Source: a virus. Taken from it: DNA of 45,917 nucleotides. Shown in pieces: positions 1 to 45,917 of this stretch. Position 1 is the first letter of the stretch. Each line of letters opens with the position of its first letter. The position numbers and the translations under genes are program-made. Location of the stretch: positions 1 through 45,917 of the IMG/VR virus record IMGVR_UViG_3300042518_000309; one strand, 5' to 3'. The notes below the pieces were generated by a model. The model worked only from the letters and a program-made list of their open reading frames with translations, ran no database searches and was not told where the DNA came from.

Positions 1-33
1 ATGGGCGGCGTTGACCATGAGTTTGCTAATTGA
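1..33 (+). CDS. 3' end of an upstream gene (partial)
   Basis: Reading frame 1 is open from the first base to a TGA at 31-33 and overlaps the next gene's ATG at 17. This would be the last ten codons of a gene that begins before the window. Short overlaps of this kind are usual elsewhere in this sequence. The stretch is too short to be identified or to exclude chance. Confidence 0.25.
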   Translation: MGGVDHEFAN

Positions 34-1393
34 AGATGCAACCGTCCCTGCACCCCCAAACCTGCCGTTGGCGCCAACTGCGTACGAGTCGCGTTATCAC
101 GAGCAGTTCAACAACGTCCTGCGTCTGTACTTCAACCGGCTTGACGCAATACTGAGGCGGATTGTGGCTACAACTTCTCCCATCCCAATCTCCATCGGTG
201 GCACCAACGTAGACGCCTTTGGGCGGCTGCGGGTCAGCAACCCGCTGACCTTGTTCGACTCATCCCATCGCTATGCGGACAACAACCTGTGGGTCAACAG
301 CATAACCGGCACCGCAGCGGCAACGTTTAACGCCAATGAAGGTCTGATGGACCTGACGGTTGGCTCGGCCAGTGGTGACCAGATCATTCGAGAAACCATC
401 AAAGTCTTTTCGTATCAGCCGGGTAAGAGCCTGTTGGTTATGAACACGTTTGTGTTTGGTACAGCCAAGGCCAATCTGCGTCAACGTGCGGGCTATTACG
501 GTGCGGCCAACGGCATTTACTTTGAACGCGAAGGCTCAACCAACTACATGGTCGAGCGCAGCAGCGTGACAGGCGCTCCGATCAACACCCGTGTGGCGCA
601 GGCAGATTGGAACCAAGACCCACTGGACGGCACCGGCCCGTCTGGCCTGACGCTGGATTCTTCTAAGGCACAGATTCTGTACCTTGATATTGAGTGGCTT
701 GGTCTTGGTACGGTCCGCACGGGCTTCATCATCAACGGGGCATTTGTCCCGTGCCACAACTTTGACCACGCCAATCTGGTCAATACCACCTACATCACCA
801 CCGCTTCTTTGCCGCTGCGGTACGAGATGACCAATGTGGCGGCGACCACCGGCGCAAGTACGCTCAAACAGGTGTGCTCGACCGTGATTTCTGAAGGCGG
901 CTACGAGTTGCGCGGTGCGCAGTTGTCTGCCGGTAACACCATCACAAGTCCCCGCACACTGACCACTGCCGGGACGTTCTACCCTGTAGTGTCGATTCGT
1001 TTGAAGACAGCCCGCCTTGACGCGATTGCCATCCTGACGGCTATATCTATTCTGGGCATCACCAACAACGCCAACTACAAGTGGGAGGTTGTGGCATCTG
1101 GCACCACAACGGGCGGGACATGGGTCAGCGCAGGCACAAACTCCGCAGTTGAGTACAACATCACCGGCACGGCGTTCACCGTGGGCACCGGTCGGATTCT
1201 GGCAACGGGTTTCTTTCAGGGTTCCAATCAGGGTTCCAACAGCGTTGACATTTTGAAGGAAGCGTTGTTCGCTTCTCAACTGGAGCGCGATCCGTTCACC
1301 GCCACTGCGTATGAACTGACGCTTGCTTGCACGGCTGCATCCAACGGGGATCAGGTGCTTGGCTCTCTGGACTGGGAAGAGATTAGCCGCTAA
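17..1393 (+). CDS. putative virion/tail structural protein
   Basis: A 458-residue protein from ATG at 17; an in-frame TTG at 11 is an alternative start. It is rich in Gly, Thr, Asn and Ala, has no transmembrane segment, and looks largely beta-structured. Residues about 70-95 hold an FGRLRVSNP-type segment of a sort I associate with structural proteins of environmental short-tailed phages. It heads a run of late genes leading to the giant virion protein, so a role in the tail or in host contact is the best inference. No catalytic motif is visible. It ends 47 bases before the next start. Confidence 0.5.
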   Translation: MSLLIEDATVPAPPNLPLAPTAYESRYHEQFNNVLRLYFNRLDAILRRIVATTSPIPISIGGTNVDAFGRLRVSNPLTLFDSSHRYADNNLWVNSITGTAAATFNANEGLMDLTVGSASGDQIIRETIKVFSYQPGKSLLVMNTFVFGTAKANLRQRAGYYGAANGIYFEREGSTNYMVERSSVTGAPINTRVAQADWNQDPLDGTGPSGLTLDSSKAQILYLDIEWLGLGTVRTGFIINGAFVPCHNFDHANLVNTTYITTASLPLRYEMTNVAATTGASTLKQVCSTVISEGGYELRGAQLSAGNTITSPRTLTTAGTFYPVVSIRLKTARLDAIAILTAISILGITNNANYKWEVVASGTTTGGTWVSAGTNSAVEYNITGTAFTVGTGRILATGFFQGSNQGSNSVDILKEALFASQLERDPFTATAYELTLACTAASNGDQVLGSLDWEEISR

Positions 1394-1440
1394 GCACCCA
1401 AACGACCTAAAATGATTTCAACCCTTTTCTTGGAGGCCGT

Positions 1441-3936
1441 ATGAGCCTTGCTGTACTAGCCGACCACATGGCGTCCAAGGGGCGCAACGGTGACACCATG
1501 CTGGTGCACATGGCCCCCGAAGAAGTCGCGGGGCTGCATGCTCTGGCGCTGAAGCACGGCGGTTCACTGACCATCAACCCGGAAACGGGCCTGCCCGAAG
1601 CCTTTAGCCTCAAGGGGCTGTTGAAGTCGATACTGCCAATGGTGGCAGGCTTTGCGCTTGGCCCTGCAGGTTTAGGCTTGATGTCGGCCATGCAGGCTGG
1701 TTTGACCGTTGGTGCCGTAGCAGGTCTTGCCAAAGGAAGTCTCAAAGAAGGCATCATGGCCGGTCTTGGCGCTTACGGCGGCGCTAACTTGGGTGCGGCC
1801 TTTACCGGTGCTGAAAGCGCGGGGGCCTCTGCGGCTGCAGCGGATGCTGCAAAAACTGCTGGCACAAGGTTGGCGGAAATAAACGCTGCTGCGGCGCAAG
1901 GTATGGCAGAACCCATAGTTGGGGAAGCTGCCAATCAGTTTGTTCAAAACGCCGCAAAGACAGCCTACTCAGACTTTGCCGCCAAGCCGTTTATGGAGCA
2001 GGCAGCGGGAAGTTTCCAGGCGCTTAAGAGCGCCCCTGGCCCGATTGGTGGGTTTTCATCTTTGGCTCGCCCCGCCATGTACGCCCTGGCTCCGGCAGCG
2101 GAGCAGATGCTCGCGCCGCCAAATGTTGGTTTGCCCAGCATTGCCCAGAACCGTGGCATGTATCGCGGCTACACGTTTGATCCCTACGGCGGTACGTATA
2201 TTCCGCAAGAGCCTGTATATGCGGCGGGTGGTGGATTGATGGGATCAAGCGGGATCGTGGCCCTTGCCGATGGCGGTACACCACCGCCTCTGGCTACCCG
2301 TGAGCAAGTGCTGCAAGCCTACAAGAGCAACCCGCTGGCTGTCACCAACCCCGACGAAGAGGCCATCAAGTACTGGATGGGACAGGGGCTTGGTTCTTTT
2401 AACGATGTGGTCAACCAAACCCGCGCCGCCAACCCCATGTTGGCGCAACAGATTGACGCTGCTCGCGCTGTGGCCCAACCCACCCCCCTGCCTCTGAGCA
2501 CGCAAGGTTACAACTTCAGCGCCGTTGCTGCCAACCCAAACGCGCCCGCCACCATCTCGGGCACGGCTCCGGCTGGTTATAACTACGCTGCGGCTAAGCC
2601 TACCGATGAAATTGGTAGTCAAATCAACGATATTTACCGCAATGTTTTGAACCGCGAGGCCGAGACAGAAGGTCTGAATTACTGGATGGGTCGATATGAG
2701 GCCGGTCTGTCGATGCCTGAGATTGAGGCACAGATTCGGCAGATCAAACGCGACATTGGCGTGTCTGCGCCGAACAGACCCACGCCTCCTCCACCTGTAA
2801 CTTCAGGTGCAGACACCACCTATACCCCGGCAGATTTGCCCGCCGCTCCGGTCATCAGTGATCCCAGGGTTACGCTCGGCACGCCGTTCCAGCCCACGGC
2901 ACCCACGATGAGTGAGGTAAAGAGCGCCTACGAGCAAGGCGGCGGCTCTACCAAGATGCCGGTCATCACGGACATCAAGCCGACTGACCGCACCTACACG
3001 CAGAACCAAGCCTTTGCTGAACTGAAAGGCTACTTGACCCAGAATCCCAACGCGCTGTACGGCGACGTTGTTGCCTTCGCTCGCGGCAAGGGCATCCCGG
3101 AAATGCAGGCCCGCGCTGCCTACAACGAGTTCCGCTTCAGCGATTTGAAGGGCGGCAGCAGCCAAGCCTACGATTATTTGATGGGCCGTGGCGCGTACCC
3201 GGTCAAGCCGTTCACGCCCACTGGTGAGTTGATGCGTCCGTACGCCGAGGCCGTCCTCGGTGCGCCTGAGAACATCAAGGCTAAGCGTTTGATTTTTGAT
3301 CCTGCAACGCAGCGGTATGTGAGAAACCCCCAGTTCGTTGAGCGCACGCCCTCTACGGCCAACGCACCCATCCGCGATCAGGCAGGCAACCCTGTTGTTG
3401 GCAACACCGAGTCGTACTTCAAGGCCAACCCCGACGTGTACCAAGAATGGCTCAAGGGCGCTACTGGCATGACAGCCGACGCCTACGCCCGATACCACTG
3501 GGAGACTTTTGGCCAGAAAGAAGGCCGCAAGGGTTGGACAGAAACCACCGGCGGTGGCAGAACCGGTAACACGGATGTTCCTGGCGGCAAAGCAGGCGGT
3601 TTGATGGACATCGCGTCTGCCGCTGCTCGTGGTGGCAACGTCCAGCAGTACAACCTGGGCGGCTACTCCGATGGTGGGCGCCTGTTGCGCGGCCCGGGAG
3701 ACGGCGTCTCTGACAGCATCCCGGCAACGATTGGTAACCGGCAACCCGCGCGCCTCGCCGATGGTGAGTTCGTGGTGCCCGCCCGGATCGTCTCTGAAAT
3801 TGGCAACGGCTCGACCGAAGCAGGCGCTCGCAAACTCTACGCAATGATGGATCGTGTGCAGCGTGCACGCGCCAAGACAACCGGCAAAGGCAAGGTGGCC
3901 AAGAACACCAAGGCCGAGCAATACTTGCCCGCATAA
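1441..3936 (+). CDS. putative internal virion protein with DUF4214-like repeats
   Basis: An 831-residue protein with a clear start (TTGGAGG four bases before ATG). Residues about 55-135 are an Ala/Gly-rich hydrophobic stretch that could contact or cross a membrane. Residues about 291-326 and 394-435 resemble DUF4214-type linker repeats; the second reads YRNVLNREAETEGLNYWMGR. Residues about 659-697 resemble the NPDV...YHW...GQKEGR repeats of large surface and virion proteins. The C-terminal part (about 755-805) carries the DGVSDSIPA...LADGEFVVPARIV...GNGSTEAGA pattern, which recurs in phage virion proteins near the ejected-protein genes. Its place upstream of the giant gene suggests an internal or ejected virion role. 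Function is inferred. Confidence 0.5.
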   Translation: MSLAVLADHMASKGRNGDTMLVHMAPEEVAGLHALALKHGGSLTINPETGLPEAFSLKGLLKSILPMVAGFALGPAGLGLMSAMQAGLTVGAVAGLAKGSLKEGIMAGLGAYGGANLGAAFTGAESAGASAAAADAAKTAGTRLAEINAAAAQGMAEPIVGEAANQFVQNAAKTAYSDFAAKPFMEQAAGSFQALKSAPGPIGGFSSLARPAMYALAPAAEQMLAPPNVGLPSIAQNRGMYRGYTFDPYGGTYIPQEPVYAAGGGLMGSSGIVALADGGTPPPLATREQVLQAYKSNPLAVTNPDEEAIKYWMGQGLGSFNDVVNQTRAANPMLAQQIDAARAVAQPTPLPLSTQGYNFSAVAANPNAPATISGTAPAGYNYAAAKPTDEIGSQINDIYRNVLNREAETEGLNYWMGRYEAGLSMPEIEAQIRQIKRDIGVSAPNRPTPPPPVTSGADTTYTPADLPAAPVISDPRVTLGTPFQPTAPTMSEVKSAYEQGGGSTKMPVITDIKPTDRTYTQNQAFAELKGYLTQNPNALYGDVVAFARGKGIPEMQARAAYNEFRFSDLKGGSSQAYDYLMGRGAYPVKPFTPTGELMRPYAEAVLGAPENIKAKRLIFDPATQRYVRNPQFVERTPSTANAPIRDQAGNPVVGNTESYFKANPDVYQEWLKGATGMTADAYARYHWETFGQKEGRKGWTETTGGGRTGNTDVPGGKAGGLMDIASAAARGGNVQQYNLGGYSDGGRLLRGPGDGVSDSIPATIGNRQPARLADGEFVVPARIVSEIGNGSTEAGARKLYAMMDRVQRARAKTTGKGKVAKNTKAEQYLPA

Positions 3937-3945
3937 GGAAGCATC

Positions 3946-5184
3946 ATGGCTGATCCCACCCCGTACCAAGTACAGCAGTACCAGACAGGCTTTGCTCCTG
4001 TCGTCGCACCTTATGCAGAGGCGCTGCTCGGTAAAGCCGAGGCGCTAACCGACGTTGAGTACAACCCGTACCAGCAGTACATGGGTGAGCGGTTTGCTCA
4101 GTTCACCCCGCTGCAGCAGCAGGCGTTTGCCGGTGCCCAGGCGATGGAGGCGGCTCCTCAGTTGGCCGATGCTTCGGCCCTGGCAGGCACCGCAGGTCTT
4201 CGGGCGTTGGCTTACAACCAGTATCAGCCTTCCCAGTTTGGCAACTTCTACCAGGGGCTGGGCGCATACACGCCCACAGCGTTCACGGCTTCTGGCGTTG
4301 GCACGCAGACGTTTGCCGATCCCAACGCGGCTCAAAGTTTTATGTCTCCGTACATGCAGAGCGTGGTGGACGTTCAGCAGCGCGAAGCACAGCGCCAAGC
4401 GGACATCGCCGCTACTGCTCGGGGTCAGAAGTACGCCCGTGCCGGTGCGTTTGGTGGTGCGCGTCAAGCCATCGAGAACGCCGAAGCGCAACGCAACCTT
4501 GCCACGCAGATGGGGGGCATCCAAGCCCAAGGATTGCAGGCCGCGTATCAGCAAGCACAGCAGCAGTTCAACGCCGAGCAAGGCGCTCGGCTCCAGGCGC
4601 AGATGGCCAACCAACAGGCTCGGATGCAGGCGCAGCAAGCCGCTGAACAGTCTCGTCAGTTTGGCTACGGCAACCTGATGCAGCAAGCAGGGCTCGGCGC
4701 TCAGTACGGTCAAGCCGCTGCGCAGCTTGGCGAGCAGTCACGTCAGTATGGCGCCGGTCTGGGGTTGCAGGGTCTGCAAGCGGCGCTTCAGTCAGCGCAA
4801 CAACTTGGCAGTCTGGGTCAGACGCAGTTTGGCCAGAACCTTGCGCTCAACCAGTTGCAGGCTCAGTACGGTCAGCAGCAACAGCAGCGCATGCAGGACA
4901 TCTTGGGCGCTCAGTACCAAGACTTCCTCAACTACCAGAACTACCCGTACAAGCAGTTGGGCTTCATGTCCGACATCATCCGTGGCGTGCCACTGACGCA
5001 GACTGGCTCGGCGCTGTATCAGCAGCCGCCTTCTGCCATATCTCAAGTTGCTGGTTTGGGCACCGCCGCTCTGGGCGCAAGCAAGCTGTTTGGTATGAAG
5101 GGTGGCGGCGAAGTCGAGGACGCCGAGTACCGAGAGAAACCCGCAGGTCTGGCTGATCTGGCAATCTACAACATGGGGCGTTGA
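3946..5184 (+). CDS. Gln/Ala-rich putative virion protein
   Basis: A 412-residue protein beginning ten bases after the previous stop, with AGGAAG before the ATG. The middle (about 120-320) is long helical, Gln/Ala-rich sequence with many QQ pairs, likely coiled coil. A conserved-looking patch at about 135-200 (QREAQRQADIAATARGQKYA, then AGAFGGARQAI) is of a type I recognise from unnamed virion proteins of environmental podoviruses. The C-terminus contains a short MKGGGEVEDAEYR segment that echoes glycine motifs in both neighbouring virion genes. There is no enzyme motif. It is probably an internal or tail-associated component. Confidence 0.5.
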   Translation: MADPTPYQVQQYQTGFAPVVAPYAEALLGKAEALTDVEYNPYQQYMGERFAQFTPLQQQAFAGAQAMEAAPQLADASALAGTAGLRALAYNQYQPSQFGNFYQGLGAYTPTAFTASGVGTQTFADPNAAQSFMSPYMQSVVDVQQREAQRQADIAATARGQKYARAGAFGGARQAIENAEAQRNLATQMGGIQAQGLQAAYQQAQQQFNAEQGARLQAQMANQQARMQAQQAAEQSRQFGYGNLMQQAGLGAQYGQAAAQLGEQSRQYGAGLGLQGLQAALQSAQQLGSLGQTQFGQNLALNQLQAQYGQQQQQRMQDILGAQYQDFLNYQNYPYKQLGFMSDIIRGVPLTQTGSALYQQPPSAISQVAGLGTAALGASKLFGMKGGGEVEDAEYREKPAGLADLAIYNMGR

Positions 5185-5186
5185 GC

Positions 5187-7184
5187 ATGATTCCGAACGT
5201 CAATCAGTTCACTGAGCAACTGCGCATGATGCCGGATCAGGCATTGCAGCGCGTAGCGCAGATGTACAAGCAAGACCCGTACATCTTCCCGATGGTGATT
5301 GCTGAGGACATGGCGCGAAAGAAGATGCGTCAAGCCGCTCAGGCGCAAATGGCCCAGCCTCAACCCAAGGTGGCAGATCAAGCCCTCATGGCGATGGGTC
5401 AGCAGCCCCAGCCAGCGCCCGGTATTGCCGGACTGCAAGCACCCAACATGGAGCGCATGGCTGATGGTGGTATCGCAGGTTACGCCGAAGGCGGCGTCTC
5501 GGACACCGCTGAAGACGCGTTCTCTCGCGGCGGCATGTTTGACTTTACCCAACGCAGCGAGCCTGTCGTGCGCATGGCCGAGGGCGGTGCGGTGCAGCGG
5601 TTTGATGAGGGAGGCACTACGCCTTTTGGTCGCAGCATGGGTCGGCTATACCAGAGCTTTTTTGGGCCTAGTGAGGCTCGACTGCGTAGCGACCTGTCTA
5701 CTACATACGGTTCTCGTGCAGGTATTCCAGGCTTGTTCATGGAGCAAACCGACACGGACGTAGAGACTGCTGCGGTTATTGATCGACTGCTTCCGTCATT
5801 GACGGAGTCGCAACTCAAGGCGCTTAAGCAGTATGGTCTTCTTGGTATCAAGGACGTGATCCGTGAGAAAGCCCCCGCGCTTTACGAAAAGCTAGACGCA
5901 GAAGCACGTGCTCGGGCTAAACCACCCGCCCCGCAAAAACAACCGACGCCTGAAAAAACGGCGTTGACGGCGGCTTCTTTGGCCTCTATGCCCGTGCCTT
6001 ACGAGGATATTGAGGCTGCGTACGGCCCGGAAGCTGAGCAACGGGGCGCTCGCATGCCTCAAGTTCAAGCCGGTCAGGTTGCTGCAGCGCAAAGAGGTGC
6101 GCCTGTTGGTGGTGCCGCCCCTGGTGCCGCCCCTGGTGCCGCCCCTGGTGTTGCCGCACAACGTCCAACGGCTCCTGGCACGGCTGCTGGAGCGGCTACG
6201 AGTGCTCCCGGAACAGCGCCTACTGCGCGTGAGTTTATGTCTGCGTTGACGCCGCAAGGCGCAATGGATGTGGCGGGGACTTTCCTGCCCACAGGCGCAT
6301 ATGAGGAGGCACTTAGGAAACAGCGCATACGGGAAGACGCCCGCAGGCTGACTGCTCAGGCACGGCGCGAAGAAGCCACGCCCACTGAGCCAGCACAGGC
6401 TGGGCTTGAGGCGTTGCTGAAAAAGCAGGCCGAAGGTGCAGAAAGAGAAATGAGTCAAGCTGGCGCCTGGGGGCTTATCAGCGCCGGATTGGCTGTGGCT
6501 TCTGGAGAGTCGCCCAACGCCCTGGTCAATATCGCCAAGGGCTTTAACATCGGTGCCAAGGAGTACCAAGCGGCGGTTTCTAAACTCAAAGAAGCCGGTA
6601 AGCAGCGTGATCTGCAACTGGCCAACATCCAAGAAGCTCGGCGCTTGGAAGCCAAAGGCGACACCAAAGAAGCCTTGGACCGTATGGAGCGGGCCGACGA
6701 GCAGCAGACAGCCAGTGAGCGTTACTTCCTTAGCGCCGAACAAGACCTGGGGCTTAAGAGAGGTCAACTTGCCGCAGGGTTCTTCGCTAAAGAGCGCGAA
6801 ATCGAAGCGGCAGATAAACGGCAGAGACTTGATTTTGCCCACCGCGAGTACATGCAGAAAATTGATATTGGTAGCAGAGAGGCGCTTGCCAAAGCCGACG
6901 CCGATCTCCGTCGGGAACTTGCTACGTTGCCTGGACCTGAACAAAAACTGTACGCAGCGTTGGGCAACGGTGACGTCAAAGAAGGCTTTACTTTTGTACA
7001 GCAGGCCAAGACCAGTGAGCAGGCAATGGCCACGCTTGCAGGCAAACTACTTTCAACTCCAGGTGCATTGGAAATGTTGAAGAAATCTAACAAGGACGCT
7101 TATGATGCGGTTAATGCCTACATTCAAGGTATAGGCGTTCGACCCGTTTCGGCGCCACCCGCTGGCGCACCTGTCCTCCCCTAA
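5187..7184 (+). CDS. putative internal virion protein, coiled coil
   Basis: A 665-residue protein; the ATG at 5187 lies two bases after the preceding stop, and a TTG at 5181 overlapping that stop is the alternative. The N-terminus is helical and Gln-rich. Two Gly motifs (MADGGIAGYAEGG near residue 95, MAEGGAVQRFDEGG near 131) resemble motifs in the two upstream virion genes. Residues about 250-350 are Pro/Ala-rich low complexity and contain a short tandem repeat. Residues about 380-600 are charged coiled coil. Position and composition suggest a structural or ejected protein that acts with the giant protein downstream. No catalytic site is seen. Confidence 0.5.
   Translation: MIPNVNQFTEQLRMMPDQALQRVAQMYKQDPYIFPMVIAEDMARKKMRQAAQAQMAQPQPKVADQALMAMGQQPQPAPGIAGLQAPNMERMADGGIAGYAEGGVSDTAEDAFSRGGMFDFTQRSEPVVRMAEGGAVQRFDEGGTTPFGRSMGRLYQSFFGPSEARLRSDLSTTYGSRAGIPGLFMEQTDTDVETAAVIDRLLPSLTESQLKALKQYGLLGIKDVIREKAPALYEKLDAEARARAKPPAPQKQPTPEKTALTAASLASMPVPYEDIEAAYGPEAEQRGARMPQVQAGQVAAAQRGAPVGGAAPGAAPGAAPGVAAQRPTAPGTAAGAATSAPGTAPTAREFMSALTPQGAMDVAGTFLPTGAYEEALRKQRIREDARRLTAQARREEATPTEPAQAGLEALLKKQAEGAEREMSQAGAWGLISAGLAVASGESPNALVNIAKGFNIGAKEYQAAVSKLKEAGKQRDLQLANIQEARRLEAKGDTKEALDRMERADEQQTASERYFLSAEQDLGLKRGQLAAGFFAKEREIEAADKRQRLDFAHREYMQKIDIGSREALAKADADLRRELATLPGPEQKLYAALGNGDVKEGFTFVQQAKTSEQAMATLAGKLLSTPGALEMLKKSNKDAYDAVNAYIQGIGVRPVSAPPAGAPVLP
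6111..6146 (+). repeat. 12-bp tandem repeat, three copies, in frame
   Basis: GGTGCCGCCCCT occurs three times head to tail inside the Pro/Ala-rich linker of the 665-residue virion gene, adding GAAP units to the protein. Being a multiple of three, copy-number change would alter linker length without breaking the frame. Confidence 0.85.
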
Positions 7185-7196
7185 TCGCTGCAGAAC

Positions 7197-10100
7197 ATGG
7201 CTCAGTACGTACCCCTCCCAAACGGCAGTTACGTCACAGTGCGGGAGGGCGAAACCCCGCAGCAGGCATTTGCGCGTGCGCGTAGGGAATACCCTGAAGC
7301 CTTTGTTCGACGTGAGCCTGAGCGCGAGCCTGAGTCTGGTTTTGGCGCGGCCTTCAAGGCGTCTGCTCAATCGATAAGGGGTGAGGCCGCGTTGCTTGGC
7401 GGCAAGCTCGGCTTCATAAACGAGAAGGACGCCCAGCGGTATCAGGCCGAGCAGGAAGATATTGCTCGGGGCATTTTCCGTCCCACCGAAAAAGGTTGGA
7501 CTGAGGCACCGCTCACCAAGTTTGGCGAACTCCTTGGCGGGTCGCTGCCGTACATGTTGGCACCTGTTGCCGCCGGTGCTGCGGCTATTCCGCTTGGTGC
7601 GGCTGCACCTATCGTCGGCACTGCCGGTGCTGGTTTGGCATCTCTGGCGCAGTTCACTGGCACCAACCTTGCTCGCCAACTGGAAGCCCAAAAGGAGCGT
7701 GGTGAGGAGGTGTCGCTTGAGCGGGCTAGCGGTGCTGCTGCCGCAGCCGCTGCCGTCCCCCAGGCTGCGCTTGATATTGTCAGTTTGAAGGCGCTGCCGC
7801 TGGTGCGCAACCTGTTTAGGTCGGTTGGTAAAGACATCACCGAGGCCGAAGCCAAGCGCATTGCCGAGCAAGGTTTCAAGCAGACTTTTGCTGACTACGC
7901 TAAGACTGGCGCGCGCACCGCCGGTATTGAAGGCTTGACCGAAGCTGGTCAGCAGTACTTTGAGCGCCTGCAAGCAGGTCTTTCGATTTCAGACCCAGGC
8001 GCTCGTGAGGAGTACATCGACAGCTTTATTGGTGGTGCCGTGCTTGGCGCTGGCTTGTCGCCTGTGGGCCGCTTCGTTGAGCGTGGTGGTGAGCAGGGGC
8101 TTGCGCGTAGAAAGCTAGACGAAGTTGCCCAAGATCAGCGCAGAGCTGCGCTTGAAGAAAAGGCCAAGCTCGAAGCCGAAGAAGCCGAGAAGCGCAAGCA
8201 GCCGGAGTACCTGACGAAACTGCAAGCGGACTACCAAGCCGCCAAGGAAAAAGACAACGCCTACAAGGCCGAGATCAAGGCGCTTGACGCGCAGAAGGAT
8301 GACCCTGCCTCATTGGCCAGGGCCAAGGAGCTTCGCAAAGAATACAAGGACTTCCAAAGGACTGAGCTTTCGCAGATCGTCAAGGACTACAACCGGGCGG
8401 GTGGCGAGAAGTTCTTCAAGCAGTTTGCCGAGCAGCAGCGTGTAGCAGGGATGACGCCTGAAGACTATATGCTTGAGCAGTTTGATGCTGAAGCCAAGGC
8501 GGCAAACGAAGCGGAATACACCAGACTCAAGGCGCGTCTCAAGCAGCTTGATCGCACCTCGGATGAAGCCAAGCGCATCAAGGCGCGTATGGTGCAGTTG
8601 AAGCCTGCCGCTAAAGCAGCAGCGCCGGAAGCTGCGGATATTGAAGCGGAAATCCTGGGGCTGGAGCCTGCAGCCCCAGAAGACGCAGAGCGTGCGGAAC
8701 TGGAAGCCTACGCTAAAGAGCGCCTGGAGCTTGCTCAGCAGAACATTAACGCTGGCATGGGTACTGGCCGAGACATTCCCAAATACCTGATTCAAGACCC
8801 TGCCGCCGCAGCTAAGCTGATTGAAACCAAGGCACAACTGCCTGGGATGAGTCGCCCGCAAAGCAACCTCATCCTTGAGCGCATGCAAGAGCTTTTGCGT
8901 GCACAAGCCAGACTGCAGGGCAGATTGGCTTTCCCCGGCGAAACCGAGCTACTCAAAGCGCAACGCACAGAACCGCAACAACTGTTCTTGGAGCAGTGGC
9001 AGCAGGATCAAGAGGCGCTTGATGCAGAGCGCAGAGAGAGTACGTTTGACACTAACCTGACCAACCTCGTCAACACCGCGCTTAAAGGCACGCCTACTGT
9101 GGAAGTGCCCGAAGGGGCGACGGTGGATCGACGTGGTACTGTATTTCTGCAGCGTTTGGACGAAGCCATTGCGCAACGAGATGCTGCCGCCAAGGCAGCA
9201 GAGCAGGCGTTTGCCGCAGGCAACCGTGAAGTCGGAGCCGCCAAGAGCAAAGAGCGTGAAAACGCACAGCAGGTGCTCAACCAGATTGAGCAGCAGGGCG
9301 GCAACGCATCGCTGATTTCTAAGCTCCGCAAGGAGCAGGACAGCGCCCTGATGGATGCAGCGGGTCTGATTGATGACCTGCGCAGCGGCCTTACCCTGGG
9401 CGACAAAGAACAGCAAGGTGCAGCTTCTTCTACCGCCGAGACGCTTCGCGTCCAGGTTGACAAGGCCCGCGCTCGATTCATCGACGCTGCCATCAAGGAA
9501 GCTGCAGCTACGCAGCGGATGTTTGGCAAGGCGCTGTCTCAGGACGACGCACTCAAGGCTGCACTTCAGATGCAGCAGGTTTTTGATGAGTGGGTCACGC
9601 GCTCTGCGGCCAAGCCCCGTAGCGCCGAAGACCTCATCAAGACCTATGAGCGCATGCCGTCGCTCACTGACCAGCAGTGGCTGAACGCCGCTCTGGAAGA
9701 CTACAAGAAGCAGACCGTACAGGCGGCGCTGGCCAAGAAGTTGACTGAGCGTGAGGCGGCTTCGGGCAAGTCCTTGCGCGACATGACGGAGTCAGAGCGG
9801 CTTGCTCTGACGGAAAAGACCGGCGCAGTTGAACTGACCGGTGAAGAGCGCCGCAAGGCTGAAATCCAGGCAGCGGATGAGTTCCGCCGCGCTTACGAAA
9901 AGTATCAGCCCCGCCGCCCTGCCTACGAACGTCGCCGCAACAAGGACGGCACGTACTCGATGGTGTTGGTGGATAAGGGCAAGGCGCGTCTTGTCGATAC
10001 TCGACCCCTGGAAGAGCGCCAGTTTGGCGCTCAAAAAGCCGCTACTGCAGTACTGCAAGAGCAACTCCGGCAGATTTCTAGCCGACTGAGTGCTGTGCCT

Positions 10101-13100
10101 GAAGAAGGTCGTCGTGCTGAGTCGCTGCTGCGCCCACAGTACGCGATTACGGAAGCGCAAAAAACGGCTGAAGCGCGTGGTGAGACTGCCGAAACATTGG
10201 GTGGTGAACTGCGTCGGCGTCGTGAGTATGTAGGCAACCTAATTACCCGCGCTCTGCAAACGCGGCCTGATTTGGCCCCTGAGATTGTGGAGGGTCTGCA
10301 GCGTGCGCAGGCAGCTATTGAAGCCGGTCGTGGTGGGCGCGATGTGCTGACCGCAGTCGGGCCTGAAGGTAAAGCTGGCCCTGCACCGTTTACCGCAGGT
10401 TTGCTCGATGCTGCCGAGACGCTGGCCACGCGGGTGCTGCAAGGACGTACCACCGCCGTCACGGGCGGTGTAGAGGGCGCACGGGCGCAAAAGGGCTACG
10501 ACGCACTGGCGTTCCGCAGGGACGAGATCAATCGCCAGTATCAAGCGCAGCAGCGTTTGGTGGCATCCGGTGTAGATGAGAACGGCAAAGAGTTGACGCC
10601 TGCCAAGAAGCGCAAGGCTCAAACCCTTCTGGCTACATACGAGACGCAACTGGAGAACTTGAACAAGCGTCTTGCCGGACCTCGGCCCACGGTTGCGCCT
10701 GTAGGAGTTGAGCAGCGTGCTGCTACCGGCGAAGATGCCAAGCTCTTGCGCGAGATAGATGACGCATTGGGGCTGTCGGAAGCAGAAGAAGGCGCACCGG
10801 CTAGGCGGCTTACCGAGGACGAGCGTGCGCAACTGGCGCAGCAAGGGTTTGACTTTGGTGAGGAGCAAGCGCCCGTCATTACCAAGCCAATGCCTGCCTC
10901 AGAGCGGCGTGAGCTTGAGGCCCAAGGCCAACGCTTTGATGAAGAAGAGCGTGAGCCTGCCAAAGCTCCGACCAAGCAGGCTGATCTGTTTGAAGAAAAA
11001 GAACTTCCGGCCACGGCATTTGCCCGTGCGACTGCCCGCAACTTTGAAAACTCACCGCCTGTCAAGAAGGCCCGTGCTGCGGTGGAGCGCGGCAAAAAGC
11101 TGCTTGCCGATGTAAAAGAGGCTTGGGACGCTAAGGATGCCCAGGACAAGGCTAAGCGCAACCAAAAGATTGGTGAGACTCAGGAAGCGATTGAAAAGCA
11201 GCGCGAGGTTTACCGCGAAACATTCCAGGCTGCGCTGAAGAAAGCGCAGATGGCGGAGATTACGGAACGCTTCCAGAAGGAAATCACGGCGGTACTGCAA
11301 AGCCTGCAGGCGGTGAGCAAGGAGCGTGCTGCGGCTGTGGCGGCAGGCGACATGGATGCAGTACGGCTGATTGATGTCATCCGCACAGAAGAGACAAACG
11401 CTCTGCTAAAGCTGCAAGCCGATCTGGCCACCGCGCTTGAGAAGCCAAGCCAAAACATTGAGCCTGCTGAAACCACCGGCATGCGTGGGTTCGTGCTGTC
11501 GTCTGAACTCCAGGCTGCAGCCGATGAGTGGGTCACGTTTGAGCGTGATCGCTTGACGAAGCTAGAAGACAAGCTCAAGCGCCTGCAAGGCGCGGAGCGG
11601 AAGGATGCCGCTAAGGAGCTTGTGGCTCAGCGTAAGGCTGTGCAAGAAGCCACCATCAGCACTGGCCGCGCAATGTCGGGGCTGGGCTTGCCGGGTATTC
11701 GCAGGCAAGCGGGCCGTGTCACGCCTATCAGTAGCGCAGAAGAGCTTGCACGGGAGCAGGCGGCTGAAGCGCGTGAGCGTGCAGACGAAGTCCAGAAATT
11801 GGCAGACGCCCGCAAGGCGGCTGCGGAAGAGCGCGAAACAGAACTGGAAGATCGCATCCTTGAGATTGGCAACGAAGTTGCCGAGAAGGAAGCAGCGATT
11901 GGCCGCGCCCGCACAGACGCCACCAAGGAACGTCTGAACAGTGAGATTGCTGAGCTTAAGCGCGAAGCCGCCATGCTCGAAGAGCAACTGGGCACGCCTG
12001 AGTTGAGCCGCACTGAAAAACGCAAGGCTCGCAAAGCTCAGAAGACTACGTTCAAGGGTAAAGGCGTTGGGTCTGAGAAAGAACTGCTAGGTCCGCTGAC
12101 GGAAAAACTCCGCGACCTTGAGATCGACGTTAAAAAGCGTCTGCGTAGCGAGGGCCTTTTCAAGTCTGATGAGCAGGTCACAGTTCTGGCTATGCAGCAA
12201 CTCACGCCCTATGAGCGTAGGGTGCTAGAGAGCCGCTTTAAGAAGCAAGAAACTTCGACGCAACGCACCAAGCGTCTGCAAGGCGCGTTCGAGGCAATGG
12301 CTGCTGAGAAGAAAGGCGCTGAACGTATTGCGGATATGTACGAGGGTGTTGAGGATGTGCTCGACTCCGTGCGTATCGGTAACGAAGATATTCGTTTCTC
12401 TAAGGCCAAAGGCAAACCCAACAACCCGCAGACTGCTGCGACGCTGGGTGAAGAGTTGGAGAAGGCGCTTGGCATCAAGGGCTTGCGTGCGGATAAGGTC
12501 AAGATTTACAACAACCTTGCCGAACTGATCGCCGCTCACCCTGAGTTCAAGGACAAGATTCCCGACGATGCGGTTGGCTTTGTGTACGGGCCTAAACGCG
12601 GCGAGCCTACGGCTTACTTGATCGCCAACAACATCGGCAAGGGCGACGGTCTGGCCATCCTGCTGCACGAGGTCGGTGCGCACATTGGCTTCCGCAACCT
12701 GTTCAGTGAGTCCCAGTATCGGGGTCTGGCGAACGCCGTCAAGTCTTGGACTACGCGCCCGGAGTACACGATTGAAGGCCGGATTGGCCGCGCTGCGATT
12801 GCGCGCGCTAAAGCAGCCAAGACATCTGCTGCGCAGATGGATGATGAGATCATTGCCTACGCTGTCGAAGAAGCCGTCAAGGCAGGCATTCGCCCTGATG
12901 CAGAGGCCAAGGAAGGTGGCGTTGTTCGCGCTTGGCTGAAGGCCATTGCGGATAAGTTTATGCAGGCACTGCGTGTGTTTGGCGTAAACCCTGGAAACCT
13001 CAAGGTAGGCGATCTGGTCAATATGGCCTACGGCGCAGCGCATCTGGAACTGCGCGGCACATGGCACGGCACTGGCAAGGTCTTCAAGGAATTCGACCAC

Positions 13101-16100
13101 TCCTTCATGGGCACCGGTGAAGGCGCTCAGGTGTTTGGGTTTGGTACGTATCGCGCTCAGCGGTACAGCACTGCGCAGCATTACCAACAGCAAGAAGCTG
13201 AGAAGCAGCTAGATGACTGGCGGAACAGCCCAAAGATCAAAGCGTGGTGGGAGTCTCAGCGGCACAAAGTCAACGGACTGACAGCCAGCGACCTGTTCCA
13301 TCTTATGGAGTACAAGCCGTACATCGACGATGGGGCCACCGAACTTGATTCTTTTGATGCTGCGGGGACGCTCTTTGAGTACGGCTACGACGCTGCAGGC
13401 TTCAAAAAAGCCAAGGATGCGATTGATAAGGCGGGGTTGAGCGCACTTACTGGGGAAGAGATAAGTGATCTTGCCGCGTATATGGACTTGGCAGATGCAG
13501 ACGTGCTTGCAAAACTTAGCCTATACAACACTCCGACAGCGCGCATAAAAGGCGCTATTTCAAAACCTGCGCTTAGAGATAAAGTAGCAGACTTTATTTT
13601 CGATGGCGTTACAACCAAGCTCACTTATGACGGCAAGACCGACACCGAGCTATATGGTTCTAAAGACCCCTATGAAAAAGCGGTGGGGCGCGTCCTGCTT
13701 GATATTTACGGAGCTAAACCGGGAGCAGACCTCCGCGCACTTTTTGTTGAAAGGTTGAAGAAGAGTAAAGAAGAAGCCAAAACAGAAATTGCTGACGCCA
13801 AAAAGTACGGCGCTATGGGCGGCAATAAAAAGAATAGGGATTTTTGGAAAAAACAGATTGAAGAATACACAGCCGAACTTGAAGCACTTAACCAGATTGA
13901 TGTTAATAGGCTTGGCGGAGCCAATGTTACAGAGCCGCCCGTCCCTCGCCCCAAAGGGGTAATGAAGCGCGTCTTGGGCGTGCGCCCTGAGAGCGAGTAC
14001 TACATGCTCGACCTTCCGTTGAAGGATCAGAATGAGTATGTCAAGAATGCGGTGGCAAATGCGCTGGGCGATGTGCCGACACCAAAGAGAACAGCGCGCA
14101 TTGACGCGGATGACGCAAGGTTGCTGACAGAGGCTGCAAAAGCTGGGCTCCCTAAGCGCCCAAACTATTTGTTTACCACCAAACTTCAGGCGGTGTTTGA
14201 TTCTGGCAAGACAAAGCAAGATTTTATTTCGGAGCTTGAAAGCGTCTTTAGGAATAACGGGCTGACTCCAAAAGACGCATCCATGTGGCTCTTTAAGCAT
14301 GGGATTGCAGGACACAAGTATCTTGACCGGGCGGCGCGTAGTGGCAAGGTCACCGACACGGATGCTCGGTTCAACTACGTGGACTTTGGCGACAAGGCAG
14401 AAGGTCCGACTATCGTTGCCGCAAACATAGACCGTGTTGGGCAGGCAGACGAAATCCTTTTCTCTCGTGCGCCCAAGTACAACGCGGCTATGGAAGGCGC
14501 GGGTCTGACTGCCGACAAGATGATCTCGCAGTCGCCCAGCACCTACGCCAAGTTCAAGCAGAGCATGCTGGGCCTGGGGTTCCGCACCCGCTTCCTTGAT
14601 GCGCTTGCCCCCCTGGAGAAGGTGTCTGGGATGGTGGGTGACGCTGTCAAGGGTATGCAGATGATGTACTACCTGCGGATGTACGGCATGCGGATGAACT
14701 TCACGTCGCTGTCGCTGTCCGAGGGCGTGCCGCAGTTGATGGAGAAGAAGCGCCGGGATGGTGGCACCGAGTGGATCATCGAGTCGGTGCCTGGTGTGAG
14801 CATCAAGCAGATTGTTGAGCGCCTGAGCCGAAAGGATGTCGTCAAGGCAGCAGGCAGCGCCGATGCTGCCAACCGCCTGTCTACCCTGTATCTGGCCAAG
14901 CTGCGTGCCGACAACAAGGGCTACGACAAGCTGAACTTTGGACGTGCGGCGGCTGAAGCGGAACTGAAAGAGATTGAGCAGGAGTTGGCCAGCGGCAAAC
15001 TGTCGGCAGACGACAAGATTCGCGTCAAGCAGCGCGAAGCGCACCTGCGGAAGACCATTGATTCGCTGCCCACCGAGGCCGACATCAAGAGCGCGTTTGC
15101 TGAGATTGAGGCCAACCCCACACTCAAGGAAGCGTTTGCTGACGTCCGCGAAATGTACAACGAGTACAACCAGAACCTGCTGCGGTTCATGGTGCAGACA
15201 AGCGCGATGAGCAAGGAAGAAGCCGACCGCTTGCTCAAGGAGAAGGACTACATCCCGTACTACCGCGTGCGCAACGGCGTTGCCGAACTGATGATTGGTG
15301 GCCTGACGCCTGTTCGCATCGGCAACCTCAAGGACAGCCCGCACCTGCAAGAACTGGTGGGTGGCGAAGAGCCGATCTTCAACTTCCTCGACAGCAGCGT
15401 GCAGAACACGTCGATGCTGATTGACATGGCCATGCGCAACATCGCCGTGAAGAACGCGATGTGGGAGATGGCGTCTGTTGGACTGGCCAAGATCAGGAAG
15501 GCAGGCAAGAGAGGCGCTCCCCAGGGGGCGGTCGAGTTCAAGATTGATGGTGAGGACTGGTTTGCCATCGTCGATACCGACCACATCGGCATCCCGTCTG
15601 AACTGCTGACCAAGGGTCTGGCCGGTATCCCGACTATGTTCCCCCAAGCGATTGAACTCATGGGCATCCCCGCCCGGTTCCTGCGCCGTGCGATCACCGC
15701 ATCGCCCGTCTACGCAGGTCGGCAGTTGTTCCGTGACTCGCTGTCCTCCTACATGGCCAGCGGCTCCAACGCACCCCCAGTGCTCGGCGCTCTGCAGCAA
15801 ATTGGCAGAGCCAGTAGCGTAGACAGGCGTGGCATCACGGGTGGGCAGGTCTTCACGGGAACCTCTGAGGACAAGGCGCGTCTGTTGCGTGAGATGCAAG
15901 AAGGTCGTCCGGGCTGGGCCAAGGCGTTCTCCAAACTGGAAGCGATGTCGATGGAGGCCGATGCCGCCACCCGCCGCGCCCAGTACGAGAGCTACATCAA
16001 CCAGGGGCTGTCCGAAATGGAAGCCACCTTCATGGCGCTGGAGTCGATGAACTTTGCACGGCGCGGTATCGACCCGAGCGTGCAGTTGCTGACCACGCTG

Positions 16101-17141
16101 ATTCCGTTCATGAATGCGCAAATTCAGTCGCTCGACGTGTTGTATCGCTCACTGCGTGGCCAGATGCCGATGAACGAGCGGCTGCAGATCAAGGAGAAGC
16201 TGATCGCTCGTGGCACGATGCTTGCCGGTATGTCCATGATGTACGCGATGGCCATGCAGGACGACGAGACGTACAAGAACGCTCGGCCCGATGAGAAGTA
16301 CAACAACTGGTTTGTACCGATTCCTGGCTTCGATGAGAAGTTGCGCGTACCCATCCCGTTTGAACTGGGTTACATCTTCAAGGCGCTGCCCGAGGCGCTC
16401 ATCAACGGCATCTACGCTGAGCGTGGTGCTGATGAGGCGGTTGATGCGCTCAAGGGCATCATCCGCAACATGATTCCTGGTGGCGGCAACTACGGCGTCC
16501 CCGCTGCGTTCAAGCCGTTGATCGAGGTGGGCCTGGGCAAGTCCTTCTTCACAGGGCGCGATCTGGAGTCTGCTGCTGAGCAGATGCAGGAGCCTTGGGC
16601 ACGCTATCGGGAGAACACTTCCGAGACTGCCAAACTCCTGGGACGGCTGTTCAACATCTCCCCGATCAAGATCGAGACGCTGGTCAGCGGCTACACCGGT
16701 AGCCTGGGCATGGCGCTCATGCAGGTTCCCAACGTGGTGCTGCCTACGCCGGAGACAGATCTGCCCGAGAAGCGCATGTCTCAGATGCCGCTGGTGGGTA
16801 CGCTGTTCCAGCCCAAGGACGCAGCAGGCATCATCGACGACACGTTCGAGCGGCTCAAGGACTACACCGCCGCCAAGGAAACCTACGAAGGGCTTGTGGA
16901 GAAGGGCGAACTGGCCAGGGCCGACGCTTACTTGCGCGACAACCTGGAGAAGATTCAATTGGCGTCGCTGTCTGGCACCTTCCGGCAACAGATCGGCGAG
17001 ATCACGAAGGCGGAGCGTCAGGTTCGCGGTAGTACTCTGACATCTCAGGAGAAGCGTGATCTTCTGGATGATCTGCGTCAGGCGAAGATACTGGTCGCTT
17101 CTTCTGTGCGGGACACGCTCGGAAGAATAGAAGCCCGATAA
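7197..17141 (+). CDS. giant polyvalent virion protein (zincin-like, ART, LPD38-like)
   Basis: A 3,314-residue protein filling almost 10 kb. Residues 4-36 form a small YVPLPNGSYVTVREGETP domain. Residues about 115-155 are hydrophobic and Ala/Gly-rich. About 300-1700 is mostly charged coiled coil. At 1824-1829 the sequence HEVGAH lies in a peptidase-like context but is HExxxH rather than the usual HExxH. From W1956 (WHGTGKVFKEFD, then GTGEGAQVFGFGTY) to about 2400 (KYLDRAARSG, FNYVDF) it matches the ADP-ribosyltransferase domain found in polyvalent proteins. About 2420-3260 resembles the large polyvalent-protein domain LPD38 (NFARRG, IPFMNAQIQSLD, IPFELGYIF). Such proteins are thought to enter the host with the DNA, so a role as internal/ejected protein with effector domains is inferred. 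No strong ribosome binding site is visible before the ATG. Confidence 0.75.
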   Translation: MAQYVPLPNGSYVTVREGETPQQAFARARREYPEAFVRREPEREPESGFGAAFKASAQSIRGEAALLGGKLGFINEKDAQRYQAEQEDIARGIFRPTEKGWTEAPLTKFGELLGGSLPYMLAPVAAGAAAIPLGAAAPIVGTAGAGLASLAQFTGTNLARQLEAQKERGEEVSLERASGAAAAAAAVPQAALDIVSLKALPLVRNLFRSVGKDITEAEAKRIAEQGFKQTFADYAKTGARTAGIEGLTEAGQQYFERLQAGLSISDPGAREEYIDSFIGGAVLGAGLSPVGRFVERGGEQGLARRKLDEVAQDQRRAALEEKAKLEAEEAEKRKQPEYLTKLQADYQAAKEKDNAYKAEIKALDAQKDDPASLARAKELRKEYKDFQRTELSQIVKDYNRAGGEKFFKQFAEQQRVAGMTPEDYMLEQFDAEAKAANEAEYTRLKARLKQLDRTSDEAKRIKARMVQLKPAAKAAAPEAADIEAEILGLEPAAPEDAERAELEAYAKERLELAQQNINAGMGTGRDIPKYLIQDPAAAAKLIETKAQLPGMSRPQSNLILERMQELLRAQARLQGRLAFPGETELLKAQRTEPQQLFLEQWQQDQEALDAERRESTFDTNLTNLVNTALKGTPTVEVPEGATVDRRGTVFLQRLDEAIAQRDAAAKAAEQAFAAGNREVGAAKSKERENAQQVLNQIEQQGGNASLISKLRKEQDSALMDAAGLIDDLRSGLTLGDKEQQGAASSTAETLRVQVDKARARFIDAAIKEAAATQRMFGKALSQDDALKAALQMQQVFDEWVTRSAAKPRSAEDLIKTYERMPSLTDQQWLNAALEDYKKQTVQAALAKKLTEREAASGKSLRDMTESERLALTEKTGAVELTGEERRKAEIQAADEFRRAYEKYQPRRPAYERRRNKDGTYSMVLVDKGKARLVDTRPLEERQFGAQKAATAVLQEQLRQISSRLSAVPEEGRRAESLLRPQYAITEAQKTAEARGETAETLGGELRRRREYVGNLITRALQTRPDLAPEIVEGLQRAQAAIEAGRGGRDVLTAVGPEGKAGPAPFTAGLLDAAETLATRVLQGRTTAVTGGVEGARAQKGYDALAFRRDEINRQYQAQQRLVASGVDENGKELTPAKKRKAQTLLATYETQLENLNKRLAGPRPTVAPVGVEQRAATGEDAKLLREIDDALGLSEAEEGAPARRLTEDERAQLAQQGFDFGEEQAPVITKPMPASERRELEAQGQRFDEEEREPAKAPTKQADLFEEKELPATAFARATARNFENSPPVKKARAAVERGKKLLADVKEAWDAKDAQDKAKRNQKIGETQEAIEKQREVYRETFQAALKKAQMAEITERFQKEITAVLQSLQAVSKERAAAVAAGDMDAVRLIDVIRTEETNALLKLQADLATALEKPSQNIEPAETTGMRGFVLSSELQAAADEWVTFERDRLTKLEDKLKRLQGAERKDAAKELVAQRKAVQEATISTGRAMSGLGLPGIRRQAGRVTPISSAEELAREQAAEARERADEVQKLADARKAAAEERETELEDRILEIGNEVAEKEAAIGRARTDATKERLNSEIAELKREAAMLEEQLGTPELSRTEKRKARKAQKTTFKGKGVGSEKELLGPLTEKLRDLEIDVKKRLRSEGLFKSDEQVTVLAMQQLTPYERRVLESRFKKQETSTQRTKRLQGAFEAMAAEKKGAERIADMYEGVEDVLDSVRIGNEDIRFSKAKGKPNNPQTAATLGEELEKALGIKGLRADKVKIYNNLAELIAAHPEFKDKIPDDAVGFVYGPKRGEPTAYLIANNIGKGDGLAILLHEVGAHIGFRNLFSESQYRGLANAVKSWTTRPEYTIEGRIGRAAIARAKAAKTSAAQMDDEIIAYAVEEAVKAGIRPDAEAKEGGVVRAWLKAIADKFMQALRVFGVNPGNLKVGDLVNMAYGAAHLELRGTWHGTGKVFKEFDHSFMGTGEGAQVFGFGTYRAQRYSTAQHYQQQEAEKQLDDWRNSPKIKAWWESQRHKVNGLTASDLFHLMEYKPYIDDGATELDSFDAAGTLFEYGYDAAGFKKAKDAIDKAGLSALTGEEISDLAAYMDLADADVLAKLSLYNTPTARIKGAISKPALRDKVADFIFDGVTTKLTYDGKTDTELYGSKDPYEKAVGRVLLDIYGAKPGADLRALFVERLKKSKEEAKTEIADAKKYGAMGGNKKNRDFWKKQIEEYTAELEALNQIDVNRLGGANVTEPPVPRPKGVMKRVLGVRPESEYYMLDLPLKDQNEYVKNAVANALGDVPTPKRTARIDADDARLLTEAAKAGLPKRPNYLFTTKLQAVFDSGKTKQDFISELESVFRNNGLTPKDASMWLFKHGIAGHKYLDRAARSGKVTDTDARFNYVDFGDKAEGPTIVAANIDRVGQADEILFSRAPKYNAAMEGAGLTADKMISQSPSTYAKFKQSMLGLGFRTRFLDALAPLEKVSGMVGDAVKGMQMMYYLRMYGMRMNFTSLSLSEGVPQLMEKKRRDGGTEWIIESVPGVSIKQIVERLSRKDVVKAAGSADAANRLSTLYLAKLRADNKGYDKLNFGRAAAEAELKEIEQELASGKLSADDKIRVKQREAHLRKTIDSLPTEADIKSAFAEIEANPTLKEAFADVREMYNEYNQNLLRFMVQTSAMSKEEADRLLKEKDYIPYYRVRNGVAELMIGGLTPVRIGNLKDSPHLQELVGGEEPIFNFLDSSVQNTSMLIDMAMRNIAVKNAMWEMASVGLAKIRKAGKRGAPQGAVEFKIDGEDWFAIVDTDHIGIPSELLTKGLAGIPTMFPQAIELMGIPARFLRRAITASPVYAGRQLFRDSLSSYMASGSNAPPVLGALQQIGRASSVDRRGITGGQVFTGTSEDKARLLREMQEGRPGWAKAFSKLEAMSMEADAATRRAQYESYINQGLSEMEATFMALESMNFARRGIDPSVQLLTTLIPFMNAQIQSLDVLYRSLRGQMPMNERLQIKEKLIARGTMLAGMSMMYAMAMQDDETYKNARPDEKYNNWFVPIPGFDEKLRVPIPFELGYIFKALPEALINGIYAERGADEAVDALKGIIRNMIPGGGNYGVPAAFKPLIEVGLGKSFFTGRDLESAAEQMQEPWARYRENTSETAKLLGRLFNISPIKIETLVSGYTGSLGMALMQVPNVVLPTPETDLPEKRMSQMPLVGTLFQPKDAAGIIDDTFERLKDYTAAKETYEGLVEKGELARADAYLRDNLEKIQLASLSGTFRQQIGEITKAERQVRGSTLTSQEKRDLLDDLRQAKILVASSVRDTLGRIEAR

Positions 17142-17295
17142 ACCCCTGGTGGATGCACGGCAGCGCCCGTGCATCCTTCAGCTTCAAAGGCACAGCCGCA
17201 CGCAACCCTGCTTCACGCATGGCTTCGAGATCAAGGGCAGGGATGAAGAACCCCTGCCCTCGCTCAATCTTCTCCCACGGGAAGTATTTCGGCAC
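17002..17295 (-). CDS. small protein, possible last gene of the minus operon
   Basis: A 97-residue reading frame whose first 59 residues look protein-like (FPWEKIERGQGFFIPALDL, AGLRAAVPLK, GFIGLLFFR), a pattern I associate with small unnamed phage and plasmid proteins. Its ATG overlaps the end of the primase-helicase gene by 32 bases, as expected for a coupled gene. Residues from about 52 onward run antisense through the last 140 bases of the giant plus-strand gene, and this tail looks less convincing. It may be real with a poorly conserved tail. Function unknown. Confidence 0.4.
   Translation of the reverse strand: MPKYFPWEKIERGQGFFIPALDLEAMREAGLRAAVPLKLKDARALPCIHQGFIGLLFFRACPAQKKRPVSSPDADHPEDHASPEMSEYYREPDAPPS
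17151..17176. terminator. 10-bp perfect stem-loop between convergent operons
   Basis: GGATGCACGG pairs perfectly with CCGTGCATCC around a six-base loop, ten bases after the stop of the giant gene, where plus and minus operons meet. It lacks a long T-tract on either side, so it may be a weak bidirectional terminator. It also lies inside the coding frame of the small minus-strand gene at 17,002-17,295, so coding constraint is an alternative explanation. Confidence 0.5.
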
Positions 17296-20161
17296 TGTTG
17301 TCTAGTTCTTCTCTGCGACTGATGCACAGCGCGTGCACCCGCATCTGTGGGCCTTTGGTCCTGGCCATCATGTCCTTGCGCAGCACCTTGACGCTGTAGC
17401 CTTCGATGGTGGCTATCTGCCGCCTGAAGTCTTCATAGCCGTAGGACATGGATACGCAGTGTGAGCGCATCACCGATTCCTCGATGAAGTAGTCCACGAA
17501 CCCAGGCTTGTCGATGCCATGCTCCACGCGTCCCATGACGGTACTGCGCGTGATTGACTGATCAACCGGCTCTCCGTTACCCAGTGACGCCATGAACGAC
17601 CCGTTGCTGCGCTTGACCACCACGAAGTGACCGTAGTGGTCACGGGTGAAGGCGTTGAGAACATCCTCGGCGTTGCGCGAACCGGTGCGCACCACCTTGC
17701 GGGCCTTCTCCACCAACTTGAAGAAGCTGTTGATGATCTCGTCTACGGGGTAGTCGAAGATGCCTGCGTAGTTGGAACCGGCCAGGATTGCTCCGGCGAC
17801 ATCACACGCACAGCCATTGCCCCAGTACCGCTCTTCACCAGTTAGCGCCCACTCACGCTTAAGGCGTTCGTGCGTCTTGGCCAACACCTTGCGGGCGGTG
17901 TCTTGGTTCTGCACAAGCCACCGGACGTACTTCTCGCCCGCCACCCCGTGATTGGTGTTGAGCAGGCGCAGGATGTCTTCCTCTTCCGGCGTCCAGTTGA
18001 GCTTCTCCTCGGGCGTCCACTCCAACATGCGGAACAACTCACCTTGGGAGGTGTGCTTGCGCACGCCCGACATGAAGTCGTGCATGTGCGTGTTCGATGT
18101 CAGGTAGGCTTGCGTCGCCCAGGAGACGAGGTTCAGGCGCTCTCGGTTGTGGTGGGCTTCGGACTTCTCCTTGCCCTGGCCCTCAGCCAGATCGAAGATC
18201 AGGCCAGGGAACCACTCCATCTCCTGCCGGGACTTGTGTGTGATCTCGTCCGAGGTGAAGGGCAGCGAGTTCAGGTTACCGATGCGCTGCTGCATCGTGA
18301 CTGCTGAGGTGGACTTGCCTGTGCGGTACCGGGTCGGATGCCCCCAGACCGAGTTGATCAGGTTCATCGCCATCGTCTTACCAGTACCAGAACTGGTCGA
18401 GCCTGCATGGATGGTCAAGCAAGCGAACTGCGTGAAGCGCATCAGCGGTGCGCCAAACGCCATAGTAGAGACGGCCAGGAGGTCGTACAGCCCACGCTGC
18501 ACCATCAGTTCTGGGAACCTGCGCCACTCCTCCAGTGTGCCCGCTGCCCGCGTGTTGCGTGTCAGGTTCTGCAGGTCTGGCATCGGCACGGTGCGCGTGC
18601 GGCCATCGGGAAAGAAGATGCGCCCGGAGTAGACGAAGGAGTTGTCCTCCTGCCACCCGTACTGCTGAGGAATCTTGATTGCGCGTTTGTTGACGCTGGC
18701 CTCCTCCACGCAGGCCCGGATGTACTCCACCAGATTCTTGTCGTTGCCTGCGCCGAACGCAGCCATGATGTTCTGCTGCGCCAGGGACTTGAGCAGTTCG
18801 TCCTTGCTGACCACCGCCCGTTGAGCGAACAGCACGTCGGCAGGAGCGTTGGGGCGATTGGCCACCATGTGGACGGTGTGCTCGTTGTCCTTGTTCAGGA
18901 TGTCCACCACGAACATGTCGTACGGCAGGATCATGACCTGCTTCTTGCGCTTGGTTCCGTCTGCTTCCTCCACGATCCGGTCGGCATACACACCGCCATT
19001 GGCGCCGTATGCGTAGCCCTTGGGAGGCGTCGGGCGCACCACCTTGATGGTGGGTGCCTCGGGATCGTCCGGGTCGCTCGGCTTGATCTCGACCTCTTTC
19101 TCGGAGTTGTCGGCCACCAGTTCCCGGCCCAGGGCCAGGGGGTTGGTGATCTTGCCGAAGTGCTTGCACTTCTGGCACACGCCTGGGTTCTCGCTATCGA
19201 ACTTGACGCAGGGATAGGGGCCTTTTATCTCGCGCAGCTTTGCCTGCATGCGCTCGTCGTCGTACGGGTGGAGTTGGCTCAGCCAGATCGAAGCCTTCTC
19301 GCCATCGGCGCAGTACTTGGCTTGACTCAGCCAGCCCCGCCACAGCGGCTCCATGCCGTCATCCTTGGCGTGGTTGACGTAGTGATCAAGCTGCAAGCAA
19401 CCGTCGCCATCGCCCGTCTTAGCCAGTATGTGCTTGAACCGCACGATGGTGTTGGCCAGCATCTGCACGCCCGTCTTGGTGGCGTTGACTGGGCGCTGCC
19501 CAGGCAGGTTCATGCCTTGGGCGTATGGGGTTGGCGCTGTGTCTCCGAGCAGGTCGCGCAGCTTGGCGAAGAACTCCTGTGGGTTTACAGGAGCGTCGCC
19601 CTCAGCCAGCACCTCCACCGGGCGCGGCTCGCCGTACTTCTTCTTGAAGTTCTTGGTGCCAGGAACACGCAACACCCGTGCGGCGTCTGCCGTGACGGTG
19701 TTGTCGATGGCCAGTGACCGCTCCTTGCACAGACGCTTGAACGTCTCAGCAATCGGCTTCCACTCACCTACGGTCAGGGGCTTGTCGAACGCCCAGTAGC
19801 AGTGCAGACCGCCGCCTGAAGCGATGATCCAGGGCTTGCCAAAGGCGTCGAGCCCGGTGTCTGCCAAGAACTTATCCAGTGCCTCCTGTGCTGCTTCCTT
19901 GCTGTCGTACCCATCCATGTCGATGAACAAGGACTTGATGTACTCAGCGTTGTCTGCGGTGCGACTGCCCTTATCGGCAAACGTCGCAAGCGCAAAGTAG
20001 ATGTCCTGCTGACCCTCCAACCACTGAGATACGTACGGACGCATCTCAGCGATGTCTTCGATGAAGACGTGCTGTTTTCTCTTGGAGGAGAGTTCTGCCG
20101 CGCAGTAATACCCGTGACCGGGAGACGGCAGGACAGCCGCTAAGAACTCTAGCGGTTCCAT
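17264..20161 (-). CDS. primase-polymerase / helicase
   Basis: A 965-residue replication protein with AGGAG before its ATG. The N-terminal part resembles an archaeo-eukaryotic primase: a Dx(D) metal site in FIDMDGYD (about 78-85) and SGGGLHCYW (about 115-123). A Cys cluster at about 318-333 (CVKFD...CQKC) probably binds zinc. The C-terminal half is a DUF927/superfamily-3-like helicase ATPase with Walker A GSTSSGTGKT (about 587-596) and SDEIT as a Walker B candidate. It would synthesise primers and unwind DNA for the family-A polymerase encoded in the same operon. Priming and helicase domains fused in one chain are common in phages and plasmids. Confidence 0.8.
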   Translation of the reverse strand: MEPLEFLAAVLPSPGHGYYCAAELSSKRKQHVFIEDIAEMRPYVSQWLEGQQDIYFALATFADKGSRTADNAEYIKSLFIDMDGYDSKEAAQEALDKFLADTGLDAFGKPWIIASGGGLHCYWAFDKPLTVGEWKPIAETFKRLCKERSLAIDNTVTADAARVLRVPGTKNFKKKYGEPRPVEVLAEGDAPVNPQEFFAKLRDLLGDTAPTPYAQGMNLPGQRPVNATKTGVQMLANTIVRFKHILAKTGDGDGCLQLDHYVNHAKDDGMEPLWRGWLSQAKYCADGEKASIWLSQLHPYDDERMQAKLREIKGPYPCVKFDSENPGVCQKCKHFGKITNPLALGRELVADNSEKEVEIKPSDPDDPEAPTIKVVRPTPPKGYAYGANGGVYADRIVEEADGTKRKKQVMILPYDMFVVDILNKDNEHTVHMVANRPNAPADVLFAQRAVVSKDELLKSLAQQNIMAAFGAGNDKNLVEYIRACVEEASVNKRAIKIPQQYGWQEDNSFVYSGRIFFPDGRTRTVPMPDLQNLTRNTRAAGTLEEWRRFPELMVQRGLYDLLAVSTMAFGAPLMRFTQFACLTIHAGSTSSGTGKTMAMNLINSVWGHPTRYRTGKSTSAVTMQQRIGNLNSLPFTSDEITHKSRQEMEWFPGLIFDLAEGQGKEKSEAHHNRERLNLVSWATQAYLTSNTHMHDFMSGVRKHTSQGELFRMLEWTPEEKLNWTPEEEDILRLLNTNHGVAGEKYVRWLVQNQDTARKVLAKTHERLKREWALTGEERYWGNGCACDVAGAILAGSNYAGIFDYPVDEIINSFFKLVEKARKVVRTGSRNAEDVLNAFTRDHYGHFVVVKRSNGSFMASLGNGEPVDQSITRSTVMGRVEHGIDKPGFVDYFIEESVMRSHCVSMSYGYEDFRRQIATIEGYSVKVLRKDMMARTKGPQMRVHALCISRREELDNSAEILPVGED

Positions 20162-20174
20162 AGGACTCCTCGGT

Positions 20175-20366
20175 TTATTCGCTGAAGGGCAGGGGTTGTT
20201 GCTTGGGGTTCAGCGAAGCAGCGGATCGTTCCTTCTCTCGGTCAGTTGTCTGGCGCTTGGCCAACTCTTGGGCTACCTCTGGTGGCAGTGCACCCATGAC
20301 CATCGTCATGTAGACCTGACGCTCGAACTCATCGTCGCTCAGGCTTGAATATTGAATTCCTGACAT
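20175..20366 (-). CDS. small hypothetical protein
   Basis: A 63-residue protein. The start is set by GGAG seven bases before the ATG at 20,366; the in-frame ATG 12 bases upstream contains that site and is unlikely to be used. The gene overlaps the end of the HTH gene by 28 bases and ends 13 bases before the primase start. The sequence is charged and helical (SDDEFERQ, PPEVAQELAKRQ) with a Pro/Gln tail ending LPFSE. It is not recognised. Confidence 0.7.
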   Translation of the reverse strand: MSGIQYSSLSDDEFERQVYMTMVMGALPPEVAQELAKRQTTDREKERSAASLNPKQQPLPFSE

Positions 20367-20620
20367 GCTTTTCTCCACGCTTGTTCTTTGTCTTGGGCCT
20401 TCATCAGAATCTGAAGCAGGCGCTCAACGGTTGGTCGGTAGCCGTTAATCACGGTGGATTTGCCGGTGAACCAGTTGTACACCGTCTGGCGCGAAGCGCC
20501 AGTGATTTCGGAGACTTGGGACACAGGAAAATCCAGGTGAACCGCCCATCGGCCAAGCTGATTGCCTAGCGTCTTGGGCGCTGCCTTGACGGTATTAAGG
20601 GTTTTTACTGAGTAGGACAT
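20339..20620 (-). CDS. helix-turn-helix DNA-binding protein
   Basis: A 93-residue protein with a Cro/XRE-like helix-turn-helix at about residues 34-53 (VSQVSEITGASRQTVYNWFT). The N-terminus is basic, as in small phage regulators. It sits just downstream of a strong stem-loop terminator and upstream of the primase gene. It could control early transcription, and the palindromes reported here at 35,242, 38,938 and 37,761 are candidate targets. It could equally be a replication-initiation accessory protein. The target is not known. Confidence 0.7.
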   Translation of the reverse strand: MSYSVKTLNTVKAAPKTLGNQLGRWAVHLDFPVSQVSEITGASRQTVYNWFTGKSTVINGYRPTVERLLQILMKAQDKEQAWRKACQEFNIQA

Positions 20621-20645
20621 GTTGAATAAGGGGGCCGAAGCCCCC
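20621..20645 (-). terminator. UUCG-tetraloop intrinsic terminator/attenuator
   Basis: On the minus strand GGGGGC-TTCG-GCCCCC (20,645 to 20,630) is a perfect six-pair stem closed by the very stable C(UUCG)G loop, followed by TTATTC. It lies between the stop of the putative ssDNA-binding gene and the HTH gene's ATG at 20,620. Transcription into the HTH and primase genes should therefore be reduced. Confidence 0.75.
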
Positions 20646-20653
20646 TGGAGTTG

Positions 20654-21565
20654 TTACTCATCATCCCAATCAGCCGCCAGCTTAGCCAAAGATGACTTGC
20701 CTGCGGCAGGGGGTTCATCCGACTTGCCCTTGCGAACGGTCGGCTCTACGGACTCGTCCTCTGCCTCCACCGCAGGCTCAGCCTTGGGCTTCTTGGTGGC
20801 CTTGGGCTTAGCGCCTTCCAGGGCCAGGGGAGCCGGTGCAGCCACATTGTCCGTCTTGGCCACGGTCATGGTGATGGCACGCTTGGCGTCATCGGTCTGA
20901 CCCTGCTTGACCGCCACCTCGTACTCGCTCTCGTCGAGCCAACGCACAGGCTTGAAGAACAGCTTGGGCGCCTCAGCCTTGGTATCGAACTGCATGCGGG
21001 TGACCATCATCTCAGGGCTTGCCTGATTGGCCACCACGTAGCGGGCGTAGGCTTGCAGGGGGCGCTTGTCGCCTTCTTCCTTGCCGAAGATGGACGTGGC
21101 AGGCAGTTGAAGCTGCATCACGTCGCCTTCGAGGTTGTTGGCCAGGACTACAGCCAGACGCTGCGAGAAGCGGCAGGCGCGGGACTCACCCATGCCGGAG
21201 CCCTTGACGTTCTGGGGGCAGTTGGCGCAACGATCCGACTGCTTGTTGGCGGCGTCGGGGCTAGGCGTCTCGCCATCGGCAGACCAGCAGTCAGGAGCCG
21301 CAGGCGTCTCACCGTCGTAGGACTTGGCGTAGAAGGTGCGCCCGATCTTGGGAGCGGCGTTGACGATCACAACATCGAGGTAGCGTTCGTCAATCGAAGC
21401 CACCTCCTTGCCGCCGACCAACAGGCGGAACACACCGCCCTTGATCGAGATGCGCTTGCCGCCACCACCGCCGCCACCAGCGAGGGACTTGGCGATGTCA
21501 GACAGTTCGCCTTTCTTGGCGAAGGCGGGAACATTGGAACCAGAAAAAAGAGCTACGTTGCTCAT
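20654..21565 (-). CDS. putative ssDNA-binding / replication accessory protein
   Basis: A 303-residue protein with AAGGAG before the ATG. A Gly run (about 30-36) precedes a beta-rich core. Cys93, 113, 116 and 131 form a likely zinc site. The region after about 235 is disordered, Lys/Ala/Glu-rich, and ends with an acidic tip (ADWDDE) like those single-stranded-DNA-binding proteins use to recruit partners. It lies in the replication operon between the helicase-side genes and the primase, where such a protein is expected. The core does not match a family I can name with certainty, so the assignment rests on tail and context. Confidence 0.5.
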   Translation of the reverse strand: MSNVALFSGSNVPAFAKKGELSDIAKSLAGGGGGGGKRISIKGGVFRLLVGGKEVASIDERYLDVVIVNAAPKIGRTFYAKSYDGETPAAPDCWSADGETPSPDAANKQSDRCANCPQNVKGSGMGESRACRFSQRLAVVLANNLEGDVMQLQLPATSIFGKEEGDKRPLQAYARYVVANQASPEMMVTRMQFDTKAEAPKLFFKPVRWLDESEYEVAVKQGQTDDAKRAITMTVAKTDNVAAPAPLALEGAKPKATKKPKAEPAVEAEDESVEPTVRKGKSDEPPAAGKSSLAKLAADWDDE

Positions 21566-21576
21566 GTTGTTTCTCC

Positions 21577-21966
21577 TTAGCGGGGCTTGGTTACAGAGAT
21601 GTCGAACTCAGCAAGGCTGCTGAGTCCAGGGGGATGCAGGTCGGGGTTCTCTTCCAAGAACGTCTGCATGTTGAGTTGCGCGATGCGCTTCTCCAAGAGG
21701 TCAACGGCGTCGTGTTCGACGACGAACTTCTTGAAGCTGTCCCAGTCCTGGGTGTAGAACCGGGACTTTTCCTTGAGCGTGATCGTTCCGAACTCAGTGC
21801 GGGCAGACTTGGTGCCGAGCGCCATCATCTGATCCTTCATGGCGTTCTTCACTTCCTGCTGCTGAGCCTTGATCGTCTCGATCTGCTTGTCGAGGTCTTG
21901 CATGGCAGCGCGCATCTTCACGTAGATGCGGGCTAGTTTGTCGAGTGGGATGGTGTTGTCTGTCAT
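21577..21966 (-). CDS. conserved phage protein, unknown function
   Basis: A 129-residue protein. AGGAG six bases before the ATG at 21,966 sets the start and excludes the ATG 24 bases upstream. The N-terminal half is a helical coiled coil (about 15-50). The second half has the pattern ARTEFGTITLKEKSRF..DWDSFKKFV followed by LLEKRI and a PPGL motif, which I recognise from unnamed phage proteins in recombination/replication operons. It begins 12 bases from the next gene, so it is probably co-expressed with the putative ssDNA-binding protein. No enzyme motif is visible. Confidence 0.7.
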   Translation of the reverse strand: MTDNTIPLDKLARIYVKMRAAMQDLDKQIETIKAQQQEVKNAMKDQMMALGTKSARTEFGTITLKEKSRFYTQDWDSFKKFVVEHDAVDLLEKRIAQLNMQTFLEENPDLHPPGLSSLAEFDISVTKPR

Positions 21967-21989
21967 TTGCTTCTCCTGTTGTTGTGTCA

Positions 21990-22007
21990 AAGAGTATACA
22001 TTGTCCA
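21990..22007 (-). promoter_or_regulatory. candidate operator, shared 18-bp motif (copy A)
   Basis: On the minus strand TGGACAATGTATACTCTT matches 16 of 18 bases of a site at 35,252-35,269. It includes a TATACT hexamer preceded at 16 bp by TTGTAG, so it may also be the -10 of a weak promoter for the 129-residue protein's gene and genes downstream. It occupies most of the short gap after the helicase stop codon. Confidence 0.45.
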
Positions 22008-22014
22008 GTTCAGT

Positions 22015-23583
22015 CTACAACCCCCTTTCCTTTATTTCGCTGTTGAACAGGCTCACGAGCATGGCGTTGTCGTCCACCTTCTCCGTAAGCGCCTTGAACA
22101 TCTTCTTCTCCACGGGCGAACCCTCGATGTGGATGACGGTCACCTTGTCTGAGTTCTGCCCCTTGCGGTCAGCCCGTGCGATGCACTGGGTGTACTGCTC
22201 GACGCTCATCAGCGGCCCGTAAAAGATCACCGTGTCGGCAGCGGTCAGTGTGATGCCGTGCGCTGTAGCCTGCGGCTGCATGACCAGCACCCTTGGGGTG
22301 GGCTGCGTTTGGAAGCGCCTGATGATGTCGCCGCGCTTGGTGGCTGTCACGCCACCGTGAATCTGCTCGTTGGCGATCCCGTTCTTGTTGAGGAAATCGC
22401 TGATGGCGTCGATGGCTGCGCGGAACAGCGCGAAGATGATCACCTTCCGCTCTGTTTGTTCGAGTGCTTCCATCAACACATTCAGGCGTGGGGTGGCGTC
22501 GAATTCGACCGTCTCCTTGTTGTCGGTGTACGCGACACCGGAACTGATCTGGAGAAGTTTATTTAGCGCAGCGGCAGCGTTGACTGCCGTGATCGTCTCT
22601 CCTGCGGCCATGACCAGCATCTGGGTCTTGAGCAGGTTGTAGTACTTGGCTTGCTGCGGCGTGAGCGGCACCTCGCGGGTGGTCGTCAGTACAGGCGGCA
22701 GGTCCAGGCACTGGGCCTTGGTGTAGCGGATGGCGGGTTGCAGTGCAGCGTGCACCTTGTCGGCAGCATCAGCCTTGGGCGCCCACTTGAACATGGTGAT
22801 CTTGTTCATCACCGAGTCGCGCCACGCCGTGTAGAACTTGGGCACGTTGGTCGGGTTGACGAGCTTGGCCAGTCCATACGCATCCACAGGACTCTGGGAA
22901 GCAGGCGTCCCGGTCATCATCCACAGGTACGTGTCGGGCGTCAGGACAGAAGCAAGTGCCTTCCACCGCTTGGTCTGCGGGTTCTTGTAAGCGTTGGCTT
23001 CATCAACAATAACTAAATCAAAACGCCCATCGTTCTTCACCTCGTTGGCAATCAGACCCAGACCTTCGTAGTTGACGATCACGAACTCGTAGTTCTCTTG
23101 GATGAGTTCTATTCTTCTGGCTGCTTGCGGGTGGTGCGCCACCACCGCGCTGCGATGGATGACGCTGTTGCCCAAGTCCTGCATCCAGGCGCTGTGCATG
23201 ATCGACAGCGGACACAGGATCAAGCAGCGTCGAACCTCACCGCGCTTCATCAGGTAGTCTGCCGCCCAGAGTGCACTTAACGTTTTACCTGTTCCGGGTT
23301 CGGACAGGACAAAGGCGCGGCGGTTGAGCGTGAGGAAGGAGGCTGTCTCCTTCTGGTGGGCCATAGGCTTGAAGCGCCCAGGCCACTCATATCTACCAAA
23401 GATCGGCGAGGGTACGTTCTTGACGCCCAGGTTCTTGAGCACCCGCACCTCGTCCAGACCCCAGTAAACGGCTACGTCGTAGCCTCCACCAGGGCGCGGC
23501 AGCACCCTGCTCTTCGGGATTAGGGAATACCTATCCGGGCTGCGCGTCTTGAAGACGAGCAGCTTGTTGTCGATGACTTCCAT
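22015..23583 (-). CDS. SNF2-like / superfamily 2 DNA helicase
   Basis: A 522-residue protein; the start at 23,583 is set by TAGGAG and removes a 35-residue upstream extension. Walker A is SEPGTGKT (94-101) and the Walker B box reads DEAN (194-197) instead of DEAH or DEAD. Motif III is TGTP (224-227) and motif VI is QCIARADRKGQ (about 466-476). The order and the RxxRxGQ signature fit SNF2-family translocases carried by phages, which move on double-stranded DNA during replication or recombination. An HNH gene and a PD-(D/E)XK nuclease gene lie directly upstream, suggesting a DNA-processing set. Confidence 0.85.
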   Translation of the reverse strand: MEVIDNKLLVFKTRSPDRYSLIPKSRVLPRPGGGYDVAVYWGLDEVRVLKNLGVKNVPSPIFGRYEWPGRFKPMAHQKETASFLTLNRRAFVLSEPGTGKTLSALWAADYLMKRGEVRRCLILCPLSIMHSAWMQDLGNSVIHRSAVVAHHPQAARRIELIQENYEFVIVNYEGLGLIANEVKNDGRFDLVIVDEANAYKNPQTKRWKALASVLTPDTYLWMMTGTPASQSPVDAYGLAKLVNPTNVPKFYTAWRDSVMNKITMFKWAPKADAADKVHAALQPAIRYTKAQCLDLPPVLTTTREVPLTPQQAKYYNLLKTQMLVMAAGETITAVNAAAALNKLLQISSGVAYTDNKETVEFDATPRLNVLMEALEQTERKVIIFALFRAAIDAISDFLNKNGIANEQIHGGVTATKRGDIIRRFQTQPTPRVLVMQPQATAHGITLTAADTVIFYGPLMSVEQYTQCIARADRKGQNSDKVTVIHIEGSPVEKKMFKALTEKVDDNAMLVSLFNSEIKERGL

Positions 23584-23590
23584 GTTTCTC

Positions 23591-23821
23591 CTACTTGTTG
23601 TCTGATCGGTTGGCGCTCTTGCTTCGCATGCGCAAGTTGGCCTTAGTAGAGGTGCCGCCGCTGCGCATCGGCTTGATGTGGTCAACATCCTTGCCGTCGC
23701 CCTTCTTGGCAGCGCCCGTCTTCTCCATCATGCGCCGCGCTTTGACGCGCTCAGCACGCTTCTTGATCTGCTCAGGTGTGCCCTGGTAGTTGTCGTATTC
23801 AGAGCGGTAGTTGCGGGACAT
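23591..23821 (-). CDS. small HNH-like nuclease
   Basis: A 76-residue protein with AGGAG before its ATG. The C-terminal half has an HNH-type core: DVDH (45-48), a turn with SGG, then ANLRMRSKSANRS, giving the first His and the downstream Asn (62 and 71). No zinc-binding Cys pairs are seen. It ends seven bases before the helicase start. Small HNH proteins of this size are common in phages and may nick DNA in packaging or recombination; the role here is not shown. Confidence 0.7.
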   Translation of the reverse strand: MSRNYRSEYDNYQGTPEQIKKRAERVKARRMMEKTGAAKKGDGKDVDHIKPMRSGGTSTKANLRMRSKSANRSDNK

Positions 23822-23830
23822 GATCGACTC

Positions 23831-24496
23831 CTAGTGCTTGGGGTTGAGCGTGCAGGTGGTGACAGGGCACCAGCCGCACAGCGGTGATTGAGATGGGTTC
23901 CACACGTCGGTGGCGTGCGCTGTCTCCAGCTTGGCCACACGCTCCTTGTAGCGCCACCATGCTTCCTCGGCCTCACCGCGCAGCATGGCGTGGGTGGTCA
24001 GCGTCTCCTTGACCAGGAACACCAGCGCCGACTTGACCTGCCTGATATGGGGGAAGTGGGCGAAGACCATCAGCGACATGAGGATGAGTTGGTCCCGGTC
24101 GGGGTACTTGTTGCTACCTGTTTTCCAGTCAACCACCTTGGCGGTCAGGTTGTCGTCGTTGATGATGAGCAGGTCGGCGATGCCGCGCACCCAACGATTG
24201 GAATCGCTGAAGCCGCAAGGCTGCAGGTCACGCGTGATGCCCATCTCGTGCTCAAACAGCTTGCGCCCCGGCTTCTTCATGATCTCATCCACCACCGGCT
24301 TGAACTGCGCGTACTTCTCAGGGATGGGCGTGCCGTCCTTGCCGTAGTCCTCAATGGCCTTGTGCACATCTTTTCCATAAATCGTATGTTGCGTTTCCTG
24401 AAACGGATACCGCTTTAATACTTTGACCTCGTGGTAGCGGCGAGCACACCCCTCGAAGTCCTTGAGGCTGCTGTGTGACCATGTAACTTTTGTCAT
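23831..24496 (-). CDS. PD-(D/E)XK nuclease with Cas4/AddB-like Fe-S cysteines
   Basis: A 221-residue protein. Catalytic-type residues are visible: His45 (GKDVHKA), Asp108 (GIADLLI) and the D-x-K pair Asp123/Lys125 (VVDWKTG), with a following Gln in RDQL. Cys17 near the N-terminus and Cys207, 210 and 215 at the C-terminus give the four-cysteine pattern that holds an iron-sulphur cluster in Cas4 and AddB nucleases. It is likely a DNA end-processing exonuclease paired with the downstream helicase. Its ATG overlaps the stop of the metallopeptidase-like gene. Confidence 0.8.
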   Translation of the reverse strand: MTKVTWSHSSLKDFEGCARRYHEVKVLKRYPFQETQHTIYGKDVHKAIEDYGKDGTPIPEKYAQFKPVVDEIMKKPGRKLFEHEMGITRDLQPCGFSDSNRWVRGIADLLIINDDNLTAKVVDWKTGSNKYPDRDQLILMSLMVFAHFPHIRQVKSALVFLVKETLTTHAMLRGEAEEAWWRYKERVAKLETAHATDVWNPSQSPLCGWCPVTTCTLNPKH

Positions 24497-24813
24497 TTGA
24501 ACTTCGCTGATTGGATGGCCTTGGCGAGATGCATGGCGAAATCGTGCACGAACTTCTCGTTGCGATGCAACTGGTTGTCCATCTCATAGAGGATGGCGTG
24601 CACCAGTTCGTGCCAGAAGGTTTCGCTCATCTGGATGTCGCTGTACTTGCGACCATCGACGTTGCTGGTCTGACCAATCTGGATGCGACCGGCTTCGTAC
24701 CAGATGCGGCCACGTTCACGCGCACGCTGCATCGACTGGATGATGTCCACCGAATACATCTTGTCGCCGACTTTGATGCGGCGCGGTATTGGTGGGGCTT
24801 GTTTGCTTGTCAT
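24493..24813 (-). CDS. small zinc metallopeptidase-like protein
   Basis: A 106-residue protein with AAGGAG before its ATG. It carries HELVH at 68-72 (HExxH zincin motif) in WHELVHAILYEM, with a further Glu at 86 as a possible third ligand. Size and motif recall the short phage-encoded SprT- or ImmA-like peptidase domains. It overlaps the nuclease gene by four bases (ATGA). The substrate is unknown. Confidence 0.7.
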   Translation of the reverse strand: MTSKQAPPIPRRIKVGDKMYSVDIIQSMQRARERGRIWYEAGRIQIGQTSNVDGRKYSDIQMSETFWHELVHAILYEMDNQLHRNEKFVHDFAMHLAKAIQSAKFK

Positions 24814-24833
24814 CGTTTCTCCTTTGTTGTTGG

Positions 24834-26810
24834 TTAACCCTTGGCTAGTCCGTAGCGCCTGTTGTAGCCCACATCAGTCTTGAGTGGGATGCCGGGGAGG
24901 TACGGCACAGGCGCGACCATCTGCGCGAAGACCCAAGTCTTCGCGTCCTCCGCCTCTTCTTCAGGCACCACGGCAATCAGTTCGTCATGCACCGTGCCTA
25001 CCAAAGGGTACTTCTTCGCAACCCTTAGCATTCCATCGGTCATCACGCACCGCGCCGTGCCCTGGACAATGTTGTTGGTGACCTTGCCGCCGTACAAACT
25101 GACGCGCTTGTTGCCGTCAGCGTAGGTCCAAACGACCTTGCCACCATCGCCCTTGTCCGGGCGGAGATCAGGATACCGCATCGCCATACCGCTTGGCAAG
25201 ATGATTTGCTCCTTGCGGAAGGTGATGCACTTGTGCGTGTACTCCTTGCCCTTGTACAGGCTGTACTCGATGAGTTCCTGGCACAGGTTCCAGAACGCCA
25301 CCACGGGCTGCGAAGCGGCCCGGTACCTGTCGATGATGGCCTTGGCTGCGAGACAGTGGATGGCCAGTTCCTTGTTCGTGCAGGTGTGCGGGATGCTCTC
25401 CATGCGCTTGATGTTGTCCTCCCAGGACAGGAAGCGGTCTACATCAGCGGCTGTCACGCCCAGGGTCTTGGCGTCCTTTATGGTGTAGCGCAGGGGTGCT
25501 GCGCCCAGGAACCCGGTGAGAAGCTGCGCAGCGAACGACGCCCACCCCAACTGGTAGCCTGCGCCAAGCAGCGCAGACTTGGCGGACTGCCTCTCTACTG
25601 GGTGGCTGTCCTTGTTCATGCCAGGGATGTTGAACATCTGTGCGCCGAAGGCGGCATACGGGTCACCACCGGCACGGAACACGTCTAGTAGAGCCTCGTT
25701 ATCCGAAAGAACCGCGAGGACACGGGGCTCGATCTGCGAAAGGTCACCAGCAACCAGTACGTGCCCCTGCGGGGCCATGATGGAGTTTCGGAGGAAGCTG
25801 CCACGTTTTAAGTTCTGCATGTTGATGGCGCTGCCCTTACTGGCCGTCCAGCGCCCGGTGCCTGCACCGAAGTAGCTCAGCGGGACCGGTAACCGGCCAC
25901 GATGTGCGATGTCCAGAAAACGCTGCGCTCGCGTACGCTCGCTTGTTGACTTAACTTTGAGGCGTGCTTCACAGAGGAGTGCAACATCTTCCCTGTCCCC
26001 GTTGATAAGCGACTGGAAGAGGGCATCGTTCTTAGCAAGCGCATAAGTTTCTTTACCTGTCGTCTTGCTAGTCTTCTTTGGCGGCTCCACGCCAAGCTCT
26101 CGGAGTGCTTCAGCAAACTGTTCGTTTGAAGCAAGCGAAGCCTCATCCACGCCGAGCCTATGTAGTAGTCCTTCACGGGCGTTCCTTTCGTCTTCGATGG
26201 CCTTAGCCAGCATCTCCTTATCGAGTTCCAGCAGCGGCCTTGTGTACATCTTGAGCGTCATGTCGATGAGGCGCAACTCCTTGGCAGGGTAGCCAGGAAG
26301 CAGCCGGTCGAAGATGCCCTCGCACAGCACCACATCGTGGGCGCAGTACTGTGCCAACTCGTCTTCTACTTCCTCGCTGATCTCGTCCAGCATCCCGTCT
26401 GTGCTGTGCACCGCCTGACCCTTGGGCGGTAGCCCGAAGTCTTCAGCGAGTTTGGCCAGACTGTTGCCGACCTCGATGCCGCGCAGCGCACGAGCCATAG
26501 ACAACGTATCAAAAATAAAACAGGGCTGAACCCCGTAGCGCCAGGAGAGGATGGTCACATCGAACTGGGCGTTGTGTGCCAGCACCGCCGTCGTTGACCA
26601 GTCGATCTGTTCAGCCCACTCTGCGATGGCTTCGCCGCGAACCCACATGGGGTAGGCGTCCTCGCCTACCTCTTTCCAGCACAACCCCCAAGCCTTGAAG
26701 CGGGGGTCGCGTACATATTCTTCCGTGGTCATCTTGGAGAGGGTGTATTCCCGTCTGTCCCACGCCGTTTCAAAGTCAATAACCAGCACCCTCTTGAAAG
26801 GTAGGTTCAA
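24834..26810 (-). CDS. DNA polymerase, family A
   Basis: A 658-residue polymerase of T7/Pol I type. The start is TTG at 26,810, overlapping the previous stop (TTGA) and preceded by GAGGAG; no ATG is better placed. The 3'-5' exonuclease sites are DFET (12-15), HNAQFD (79-84) and YCAHD. Polymerase motif A is VAGDLSQIEPR (about 353), motif B is KSALLGAGYQLGW (about 412) and motif C is VHDEL (about 608). All key carboxylates are present. It is slightly shorter than T7 gp5. It would replicate the genome with the primase-helicase. Confidence 0.92.
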   Translation of the reverse strand: MNLPFKRVLVIDFETAWDRREYTLSKMTTEEYVRDPRFKAWGLCWKEVGEDAYPMWVRGEAIAEWAEQIDWSTTAVLAHNAQFDVTILSWRYGVQPCFIFDTLSMARALRGIEVGNSLAKLAEDFGLPPKGQAVHSTDGMLDEISEEVEDELAQYCAHDVVLCEGIFDRLLPGYPAKELRLIDMTLKMYTRPLLELDKEMLAKAIEDERNAREGLLHRLGVDEASLASNEQFAEALRELGVEPPKKTSKTTGKETYALAKNDALFQSLINGDREDVALLCEARLKVKSTSERTRAQRFLDIAHRGRLPVPLSYFGAGTGRWTASKGSAINMQNLKRGSFLRNSIMAPQGHVLVAGDLSQIEPRVLAVLSDNEALLDVFRAGGDPYAAFGAQMFNIPGMNKDSHPVERQSAKSALLGAGYQLGWASFAAQLLTGFLGAAPLRYTIKDAKTLGVTAADVDRFLSWEDNIKRMESIPHTCTNKELAIHCLAAKAIIDRYRAASQPVVAFWNLCQELIEYSLYKGKEYTHKCITFRKEQIILPSGMAMRYPDLRPDKGDGGKVVWTYADGNKRVSLYGGKVTNNIVQGTARCVMTDGMLRVAKKYPLVGTVHDELIAVVPEEEAEDAKTWVFAQMVAPVPYLPGIPLKTDVGYNRRYGLAKG

Positions 26811-27085
26811 TGTTTAGTCTCCTCGTTGTTGCTCTTGAATGTGTCCGCAAACACTTCCGCTGATGCGCGGACGATGGACGCAGACTCAATAAAGCTGGCG
26901 TTCAGCCCCATCGTGGTCAGATACCCATCGGCACTGGCCACCACCAGGACACCTTGCGTGTCCTCTTCGACGAACGTGCGCAGGATCAGCTTGATGGCCT
27001 TGATCAGCGCCTTCTGCTGATCGTCCGGCATCGCCGCTATCTGCGCATCCATTCTGGCGTAGTACGCCTTGTCGTCTTCACTCAT
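26807..27085 (-). CDS. small hypothetical protein upstream of DNA polymerase
   Basis: A 92-residue protein. AGGAGAGG just before the ATG at 27,085 sets the start, excluding an ATG 15 bases upstream. The sequence is alpha/beta with a helical start (DDKAYYARMDAQIAAM) and a beta segment TQGVLVVASADGYLTTMG. Its stop overlaps the TTG start of the polymerase, so polymerase translation is probably coupled to it. Not recognised. Confidence 0.7.
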   Translation of the reverse strand: MSEDDKAYYARMDAQIAAMPDDQQKALIKAIKLILRTFVEEDTQGVLVVASADGYLTTMGLNASFIESASIVRASAEVFADTFKSNNEETKH

Positions 27086-27380
27086 TACCTCTCCTAGCAT
27101 GCAGCCACTCCTGTAGTTGGTTGATGTTGTCTTCGTTGATCACGAAGGTCGTTCCTCCTGTGGCCTTTATCTTGGCCATCTCAGCCTCTTGTAGGGCTGT
27201 GGTTTTCCCCTTGCCTGCCTTGGCTTCCACCGAGAAGAAGTGTCCGCCGATGCAGCAGAGGAAGTCGGGCACACCTGCGTGGCCGTAGCCACTGCCGATG
27301 GGCATCGCGTAGTAAGCGCCTGTCTTTTCCAAGATCGCCTTGATCTTGTCCTTGACCTTGCGCTCAGGTGTCGCGGCCAT
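27078..27380 (-). CDS. VRR-NUC family nuclease
   Basis: A 100-residue protein with CAGGAG before its ATG. GVPDFLCC (36-43) followed by VEAKAGKGKTTALQ (51-64) gives the PD...ExK catalytic core of stand-alone VRR-NUC nucleases, which often resolve branched DNA. Length is typical for single-domain phage members. It overlaps the next gene's start by eight bases and sits beside the polymerase, consistent with a role in recombination or resolving replication intermediates. Confidence 0.8.
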   Translation of the reverse strand: MAATPERKVKDKIKAILEKTGAYYAMPIGSGYGHAGVPDFLCCIGGHFFSVEAKAGKGKTTALQEAEMAKIKATGGTTFVINEDNINQLQEWLHARRGNE

Positions 27381-27400
27381 GTCTGCTCCTGTATTTGGGT

Positions 27401-27430
27401 AAGGGGGTGATGCAGATTCCTAGCCCCCTT
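27401..27430. other. stem-loop, 7-bp arms, 5' of the VRR-NUC gene
   Basis: AAGGGGG and CCCCCTT pair around a 16-base loop, 20 bases upstream of the VRR-NUC start. No T-tract follows on the minus strand. It may act as an attenuator or mRNA processing site. Confidence 0.4.
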
Positions 27431-27447
27431 GGTCTAGGTGTGGAGGT

Positions 27448-27483
27448 CTTGCGCAGCCATTTACTGAGGCGACACTGCGCAAG
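27448..27483. repeat. perfect 9-bp inverted repeat
   Basis: CTTGCGCAG and CTGCGCAAG are separated by 18 bases in the 160-base gap between DUF3310 and VRR-NUC genes. The gap holds no convincing gene. The spacing suits either a hairpin or a two-site operator. Confidence 0.6.
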
Positions 27484-27540
27484 GGCAAAGATGGGTTGCA
27501 TCTGCAAGGCTTGCCATCGTTACCTAACCATGAAGTCGCC

Positions 27541-27879
27541 CTATGGATTCTTCGCCTGCTCTACCTCAAGCAGCTTGTCGATATAGTGACGCGCCTTCTT
27601 GAGGTCTTCTATTCCGTTCTTGTGTCGCCACCGGCTGAGGTACTTGACGGCGTTGCCATCCAGGTAGCCAAGATTCCAGCTAACGATGGCGTCCCAGGGT
27701 TCGATTTGGAACTGCTTGTAGTGTCCGCCTCCTTCTTGACGCGCATTCGCTCGTAGTAGGCTTTCTCTTGCCTCGATGTCCTTACCGTCTGCTCGTTCCG
27801 GTGCGGGCTCATTTTGGGATACGCGCTCAGGTTCTCCGGGGTTCCGAGGGTCGTAAATCGAAACGTGCACGTCTGACAC
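27541..27879 (-). CDS. DUF3310 family protein
   Basis: A 112-residue protein starting at GTG (27,879), decided by a strong AAGGAG upstream that lies inside the overlapping zinc-ribbon frame. The C-terminal 60 residues match DUF3310: HYKQFQIEPWDAI, NLGYLDGNAVKYLSRW, then GIEDLKKARHYIDKLLE. The family is widespread in phages and sometimes labelled nucleotide kinase without proof. The N-terminal 50 residues are disordered and acidic. The whole 3' part is overlapped by another frame on the same strand. Confidence 0.8.
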   Translation of the reverse strand: MSDVHVSIYDPRNPGEPERVSQNEPAPERADGKDIEARESLLRANARQEGGGHYKQFQIEPWDAIVSWNLGYLDGNAVKYLSRWRHKNGIEDLKKARHYIDKLLEVEQAKNP

Positions 27880-27962
27880 TCATATCTCCTTCGTTTCAAA
27901 CCGTTTGCGGCTCTTCGTGTTTCAAGGGTTCGGCTACTGGCGCCGCACTCGGGGCATTGCAT
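27609..27962 (-). CDS. NrdR/Ogr-like zinc-ribbon protein overlapping DUF3310
   Basis: A 117-residue frame whose first 40 residues form a clear zinc ribbon: Cys3, Cys6, Cys29, Cys32 with RRRYEC and FRFTTLG, as in NrdR-type and phage regulator ribbons. GGAG lies nine bases upstream of the ATG. After about residue 45 it runs in a different frame through the DUF3310 gene and becomes Ser/Thr-rich with no recognisable domain. The zinc ribbon is probably real; whether the overlapped tail is translated as written, or is shortened by a frameshift or sequencing error, cannot be told. Confidence 0.6.
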   Translation of the reverse strand: MQCPECGASSRTLETRRAANGLKRRRYECQTCTFRFTTLGTPENLSAYPKMSPHRNEQTVRTSRQEKAYYERMRVKKEADTTSSSKSNPGTPSLAGILATWMATPSSTSAGGDTRTE

Positions 27963-28306
27963 CTCAACAACTCCATGATCTTTATCTGCTTCTTCTTGGT
28001 GCGGTAGGCACGCTGCCGCTCGGCCTGCGTCTTCTTCTGACGCCGCTTGTCGGTGCCCTCACCAAGTTTGTAGATTTTCGCTAGATCACGGCCACGTGGG
28101 TCTTTCTCCCAGGCAGCGATATGGGCAGCACCTGCGCGATGCAACTCCCTGGTGTATTGGCACACGGTCACGTAGTGCAGCCCGGTCATCTCCGCCATTT
28201 CCTGGCAGGTGTACGTGCCCTCCAGCAGCAGCTTGATTAGCTGCGCCTGCATGATGGCGTTGATCTTGATCTGGCGTTTGCCTTTAGGACTTGGCGGTGT
28301 CAGCAA
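27896..28306 (-). CDS. winged-helix/HTH putative regulator
   Basis: A 136-residue protein. I place the start at TTG 28,306 because AGGAGAAAC, the leader used by many genes here, is seven bases upstream; no ATG is better placed. Residues about 20-65 form a DNA-binding fold (LIKLLLEGTYTCQEMAEMTGLHYVTVCQYTRELHRAG), followed by WEKDPRGRDLAKIYKLGEG, typical of small phage HTH proteins. The next 40 residues are strongly basic (KRRQKK, RAYRTKKK). It overlaps its upstream neighbour by 23 bases and the zinc-ribbon gene by 67. It may be a transcription regulator; the target is unknown. Confidence 0.65.
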   Translation of the reverse strand: MLTPPSPKGKRQIKINAIMQAQLIKLLLEGTYTCQEMAEMTGLHYVTVCQYTRELHRAGAAHIAAWEKDPRGRDLAKIYKLGEGTDKRRQKKTQAERQRAYRTKKKQIKIMELLRCNAPSAAPVAEPLKHEEPQTV

Positions 28307-28538
28307 GAAGTTTCTCCTGTAGTTCTTTGACGCGCTCGTACGCACACACGTAGTGCTCAGGCCCCCATGCCCAGCAGCCTTCGGCATGGCTTCCGATGTG
28401 GTTGATGTAGTTGGCGATGTCGCGTGCCAGTTGGTCGCGGTCGATTGGCTGCGGGCCAGAAGAAGTGCTGATAGTAGTGTTGATAGTAGTCCCCCGCAGG
28501 TAGGCGTGGCACTGCATGAGAAGTTTGATGTGGTTCAT
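28284..28538 (-). CDS. small hypothetical protein
   Basis: An 84-residue protein with AGGAAG before its ATG. A Thr/Ser-rich stretch (about 17-30) is followed by a helical part (DRDQLARDIANYINHIG) and an aromatic motif GCWAWGPEHYVCAYERVKEL. It overlaps the previous gene's stop by four bases (ATGA) and the next gene by 23. Not recognised. Confidence 0.65.
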   Translation of the reverse strand: MNHIKLLMQCHAYLRGTTINTTISTSSGPQPIDRDQLARDIANYINHIGSHAEGCWAWGPEHYVCAYERVKELQEKLLADTAKS

Positions 28539-28738
28539 TTCTTCCTCAGTCGAATCAGTTCGTCAAGCATCCGCTCCATCTGATCTGCGGCGTGTAGGTG
28601 GAACGGGCTGATGGGGATGTTGCGTGCGAGGCTTCTCATCATGCCGATGGTGACCCGCACTGATCTCTCAGATACCTTCTGTCTTGGCTTGGGTTGCGCG
28701 TCTATCTGTGCCAGTATTGCGTTGTGGTCGCCGCTCAT
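28535..28738 (-). CDS. small hypothetical protein
   Basis: A 67-residue protein starting at 28,738 (MSGDHN), preceded by a G-rich site and overlapping the upstream stop as ATGA; the ATG 33 bases upstream lacks a site. Basic and helical, ending in DQMERMLDELIRLRKK. No family recognised. Confidence 0.6.
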   Translation of the reverse strand: MSGDHNAILAQIDAQPKPRQKVSERSVRVTIGMMRSLARNIPISPFHLHAADQMERMLDELIRLRKK

Positions 28739-28998
28739 TTTTTCCCCCGCATTCTGATGGTTACAGCACACATACCCGCACCTGCCAACACACCGTTTTT
28801 GAAGTCTTCATCGTCAGGGTGAAACATCCCCCGGTCTTTCGCCAAGTTTTCACACACCTTCGCACACGCCTCGCGCTCGGCTGCTACGCCACTCGCATAC
28901 CCATCCTCCCATGCGTTTTGGGATTGAATTCTTGGGTGGTCTAACGCATTGCACAGGGTGTTCTCCCATGCGAGGAATGATCCAGATGGTTTGTTCAT
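28735..28998 (-). CDS. small hypothetical protein, paralogue-like of next gene
   Basis: An 87-residue protein starting at 28,998 with CCAGGA before ATG and an ATGA overlap with the upstream stop. The segment AAEREACAKVCENLAKD is nearly repeated in the neighbouring protein (AAEREACAKVCDELEYY), a pattern common in unnamed small phage proteins. The two genes may derive from a duplication. Function unknown. Confidence 0.65.
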   Translation of the reverse strand: MNKPSGSFLAWENTLCNALDHPRIQSQNAWEDGYASGVAAEREACAKVCENLAKDRGMFHPDDEDFKNGVLAGAGMCAVTIRMRGKK

Positions 28999-29315
28999 TC
29001 CTGGCCCCTGGCTCTGATGGATTTGGCCCAATACTCGCCTGAAAGGATGGAGCCGTCGTCCTCGTAGTACTCCAACTCATCACACACCTTCGCACACGCC
29101 TCACGCTCGGCGGCGGCGCCTGCAATTACGCCTTCCATGTAGGTCTGCTCAAACTTGGCCTGCAGTTCCTCCTTCATGTCACTAACAATTTCTAACGCTC
29201 GGTTGCGCTCGGCAGCGGCAACAAGGGCGGCGAAGCGTTCAAGGTGTGTAAACACTATCTCGGGCTGAATAATCCCGGACTCCCGCGCCAGTCGGATGAT
29301 GGTGTCACGATCCAT
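28995..29315 (-). CDS. small hypothetical protein with AAEREACAKVC motif
   Basis: A 106-residue, mostly helical protein beginning MDRDTIIRLARESGI, a start I recognise from many phage accessory proteins. It contains AAEREACAKVCDEL at about 68-81, shared with its downstream neighbour. It ends SIRARGQE, again like the neighbour's IRMRGKK end. Role unknown. Confidence 0.7.
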   Translation of the reverse strand: MDRDTIIRLARESGIIQPEIVFTHLERFAALVAAAERNRALEIVSDMKEELQAKFEQTYMEGVIAGAAAEREACAKVCDELEYYEDDGSILSGEYWAKSIRARGQE

Positions 29316-29523
29316 GCTGCCCCCCTTGCTGCTCTTCTTTCAACTCGCGGATGATTCTTGCCATGTTTTGGAAGGCAAGGTCGCGTTGAACGGCGGGATC
29401 ATGCTCCGCAAGCGCGGCGCGGAGGGCGGTAATGGCATCATTGAGATAGCCTGCGTGTGGCAACTCATCGACTGCGCCCGTCATCGCCTCAAGCGCCTGC
29501 TGCGCTGCTTCTCTTAGGTTCAT
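29305..29523 (-). CDS. small hypothetical helical protein
   Basis: A 72-residue protein starting at 29,523 (MNLREAA), whose ATG overlaps the stop of the 39-residue membrane protein. Sequence REAAQQALEAM...ITALRAALAEHD is of a type common in small phage proteins. Longer upstream starts would run through the membrane-protein gene and are rejected. Function unknown. Confidence 0.6.
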   Translation of the reverse strand: MNLREAAQQALEAMTGAVDELPHAGYLNDAITALRAALAEHDPAVQRDLAFQNMARIIRELKEEQQGGQHGS

Positions 29524-29639
29524 ACCATCCCCCACAAGTAAGTGATCAAGACCGCCGCCACCACGAACGGGGCGAGGAACACCACAACCAGGGCAGCAAG
29601 CAGCCACGCCACGGCAAGCCAGTCAGTCAGCCACTTCAC
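29520..29639 (-). CDS. 39-residue single-pass membrane protein
   Basis: GTG start at 29,639 overlapping the upstream TGA as GTGA; AGGGTGG lies about eight bases before it. After a short N-terminus (MKWLTDW) nearly all of the protein is hydrophobic (LAVAWLLAALVVVFLAPFVV and on), enough for one or two membrane passes. It is the second of two adjacent tiny membrane genes. Holin, superinfection-exclusion or host-modifying roles are possible; none is shown. Confidence 0.55.
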   Translation of the reverse strand: MKWLTDWLAVAWLLAALVVVFLAPFVVAAVLITYLWGMV

Positions 29640-29761
29640 GTAAGCCACCCTGCCCAGTGCAGGAAGTACACCAGGGAAAAGAACAGGAAGGCCAGCGCCG
29701 CCAACATGGCGGCAAGCCAGCCCAGTTCTTCGAGTCCATCGTCTTGATTGAGTCGATTCAT
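29636..29761 (-). CDS. 41-residue single-pass membrane protein
   Basis: ATG at 29,761 preceded by GAGGAG eight bases upstream. The N-terminus is acidic (MNRLNQDDGLEE) and is followed by one hydrophobic segment (LAAMLAALAFLFFSLVYFL), suggesting one membrane helix. It overlaps the next tiny membrane gene by four bases, so the two are probably made together. No family recognised. Confidence 0.6.
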   Translation of the reverse strand: MNRLNQDDGLEELGWLAAMLAALAFLFFSLVYFLHWAGWLT

Positions 29762-29772
29762 GGGCTTTCTCC

Positions 29773-30576
29773 TCACTGCGGGATGGGGTAGATCAGCTTC
29801 TCAGGCTGCATCAGCTTGGCGATGGACTGTCCACGGCAGAACAACTGGATGGCACGCTGCACCTTCTTGGATGTCTCCAGGCGTGCTGCGCCGATCCACG
29901 CACCACCACCGGCCTGAATCAGGTACTCGCGCAGGCGGATGGCAGCGTTCTCGTGCGCACCTGCGATCTCGCCATGAGCCATGATCTCACCGAAACGCTT
30001 GAGCTTGTCTCGGGATTCGCCCGCTTGCTCAGCGCAGAAGTAGCACGCTGTGATTGCCGCAGTCGTCAGGAACCTACGCCGCTGCGCGGCAAGCGAGTGC
30101 GCAAACTGCAGGGGCTCCGAATAACTCTCGATGTATTCCTGTATCTGCGACACCGACTTCTGGTGCACATCGCTGCCCATGTTGTTGAGCAGCACACGGG
30201 CAACGGCCACGATGTTGCGGTCGATCCAACTCTCACCACCTGCGATCTTGATGGCGTCATGCGCCTGCCGTGGGATGTGTTGGTCAATCATCTGCGCAGC
30301 TAGGCGCGGCACGTTGCGCGTGACGAGGAAGGTCACGGGCTTGTTGTACACCGTCACAGCGAACAGGCGATGCTGCCCATCGGCCAGCGTGCCATCCTCG
30401 TAGAAGGCAAGGCCCTGATGTGATGTTTGCCAACGCCCCTCAGCCATGTCCTTGGCGTAGCGGTGCGCGATGTCCTCACGCATATGGCGGTTGGTGGTGT
30501 TCTGCATCAGCCACTGGCGTGCCAGAGCGGGCGATACTGAGATGTACTCGGTCACGAGCTTTGCTTTTCTTGCCAT
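29773..30576 (-). CDS. ParB-like (DGQHR motif) protein
   Basis: A 267-residue protein with TAGGAGAAAC leader. The motif TLADGQHRLFAV (63-74) is the ParB/sulfiredoxin-fold signature seen in phage proteins of this length, where the pocket in ParB binds and hydrolyses nucleotide. The remainder is helical and basic, with an expected DNA-binding region in the C-terminal half. It may act in DNA partition, regulation or modification; no partner gene is visible. Confidence 0.6.
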   Translation of the reverse strand: MARKAKLVTEYISVSPALARQWLMQNTTNRHMREDIAHRYAKDMAEGRWQTSHQGLAFYEDGTLADGQHRLFAVTVYNKPVTFLVTRNVPRLAAQMIDQHIPRQAHDAIKIAGGESWIDRNIVAVARVLLNNMGSDVHQKSVSQIQEYIESYSEPLQFAHSLAAQRRRFLTTAAITACYFCAEQAGESRDKLKRFGEIMAHGEIAGAHENAAIRLREYLIQAGGGAWIGAARLETSKKVQRAIQLFCRGQSIAKLMQPEKLIYPIPQ

Positions 30577-30586
30577 TTTGTTTCTC

Positions 30587-30739
30587 CTAAAAGAGTGCTG
30601 GTGGAAGTCCCGCCACCGGATCGGGTTTGGGTTGTCTCTTTGGTTTGTATGGCTGGCCCTTCCACGTTGGGAAGGGCCACACTTTGGGCGGTGGGTCTAG
30701 TGCTTCTTTTGCACGTCGAGGGGCTTTGCGAGTAGCCAT
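30587..30739 (-). CDS. small basic, proline-rich protein
   Basis: A 50-residue protein (MATRKAPRRAKEALDPPPKV at the start; VWPFPTWKG next) rich in Pro, Lys and Arg. It overlaps the preceding gene by 43 bases in a different frame. The WPFPTWKG core looks conserved, and I recall similar short proteins in phage genomes. Possibly a nucleic-acid- or protein-binding peptide. Confidence 0.55.
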   Translation of the reverse strand: MATRKAPRRAKEALDPPPKVWPFPTWKGQPYKPKRQPKPDPVAGLPPALF

Positions 30740-30858
30740 CGGTCACCCAGTTGTCGAACGCTCTTGACCCATTGGCGTTGGTTGTGGCGCTGTGTGTGGA
30801 TGGGTACGTAGTCCACAGCAAACAACTGGCGCACCATCTTCAATGCTCGTGTCTTCAT
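30697..30858 (-). CDS. small basic hypothetical protein
   Basis: A 53-residue protein; AGGGAG lies about eight bases before the ATG, which overlaps the upstream stop (ATGA). The composition is basic and aromatic (QRHNQRQWVKSVRQLGDRW). It is not recognised. The tight overlaps on both sides favour a real gene. Confidence 0.55.
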   Translation of the reverse strand: MKTRALKMVRQLFAVDYVPIHTQRHNQRQWVKSVRQLGDRWLLAKPLDVQKKH

Positions 30859-31034
30859 TCGGTTCTCCCTACCTCTTCAATGTCAGTGATGTCCCAGTCA
30901 GCTTCGTCGGGATCGCCATCGACGTACTCCTCCAGGTTATTGAGGAGCTTGTCCGCTGCCTCATCTGCAGAGTAGGCGCTGACAACAACGGTGATGTAGG
31001 ACTCGCGCCTGAGTTCGATCTCAAAGAACTTCAT
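30855..31034 (-). CDS. small acidic hypothetical protein
   Basis: A 59-residue protein, MKFFEIELRRESYITVVVSA then YSADEAADKL, with an acidic C-terminus (DGDPDEADWDITDIEEV). A beta strand followed by a helix with this kind of spacing is common in small phage proteins of unknown role. Its ATG overlaps the upstream stop by four bases. Confidence 0.65.
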   Translation of the reverse strand: MKFFEIELRRESYITVVVSAYSADEAADKLLNNLEEYVDGDPDEADWDITDIEEVGRTE

Positions 31035-31564
31035 GCTGCCCTCCCCAGGAACAGGATACGCAGGCGCTGCCAGAAGGTGTAGTGGGAGAAAGGCTGAGGA
31101 ACCTCGACCTCGATGTACTGAATCCTGGGCTTGTTTGCCTCTTGGAGTTGCCGGATGAAATCCGCATTGAGTTCGTGCAGTTCGGCCTGTTCCGCTTTCA
31201 GTTGGTCGCGGTCAAGCTCCACCACCGGCGTGGTGGGCGCGGGGACTGCCTTCGCATACTTCCCACTCTTGACGTACTTGCGCTTGGGTGCGCCATTGGC
31301 AACCTCTTTCTTGCGTGCGTACTTGGCTTTGGCCTTGAGCTTCGCAGCCTTACTACGTTCGTAGGCAATCACGCCGTAGACGTACTGCGGCTTGCACCCA
31401 AGTTGTTCAGCAATATCCTTGGGCTTCATGCCGCTGGCCAGCAACTCACGAATGACTGTGGCCTTGCTGACAACGAGAGGGATGGTGGGTACTACCGGTT
31501 GAATGGGTTCAATCGGCGTGTTAGATGTAACGGTCAAAATGGTGGTTAGCTTTCTTTTAGCCAT
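31031..31564 (-). CDS. HTH protein with basic linker
   Basis: A 177-residue protein with CAGGAGAAAC leader. Residues about 33-68 form a helix-turn-helix (SKATVIRELLASGMKPKDIA, then EQLGCKPQYVYGVIA). The next 45 residues are very basic (KAKAKYARKK, KRKYVKSGKYAK), then a helical acidic stretch and a C-terminus FWQRLRILFLG that could touch membrane or protein. It follows a stem-loop that could terminate or attenuate transcription. A DNA-binding regulator is the likely role. Confidence 0.65.
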   Translation of the reverse strand: MAKRKLTTILTVTSNTPIEPIQPVVPTIPLVVSKATVIRELLASGMKPKDIAEQLGCKPQYVYGVIAYERSKAAKLKAKAKYARKKEVANGAPKRKYVKSGKYAKAVPAPTTPVVELDRDQLKAEQAELHELNADFIRQLQEANKPRIQYIEVEVPQPFSHYTFWQRLRILFLGRAA

Positions 31565-31580
31565 GATGTTTCTCCTGTTG

Positions 31581-31608
31581 AATTAAGACTCGGGTCTTTG
31601 CCCGAGTC
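31581..31608 (-). terminator. 8-bp stem-loop, possible intrinsic terminator
   Basis: GACTCGGG and CCCGAGTC pair perfectly around a six-base loop; on the minus strand TTAATTC follows. It lies between the metallopeptidase stop and the HTH gene start, so it can reduce read-through. A weak promoter-like pair (TTGCAA, 17 bases, TAAACT) precedes it on the same strand. Confidence 0.6.
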
Positions 31609-31645
31609 CAAGTTTAGACAATGTAACGATGGGTTGCAAGCCCTA

Positions 31646-32779
31646 TCAGTGCGTCTGCGCTCCTTCAAACAAAGCATCCAGAATGTCCCGAGCAGGTTGG
31701 CCGTCATACAGCATCTCCTCTGCCCAGGCCAACACATCATCAGTCAGTCGGTTCTTGTTTATCTGACGCTTGGCAATCACCGGGTCTTCAGGGTAGGTGT
31801 GCTCAGCAATCAGGTTGATGAGCGTGTTGTGTCGTCCGTACATGGCGTCGTCGAGCGCCTCTTGCAATTCAATCTCCAGGGTGTACTCGGGAATGAACTT
31901 ACCCTTGACCTCCTTGACGCCCGTGACGTCAGGCACAGCACCCCAGTCGTAGTTGCCCCACTGTGCGCCTGTGTTCCAGCCCCAGTCGTCTGCATCCACC
32001 GCGCTTGGGTCGCGCTCGGTGGGCAGGTTGTCCCAGTTGATCTGAACAACTGCATCGGCCAGCATCTGTAGATACACCACGTCAATAGATTCCTTATCAC
32101 CATGCGCACCGTCATAGCCAATACTGATGTTGGTGCACTCTGAAATCAGACCAGTGAACTCTGCGGTATCGGTATAAACACCTGTGTTGTCTGGTGCGAG
32201 GAACAGTGCGTCATCTGATGCAGTGTTGAGTGCCAACGAAAGCGCCAGGGCAAACGCATCAGAGCAGCAGCGCCCACCGAACTGGTGCGTGATCACGCTG
32301 TCGATACCCTTGCGGTCGAACGCAATGGCGCGGTCGAACTGCAGCAGCGTGGCGTCATCGAAGTCGGCCAGGAACTTCGCACCAATACCGCCGCACTCCT
32401 CGCCTTGGCTGAAGATGTAGTAGCCAGGGATACCGGAATGCATCAGGTGCATCAGCATCGCCACGCCTGCGCCGTCATCTGCACCCAGGCACTGATCCTT
32501 CATGCCTGCGCTCCACTTGGTGTCGGTCTTGTTTATCTTGTTGTCGCCACCGGTGCGGTGCACGGTGTCTACGTGGGCGATGAACAGGGTGCGGTGGTTG
32601 ACGTCGGTGCGGGCATCGACGTGCATATTGCCTGCGGCATCAATGCGGCACTCCAAATCCTCGGGCAGGTTTGCCATCAGCCACAGCAGCAACTCCGCAA
32701 CCTGAGCGGAGCCGTGTGGGCGGCGCAGGGACAGCGCAGCATCGAGGGTCTTGAAAAGCATGGTGTTGGTTTGTGTCAT
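31646..32779 (-). CDS. M20/M28-like zinc aminopeptidase
   Basis: A 377-residue protein; CAGGAGAAAC before ATG 32,779 sets the start. The di-zinc ligand set of the M28/M20 co-catalytic peptidases is visible in order: His69 with HVDT, Asp101 in GADDGAG, the catalytic Glu pair in SQGEECGG (127-128), Asp155 in FDRKG, and His226 in GAHGDKES. The C-terminal 100 residues are acidic and family-unlike. A complete active site suggests an active cytosolic peptidase acting on host or phage peptides. It is unusual in a replication/accessory operon. Confidence 0.75.
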   Translation of the reverse strand: MTQTNTMLFKTLDAALSLRRPHGSAQVAELLLWLMANLPEDLECRIDAAGNMHVDARTDVNHRTLFIAHVDTVHRTGGDNKINKTDTKWSAGMKDQCLGADDGAGVAMLMHLMHSGIPGYYIFSQGEECGGIGAKFLADFDDATLLQFDRAIAFDRKGIDSVITHQFGGRCCSDAFALALSLALNTASDDALFLAPDNTGVYTDTAEFTGLISECTNISIGYDGAHGDKESIDVVYLQMLADAVVQINWDNLPTERDPSAVDADDWGWNTGAQWGNYDWGAVPDVTGVKEVKGKFIPEYTLEIELQEALDDAMYGRHNTLINLIAEHTYPEDPVIAKRQINKNRLTDDVLAWAEEMLYDGQPARDILDALFEGAQTH

Positions 32780-32798
32780 GTTGTTTCTCCTGTGTTGG

Positions 32799-34139
32799 TC
32801 ATTCATCAATGTTGGTTTCTTCAAGCGGCTCGGCCTTGGCCTGTGCTTGCGCAATCAGGTCGGCGTCGTCGTCCTCGTGATACCACTGGCCTTCGATGTA
32901 TACACACTCATCGCGTAGGTCGTAGCAGTCGTTGTACTTGCACACGATGCGGCTGTCATGGTTGGGATACCACTCGCCATCACGCTCGACATACACGCAG
33001 TCGTCGCGTTCTTGGTAGTCACCATCGACGTCACACACGATGTCGTTGTCGTGCAGGAAGCTCTCGTGGTAGTAGTTGCCGTTGACCTCGATTGCGTGGT
33101 CGGTATGGAAGTAGTACTCGTGGCCGTTGCGCCCGTAGCCATACACGAAGCTGTTGTCCGCGCAGTGCTGACAGATGCGGGTGTCCTCGTGATACCCAGC
33201 CCAGGTGCCCTCGTCCTCGTGCATCGAAGCGCCGCAGTGCTCGCACTCCACCGAGCTTGCCTCGTCTGGCTCACCGCTGGTGGTGTTGCAAGTGAACTCG
33301 GCCTCGCTGTCCTCGACGATGTGGAGGAACCTGCCGCCGTCAAGCGCCATGCCTACGCGCACACCCTGCTCTTCACCATCGAGGTAGGGCGCGAGGAACG
33401 ACTCGTGGTAGCCGTTGCGGCGTTCGATGTAAACGAAGCGTGAGCCGTTCCACCCGCTGTCCTTCTCGTAGCCCTGCGCCTTGAGCCACGCTTCGAGTTG
33501 CTCGTCGGCGTGGCTGTAACCACCATTGCGGTCGCGCTTGTACGACCTGACGAACCGCTTGCCCTTGGCATCCTCGCAGCACAGGCAGCGACCGCAGATG
33601 ACGCCGTCAGCTTCACGGCGCAGCGCCAAGTGCCAGCCGTACTTGGGATCGTAGACGCTGTACGGGTGGTTCTCAACAGTCTCATGCTCCCACGACATGC
33701 ACGACTTGGGGCCGTGCTGCACGCCGTGCACGATGTCCTCGACTGTGCGAGCGAAGTACATGTCGGACTTCAGCGGTGAGTGCAGCGCCACGAGATCACG
33801 GACGTAGTGATCAGGCAGCGTAGGGAAGTGGCGCATGATGTAGCGACCCATCGTGGTGAGCACCACCCGGTCGGCCTCGCCTGCCCGCTCGTCACGGGTG
33901 TAGGCAATCTTGAACGGGTCGGACTCGGCTGCGTGCGGCCACTCCAGCAGGAGCAAGTGCCAGTCGGCAGGGCGGCACAGGCGAAGCGAAGCATCCACGA
34001 TGGGGTGCAGCGGGAAGTTGTAGCGTTGACGCTTGAACCAAAGGCGGTGTGAGGCCACCACCCACGATGCGTCAGCGAACACGCTGAGCATCAGATGCTC
34101 GTTGTATTCATCATCGAGCTTTGTCAAGTTGTAAGACAT
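32799..34139 (-). CDS. zinc-ribbon protein with tandem aromatic/acidic repeats
   Basis: A 446-residue protein; TTGGAGG before ATG 34,139 sets the start. Cys182, 185, 187 and 188 form a Cys-rich knot (CGRCLCC). Cys299, 302, 323 and 326 form a zinc ribbon. From about 330 to 425 there are four or five short repeats in which an aromatic-acidic unit ends in a W/Y-Y/H step (HEYYFHTD, NYYHESFLHDND, EWYPNHDSRIV, QWYHEDDDAD), suggesting stacked beta hairpins. I know similar large, unnamed proteins in phages and plasmids but no function. It lies between two terminator-like gaps and may be a separately controlled gene. Confidence 0.6.
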   Translation of the reverse strand: MSYNLTKLDDEYNEHLMLSVFADASWVVASHRLWFKRQRYNFPLHPIVDASLRLCRPADWHLLLLEWPHAAESDPFKIAYTRDERAGEADRVVLTTMGRYIMRHFPTLPDHYVRDLVALHSPLKSDMYFARTVEDIVHGVQHGPKSCMSWEHETVENHPYSVYDPKYGWHLALRREADGVICGRCLCCEDAKGKRFVRSYKRDRNGGYSHADEQLEAWLKAQGYEKDSGWNGSRFVYIERRNGYHESFLAPYLDGEEQGVRVGMALDGGRFLHIVEDSEAEFTCNTTSGEPDEASSVECEHCGASMHEDEGTWAGYHEDTRICQHCADNSFVYGYGRNGHEYYFHTDHAIEVNGNYYHESFLHDNDIVCDVDGDYQERDDCVYVERDGEWYPNHDSRIVCKYNDCYDLRDECVYIEGQWYHEDDDADLIAQAQAKAEPLEETNIDE

Positions 34140-34160
34140 GATTGAAACCTCCAAATGGAA

Positions 34161-34187
34161 GGGAAAGAAAAGGGAGCCGAAGCTCCC
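34161..34187 (-). terminator. UUCG-loop intrinsic terminator
   Basis: On the minus strand GGGAGC-TTCG-GCTCCC is followed by TTTTCTTTCCC: a perfect stem with the stable UUCG loop and a T-rich tail. It lies 22 bases upstream of the ATG at 34,139, so it can attenuate transcription of the zinc-ribbon gene. Confidence 0.8.
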
Positions 34188-34195
34188 CACGAATC

Positions 34196-34213
34196 GGGGA
34201 AGAAACCTTCCCC
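34196..34213. repeat. GGGGAAG-N4-CTTCCCC hairpin, copy 1
   Basis: Perfect 7-bp arms around AAAC, directly after the DUF932 gene stop and just before the UUCG terminator. It is one of six related hairpins at 34.2-38.9 kb. Confidence 0.85.
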
Positions 34214-34219
34214 AAACTT

Positions 34220-35194
34220 TTAGGCGGCAGCGAGTGCCAACTCCACCGCCCGGTTCTTCAGCGCATCACCCGGCCCCCAGAGGGCGGATGCCTTGCGGTT
34301 CTCCTCGTTGTGTGCACGGATATGGTGGTCTGTGTACTCGGTCACGGCGTTGAGCCAGCCCCATGCAGTCTCTTGCGCTGTCTCAAGCATGGCGCCCTTG
34401 GCTGCGCCGTTGAACAACTCCATGACCCGGATGAAGCCACGCGACTCCTTGACTGCATCGGCATCCCTCGTGCCAGTGCGGAACAGGTGCACCGTCATGT
34501 CCTCGGCCAGGGTGCGGGACACCTTGATGCCCGACAACAGGCGTGCTGTTTCGAGGAATGCTTTGAATTCCTCGTTGGCGTTCTCCATCACGCCACGCAC
34601 ATCGTCAGGCTTGAACTCCGAGCGATGGGTCACCCGCACTGCAGCGACCGAACCACTGCGTGCCATGCGCAGCGTGTTGTCGCACACCGCACGAACGGCA
34701 GTCCACCTAGCCTCAGTTGCCAGCGATCCATCTGCACTGGTGGAGAGCAGGGCGTAGGGTGATACCTTGTCCGAGTACCCATCGACGCACACGCCATCGG
34801 CGATCTTGGCGGTGGCGAAGTACCGCTTGCCACCGAACAAAACCCCAGCACTTTCAATCGTCATGCCACCTGCCTGCGCCCAGTCACGGAAGAACTCCAG
34901 CACCTCACGGGGTTGAACGACTTTATAAGAATCACTGACCACGCCAAGCGCATCCTTGGTGTCGCTGCGGAACAGCACCACCTTGTCCTTGACGACCTTC
35001 ATCTGGTCGGCGTTCTGTCCACGCTCGGTGGCGTAGCGGACATAGCCACGCTGCACCTCGTAGTCCATGCCTGCGGCGGTCTGCCACTCCTCGACGCTCT
35101 GTCCTGCTGGCATCAACTGCCCCAGGCCGTGCCACTCACGCTGGGTGGAGGCGTACTGAGCAACGCCGTTCTTGATCATGATTTGATGAGCCAT
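34220..35194 (-). CDS. DUF932 family protein
   Basis: A 324-residue protein with TAGGAGAAAC leader. The N-terminus (REWHGLGQLMP), the middle (LGVVSDSYKVVQPREVLEFF) and the C-terminal pattern NTLRMA...HRS...FLETARLLSG with TAWGWLNAVTEYTDHH are typical of DUF932 phage/plasmid-like proteins. Members are abundant in phages and plasmids; the biochemical role is not settled. It is preceded by a 129-base control region and followed by two hairpins. Confidence 0.85.
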   Translation of the reverse strand: MAHQIMIKNGVAQYASTQREWHGLGQLMPAGQSVEEWQTAAGMDYEVQRGYVRYATERGQNADQMKVVKDKVVLFRSDTKDALGVVSDSYKVVQPREVLEFFRDWAQAGGMTIESAGVLFGGKRYFATAKIADGVCVDGYSDKVSPYALLSTSADGSLATEARWTAVRAVCDNTLRMARSGSVAAVRVTHRSEFKPDDVRGVMENANEEFKAFLETARLLSGIKVSRTLAEDMTVHLFRTGTRDADAVKESRGFIRVMELFNGAAKGAMLETAQETAWGWLNAVTEYTDHHIRAHNEENRKASALWGPGDALKNRAVELALAAA

Positions 35195-35241
35195 TTGGTT
35201 TCTCCTAGTTGAGATGCCGCTGAACCGCAGCGGCCACGGGT

Positions 35242-35269
35242 TGTCCAGAAGTGGACAGTGTATACCCTT
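35242..35269. promoter_or_regulatory. candidate operator: TGTCCA dyad plus shared 18-bp motif (copy B)
   Basis: TGTCCA-GAAG-TGGACA is a perfect dyad (35,242-35,257). It runs into TGGACAGTGTATACCCTT (35,252-35,269), which matches 16 of 18 bases with the site at 21,990-22,007. It lies 48-75 bases upstream of the DUF932 start, where a repressor or activator would act. Confidence 0.5.
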
Positions 35270-35286
35270 CCCGTACTTGTGGGAAG
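35267..35286. repeat. CTTCCC-N8-GGGAAG inverted repeat
   Basis: Six-base arms related to the GGGGAAG hairpin family but in the opposite order, in the same gap as operator copy B. It could form a hairpin at the start of the DUF932 leader transcript. Confidence 0.45.
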
Positions 35287-35296
35287 TATCGGGCTG

Positions 35297-35321
35297 AAAA
35301 AAATGGGGAAGAAATCTTCCC
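35297..35321 (-). terminator. intrinsic terminator, GGGGAAG family copy 2
   Basis: GGGAAG-AAAT-CTTCCC with eight T on the minus strand directly after the stem, two bases beyond the stop of the 69-residue gene. It is a textbook Rho-independent terminator that separates the DUF932 gene from the small genes before it. Confidence 0.8.
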
Positions 35322-35323
35322 GG

Positions 35324-35533
35324 TCACTGAACGGTGTGGCGCACATACCCATACCGGTTCAGCACGCGCTTGGCTGCGTCGTATGCGTCCTGTCGGGTGG
35401 GTCTGATGACCACCATCGGAGCACCGGGCGCGATGCGTGAACCTCGGTAGTGCAGGTGTGCACGCCAGTGCCCATCCGCTTCGTGGCTCAGGCCAATCGT
35501 GGCCAGCGCCAGGGTGATGCCGCTTCTACTCAT
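35324..35533 (-). CDS. small hypothetical protein
   Basis: A 69-residue protein starting at 35,533, with GGAGG upstream and an ATGA overlap with the previous stop. Contains GHWRAHLHYRGSRIAPGAPM and ends with RQDAYDAAKRVLNRYGYV, a strand-helix pattern. It ends beside a strong terminator. Not recognised. Confidence 0.65.
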   Translation of the reverse strand: MSRSGITLALATIGLSHEADGHWRAHLHYRGSRIAPGAPMVVIRPTRQDAYDAAKRVLNRYGYVRHTVQ

Positions 35534-35733
35534 GCCATCACCTCCATCGTCTTGACCCACACCTCAGCCATTGCCTCGGCCTCCTCACGGGTATCGTAGC
35601 GGGTGGTGTTGAGTTCCACCCCGTTGAGACTGACCATCACATAGTAGCCCCAGGTCGTCTCGCTTGCGTTGAAGCACACAGCGGCGGCAAGCCTGCCGTC
35701 ATCTGTGGTGTAGATGTCTTCGTCTTTCTTCAT
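35530..35733 (-). CDS. small hypothetical protein
   Basis: A 67-residue protein starting at 35,733 with GGGAG upstream. A beta-hairpin part (WGYYVMVSLNGVELNTTRYD) is followed by a helix TREEAEAMAEVWVKTMEV, a layout common among small phage proteins. It overlaps neighbours by four bases on both sides. Confidence 0.65.
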   Translation of the reverse strand: MKKDEDIYTTDDGRLAAAVCFNASETTWGYYVMVSLNGVELNTTRYDTREEAEAMAEVWVKTMEVMA

Positions 35734-35915
35734 ACCGTCTCCCTTCTCGCTTGGTTGTACGCCCGTAGGAACAGGTCGTGGAATGCATCCATCAGGATGC
35801 GCTTGTTGCCCGAGTCGGCTACGCGCCACAGCGCGGCCAGTCGTTGGTTGAACCCACCGCCGTAGCGGTCGAAGTGGGCGCAGGCTATGTGCACCATCTC
35901 CTCATCTAGTTTCAT
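35730..35915 (-). CDS. small hypothetical protein
   Basis: A 61-residue helical protein (MKLDEEMVHIACAHFDRYGG, then RLAALWRVADSGNKRILMDA). AAGGA lies nine bases upstream of the ATG at 35,915, which overlaps the preceding stop. Longer in-frame starts run through the upstream gene and are rejected. Function unknown. Confidence 0.6.
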   Translation of the reverse strand: MKLDEEMVHIACAHFDRYGGGFNQRLAALWRVADSGNKRILMDAFHDLFLRAYNQARRETV

Positions 35916-36331
35916 GCTGCCATTCCTTGTGGTTGGTTGGGGGTGTAGTTCATGCCCATGAACCCGGACATGTACTGGTGTGGCTCGGGGCCGAAGCGGA
36001 ACCCGATGTAGCGGTAGCTGCCATCCTCTCGCTTGCCGCAGGCGTAGAAGAACCCTTGCGGGTCTTGCGTCCTGCATAGGAACGCATTGCGTGCCCACAC
36101 CGCACGCATCTGCTCCACCTCCTTCTGCAGTCGCTCGATCTTTGCCACTGCGCGGTCGATGTTGCGCGTCTCCTCTGCGCGGATGGCGGCGCTCTCACCC
36201 TTGAGGTAGTCCGGGTATGCGCTGTTGAGCAGCGTCAGCATCTCAATGTCGGTGAGCAGCACCGAGTCGGGCCACTCCTGCATCTGCACTGCAACCAGTG
36301 CCGGGTCGAGCGTCTTCGTGTTGTCGTTCAC
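35912..36331 (-). CDS. hypothetical coiled-coil protein
   Basis: A 139-residue protein whose GTG start at 36,331 overlaps the upstream stop (GTGA) and has GAGGAG upstream. A helical, charged middle (about 60-85) is followed by LCRTQDPQGFFYACGKREDG and a C-terminal GFRFGPEPHQYMSGFMGMN segment that looks beta-rich. Not recognised. Confidence 0.65.
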   Translation of the reverse strand: MNDNTKTLDPALVAVQMQEWPDSVLLTDIEMLTLLNSAYPDYLKGESAAIRAEETRNIDRAVAKIERLQKEVEQMRAVWARNAFLCRTQDPQGFFYACGKREDGSYRYIGFRFGPEPHQYMSGFMGMNYTPNQPQGMAA

Positions 36332-36507
36332 TTGGCTTCTCCTCTCAAGTTGTAGATCAGGTTGTTCAGTCGGTGAAGTGCCGCCTCGTTGAAGTTGGTG
36401 CACTGCTCCCACTTGGTGCTGTCCTGCATGAACTCTGCGCTTTGGCGCACTAGCGCCTCGATGATGTGCAGTTGGTACAGCAGTTCTTCTTTCTCGGGTG
36501 TTGTCAT
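36328..36507 (-). CDS. small hypothetical helical protein
   Basis: A 59-residue protein, MTTPEKEELLYQLHIIEALV and on, entirely helical. AAGGA lies about nine bases before the ATG at 36,507, which overlaps the upstream stop by four bases. Not recognised. Confidence 0.6.
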   Translation of the reverse strand: MTTPEKEELLYQLHIIEALVRQSAEFMQDSTKWEQCTNFNEAALHRLNNLIYNLRGEAK

Positions 36508-36767
36508 GCTGTTGCTCCTTCCTTCTGTTGAACTACCCGGCCACGCTTGTCGAACTCGACCTGGGCCAGGACGAAACAGCCCTTGACTTGGGGTTGGTAG
36601 AAGTTGATCTCGTAGCTGCTGGTCTTGGGGCATGGCACATACCACACCCAGTAGGTTGCCTTCTGCTTGTCCATGTACTTCATGGCCTCGTGTAGGTCTT
36701 CGCTTGCGTACCACCGGAACACGGAGGTGAGCAGGAAGTGGAAGGTGGGTTGCTTGTGTTTGATCAT
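36504..36767 (-). CDS. small hypothetical protein
   Basis: An 87-residue protein with AAGGAGG upstream. Aromatic-rich (FHFLLTSVFRWYASEDLHEA; YWVWYVPCP; YEINFYQPQV), with a strand-helix-strand feel. It ends VVQQKEGATA. No family recognised. Confidence 0.65.
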   Translation of the reverse strand: MIKHKQPTFHFLLTSVFRWYASEDLHEAMKYMDKQKATYWVWYVPCPKTSSYEINFYQPQVKGCFVLAQVEFDKRGRVVQQKEGATA

Positions 36768-36770
36768 GGG

Positions 36771-37043
36771 TCATTCCTCCTTCAGGTTGATGTCTACAAA
36801 CATACCGTCCTCGCCCCAGGGATCGACGGGTACTTCGGCGTTGATGGTGTAGTGCACGCCATCGAGCCACACATGCACCTCAGCATCGGGGTTGACGCCC
36901 TGCGCTTGCAAGGCTGCGATCAGGTCTTTGACTTTCATGGGCGATCTCTTCTGCCTCAGCGCGGCTATCTGTGCCTCGAATATCTCGATGAGTTCGCTTG
37001 CGCTCTTGCCTGCGTAGTCGGGTTTGTTTAGGTTCATGGGCAT
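36771..37043 (-). CDS. small hypothetical protein
   Basis: A 90-residue protein with AGGAGG upstream; a second ATG two codons in is an alternative. A helix (SASELIEIFEAQIAALRQKR) is followed by MKVKDLIAALQAQGVNPDAE and VHVWLDGVHYTIN, a pattern I have seen in small phage proteins that read as helix plus beta sandwich. Its ribosome binding site directly follows hairpin copy 3. Confidence 0.65.
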   Translation of the reverse strand: MPMNLNKPDYAGKSASELIEIFEAQIAALRQKRSPMKVKDLIAALQAQGVNPDAEVHVWLDGVHYTINAEVPVDPWGEDGMFVDINLKEE

Positions 37044-37057
37044 GGTGTAGTCCTCCT

Positions 37058-37075
37058 GGGGAAGGTTTCTTCCCC
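37058..37075. repeat. GGGGAAG-N4-CTTCCCC hairpin, copy 3 (inverted)
   Basis: Perfect 7-bp arms; the loop reads GTTT on the plus strand, so this copy is inverted relative to the other five. It fills the gap between the 218-residue gene stop and the next gene's AGGAGG site. Confidence 0.85.
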
Positions 37076-37076
37076 G

Positions 37077-37733
37077 TTACTGCTGCCAGAAAAGAAACCA
37101 CGGGTCGCGGGCAGCACTTCGCTTGCCGTGGATGGGTGTGCACTGGGTGTACAGGTATTTGAGACGGGTTAATTCCTCCGGTGTTATGTAGGTCAGGGGA
37201 TTGGCGTCCTCCATCGTGGGTTTTATTGGCGTGCCCTTGAGTTTTGATTTGGGCGCGGCGGTATCTCTTATGTGTTTTAGAAGGCTTGCGTAGTATTTGT
37301 AGAAGGCTACATACGGTTGGTATTCGGCCTTGTTTTTATCCACCATCGACCTGTGACGCAGGTAGGTGTTGCTTGCCCATGCGAACTCGTCACGCACAGC
37401 GTTGAGCAGGGCAGCGTTCCAGTTCTCGCGCCGGGTTCTTGAGTGGGCTGCGTAGGCTCGGTCAGGCAAGACGCTGTTCTTGAAGTGCTCGCGTTCTCGC
37501 CTGTCGATGGCGTCGAGGTAGGCAGGCGACACCTTGGTGTGTGAGGTTGAGCGGGCGTTGATGCGTTCGCGTTTGGTCATCTCCTTGTAGGGTTTGGGTG
37601 GGATGCACGCATTGCAGGAGTCTTCGAGGCGCAGCTTGAGCCTTGACCAGCGCCGGAACAGGCGCAGGGGTAGGTCGCGTGAGCACAGCGTGCAGCGGCG
37701 TGTGGCAAGGGGTTTGGTGGTGTTGGATGGCAT
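37077..37733 (-). CDS. Cys4 zinc-finger phage protein
   Basis: A 218-residue protein. Cys14, 17, 40 and 43 form a CxxC-N22-CxxC zinc site (CTLCSRDLPLRLF ... DSCNAC) of the kind found in HNH-type and unnamed phage proteins. The rest is helical and basic (YKEMTKRERINARSTSH; RTRRENWNAALLNAVRDEFA). No His-Asn catalytic pair is obvious. Directly upstream lies the hexamer array at 37,761-38,054, so it could act at or be controlled by that region. Confidence 0.6.
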   Translation of the reverse strand: MPSNTTKPLATRRCTLCSRDLPLRLFRRWSRLKLRLEDSCNACIPPKPYKEMTKRERINARSTSHTKVSPAYLDAIDRREREHFKNSVLPDRAYAAHSRTRRENWNAALLNAVRDEFAWASNTYLRHRSMVDKNKAEYQPYVAFYKYYASLLKHIRDTAAPKSKLKGTPIKPTMEDANPLTYITPEELTRLKYLYTQCTPIHGKRSAARDPWFLFWQQ

Positions 37734-37760
37734 GGTAGTGTCAGCTTGGTGTAAGGGTTC

Positions 37761-38054
37761 GGGTAGCTACCCACCTACTCACAAGGTACGGGCGAGACAT
37801 TGGGTAGTGTAAGTCATTGATGCGGCTCACGAAGTTGGGCAGCTACCCAACTACCCAGAATTTGGGGCAAGCACAGATGGCAAAGTTTTTTAAGAAAGAA
37901 AAAGCTGGCGTGCTTGGGTGAACAACAACAAATCTTTTTGGTGTACCTCTATATATATGGGTAGTTGGGTAGTAGTAGTAGTAGTTCATACAAATCAACA
38001 GCTTACGCTACCCAATGTTGCGCCCGTAGGTAGTGAGGAGGTGGGTAGCTACCC
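37761..38054. other. GGGTAG/CTACCC iteron-like array, candidate origin or operator cluster
   Basis: Ten exact GGGTAG or CTACCC hexamers lie in 294 bases (37761, 37767, 37802, 37843, 37851, 37959, 37967, 38008, 38043, 38049). Two copies of the perfect palindrome GGGTAGCTACCC mark the two ends, and GGGCAGCTACCC lies at 37,837. A 15-bp perfect inverted repeat, CTACCCAACTACCCA (37,843) and its complement (37,958-37,972), flanks 100 bp with AT-rich tracts, and (TAG)5 follows. The 381-base gap (37,734-38,114) holds no convincing gene. Confidence 0.8.
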
Positions 38055-38089
38055 AAAACCGAGGGTAAACCCTGACAAAAGTTGGACAC

Positions 38090-38107
38090 GGGGAAGAAAC
38101 CTTCCCC
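38090..38107. repeat. GGGGAAG-N4-CTTCCCC hairpin, copy 4
   Basis: Perfect 7-bp arms around AAAC, seven bases beyond the stop of the 65-residue gene and at the edge of the hexamer array. Only a weak T-rich stretch follows on the minus strand. Confidence 0.85.
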
Positions 38108-38114
38108 GATCCGG

Positions 38115-38312
38115 TCAGCGACGGCCTTTCAGGGGCAGAGATGACAGGCGCACCTCTTGCCAAGTCTCGTAACGCTCGGCGTTGTCGAGGATGCGTTGCT
38201 TGCGGTGGTGCTCTTCGCTCCTACGGACGCAGTCCGCTCGTAGCTCGGCTAGGCGGGCTTTGATGTGGGGCGGGCAGTTGGAGCCGAGACGCAGGTTGAG
38301 TTGCTTGGACAT
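38115..38312 (-). CDS. small basic hypothetical protein
   Basis: A 65-residue protein; TTTGGAGG before ATG 38,312 sets the start. Strongly basic and helical (PPHIKARLAELRADCVRRSE, HHRKQRILDNAERYETWQEV). The leader resembles those of the 136-residue and zinc-ribbon genes. Possibly nucleic-acid-binding; not recognised. Confidence 0.6.
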   Translation of the reverse strand: MSKQLNLRLGSNCPPHIKARLAELRADCVRRSEEHHRKQRILDNAERYETWQEVRLSSLPLKGRR

Positions 38313-38395
38313 GGGAAACCTCCAAAGTAAAAGAGTTCGCGTGGCGAACGGAAATAACCGCAACCCCCTCGCGCAGAGGGAGTGCGGCAGGAATC

Positions 38396-38412
38396 GGGGA
38401 AGAAATCTTCCC
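38396..38412. repeat. GGGGAAG-N4-CTTCCC hairpin, copy 5
   Basis: Six-pair stem around AAAT, four bases beyond the stop of the 136-residue gene. A second short stem (CCCTC-N5-GAGGG) follows toward the next gene in the same 104-base gap. Confidence 0.75.
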
Positions 38413-38416
38413 AGGA

Positions 38417-38827
38417 TCAGGCGAGAGCCTTGACGACAGCCTTCAGACGCTTCACATCGCCGTCGAACGCAGCCAGGAACCGAGCGAACGCCGCCTTCTC
38501 TGCGGCAGTCGTGCGGGTGGGCTTAGCAGGCTCAGCATCGCCGCTGGAGTTGCGGCGGATGTGGTAGTTGAACTTCATCTCGGCAGCGCGGTAGGCGTTC
38601 TGATGGGCGGTGCTGCGGTCTGTGCGGGACTTGCCCATGATGGCCTTGGCTTGCGCCTCTGTGACCTCAAGGTTGCCGCGCAGGAAGTGGGTGATAAATC
38701 CCTCGCGCCACGCGGCCTGCGTCTCAGGTGTGGCCTTCACATAGGCTTTGTGCCACACAAGCGAGTGGGCTTGCGTGATGCGAGCGTGTGCACCGAGTTG
38801 CCATGCGAATTGGTTGAGTGTGTTCAT
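38417..38827 (-). CDS. first gene of the minus operon, unknown function
   Basis: A 136-residue protein; TTGGAGG before ATG 38,827 sets the start. Helical N-terminus (MNTLNQFAWQLGAHARITQA), a middle rich in Arg and Ala, a Pro/Thr/Glu linker (about 95-108) and a basic C-terminus (FDGDVKRLKAVVKAL). Being the first gene after the leftward promoter, it is probably expressed earliest, as host-takeover proteins of phages often are. No family recognised. Confidence 0.6.
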   Translation of the reverse strand: MNTLNQFAWQLGAHARITQAHSLVWHKAYVKATPETQAAWREGFITHFLRGNLEVTEAQAKAIMGKSRTDRSTAHQNAYRAAEMKFNYHIRRNSSGDAEPAKPTRTTAAEKAAFARFLAAFDGDVKRLKAVVKALA

Positions 38828-38860
38828 GGTGGATACCTCCAAGTGATGAGACAAATGAAA

Positions 38861-38882
38861 ACGGGGAAGAAACCTTCCCCGT
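38861..38882. repeat. hairpin family copy 6, 9-bp arms, in the leader of the minus operon
   Basis: ACGGGGAAG-AAAC-CTTCCCCGT forms nine perfect pairs, followed on the minus strand by TTTTCATTTG. It lies between the leftward promoter and the first gene, so it could act as a leader attenuator or a processing site. Confidence 0.85.
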
Positions 38883-38916
38883 GCTGTCGGCGGGATTTAT
38901 CCCAACCGATGAATCT

Positions 38917-38925
38917 ATTGTAGCA
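38917..38925 (-). promoter_or_regulatory. leftward promoter candidate with extended -10
   Basis: On the minus strand TGCTACAAT gives an extended -10 (TGn plus TACAAT, 5 of 6 consensus). No good -35 is present, as is usual for extended -10 promoters, and the -35 zone overlaps the palindrome at 38,938. It would drive the whole minus-strand operon. Confidence 0.5.
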
Positions 38926-38937
38926 TACTGGGGTTTC

Positions 38938-38964
38938 CGAGATTCTCAGAAACTGGGTATCTCG
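38938..38964. promoter_or_regulatory. 27-bp near-perfect palindrome, candidate operator
   Basis: Two 12-base arms (CGAGATTCTCAG and CTGGGTATCTCG) match as an inverted repeat at 10 of 12 positions, with three central bases. It covers the -35 zone of the leftward promoter, a classical repressor position. Confidence 0.65.
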
Positions 38965-38965
38965 A

Positions 38966-38987
38966 CCCCACCCTACCCCCACCCCCC
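38966..38987 (-). other. G-quadruplex motif with 1-2 base loops
   Basis: The minus strand carries four G-runs (6, 5, 3 and 4 G) separated by T, TA and T, directly beside the palindromic operator. Such short loops favour a stable quadruplex. CCAATATTGG, a perfect 10-bp palindrome, follows at 38,986-38,995. Confidence 0.7.
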
Positions 38988-39095
38988 AATATTGGCAGCG
39001 AGGTGGCGTAGTTGTGTGAACACTAATCCCCAACCACACTCAGCATTTTCCAGAAACTCGCCACAAACCCCAAATACCAAACCCACCCCCATACC

Positions 39096-39124
39096 TTTTC
39101 AAATAAAATACCCCCCGGTATATT
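39096..39124 (+). promoter_or_regulatory. rightward late promoter candidate
   Basis: TTTTCA (4 of 6) and TATATT (5 of 6) are 17 bases apart in an AT-rich patch, upstream of the head-gene operon. The gap 38,883-39,234 holds no gene; beyond the listed sites I see only C-rich sequence. Confidence 0.4.
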
Positions 39125-39148
39125 ATAAAAATTTGACAAGCATGGGCG

Positions 39149-39178
39149 AAAAAAAGCCCCGGTCTTTGCAGCCGGGGC
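39149..39178 (-). terminator. intrinsic terminator facing left
   Basis: GCCCCGG and CCGGGGC pair around nine bases; on the minus strand seven T follow at once. No minus-strand gene lies to its right, so it would stop antisense transcripts from the head genes entering the control region. As an RNA on the plus strand it would be a leader hairpin. Confidence 0.7.
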
Positions 39179-39234
39179 AAGATCAGTCTAGCAACTGAGA
39201 GGAGAAACAAAACCAACACACATTCGAGAGACGC

Positions 39235-39897
39235 TTGCACGCCGCTCGGTACCCACTATACACTCCGCCCAATTACGGACGCAAGCCCCGCTTCGAAATG
39301 CTTGAACACCTGATTGACTACAAGCCACCACTGGCCACCCTTGACGAGGTGACGCCTTTGGATAAGGCGACTTCGGATGAAGTCTTAGCCGCCCAGGTAT
39401 CTACCGCAGACTGGCTCAAGGAAATGGGCGCCACCAACGCCGAAGAATCCCAGCAGTCCGCAGCCGCCTCCCAGGCACGGCAGGCTTTCCAGGCCATGAC
39501 CACCCAGTCGCCGGAGGAACAGCGCAAGGCGCTCATCCAGTTGAAGACTCCACCCGCTGTGCGGCACCTAACAGGGATGTTGGTGGCGTATGACTGGGCG
39601 TTTGTGGAGCAGGCCAAGGAGCTTCGCGGCTACGCCGTGAGCCAAATCCTTGAGGAAACCAAGCACCCCGACGCAAAAATCCGGCTGAAGGCGCTCGACA
39701 TGCTTGGGCGCGTGACGGAAGTGGCGCTATTCACGGAGCGGGTGGAGGTCAAGAAGACTGACCTGACGGATGCCGAGATCGAAGCCAAGATCAAGGACAA
39801 GATCAACCGCTTCATGCAGGTCACGGACGTAATCGACATCACGACCGCAGAAGAAACCGCCCCGGAAACCCCGGATGAACCTCCAGTCACTCAATAG
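39235..39897 (+). CDS. putative terminase small subunit
   Basis: A 220-residue protein immediately before and overlapping the large terminase by 23 bases, the usual small-terminase position. Helical throughout; N-terminal YPLYTPPNYGRKPRFEMLEH, a middle helix with LRGYAVSQILEETKHPDAKI and RLKALDMLGRVTEVALFTER, and an acidic tail. It lacks an obvious HTH, so assignment is by position. I use TTG 39,235 with GAGAG upstream; ATG 39,298 would remove the conserved-looking N-terminus. A good AGGAGAAAC leader at 39,200 has no start codon at the expected place. Confidence 0.55.
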   Translation: MHAARYPLYTPPNYGRKPRFEMLEHLIDYKPPLATLDEVTPLDKATSDEVLAAQVSTADWLKEMGATNAEESQQSAAASQARQAFQAMTTQSPEEQRKALIQLKTPPAVRHLTGMLVAYDWAFVEQAKELRGYAVSQILEETKHPDAKIRLKALDMLGRVTEVALFTERVEVKKTDLTDAEIEAKIKDKINRFMQVTDVIDITTAEETAPETPDEPPVTQ

Positions 39898-41413
39898 CAT
39901 CAGCCCGCGTGAGCTTGCGGCCATCCAGGCCGCGCTTCCGACGCTCTCCTTGCAGGAGAAGATGGAGCTTTTTGAGGCGCTTGAGGAAAAAGAGCGCCGG
40001 GTGTCGCGTGATTTGGCCAAAACCAACCTCATCGGCTTCGCCAAGCACGTCTATCCAGGGTTCAAGGTGGGGCCACACCACAAAAAGCTGGCCAGAATCT
40101 TCGAAGACGTGCTCTCGGGCAAGAAAAAGCGGGTGATCATCAACATCGCCCCGCGTATGGGTAAGTCCGAGTTCAGTTCCTACTTGTTTCCAGCGTACTT
40201 CCTGGGTAAATTTCCAGAGAAGAAGATCATCATGGGCACGCACACCGCGTCCCTGTCGGAGGACTTTGGTCGGCGCATCCGAAACCTGATCAACAGCGAT
40301 GAGTACGGCGAACTCTTCCCGGAAACGCTGGTGGCTGAGGACCAAAAAGCCGCCGGGAAGTGGTCTACCTCCCGAGGAGGCCAGTATTACGCTGCTGGTG
40401 TCGGTGGTGCTCTGGCTGGTCGCGGTGCTGATCTGTTCGTTATTGACGATCCTCACTCTGAGCAAGACGTAAAGATCAACTCCAGGCTTGCGTTCGACAC
40501 GGCGTGGTCGTGGTTCCAGACCGGCCCGCTGCAACGCTTGATGCCGGGTGGTGCCATCATCGTCATCATGACGAGGTGGTCGCTGCTGGACCTCACTGGT
40601 CGTCTCATCGACTACCAGACCAAGAACCCTGACGCAGATCAGTGGGAGATCGTAGAGTTACCGGCCATCCTGAACGAAAGCCAAGAGAATGAGAAGTCTC
40701 TGTGGCCAGAGCAGTGGCCACTGGACCAACTCAAGTCCAAGAAGGCCAACATGGACCCGCGTTTCTGGAACGCGCAGTACATGCAGCAGCCTACGGCAGA
40801 CTCTTCCGCCATCGTGGGACGCCACCATTGGCGGCTGTGGCCAAAAGACGATCCGCCCACGTGCGAGTACGTGATCCAGTCTTGGGACACGGCGTTCGAG
40901 ACAAAGACCACCTCCGACTTCAGCGCCTGCACCACCTGGGGCGTGTTCTATAACGAAGAAGAGGGCGACGCCCCGCAGTTGATTCTGCTGGACGCGTTTA
41001 AGGATCGAATGGCGTTTCCCGAACTCAAGCAAGTGGCGCTCAAGCACTACAAAGAGTGGGAGCCTGACGCGTTCATCGTGGAAAAGAAGGCTGCAGGTGC
41101 GCCTTTAATATACGAACTCAGAAACATGGGTATCCCCGTGGCCGAGTACACACCATCACGTGGCAACGACAAGGTGGTGCGGATGAACGCTGTGGCTGAC
41201 CTGTTCTTTTCTGGGAAAGTCTGGGCGCCCGACACGCGCTGGGCACGGGAGGTCATCGAGGAGATGGCGTCGTTCCCAGTAGGCGAGCACGACGACTTCG
41301 TGGACACTACGACCCAAGCCCTGCTGCGCTTCCGTCAAGGGGGCTTTGTCAGCTTGGACTCTGATGAGGCCGAGCAGGGCTACTTCACGCCACGCAAGGC
41401 GGCGTACTACTAA
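39875..41413 (+). CDS. terminase large subunit
   Basis: A 512-residue packaging motor. The ATPase has Walker A APRMGKSE (92-99), Walker B LFVIDDP (187-193) and a coupling motif IMTRW (231-235). The nuclease has Asp338 (QSWDTAF), Glu403 (VEKKAAG) and Asp473/474/477 (HDDFVD), the RNase-H-like triad. Architecture fits the psiM2-ORF9-like branch of large terminases. It would cut concatemeric DNA and drive it through the portal encoded next. ATG 39,875 lies inside the previous gene's end, suggesting coupled translation. Confidence 0.92.
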   Translation: MNLQSLNSISPRELAAIQAALPTLSLQEKMELFEALEEKERRVSRDLAKTNLIGFAKHVYPGFKVGPHHKKLARIFEDVLSGKKKRVIINIAPRMGKSEFSSYLFPAYFLGKFPEKKIIMGTHTASLSEDFGRRIRNLINSDEYGELFPETLVAEDQKAAGKWSTSRGGQYYAAGVGGALAGRGADLFVIDDPHSEQDVKINSRLAFDTAWSWFQTGPLQRLMPGGAIIVIMTRWSLLDLTGRLIDYQTKNPDADQWEIVELPAILNESQENEKSLWPEQWPLDQLKSKKANMDPRFWNAQYMQQPTADSSAIVGRHHWRLWPKDDPPTCEYVIQSWDTAFETKTTSDFSACTTWGVFYNEEEGDAPQLILLDAFKDRMAFPELKQVALKHYKEWEPDAFIVEKKAAGAPLIYELRNMGIPVAEYTPSRGNDKVVRMNAVADLFFSGKVWAPDTRWAREVIEEMASFPVGEHDDFVDTTTQALLRFRQGGFVSLDSDEAEQGYFTPRKAAYY

Positions 41414-41419
41414 GGATTC

Positions 41420-43882
41420 ATGATGGCAACCAACATCGACAAGGCGCTTTACCCCGCCCCCACCGGCATCGAGGAACTGGCACAGGCAGAGCCCGAGATT
41501 GAAATCGAGATCGTTGACCCAGAAGAGGTCAACATCGGCATCGACGGAATGGAGATCAGCCTCCGCCCAGAACCCAAGACCGCAGACTCATTCGACGCCA
41601 ACTTGGCTGAGTATCTTGACTCAGGCTTTATTGAGGGCCTGGGCGGCGACCTGATGTCTGAGATCGACCAGGACAAAGCCTCCCGCAAGGAGTGGGAGAA
41701 GGCGTATGTGGACGGTCTGAAGCTGCTGGGCTTGCAGATCGAAGAGCGGACGGAGCCGTGGAACGGCGCCTGTGGTGTATTCCATCCGATGATTACGGAA
41801 GCCGTTGTGCGCTTCCAGTCAGAGATGATCACGGAGACGTTCCCTGCAGCAGGCCCGGTCAAGACCAAGATCATCGGCAAAGAGACGCCCGAGAAGAAAG
41901 AAGCCGCCGTTCGTGTGCAGGACGACATGAACTTCGAGTTGACCGAAGTCATGAAGGAGTACCGGCCTGAGCACGAGCGCATGCTGTGGAGCCTCCCGGC
42001 TACCGGCTCGGCGTTCAAGAAGGTGTACTACGACCCGAACCTAGGTCGTCAAGTCAGCATGTTTGTGCCTGCGGAGGACATCATCCTGCCGTACGGCACC
42101 ACTGACATGGACACGTGCCGTCGCCTGACGCACGTCATGCGCAAGAGCAAGAACGACCTTATCAAGCTGCAGGCTGCAGGGTTTTACCGTGAGGTAGAAC
42201 TGGGCGAGCCGGACAAGAACAAGTCCGACATCCAGCAGGCCAAAGATAAAGAGACGGGCTTCAGCGATCTCAACGATGATCGCTTCACGCTGATGGAGGT
42301 GCACGTTGATCTGCACATCCCAGATGACCCGTTTGGTGACAAGGACGGCGAGATTGCCGTGCCGTACGTGGTTACCGTTATTCGCGGTACGAACACCATC
42401 CTGAGCATCTACAGGAATTGGAACGAGGATGACGACCTCAAACTCAAGCGCCAGCACTTCGTGCACTACCAGTACGTTCCAGGCTTCGGAGCGTACGGCT
42501 TTGGTCTGTTCCATCTTATCGGTGGCTTTGCAAAGAGTGCTACTTCGCTCATGCGTCAGCTTGTTGATGCTGGCACTCTGTCTAACCTCCCTGGCGGACT
42601 GAAGTCACGTGGTTTGCGGATCAAGGGCGATGACACGCCTATCGCCCCTGGCGAGTTCCGCGATGTCGATGTAGCCTCCGGCAACATCCGCGACAGCATC
42701 CTGCCGCTGCCGTACAAAGAGCCCAGCCAAGTTCTCTACACCCTGCTGGGCAACATCGTAGAGGAGGGTCGTCGCTTCGCTGCCACCGCAGACATGAAGG
42801 TGGCCGACATGTCTGCGCAGGCGCCGGTGGGCACCACGCTGGCGCTGCTGGAGCGGCAACTCAAAATTTTGACGGCGGTCCAGGCCCGCACTCACTACTC
42901 GCTCAAGCAGGAGTTCAAGCTCCTGAAGTCGATCATCCGCGACTACACCGAGCCGGACTACGAGTACGACCCTGAGTACGGCACCAAGCGGGCCAAGCAG
43001 TCGGACTACGACCTTGTAGACGTTATCCCTGTGAGCGACCCCAACGCGGCCACGATGTCGCAGCGGGTGGTGCAGTACCAAGCCGTCATTCAGATGGCGC
43101 AGATGGCCCCGCAGATTTACGACCTGCCGCAGTTGCACAGGGCGATGCTGGACGTGTTGGGCATCAAGAACGCAGAGAAGCTCGTTCCGTTGCCTGACGA
43201 CGAGAAGCCTATCGACCCCGTTTCGGAGAACCAAGACTTGCTGAAGAACAAGCCGGTCAAGGCGTTCCTGCACCAGGATCACGACGCACACATCGCGGTG
43301 CACATGATGATTACGCAGAACCCGCTGGTGGCGCAGGTTGTGGGGCAGAACCCGATGGCGCAGCAAATCGTTGCCGCGCAGCAAGCGCATATTGCTGAAC
43401 ACCTGGGCTACAAGATGCGCAAGCAGATTGAGGCGCAGTTGGGCATGCCTCTGCCTCCCGAAGACGAGAAACTCCCGCCGCAAATCGAGATCGCGCTGTC
43501 GTCAATGATGGCCCAAGCCGCTGCGCAAGTCAACGCCCAAGCCGCTCAGCAGGCCGCGATGCAGCAGGCGCAGCAGCAGATGCAAGACCCGGTGATCCAG
43601 ATGCAGCAGCAAGAACTGGCGCTGCGTCAGAAGGAGCTTGAACTCAAGGCTCAGAAGATCATGCTCGATGCAACGGCTACGGCAGATAAGCAGGAGCTTG
43701 AAGCTGAGCGCATCAAGGGCGACCTGGAGCTTCGTGCCATGAAGACCCAGGCGGACATCGAGAAAGACAAGGCAGCACTGCAGGCTCAGCAAGAACGTGA
43801 AGGTGTCCGCATGGGCATCGACATCGCAAAGGCCAAAGCGCAAGAGGCCCAACAACGCCGAAAGGACACGCCCACTAAATGA
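41420..43882 (+). CDS. portal protein, P22-like
   Basis: An 820-residue protein starting six bases after the terminase stop, at one of two adjacent ATG codons with AAGGA upstream. EPWNGACGVFHPMITEAVVR and FQSEMITETFPA (about 112-142), the KKVYYDPN...FVPAEDIILPY region and LSNLPGGLKSRGLRI fit the P22-type portal family of short-tailed phages. The last 130 residues are Gln/Ala-rich then charged coiled coil, the place of the barrel in P22. Twelve copies would form the DNA channel at a capsid vertex. Confidence 0.88.
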   Translation: MMATNIDKALYPAPTGIEELAQAEPEIEIEIVDPEEVNIGIDGMEISLRPEPKTADSFDANLAEYLDSGFIEGLGGDLMSEIDQDKASRKEWEKAYVDGLKLLGLQIEERTEPWNGACGVFHPMITEAVVRFQSEMITETFPAAGPVKTKIIGKETPEKKEAAVRVQDDMNFELTEVMKEYRPEHERMLWSLPATGSAFKKVYYDPNLGRQVSMFVPAEDIILPYGTTDMDTCRRLTHVMRKSKNDLIKLQAAGFYREVELGEPDKNKSDIQQAKDKETGFSDLNDDRFTLMEVHVDLHIPDDPFGDKDGEIAVPYVVTVIRGTNTILSIYRNWNEDDDLKLKRQHFVHYQYVPGFGAYGFGLFHLIGGFAKSATSLMRQLVDAGTLSNLPGGLKSRGLRIKGDDTPIAPGEFRDVDVASGNIRDSILPLPYKEPSQVLYTLLGNIVEEGRRFAATADMKVADMSAQAPVGTTLALLERQLKILTAVQARTHYSLKQEFKLLKSIIRDYTEPDYEYDPEYGTKRAKQSDYDLVDVIPVSDPNAATMSQRVVQYQAVIQMAQMAPQIYDLPQLHRAMLDVLGIKNAEKLVPLPDDEKPIDPVSENQDLLKNKPVKAFLHQDHDAHIAVHMMITQNPLVAQVVGQNPMAQQIVAAQQAHIAEHLGYKMRKQIEAQLGMPLPPEDEKLPPQIEIALSSMMAQAAAQVNAQAAQQAAMQQAQQQMQDPVIQMQQQELALRQKELELKAQKIMLDATATADKQELEAERIKGDLELRAMKTQADIEKDKAALQAQQEREGVRMGIDIAKAKAQEAQQRRKDTPTK

Positions 43883-44073
43883 TCCAAGATTTCGCACGCG
43901 TATTGCGCGAACAAATACGCACCGACATGAACAACTACGCCGATGACTTGGCGGGTGGTGCGTGTCGCAATTTTGAGGAATACCAGAAGCTCTGCGGCGT
44001 CATCCAAGGTCTGGCGATGGCAGAGCGTTACATCCTTGACCTTGCAAAGAAAGCCGAAGATGCAGACGAGTGA
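43879..44073 (+). CDS. small head-operon protein
   Basis: A 64-residue helical protein overlapping the portal stop (ATGA). MIQDFARVLREQIRTDMNNY, then CRNFEEYQKLCGVIQGLAMA and ERYILDLAKKAEDADE, is a pattern I recognise from small unnamed proteins that follow portal genes in environmental podoviruses. It may aid head assembly; no direct evidence. Confidence 0.7.
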   Translation: MIQDFARVLREQIRTDMNNYADDLAGGACRNFEEYQKLCGVIQGLAMAERYILDLAKKAEDADE

Positions 44074-44500
44074 AGCGGGAATCATCCTCCCACCGGGCAT
44101 TAGCCTGCCTAAGACCATTCAACCCCAGGACGAACAGGACGAGAACCTCGCCCCTGAAGAGAAGGCCACAGCCCTTCCCGAGCCTGCAGGTCACAAACTG
44201 CTGTGCATCGTGCCTGATGTTTCAGACACGTTTGAGAACTCAAGCCTGATCAAGGCTGACAGTTACATGCGCCAAGAAGAACACGCCACCACGGTGCTGT
44301 TCGTGCTCAAACAAGGCCCTTCGGCCTACAAAGACCCCGAGCGTTTCCCTACGGGCGCTTGGTGTAAGCCTGGAGATTTTGTGTTGGTGAGGACTTACTC
44401 CGGCACCAGATTCAAAATCTTTGGCAAAGAGTTTCGTCTGATCAATGACGATCAGGTGGATGCTGTTGTGCAAGACCCTCGCGGACTCACCCGCGCTTGA
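44060..44500 (+). CDS. GroES-like co-chaperonin
   Basis: A 146-residue protein starting at ATG 44,060, inside the end of the previous gene. After a 45-residue Pro/Glu-rich N-terminal extension, the fold pattern of GroES is visible: HKLLCIVPDV, a likely mobile loop (SDTFENSSLIKADS), KPGDFVLVRTYSGTRFKIFG, KEFRLINDDQVDAVV. It would cap host GroEL, probably helping capsid-protein folding as T4 gp31 does. No GroEL gene is in the window. The alternative is a structural protein that borrowed the fold. Confidence 0.6.
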   Translation: MQTSEAGIILPPGISLPKTIQPQDEQDENLAPEEKATALPEPAGHKLLCIVPDVSDTFENSSLIKADSYMRQEEHATTVLFVLKQGPSAYKDPERFPTGAWCKPGDFVLVRTYSGTRFKIFGKEFRLINDDQVDAVVQDPRGLTRA

Positions 44501-44511
44501 AGGAGTGATTA

Positions 44512-45462
44512 ATGGACAAAGAAGAGTTCAAGTTTCCTGACGAAAAGGAAAACGAAGTCAAGGTAGAAATCGAAGGCGAAGGCGACGTAGATGTCGAAAT
44601 CGTTGACGACACCCCCGAGCGAGATCGCGGGCGTAAACCTCTAGACAAAGAGGTTTCTGACCCGACCGATGAAGAGATCGAGTCCTACTCGGATAAGGTC
44701 CAGTCGCGGATCAAAGAACTGACGCATGCCCGCCATGACGAGCGTCGTCAGAAAGAAGCCGTGGCTCGGGAGAAGGCTGAGCTTGAGCGTCTTGCACAGC
44801 AGCTTATCGCCGAAAACAATCGGCTGAAGAAGAGCTACAACGAAGGCCAAGAGGTTCTGGTCAATTCCGCCCGCAAGGAAGCGGAAGGTGAACTGGAGAT
44901 GGCCCGTCGCAAACTCAAGGAAGCACAGGAGTCTTTTGATACAGACGCCATCATCGCTGCCCAGGAAGAACTGGCGTCGGCTAAATGGCGTGTTGAGGAA
45001 GCCAAAAGATTCCGTCCGCAGGCTTTACAGACCGAAGAAATTCCTGTACAAACTCAACAACAACCGCAAGTTCAAGTTCAACCCGACGAAAAGTCCCTGC
45101 GCTGGCAGGCTAAAAACCAGTGGTTCGGGCAACCTGGATTTGAGGAATACACCAGCTACGCACTAGGGCTGCACCAGAAGCTAGTCAACGGGGGTGTTGA
45201 CCCTCGCTCCGATGATTACTTCGACCAGATTGACGGTCGCATGAAGTCGAAGTTCCCCGAGATTTTCGGTGGCAACGAAGACAAGCCGAGAACGGGTGAG
45301 GTTCAAAAGAAACCCACAACGGTCGTGGCACCTGCCGCTCGTACAACGAGTGCTGGAAAAATCCGTCTGACCCAAACACAAGTTGCGTTGGCGAAGAAAC
45401 TGGGCCTGACCCCGCAGCAGTACGCTGCTCAAGTGGCAAAACTGGAGAACCAAAATGGCTGA
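44512..45462 (+). CDS. putative capsid scaffolding protein
   Basis: A 316-residue protein with GAAGGAG upstream. The first 50 residues are very acidic (DEKENEVKVEIEGEGDVDVE), followed by a charged coiled coil at about 60-165, a Gln/Val-rich linker, an aromatic patch (LRWQAKNQWFGQPGFEEYTS) and a basic helical C-terminus. Position between portal and capsid genes, acidity and coiled coil all fit a scaffold that guides procapsid assembly and leaves later. No protease motif is seen. Confidence 0.7.
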   Translation: MDKEEFKFPDEKENEVKVEIEGEGDVDVEIVDDTPERDRGRKPLDKEVSDPTDEEIESYSDKVQSRIKELTHARHDERRQKEAVAREKAELERLAQQLIAENNRLKKSYNEGQEVLVNSARKEAEGELEMARRKLKEAQESFDTDAIIAAQEELASAKWRVEEAKRFRPQALQTEEIPVQTQQQPQVQVQPDEKSLRWQAKNQWFGQPGFEEYTSYALGLHQKLVNGGVDPRSDDYFDQIDGRMKSKFPEIFGGNEDKPRTGEVQKKPTTVVAPAARTTSAGKIRLTQTQVALAKKLGLTPQQYAAQVAKLENQNG

Positions 45463-45913
45463 AACTCAAAACCGTATGCCTCGTGACATGCAGTCACGCG
45501 AAAAATCTGCTCGTATGGTGTACACACCTTCGAGTTCGCTGCCCGATCCGACACCTGAGCCGGGTTATGTGTATCGCTGGATTGCGACGCACGTCCTGGG
45601 ACAGGCCGACCCCACCAACGTGTCCAAAAAGATGCGTGAGGGTTGGGAGCCGGTGAAGGCGGTTGACCATCCTGAACTTATGCTGGCCGGAAACGAGAAG
45701 ACCGGGAACGTGGAAATTGGTGGCCTCATGCTCTGCAAGATGCCCGCTGAACTTGCACGCTCACGGGATGATTACTACGGTCGTCAAGCACAAGCTCAGA
45801 TGGACTCAGTGGACAACCACTTCATGCGAAACAATGATCCACGGATGCCGTTGTTCTCGGACCGCAAGTCCAGCACGACGCGCGGAGGTGGGTTTGGTTC
45901 TGGTTCAAAGTAA
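45455..45913 (+). CDS. small conserved head-operon protein (pre-capsid)
   Basis: A 152-residue protein overlapping the scaffold gene by eight bases. Core signature: GYVYRWIATHVLG, WEPVKAVDHPEL, VEIGGLMLCKMPAELARSR and DNHFMRNNDPRMPLF, which I associate with unnamed genes just before the major capsid gene in aquatic podoviruses. The gene ends four bases before the window edge. The capsid gene should follow beyond the edge. Confidence 0.75.
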   Translation: MAETQNRMPRDMQSREKSARMVYTPSSSLPDPTPEPGYVYRWIATHVLGQADPTNVSKKMREGWEPVKAVDHPELMLAGNEKTGNVEIGGLMLCKMPAELARSRDDYYGRQAQAQMDSVDNHFMRNNDPRMPLFSDRKSSTTRGGGFGSGSK

Positions 45914-45917
45914 CTTA

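Follow-up and report, generated by a model that had tools for sequence, protein, structure and literature searches.

Introduction

Origins of iteron plasmids and of the lambda type typically carry their binding sites as tandem direct repeats on one side. In PICI origins two sets of iterons flank an AT-rich core (PMC6092414). The SaPI Rep protein binds iterons, apparently as two hexamers, and the Cch protein of SCC elements carries a DUF927 domain and is related to Rep of SaPIbov1 (PMC7581432). We describe here a repeat array in a virus record from IMG/VR (45,917 bp; this whole analysed stretch is termed the window) that is most probably a PICI-like origin, in which recognition of the sites by the product of an adjacent gene, X, would be separate from the helicase. 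The window stems from a group of abundant, uncultivated freshwater phages that includes complete genomes. One close relative, G002, measures 61,482 bp and its ends overlap by 123 bp, indicating a complete genome of about 61.4 kb, so that the window is a fragment. A weak hint at the host comes from L156 (CAIPID010000260.1), a contig binned with an uncultured betaproteobacterium, which encodes a TerL 51% identical to that of the window.

Results

The features of the window that are discussed below are the following:

17264..20161, minus strand: primase-helicase with DUF927, 965 aa; proposed replicative helicase and primase at the element
24834..26810, minus strand: family A DNA polymerase encoded by this phage, listed for context
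37077..37733, minus strand: gene X, a 218-aa Cys4 protein whose start lies close to the outer end of the left arm; proposed to bind the iterons
37755..38060: complete two-armed element, a proposed origin of replication (mirror symmetry, two-arm score)
37755..37857: left arm, with outer palindrome GGGTAGCTACCC (37761-37772), middle site (37802-37807) and inner pair CTACCCAACTACCCA (37843-37857)
37810..37820, plus strand: module A, left copy TAAGTCATTGA; constant within the clade and perhaps bound by the shared primase-helicase
37858..37957: core of 100 bp, AT-rich (38% GC); proposed melting region
37958..38060: right arm, mirror image of the left, with inner pair TGGGTAGTTGGGTAG (37958-37972), middle site (38008-38013) and outer palindrome (38043-38054)
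37995..38005, minus strand: module A, right copy TAAGCTGTTGA; clade-constant
38090..38107, minus strand: terminator-like hairpin GGGGAAG..CTTCCCC, separating the array from the upstream minus-strand gene

The initial annotation had reported ten exact copies of GGGTAG/CTACCC, all between positions 37761 and 38054, bounded by two identical GGGTAGCTACCC palindromes and containing a perfect 15-bp inverted repeat (37843-37857 and 37958-37972) with 100 nt in between. A recount bears out each of these points. The rest of the window holds 12 further copies of the hexamer, never more than one per 294 bp, a rate that predicts 0.08 copies per 294 bp. This description was correct but understated the structure, as it missed the mirror symmetry of the whole array about position 37907.5. 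The spacings of the GGGTAG sites are palindromic (6, 35, 41, 8, 108, 8, 41, 35, 6), and an outer inverted repeat of 67 bp that is 82% complementary (37755-37821 and 37994-38060) makes each arm about 103 bp long. In a sliding scan of the whole record the array reaches a two-arm score of 49, with 15 as the next best value, and neither the outer palindrome nor the exact arm modules occur elsewhere in the window. The core, which had been called easily melted, indeed has a GC content among the lowest 0.05% of all 60-bp windows, but it is not the lowest, positions 39096 and 13824 being lower; TATATATAT lies in the core at 37950-37958 and adjoins the right arm. GC skew has no consistent minimum at the array and is uninformative as an origin marker.

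The arms are complementary over about 100 bp and could in principle pair, either in a folded RNA or in an extruded cruciform. Such pairing is highly improbable as an explanation of the array, because 409 of 1605 arm columns mismatch, 242 of them by transversions that break pairing, unmatched spacers of equal length separate the blocks, and the outer sites are palindromes in themselves. With these transversions and no Rfam match, a stem was rejected.

The array lies between two genes of the same strand, as had been stated. Hairpin GGGGAAG..CTTCCCC recurs after successive minus-strand genes (38090-38107, 38395-38412 and 38861-38882), the last copy also being scored as terminator-like, and every relative has a repeated hairpin at the corresponding place, each with its own sequence. 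On the plus strand, to the right of the array, follow a putative small-terminase gene (39235-39897, inferred from its position), TerL and the portal gene. Across the record, AT content peaks at 39096-39130, upstream of the putative small-terminase gene; this stretch contains promoter-like hexamers and is likely a late promoter. Outside the right arm the window has a flank element AGGGTAAACCCT..AAAGTTGG (38062-38086), which is inverted in the related locus L011 (about 4625-4690) compared to the window clade. The phage further encodes an SNF2-type helicase and an exonuclease, and a 3314-aa ORF (7197-17141) that matches phrog_18222, of unknown function, only over its C-terminal 650 residues.

It had been proposed to look for the same hexamer cluster in related phages. 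An array is present at the same locus, but the hexamer itself is not conserved: relatives use other repeats and keep the arms, the spacing and the AT-rich core. In nine contigs related through X the array occupies the same place. L011, whose X is 68% identical, retains all ten hexamers, and in L014, found by its DNA pattern alone, the middle hexamer GGGTAG is changed to GGACGC in both arms. Site offsets of 38 and 44 bp are common to both arms and to the window, G001 and the complete arm of L014, where they hold despite the changed middle hexamer. A TerL search yielded more than 600 relatives, of which 80 were kept, and 36 TerL-family loci were scored. The best two-armed structure lies 1.7-3.05 kb upstream of TerL in 29 of these 36, and at this place a two-arm score of at least 20 is reached in 24/36 loci, versus 2/36 elsewhere; relatives with other repeat sequences thus still carry a two-armed element upstream of TerL. 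A second survey was anchored on X of the helical type and covered 62 sequence-distinct loci. The element is found just upstream of X in all 62, outscoring the rest of each locus, and scores at least 20 there in 59, compared to none elsewhere. TerL lies 2.2-3.1 kb from X on the opposite strand in 55/55 X loci with enough flank. The lowest-GC 60 bp of the locus fall inside the element in 22 of 29 related loci, and in 50 of the 62 X loci no other 60 bp of the locus are as AT-rich as the core. Since the loci share ancestry, these counts show conservation and are not independent trials. Arms within one genome are more alike than arms of other clades, for example in L110 (similarity 52 to its own arm, 24 to the nearest other) and L069 (44 versus 22). 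Symmetry is only weak in some relatives (L044, L046, L049, L064, L072, L083), and the TerL relative DSL-LC04 has a modest two-armed structure with a score of 29. The cultured phages Rollin and RHph_TM27A, which encode distant DUF927 homologs, have no clear comparable array. A single universal hexamer, GGRYA, was considered for all clades and rejected; it is enriched overall (182 versus 84 expected), and absent or weak in several clades. Chance or a recent insertion of a mobile element, for which nothing specific speaks, hardly merits any credence, since it is already contradicted by dozens of phages that share the anatomy and its location, with a score far above the rest of each contig.

The 965-aa primase-helicase is encoded 17.6 kb away from the array. 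It matches DUF927 (PF06048, E 1.7e-24) and, in the PDB, 8tch ('Pathogenicity island protein', 4.9e-7) and 5dgk ('Active helicase', 5.8e-5), and its FxDxD and SGGGxH motifs are conserved. By sequence comparison the protein is a relative of the SaPI and SCC helicases. An AlphaFold model of it (mean pLDDT 50) was set aside. X starts 22 bp beyond the end of the left arm. The window-type (Cys4) protein has four invariant cysteines, and a profile comparison shows it to be homologous to the Cys-less versions (probability 97.3%, E 1.7e-11). No Pfam family could be assigned to X, nor any DNA-binding family or fold that could be recognised; a weak resemblance to the zinc part of endonuclease VII is seen in some members. 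The model of X (pLDDT 83) combines long helices with a small domain at the N-terminus; a fold search with it against the PDB gave no match below E 0.86. By tblastn, none of the cultured phages in the collection encodes X.

Which protein reads the iterons is best addressed by two relatives, G008 and G009. Their primase-helicases are 99.5% identical, and 100% over the last 254 aa, TerL is 98.8% identical, and the DNA flanking the array is 88-90% identical, with about 90% on the terminase side, whereas X is only 30% identical and the iterons differ. Between the right edge of the array and a point 3' of X, DNA homology is lost. The window and L039 follow the same pattern, with a TerL identity of 94%, an X identity of 26% and arrays that cannot be aligned. 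X and the array are swapped while the primase-helicase stays unchanged and homology breaks at the edges, so that the two form a cassette, and the simplest reading is that X targets the iterons. X is thus probably the reader of the iterons, as far as sequence comparison can tell. Recognition of the iterons by the helicase C-terminus is not supported, on the indirect evidence that G008 and G009 have an identical C-terminal 254 aa and different iterons. A second module, [CT]AAGnnnTTG[AT], occurs once per arm in inverted orientation in 8/8 loci with a TerL identity of at least 86% and in 0/26 others, while CCGCATG-type modules are found in 21 of these 26 others and in none of the 8; the patterns were picked after the loci had been seen. 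This second arm module tracks the phage clade and not X, and we infer, with less confidence, that it may be the target of the shared helicase. Binding data are not available for either protein.

The exchange between G008 and G009 also bears on packaging. With the putative small-terminase gene at a distance of about 1.2 kb and TerL at 1.8 kb, the array might be a packaging (pac/cos) or partition site bound by the small terminase subunit or another protein. We regard this as very unlikely: array and X are swapped, yet TerL remains 98.8% and the terminase-side DNA about 90% identical, mirror symmetry is unsuited to a directional signal, and neither ParA nor ParB was among the proteins scanned.

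The strongest competing explanation is an operator through which X regulates itself. In this case X bound to the arms would control expression of the X gene and of the leftward early operon, and the array would be an operator/promoter array and not an origin. The short distance between left arm and X and the inseparability of X and array are in line with this, and the terminator-like hairpins after the upstream minus-strand genes imply that the X promoter must lie in or near the array. However, no sigma-70-like promoter was found in the array, dispersed operators, that is the same sites at other promoters, were not found elsewhere in the genome, and a two-armed structure of 300 bp around the AT-rich core exceeds the needs of autoregulation. 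One arm module follows the phage clade and not X, and the plan matches that of PICI origins. A pure operator is therefore unlikely, though it cannot be dismissed, and an origin combined with autoregulation of X could explain the data.

Two-armed arrays were also seen near VapE-type helicase genes, just 3' of the gene or within about 0.5 kb. An unrelated group of VapE phages and prophages has the two-armed plan in L214 (2794-2970), L196 (1538-1717), L165 (7283-7462) and five similar loci; in L214 and L196 the array lies just 3' of the primase-helicase gene. Apparent two-sided iteron arrays lie by the VapE-type helicase genes of Marinobacter phage PS3 (L305, 3722-3987) and of Pseudomonas phages LPPA36 and U5 (L306 and L312, about 4100-4250); the records of these three phages contain no origin annotation for them. 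Scores reach 47 in PS3 and 40-50 in the L214 group. The scores of LPPA36, Haddon, U5, Dante and the PICI-like satellite Javan56 are close to background (18-20) but fall where they are expected, which in Javan56 is just 3' of the helicase gene. The scan found no clear array 3' of the helicase in Variovorax VarioGold, Acidovorax Aval, Burkholderia Mica, Bacteroides BF486P2 and BU3-1, and the Evtepia VapE-type phages. A AACCCGCATGGATRCTGG module is common to both arms of the L214 group and to distant relatives of the window. Reading of the CCGCATG module by a primase shared with the L214 phages was rejected, as the contigs of that group encode VapE helicases instead of a window-type primase.

Discussion

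The reading of the array as a candidate origin, put forward by the initial annotation, is supported by the presence of the array in related phages, its PICI-like anatomy and a primase-helicase related to those of SaPI and SCC elements. We consider it fairly likely that the array is a bidirectional replication origin built like the two-sided iteron origins of PICIs, the best fit to a symmetric AT-cored element at one locus that is coupled to a specificity protein and a helicase of the self-loading type. In the absence of binding or replication data its function remains inferred. We observed the symmetry, the conservation of the anatomy, the invariable coupling of X and array, the exchange of the cassette next to an unchanged primase-helicase, and the homology of the latter to SaPI and SCC helicases. 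All evidence is comparative, and every binding, melting and replication step, including autonomous replication by the array, is an inference.

A possible course of initiation can be outlined. By binding the iterons of its clade (GGGTAG in the window) in both arms, X would form a symmetric nucleoprotein complex. The DUF927 primase-helicase would be brought to both sides, perhaps via the clade-constant module TAAGnnnTTGAT that is present once per arm, and two helicase rings would thereby face the AT-rich core. The core, containing TATATATA, would then melt, the AEP-type primase domain would prime, and the family A polymerase would extend in both directions.

That X and iterons are exchanged together points to a family of origin-recognition proteins that has not been described before. 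It is conceivable, though we propose it only tentatively, that the origin has two keys, a fast-swapping cassette of X and iterons set on a constant DUF927 primase-helicase system, with the clade-constant arm module maybe read by the helicase. If true, the specificity of the origin could be exchanged without a change of the replisome, and swapping might be a way to escape satellites, superinfection or defence systems that target the origin.

With iteron plasmid and lambda-type origins the array shares short repeated bound sites by an AT-rich region (general knowledge; PMC4980987), but its arms are inverted and lie on both sides. The VapE-type phages (Marinobacter PS3, Pseudomonas LPPA36, Haddon and U5, and the uncultivated L214, L196 and L165) have two-armed repeat arrays as well. 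They differ in using another helicase family (PF05272), in lacking a detectable X and in having the array beside the helicase gene, and the L214-type core is CGCGTATACGCG-like and, unlike that of the window, not AT-rich. The PICI/SaPI origins of EcCICFT073 and SaPIbov1 (PMC6092414, PMC7581432) resemble the array in their two-sided iterons, in the DUF927 or related helicase-primase and in the variation of iteron sequence among relatives, and the window phage likewise has a Rep-type (DUF927 or D5-like) helicase with primase. However, those origins lie immediately 3' of the rep gene, whereas the array lies upstream of X. PICIs are satellites without full capsid and packaging genes, while the window phage is no satellite; it has its own terminase, portal and virion proteins, and its complete relative G002 is about 61 kb long. 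In this group iteron specificity appears to reside in X and not in the C-terminus of the helicase, and each arm carries an extra clade-constant module. Finding the two-armed plan both in freshwater phages and, in a small survey, beside the VapE helicases of cultured phages suggests what looks like a general type of origin for self-loading phage helicases.
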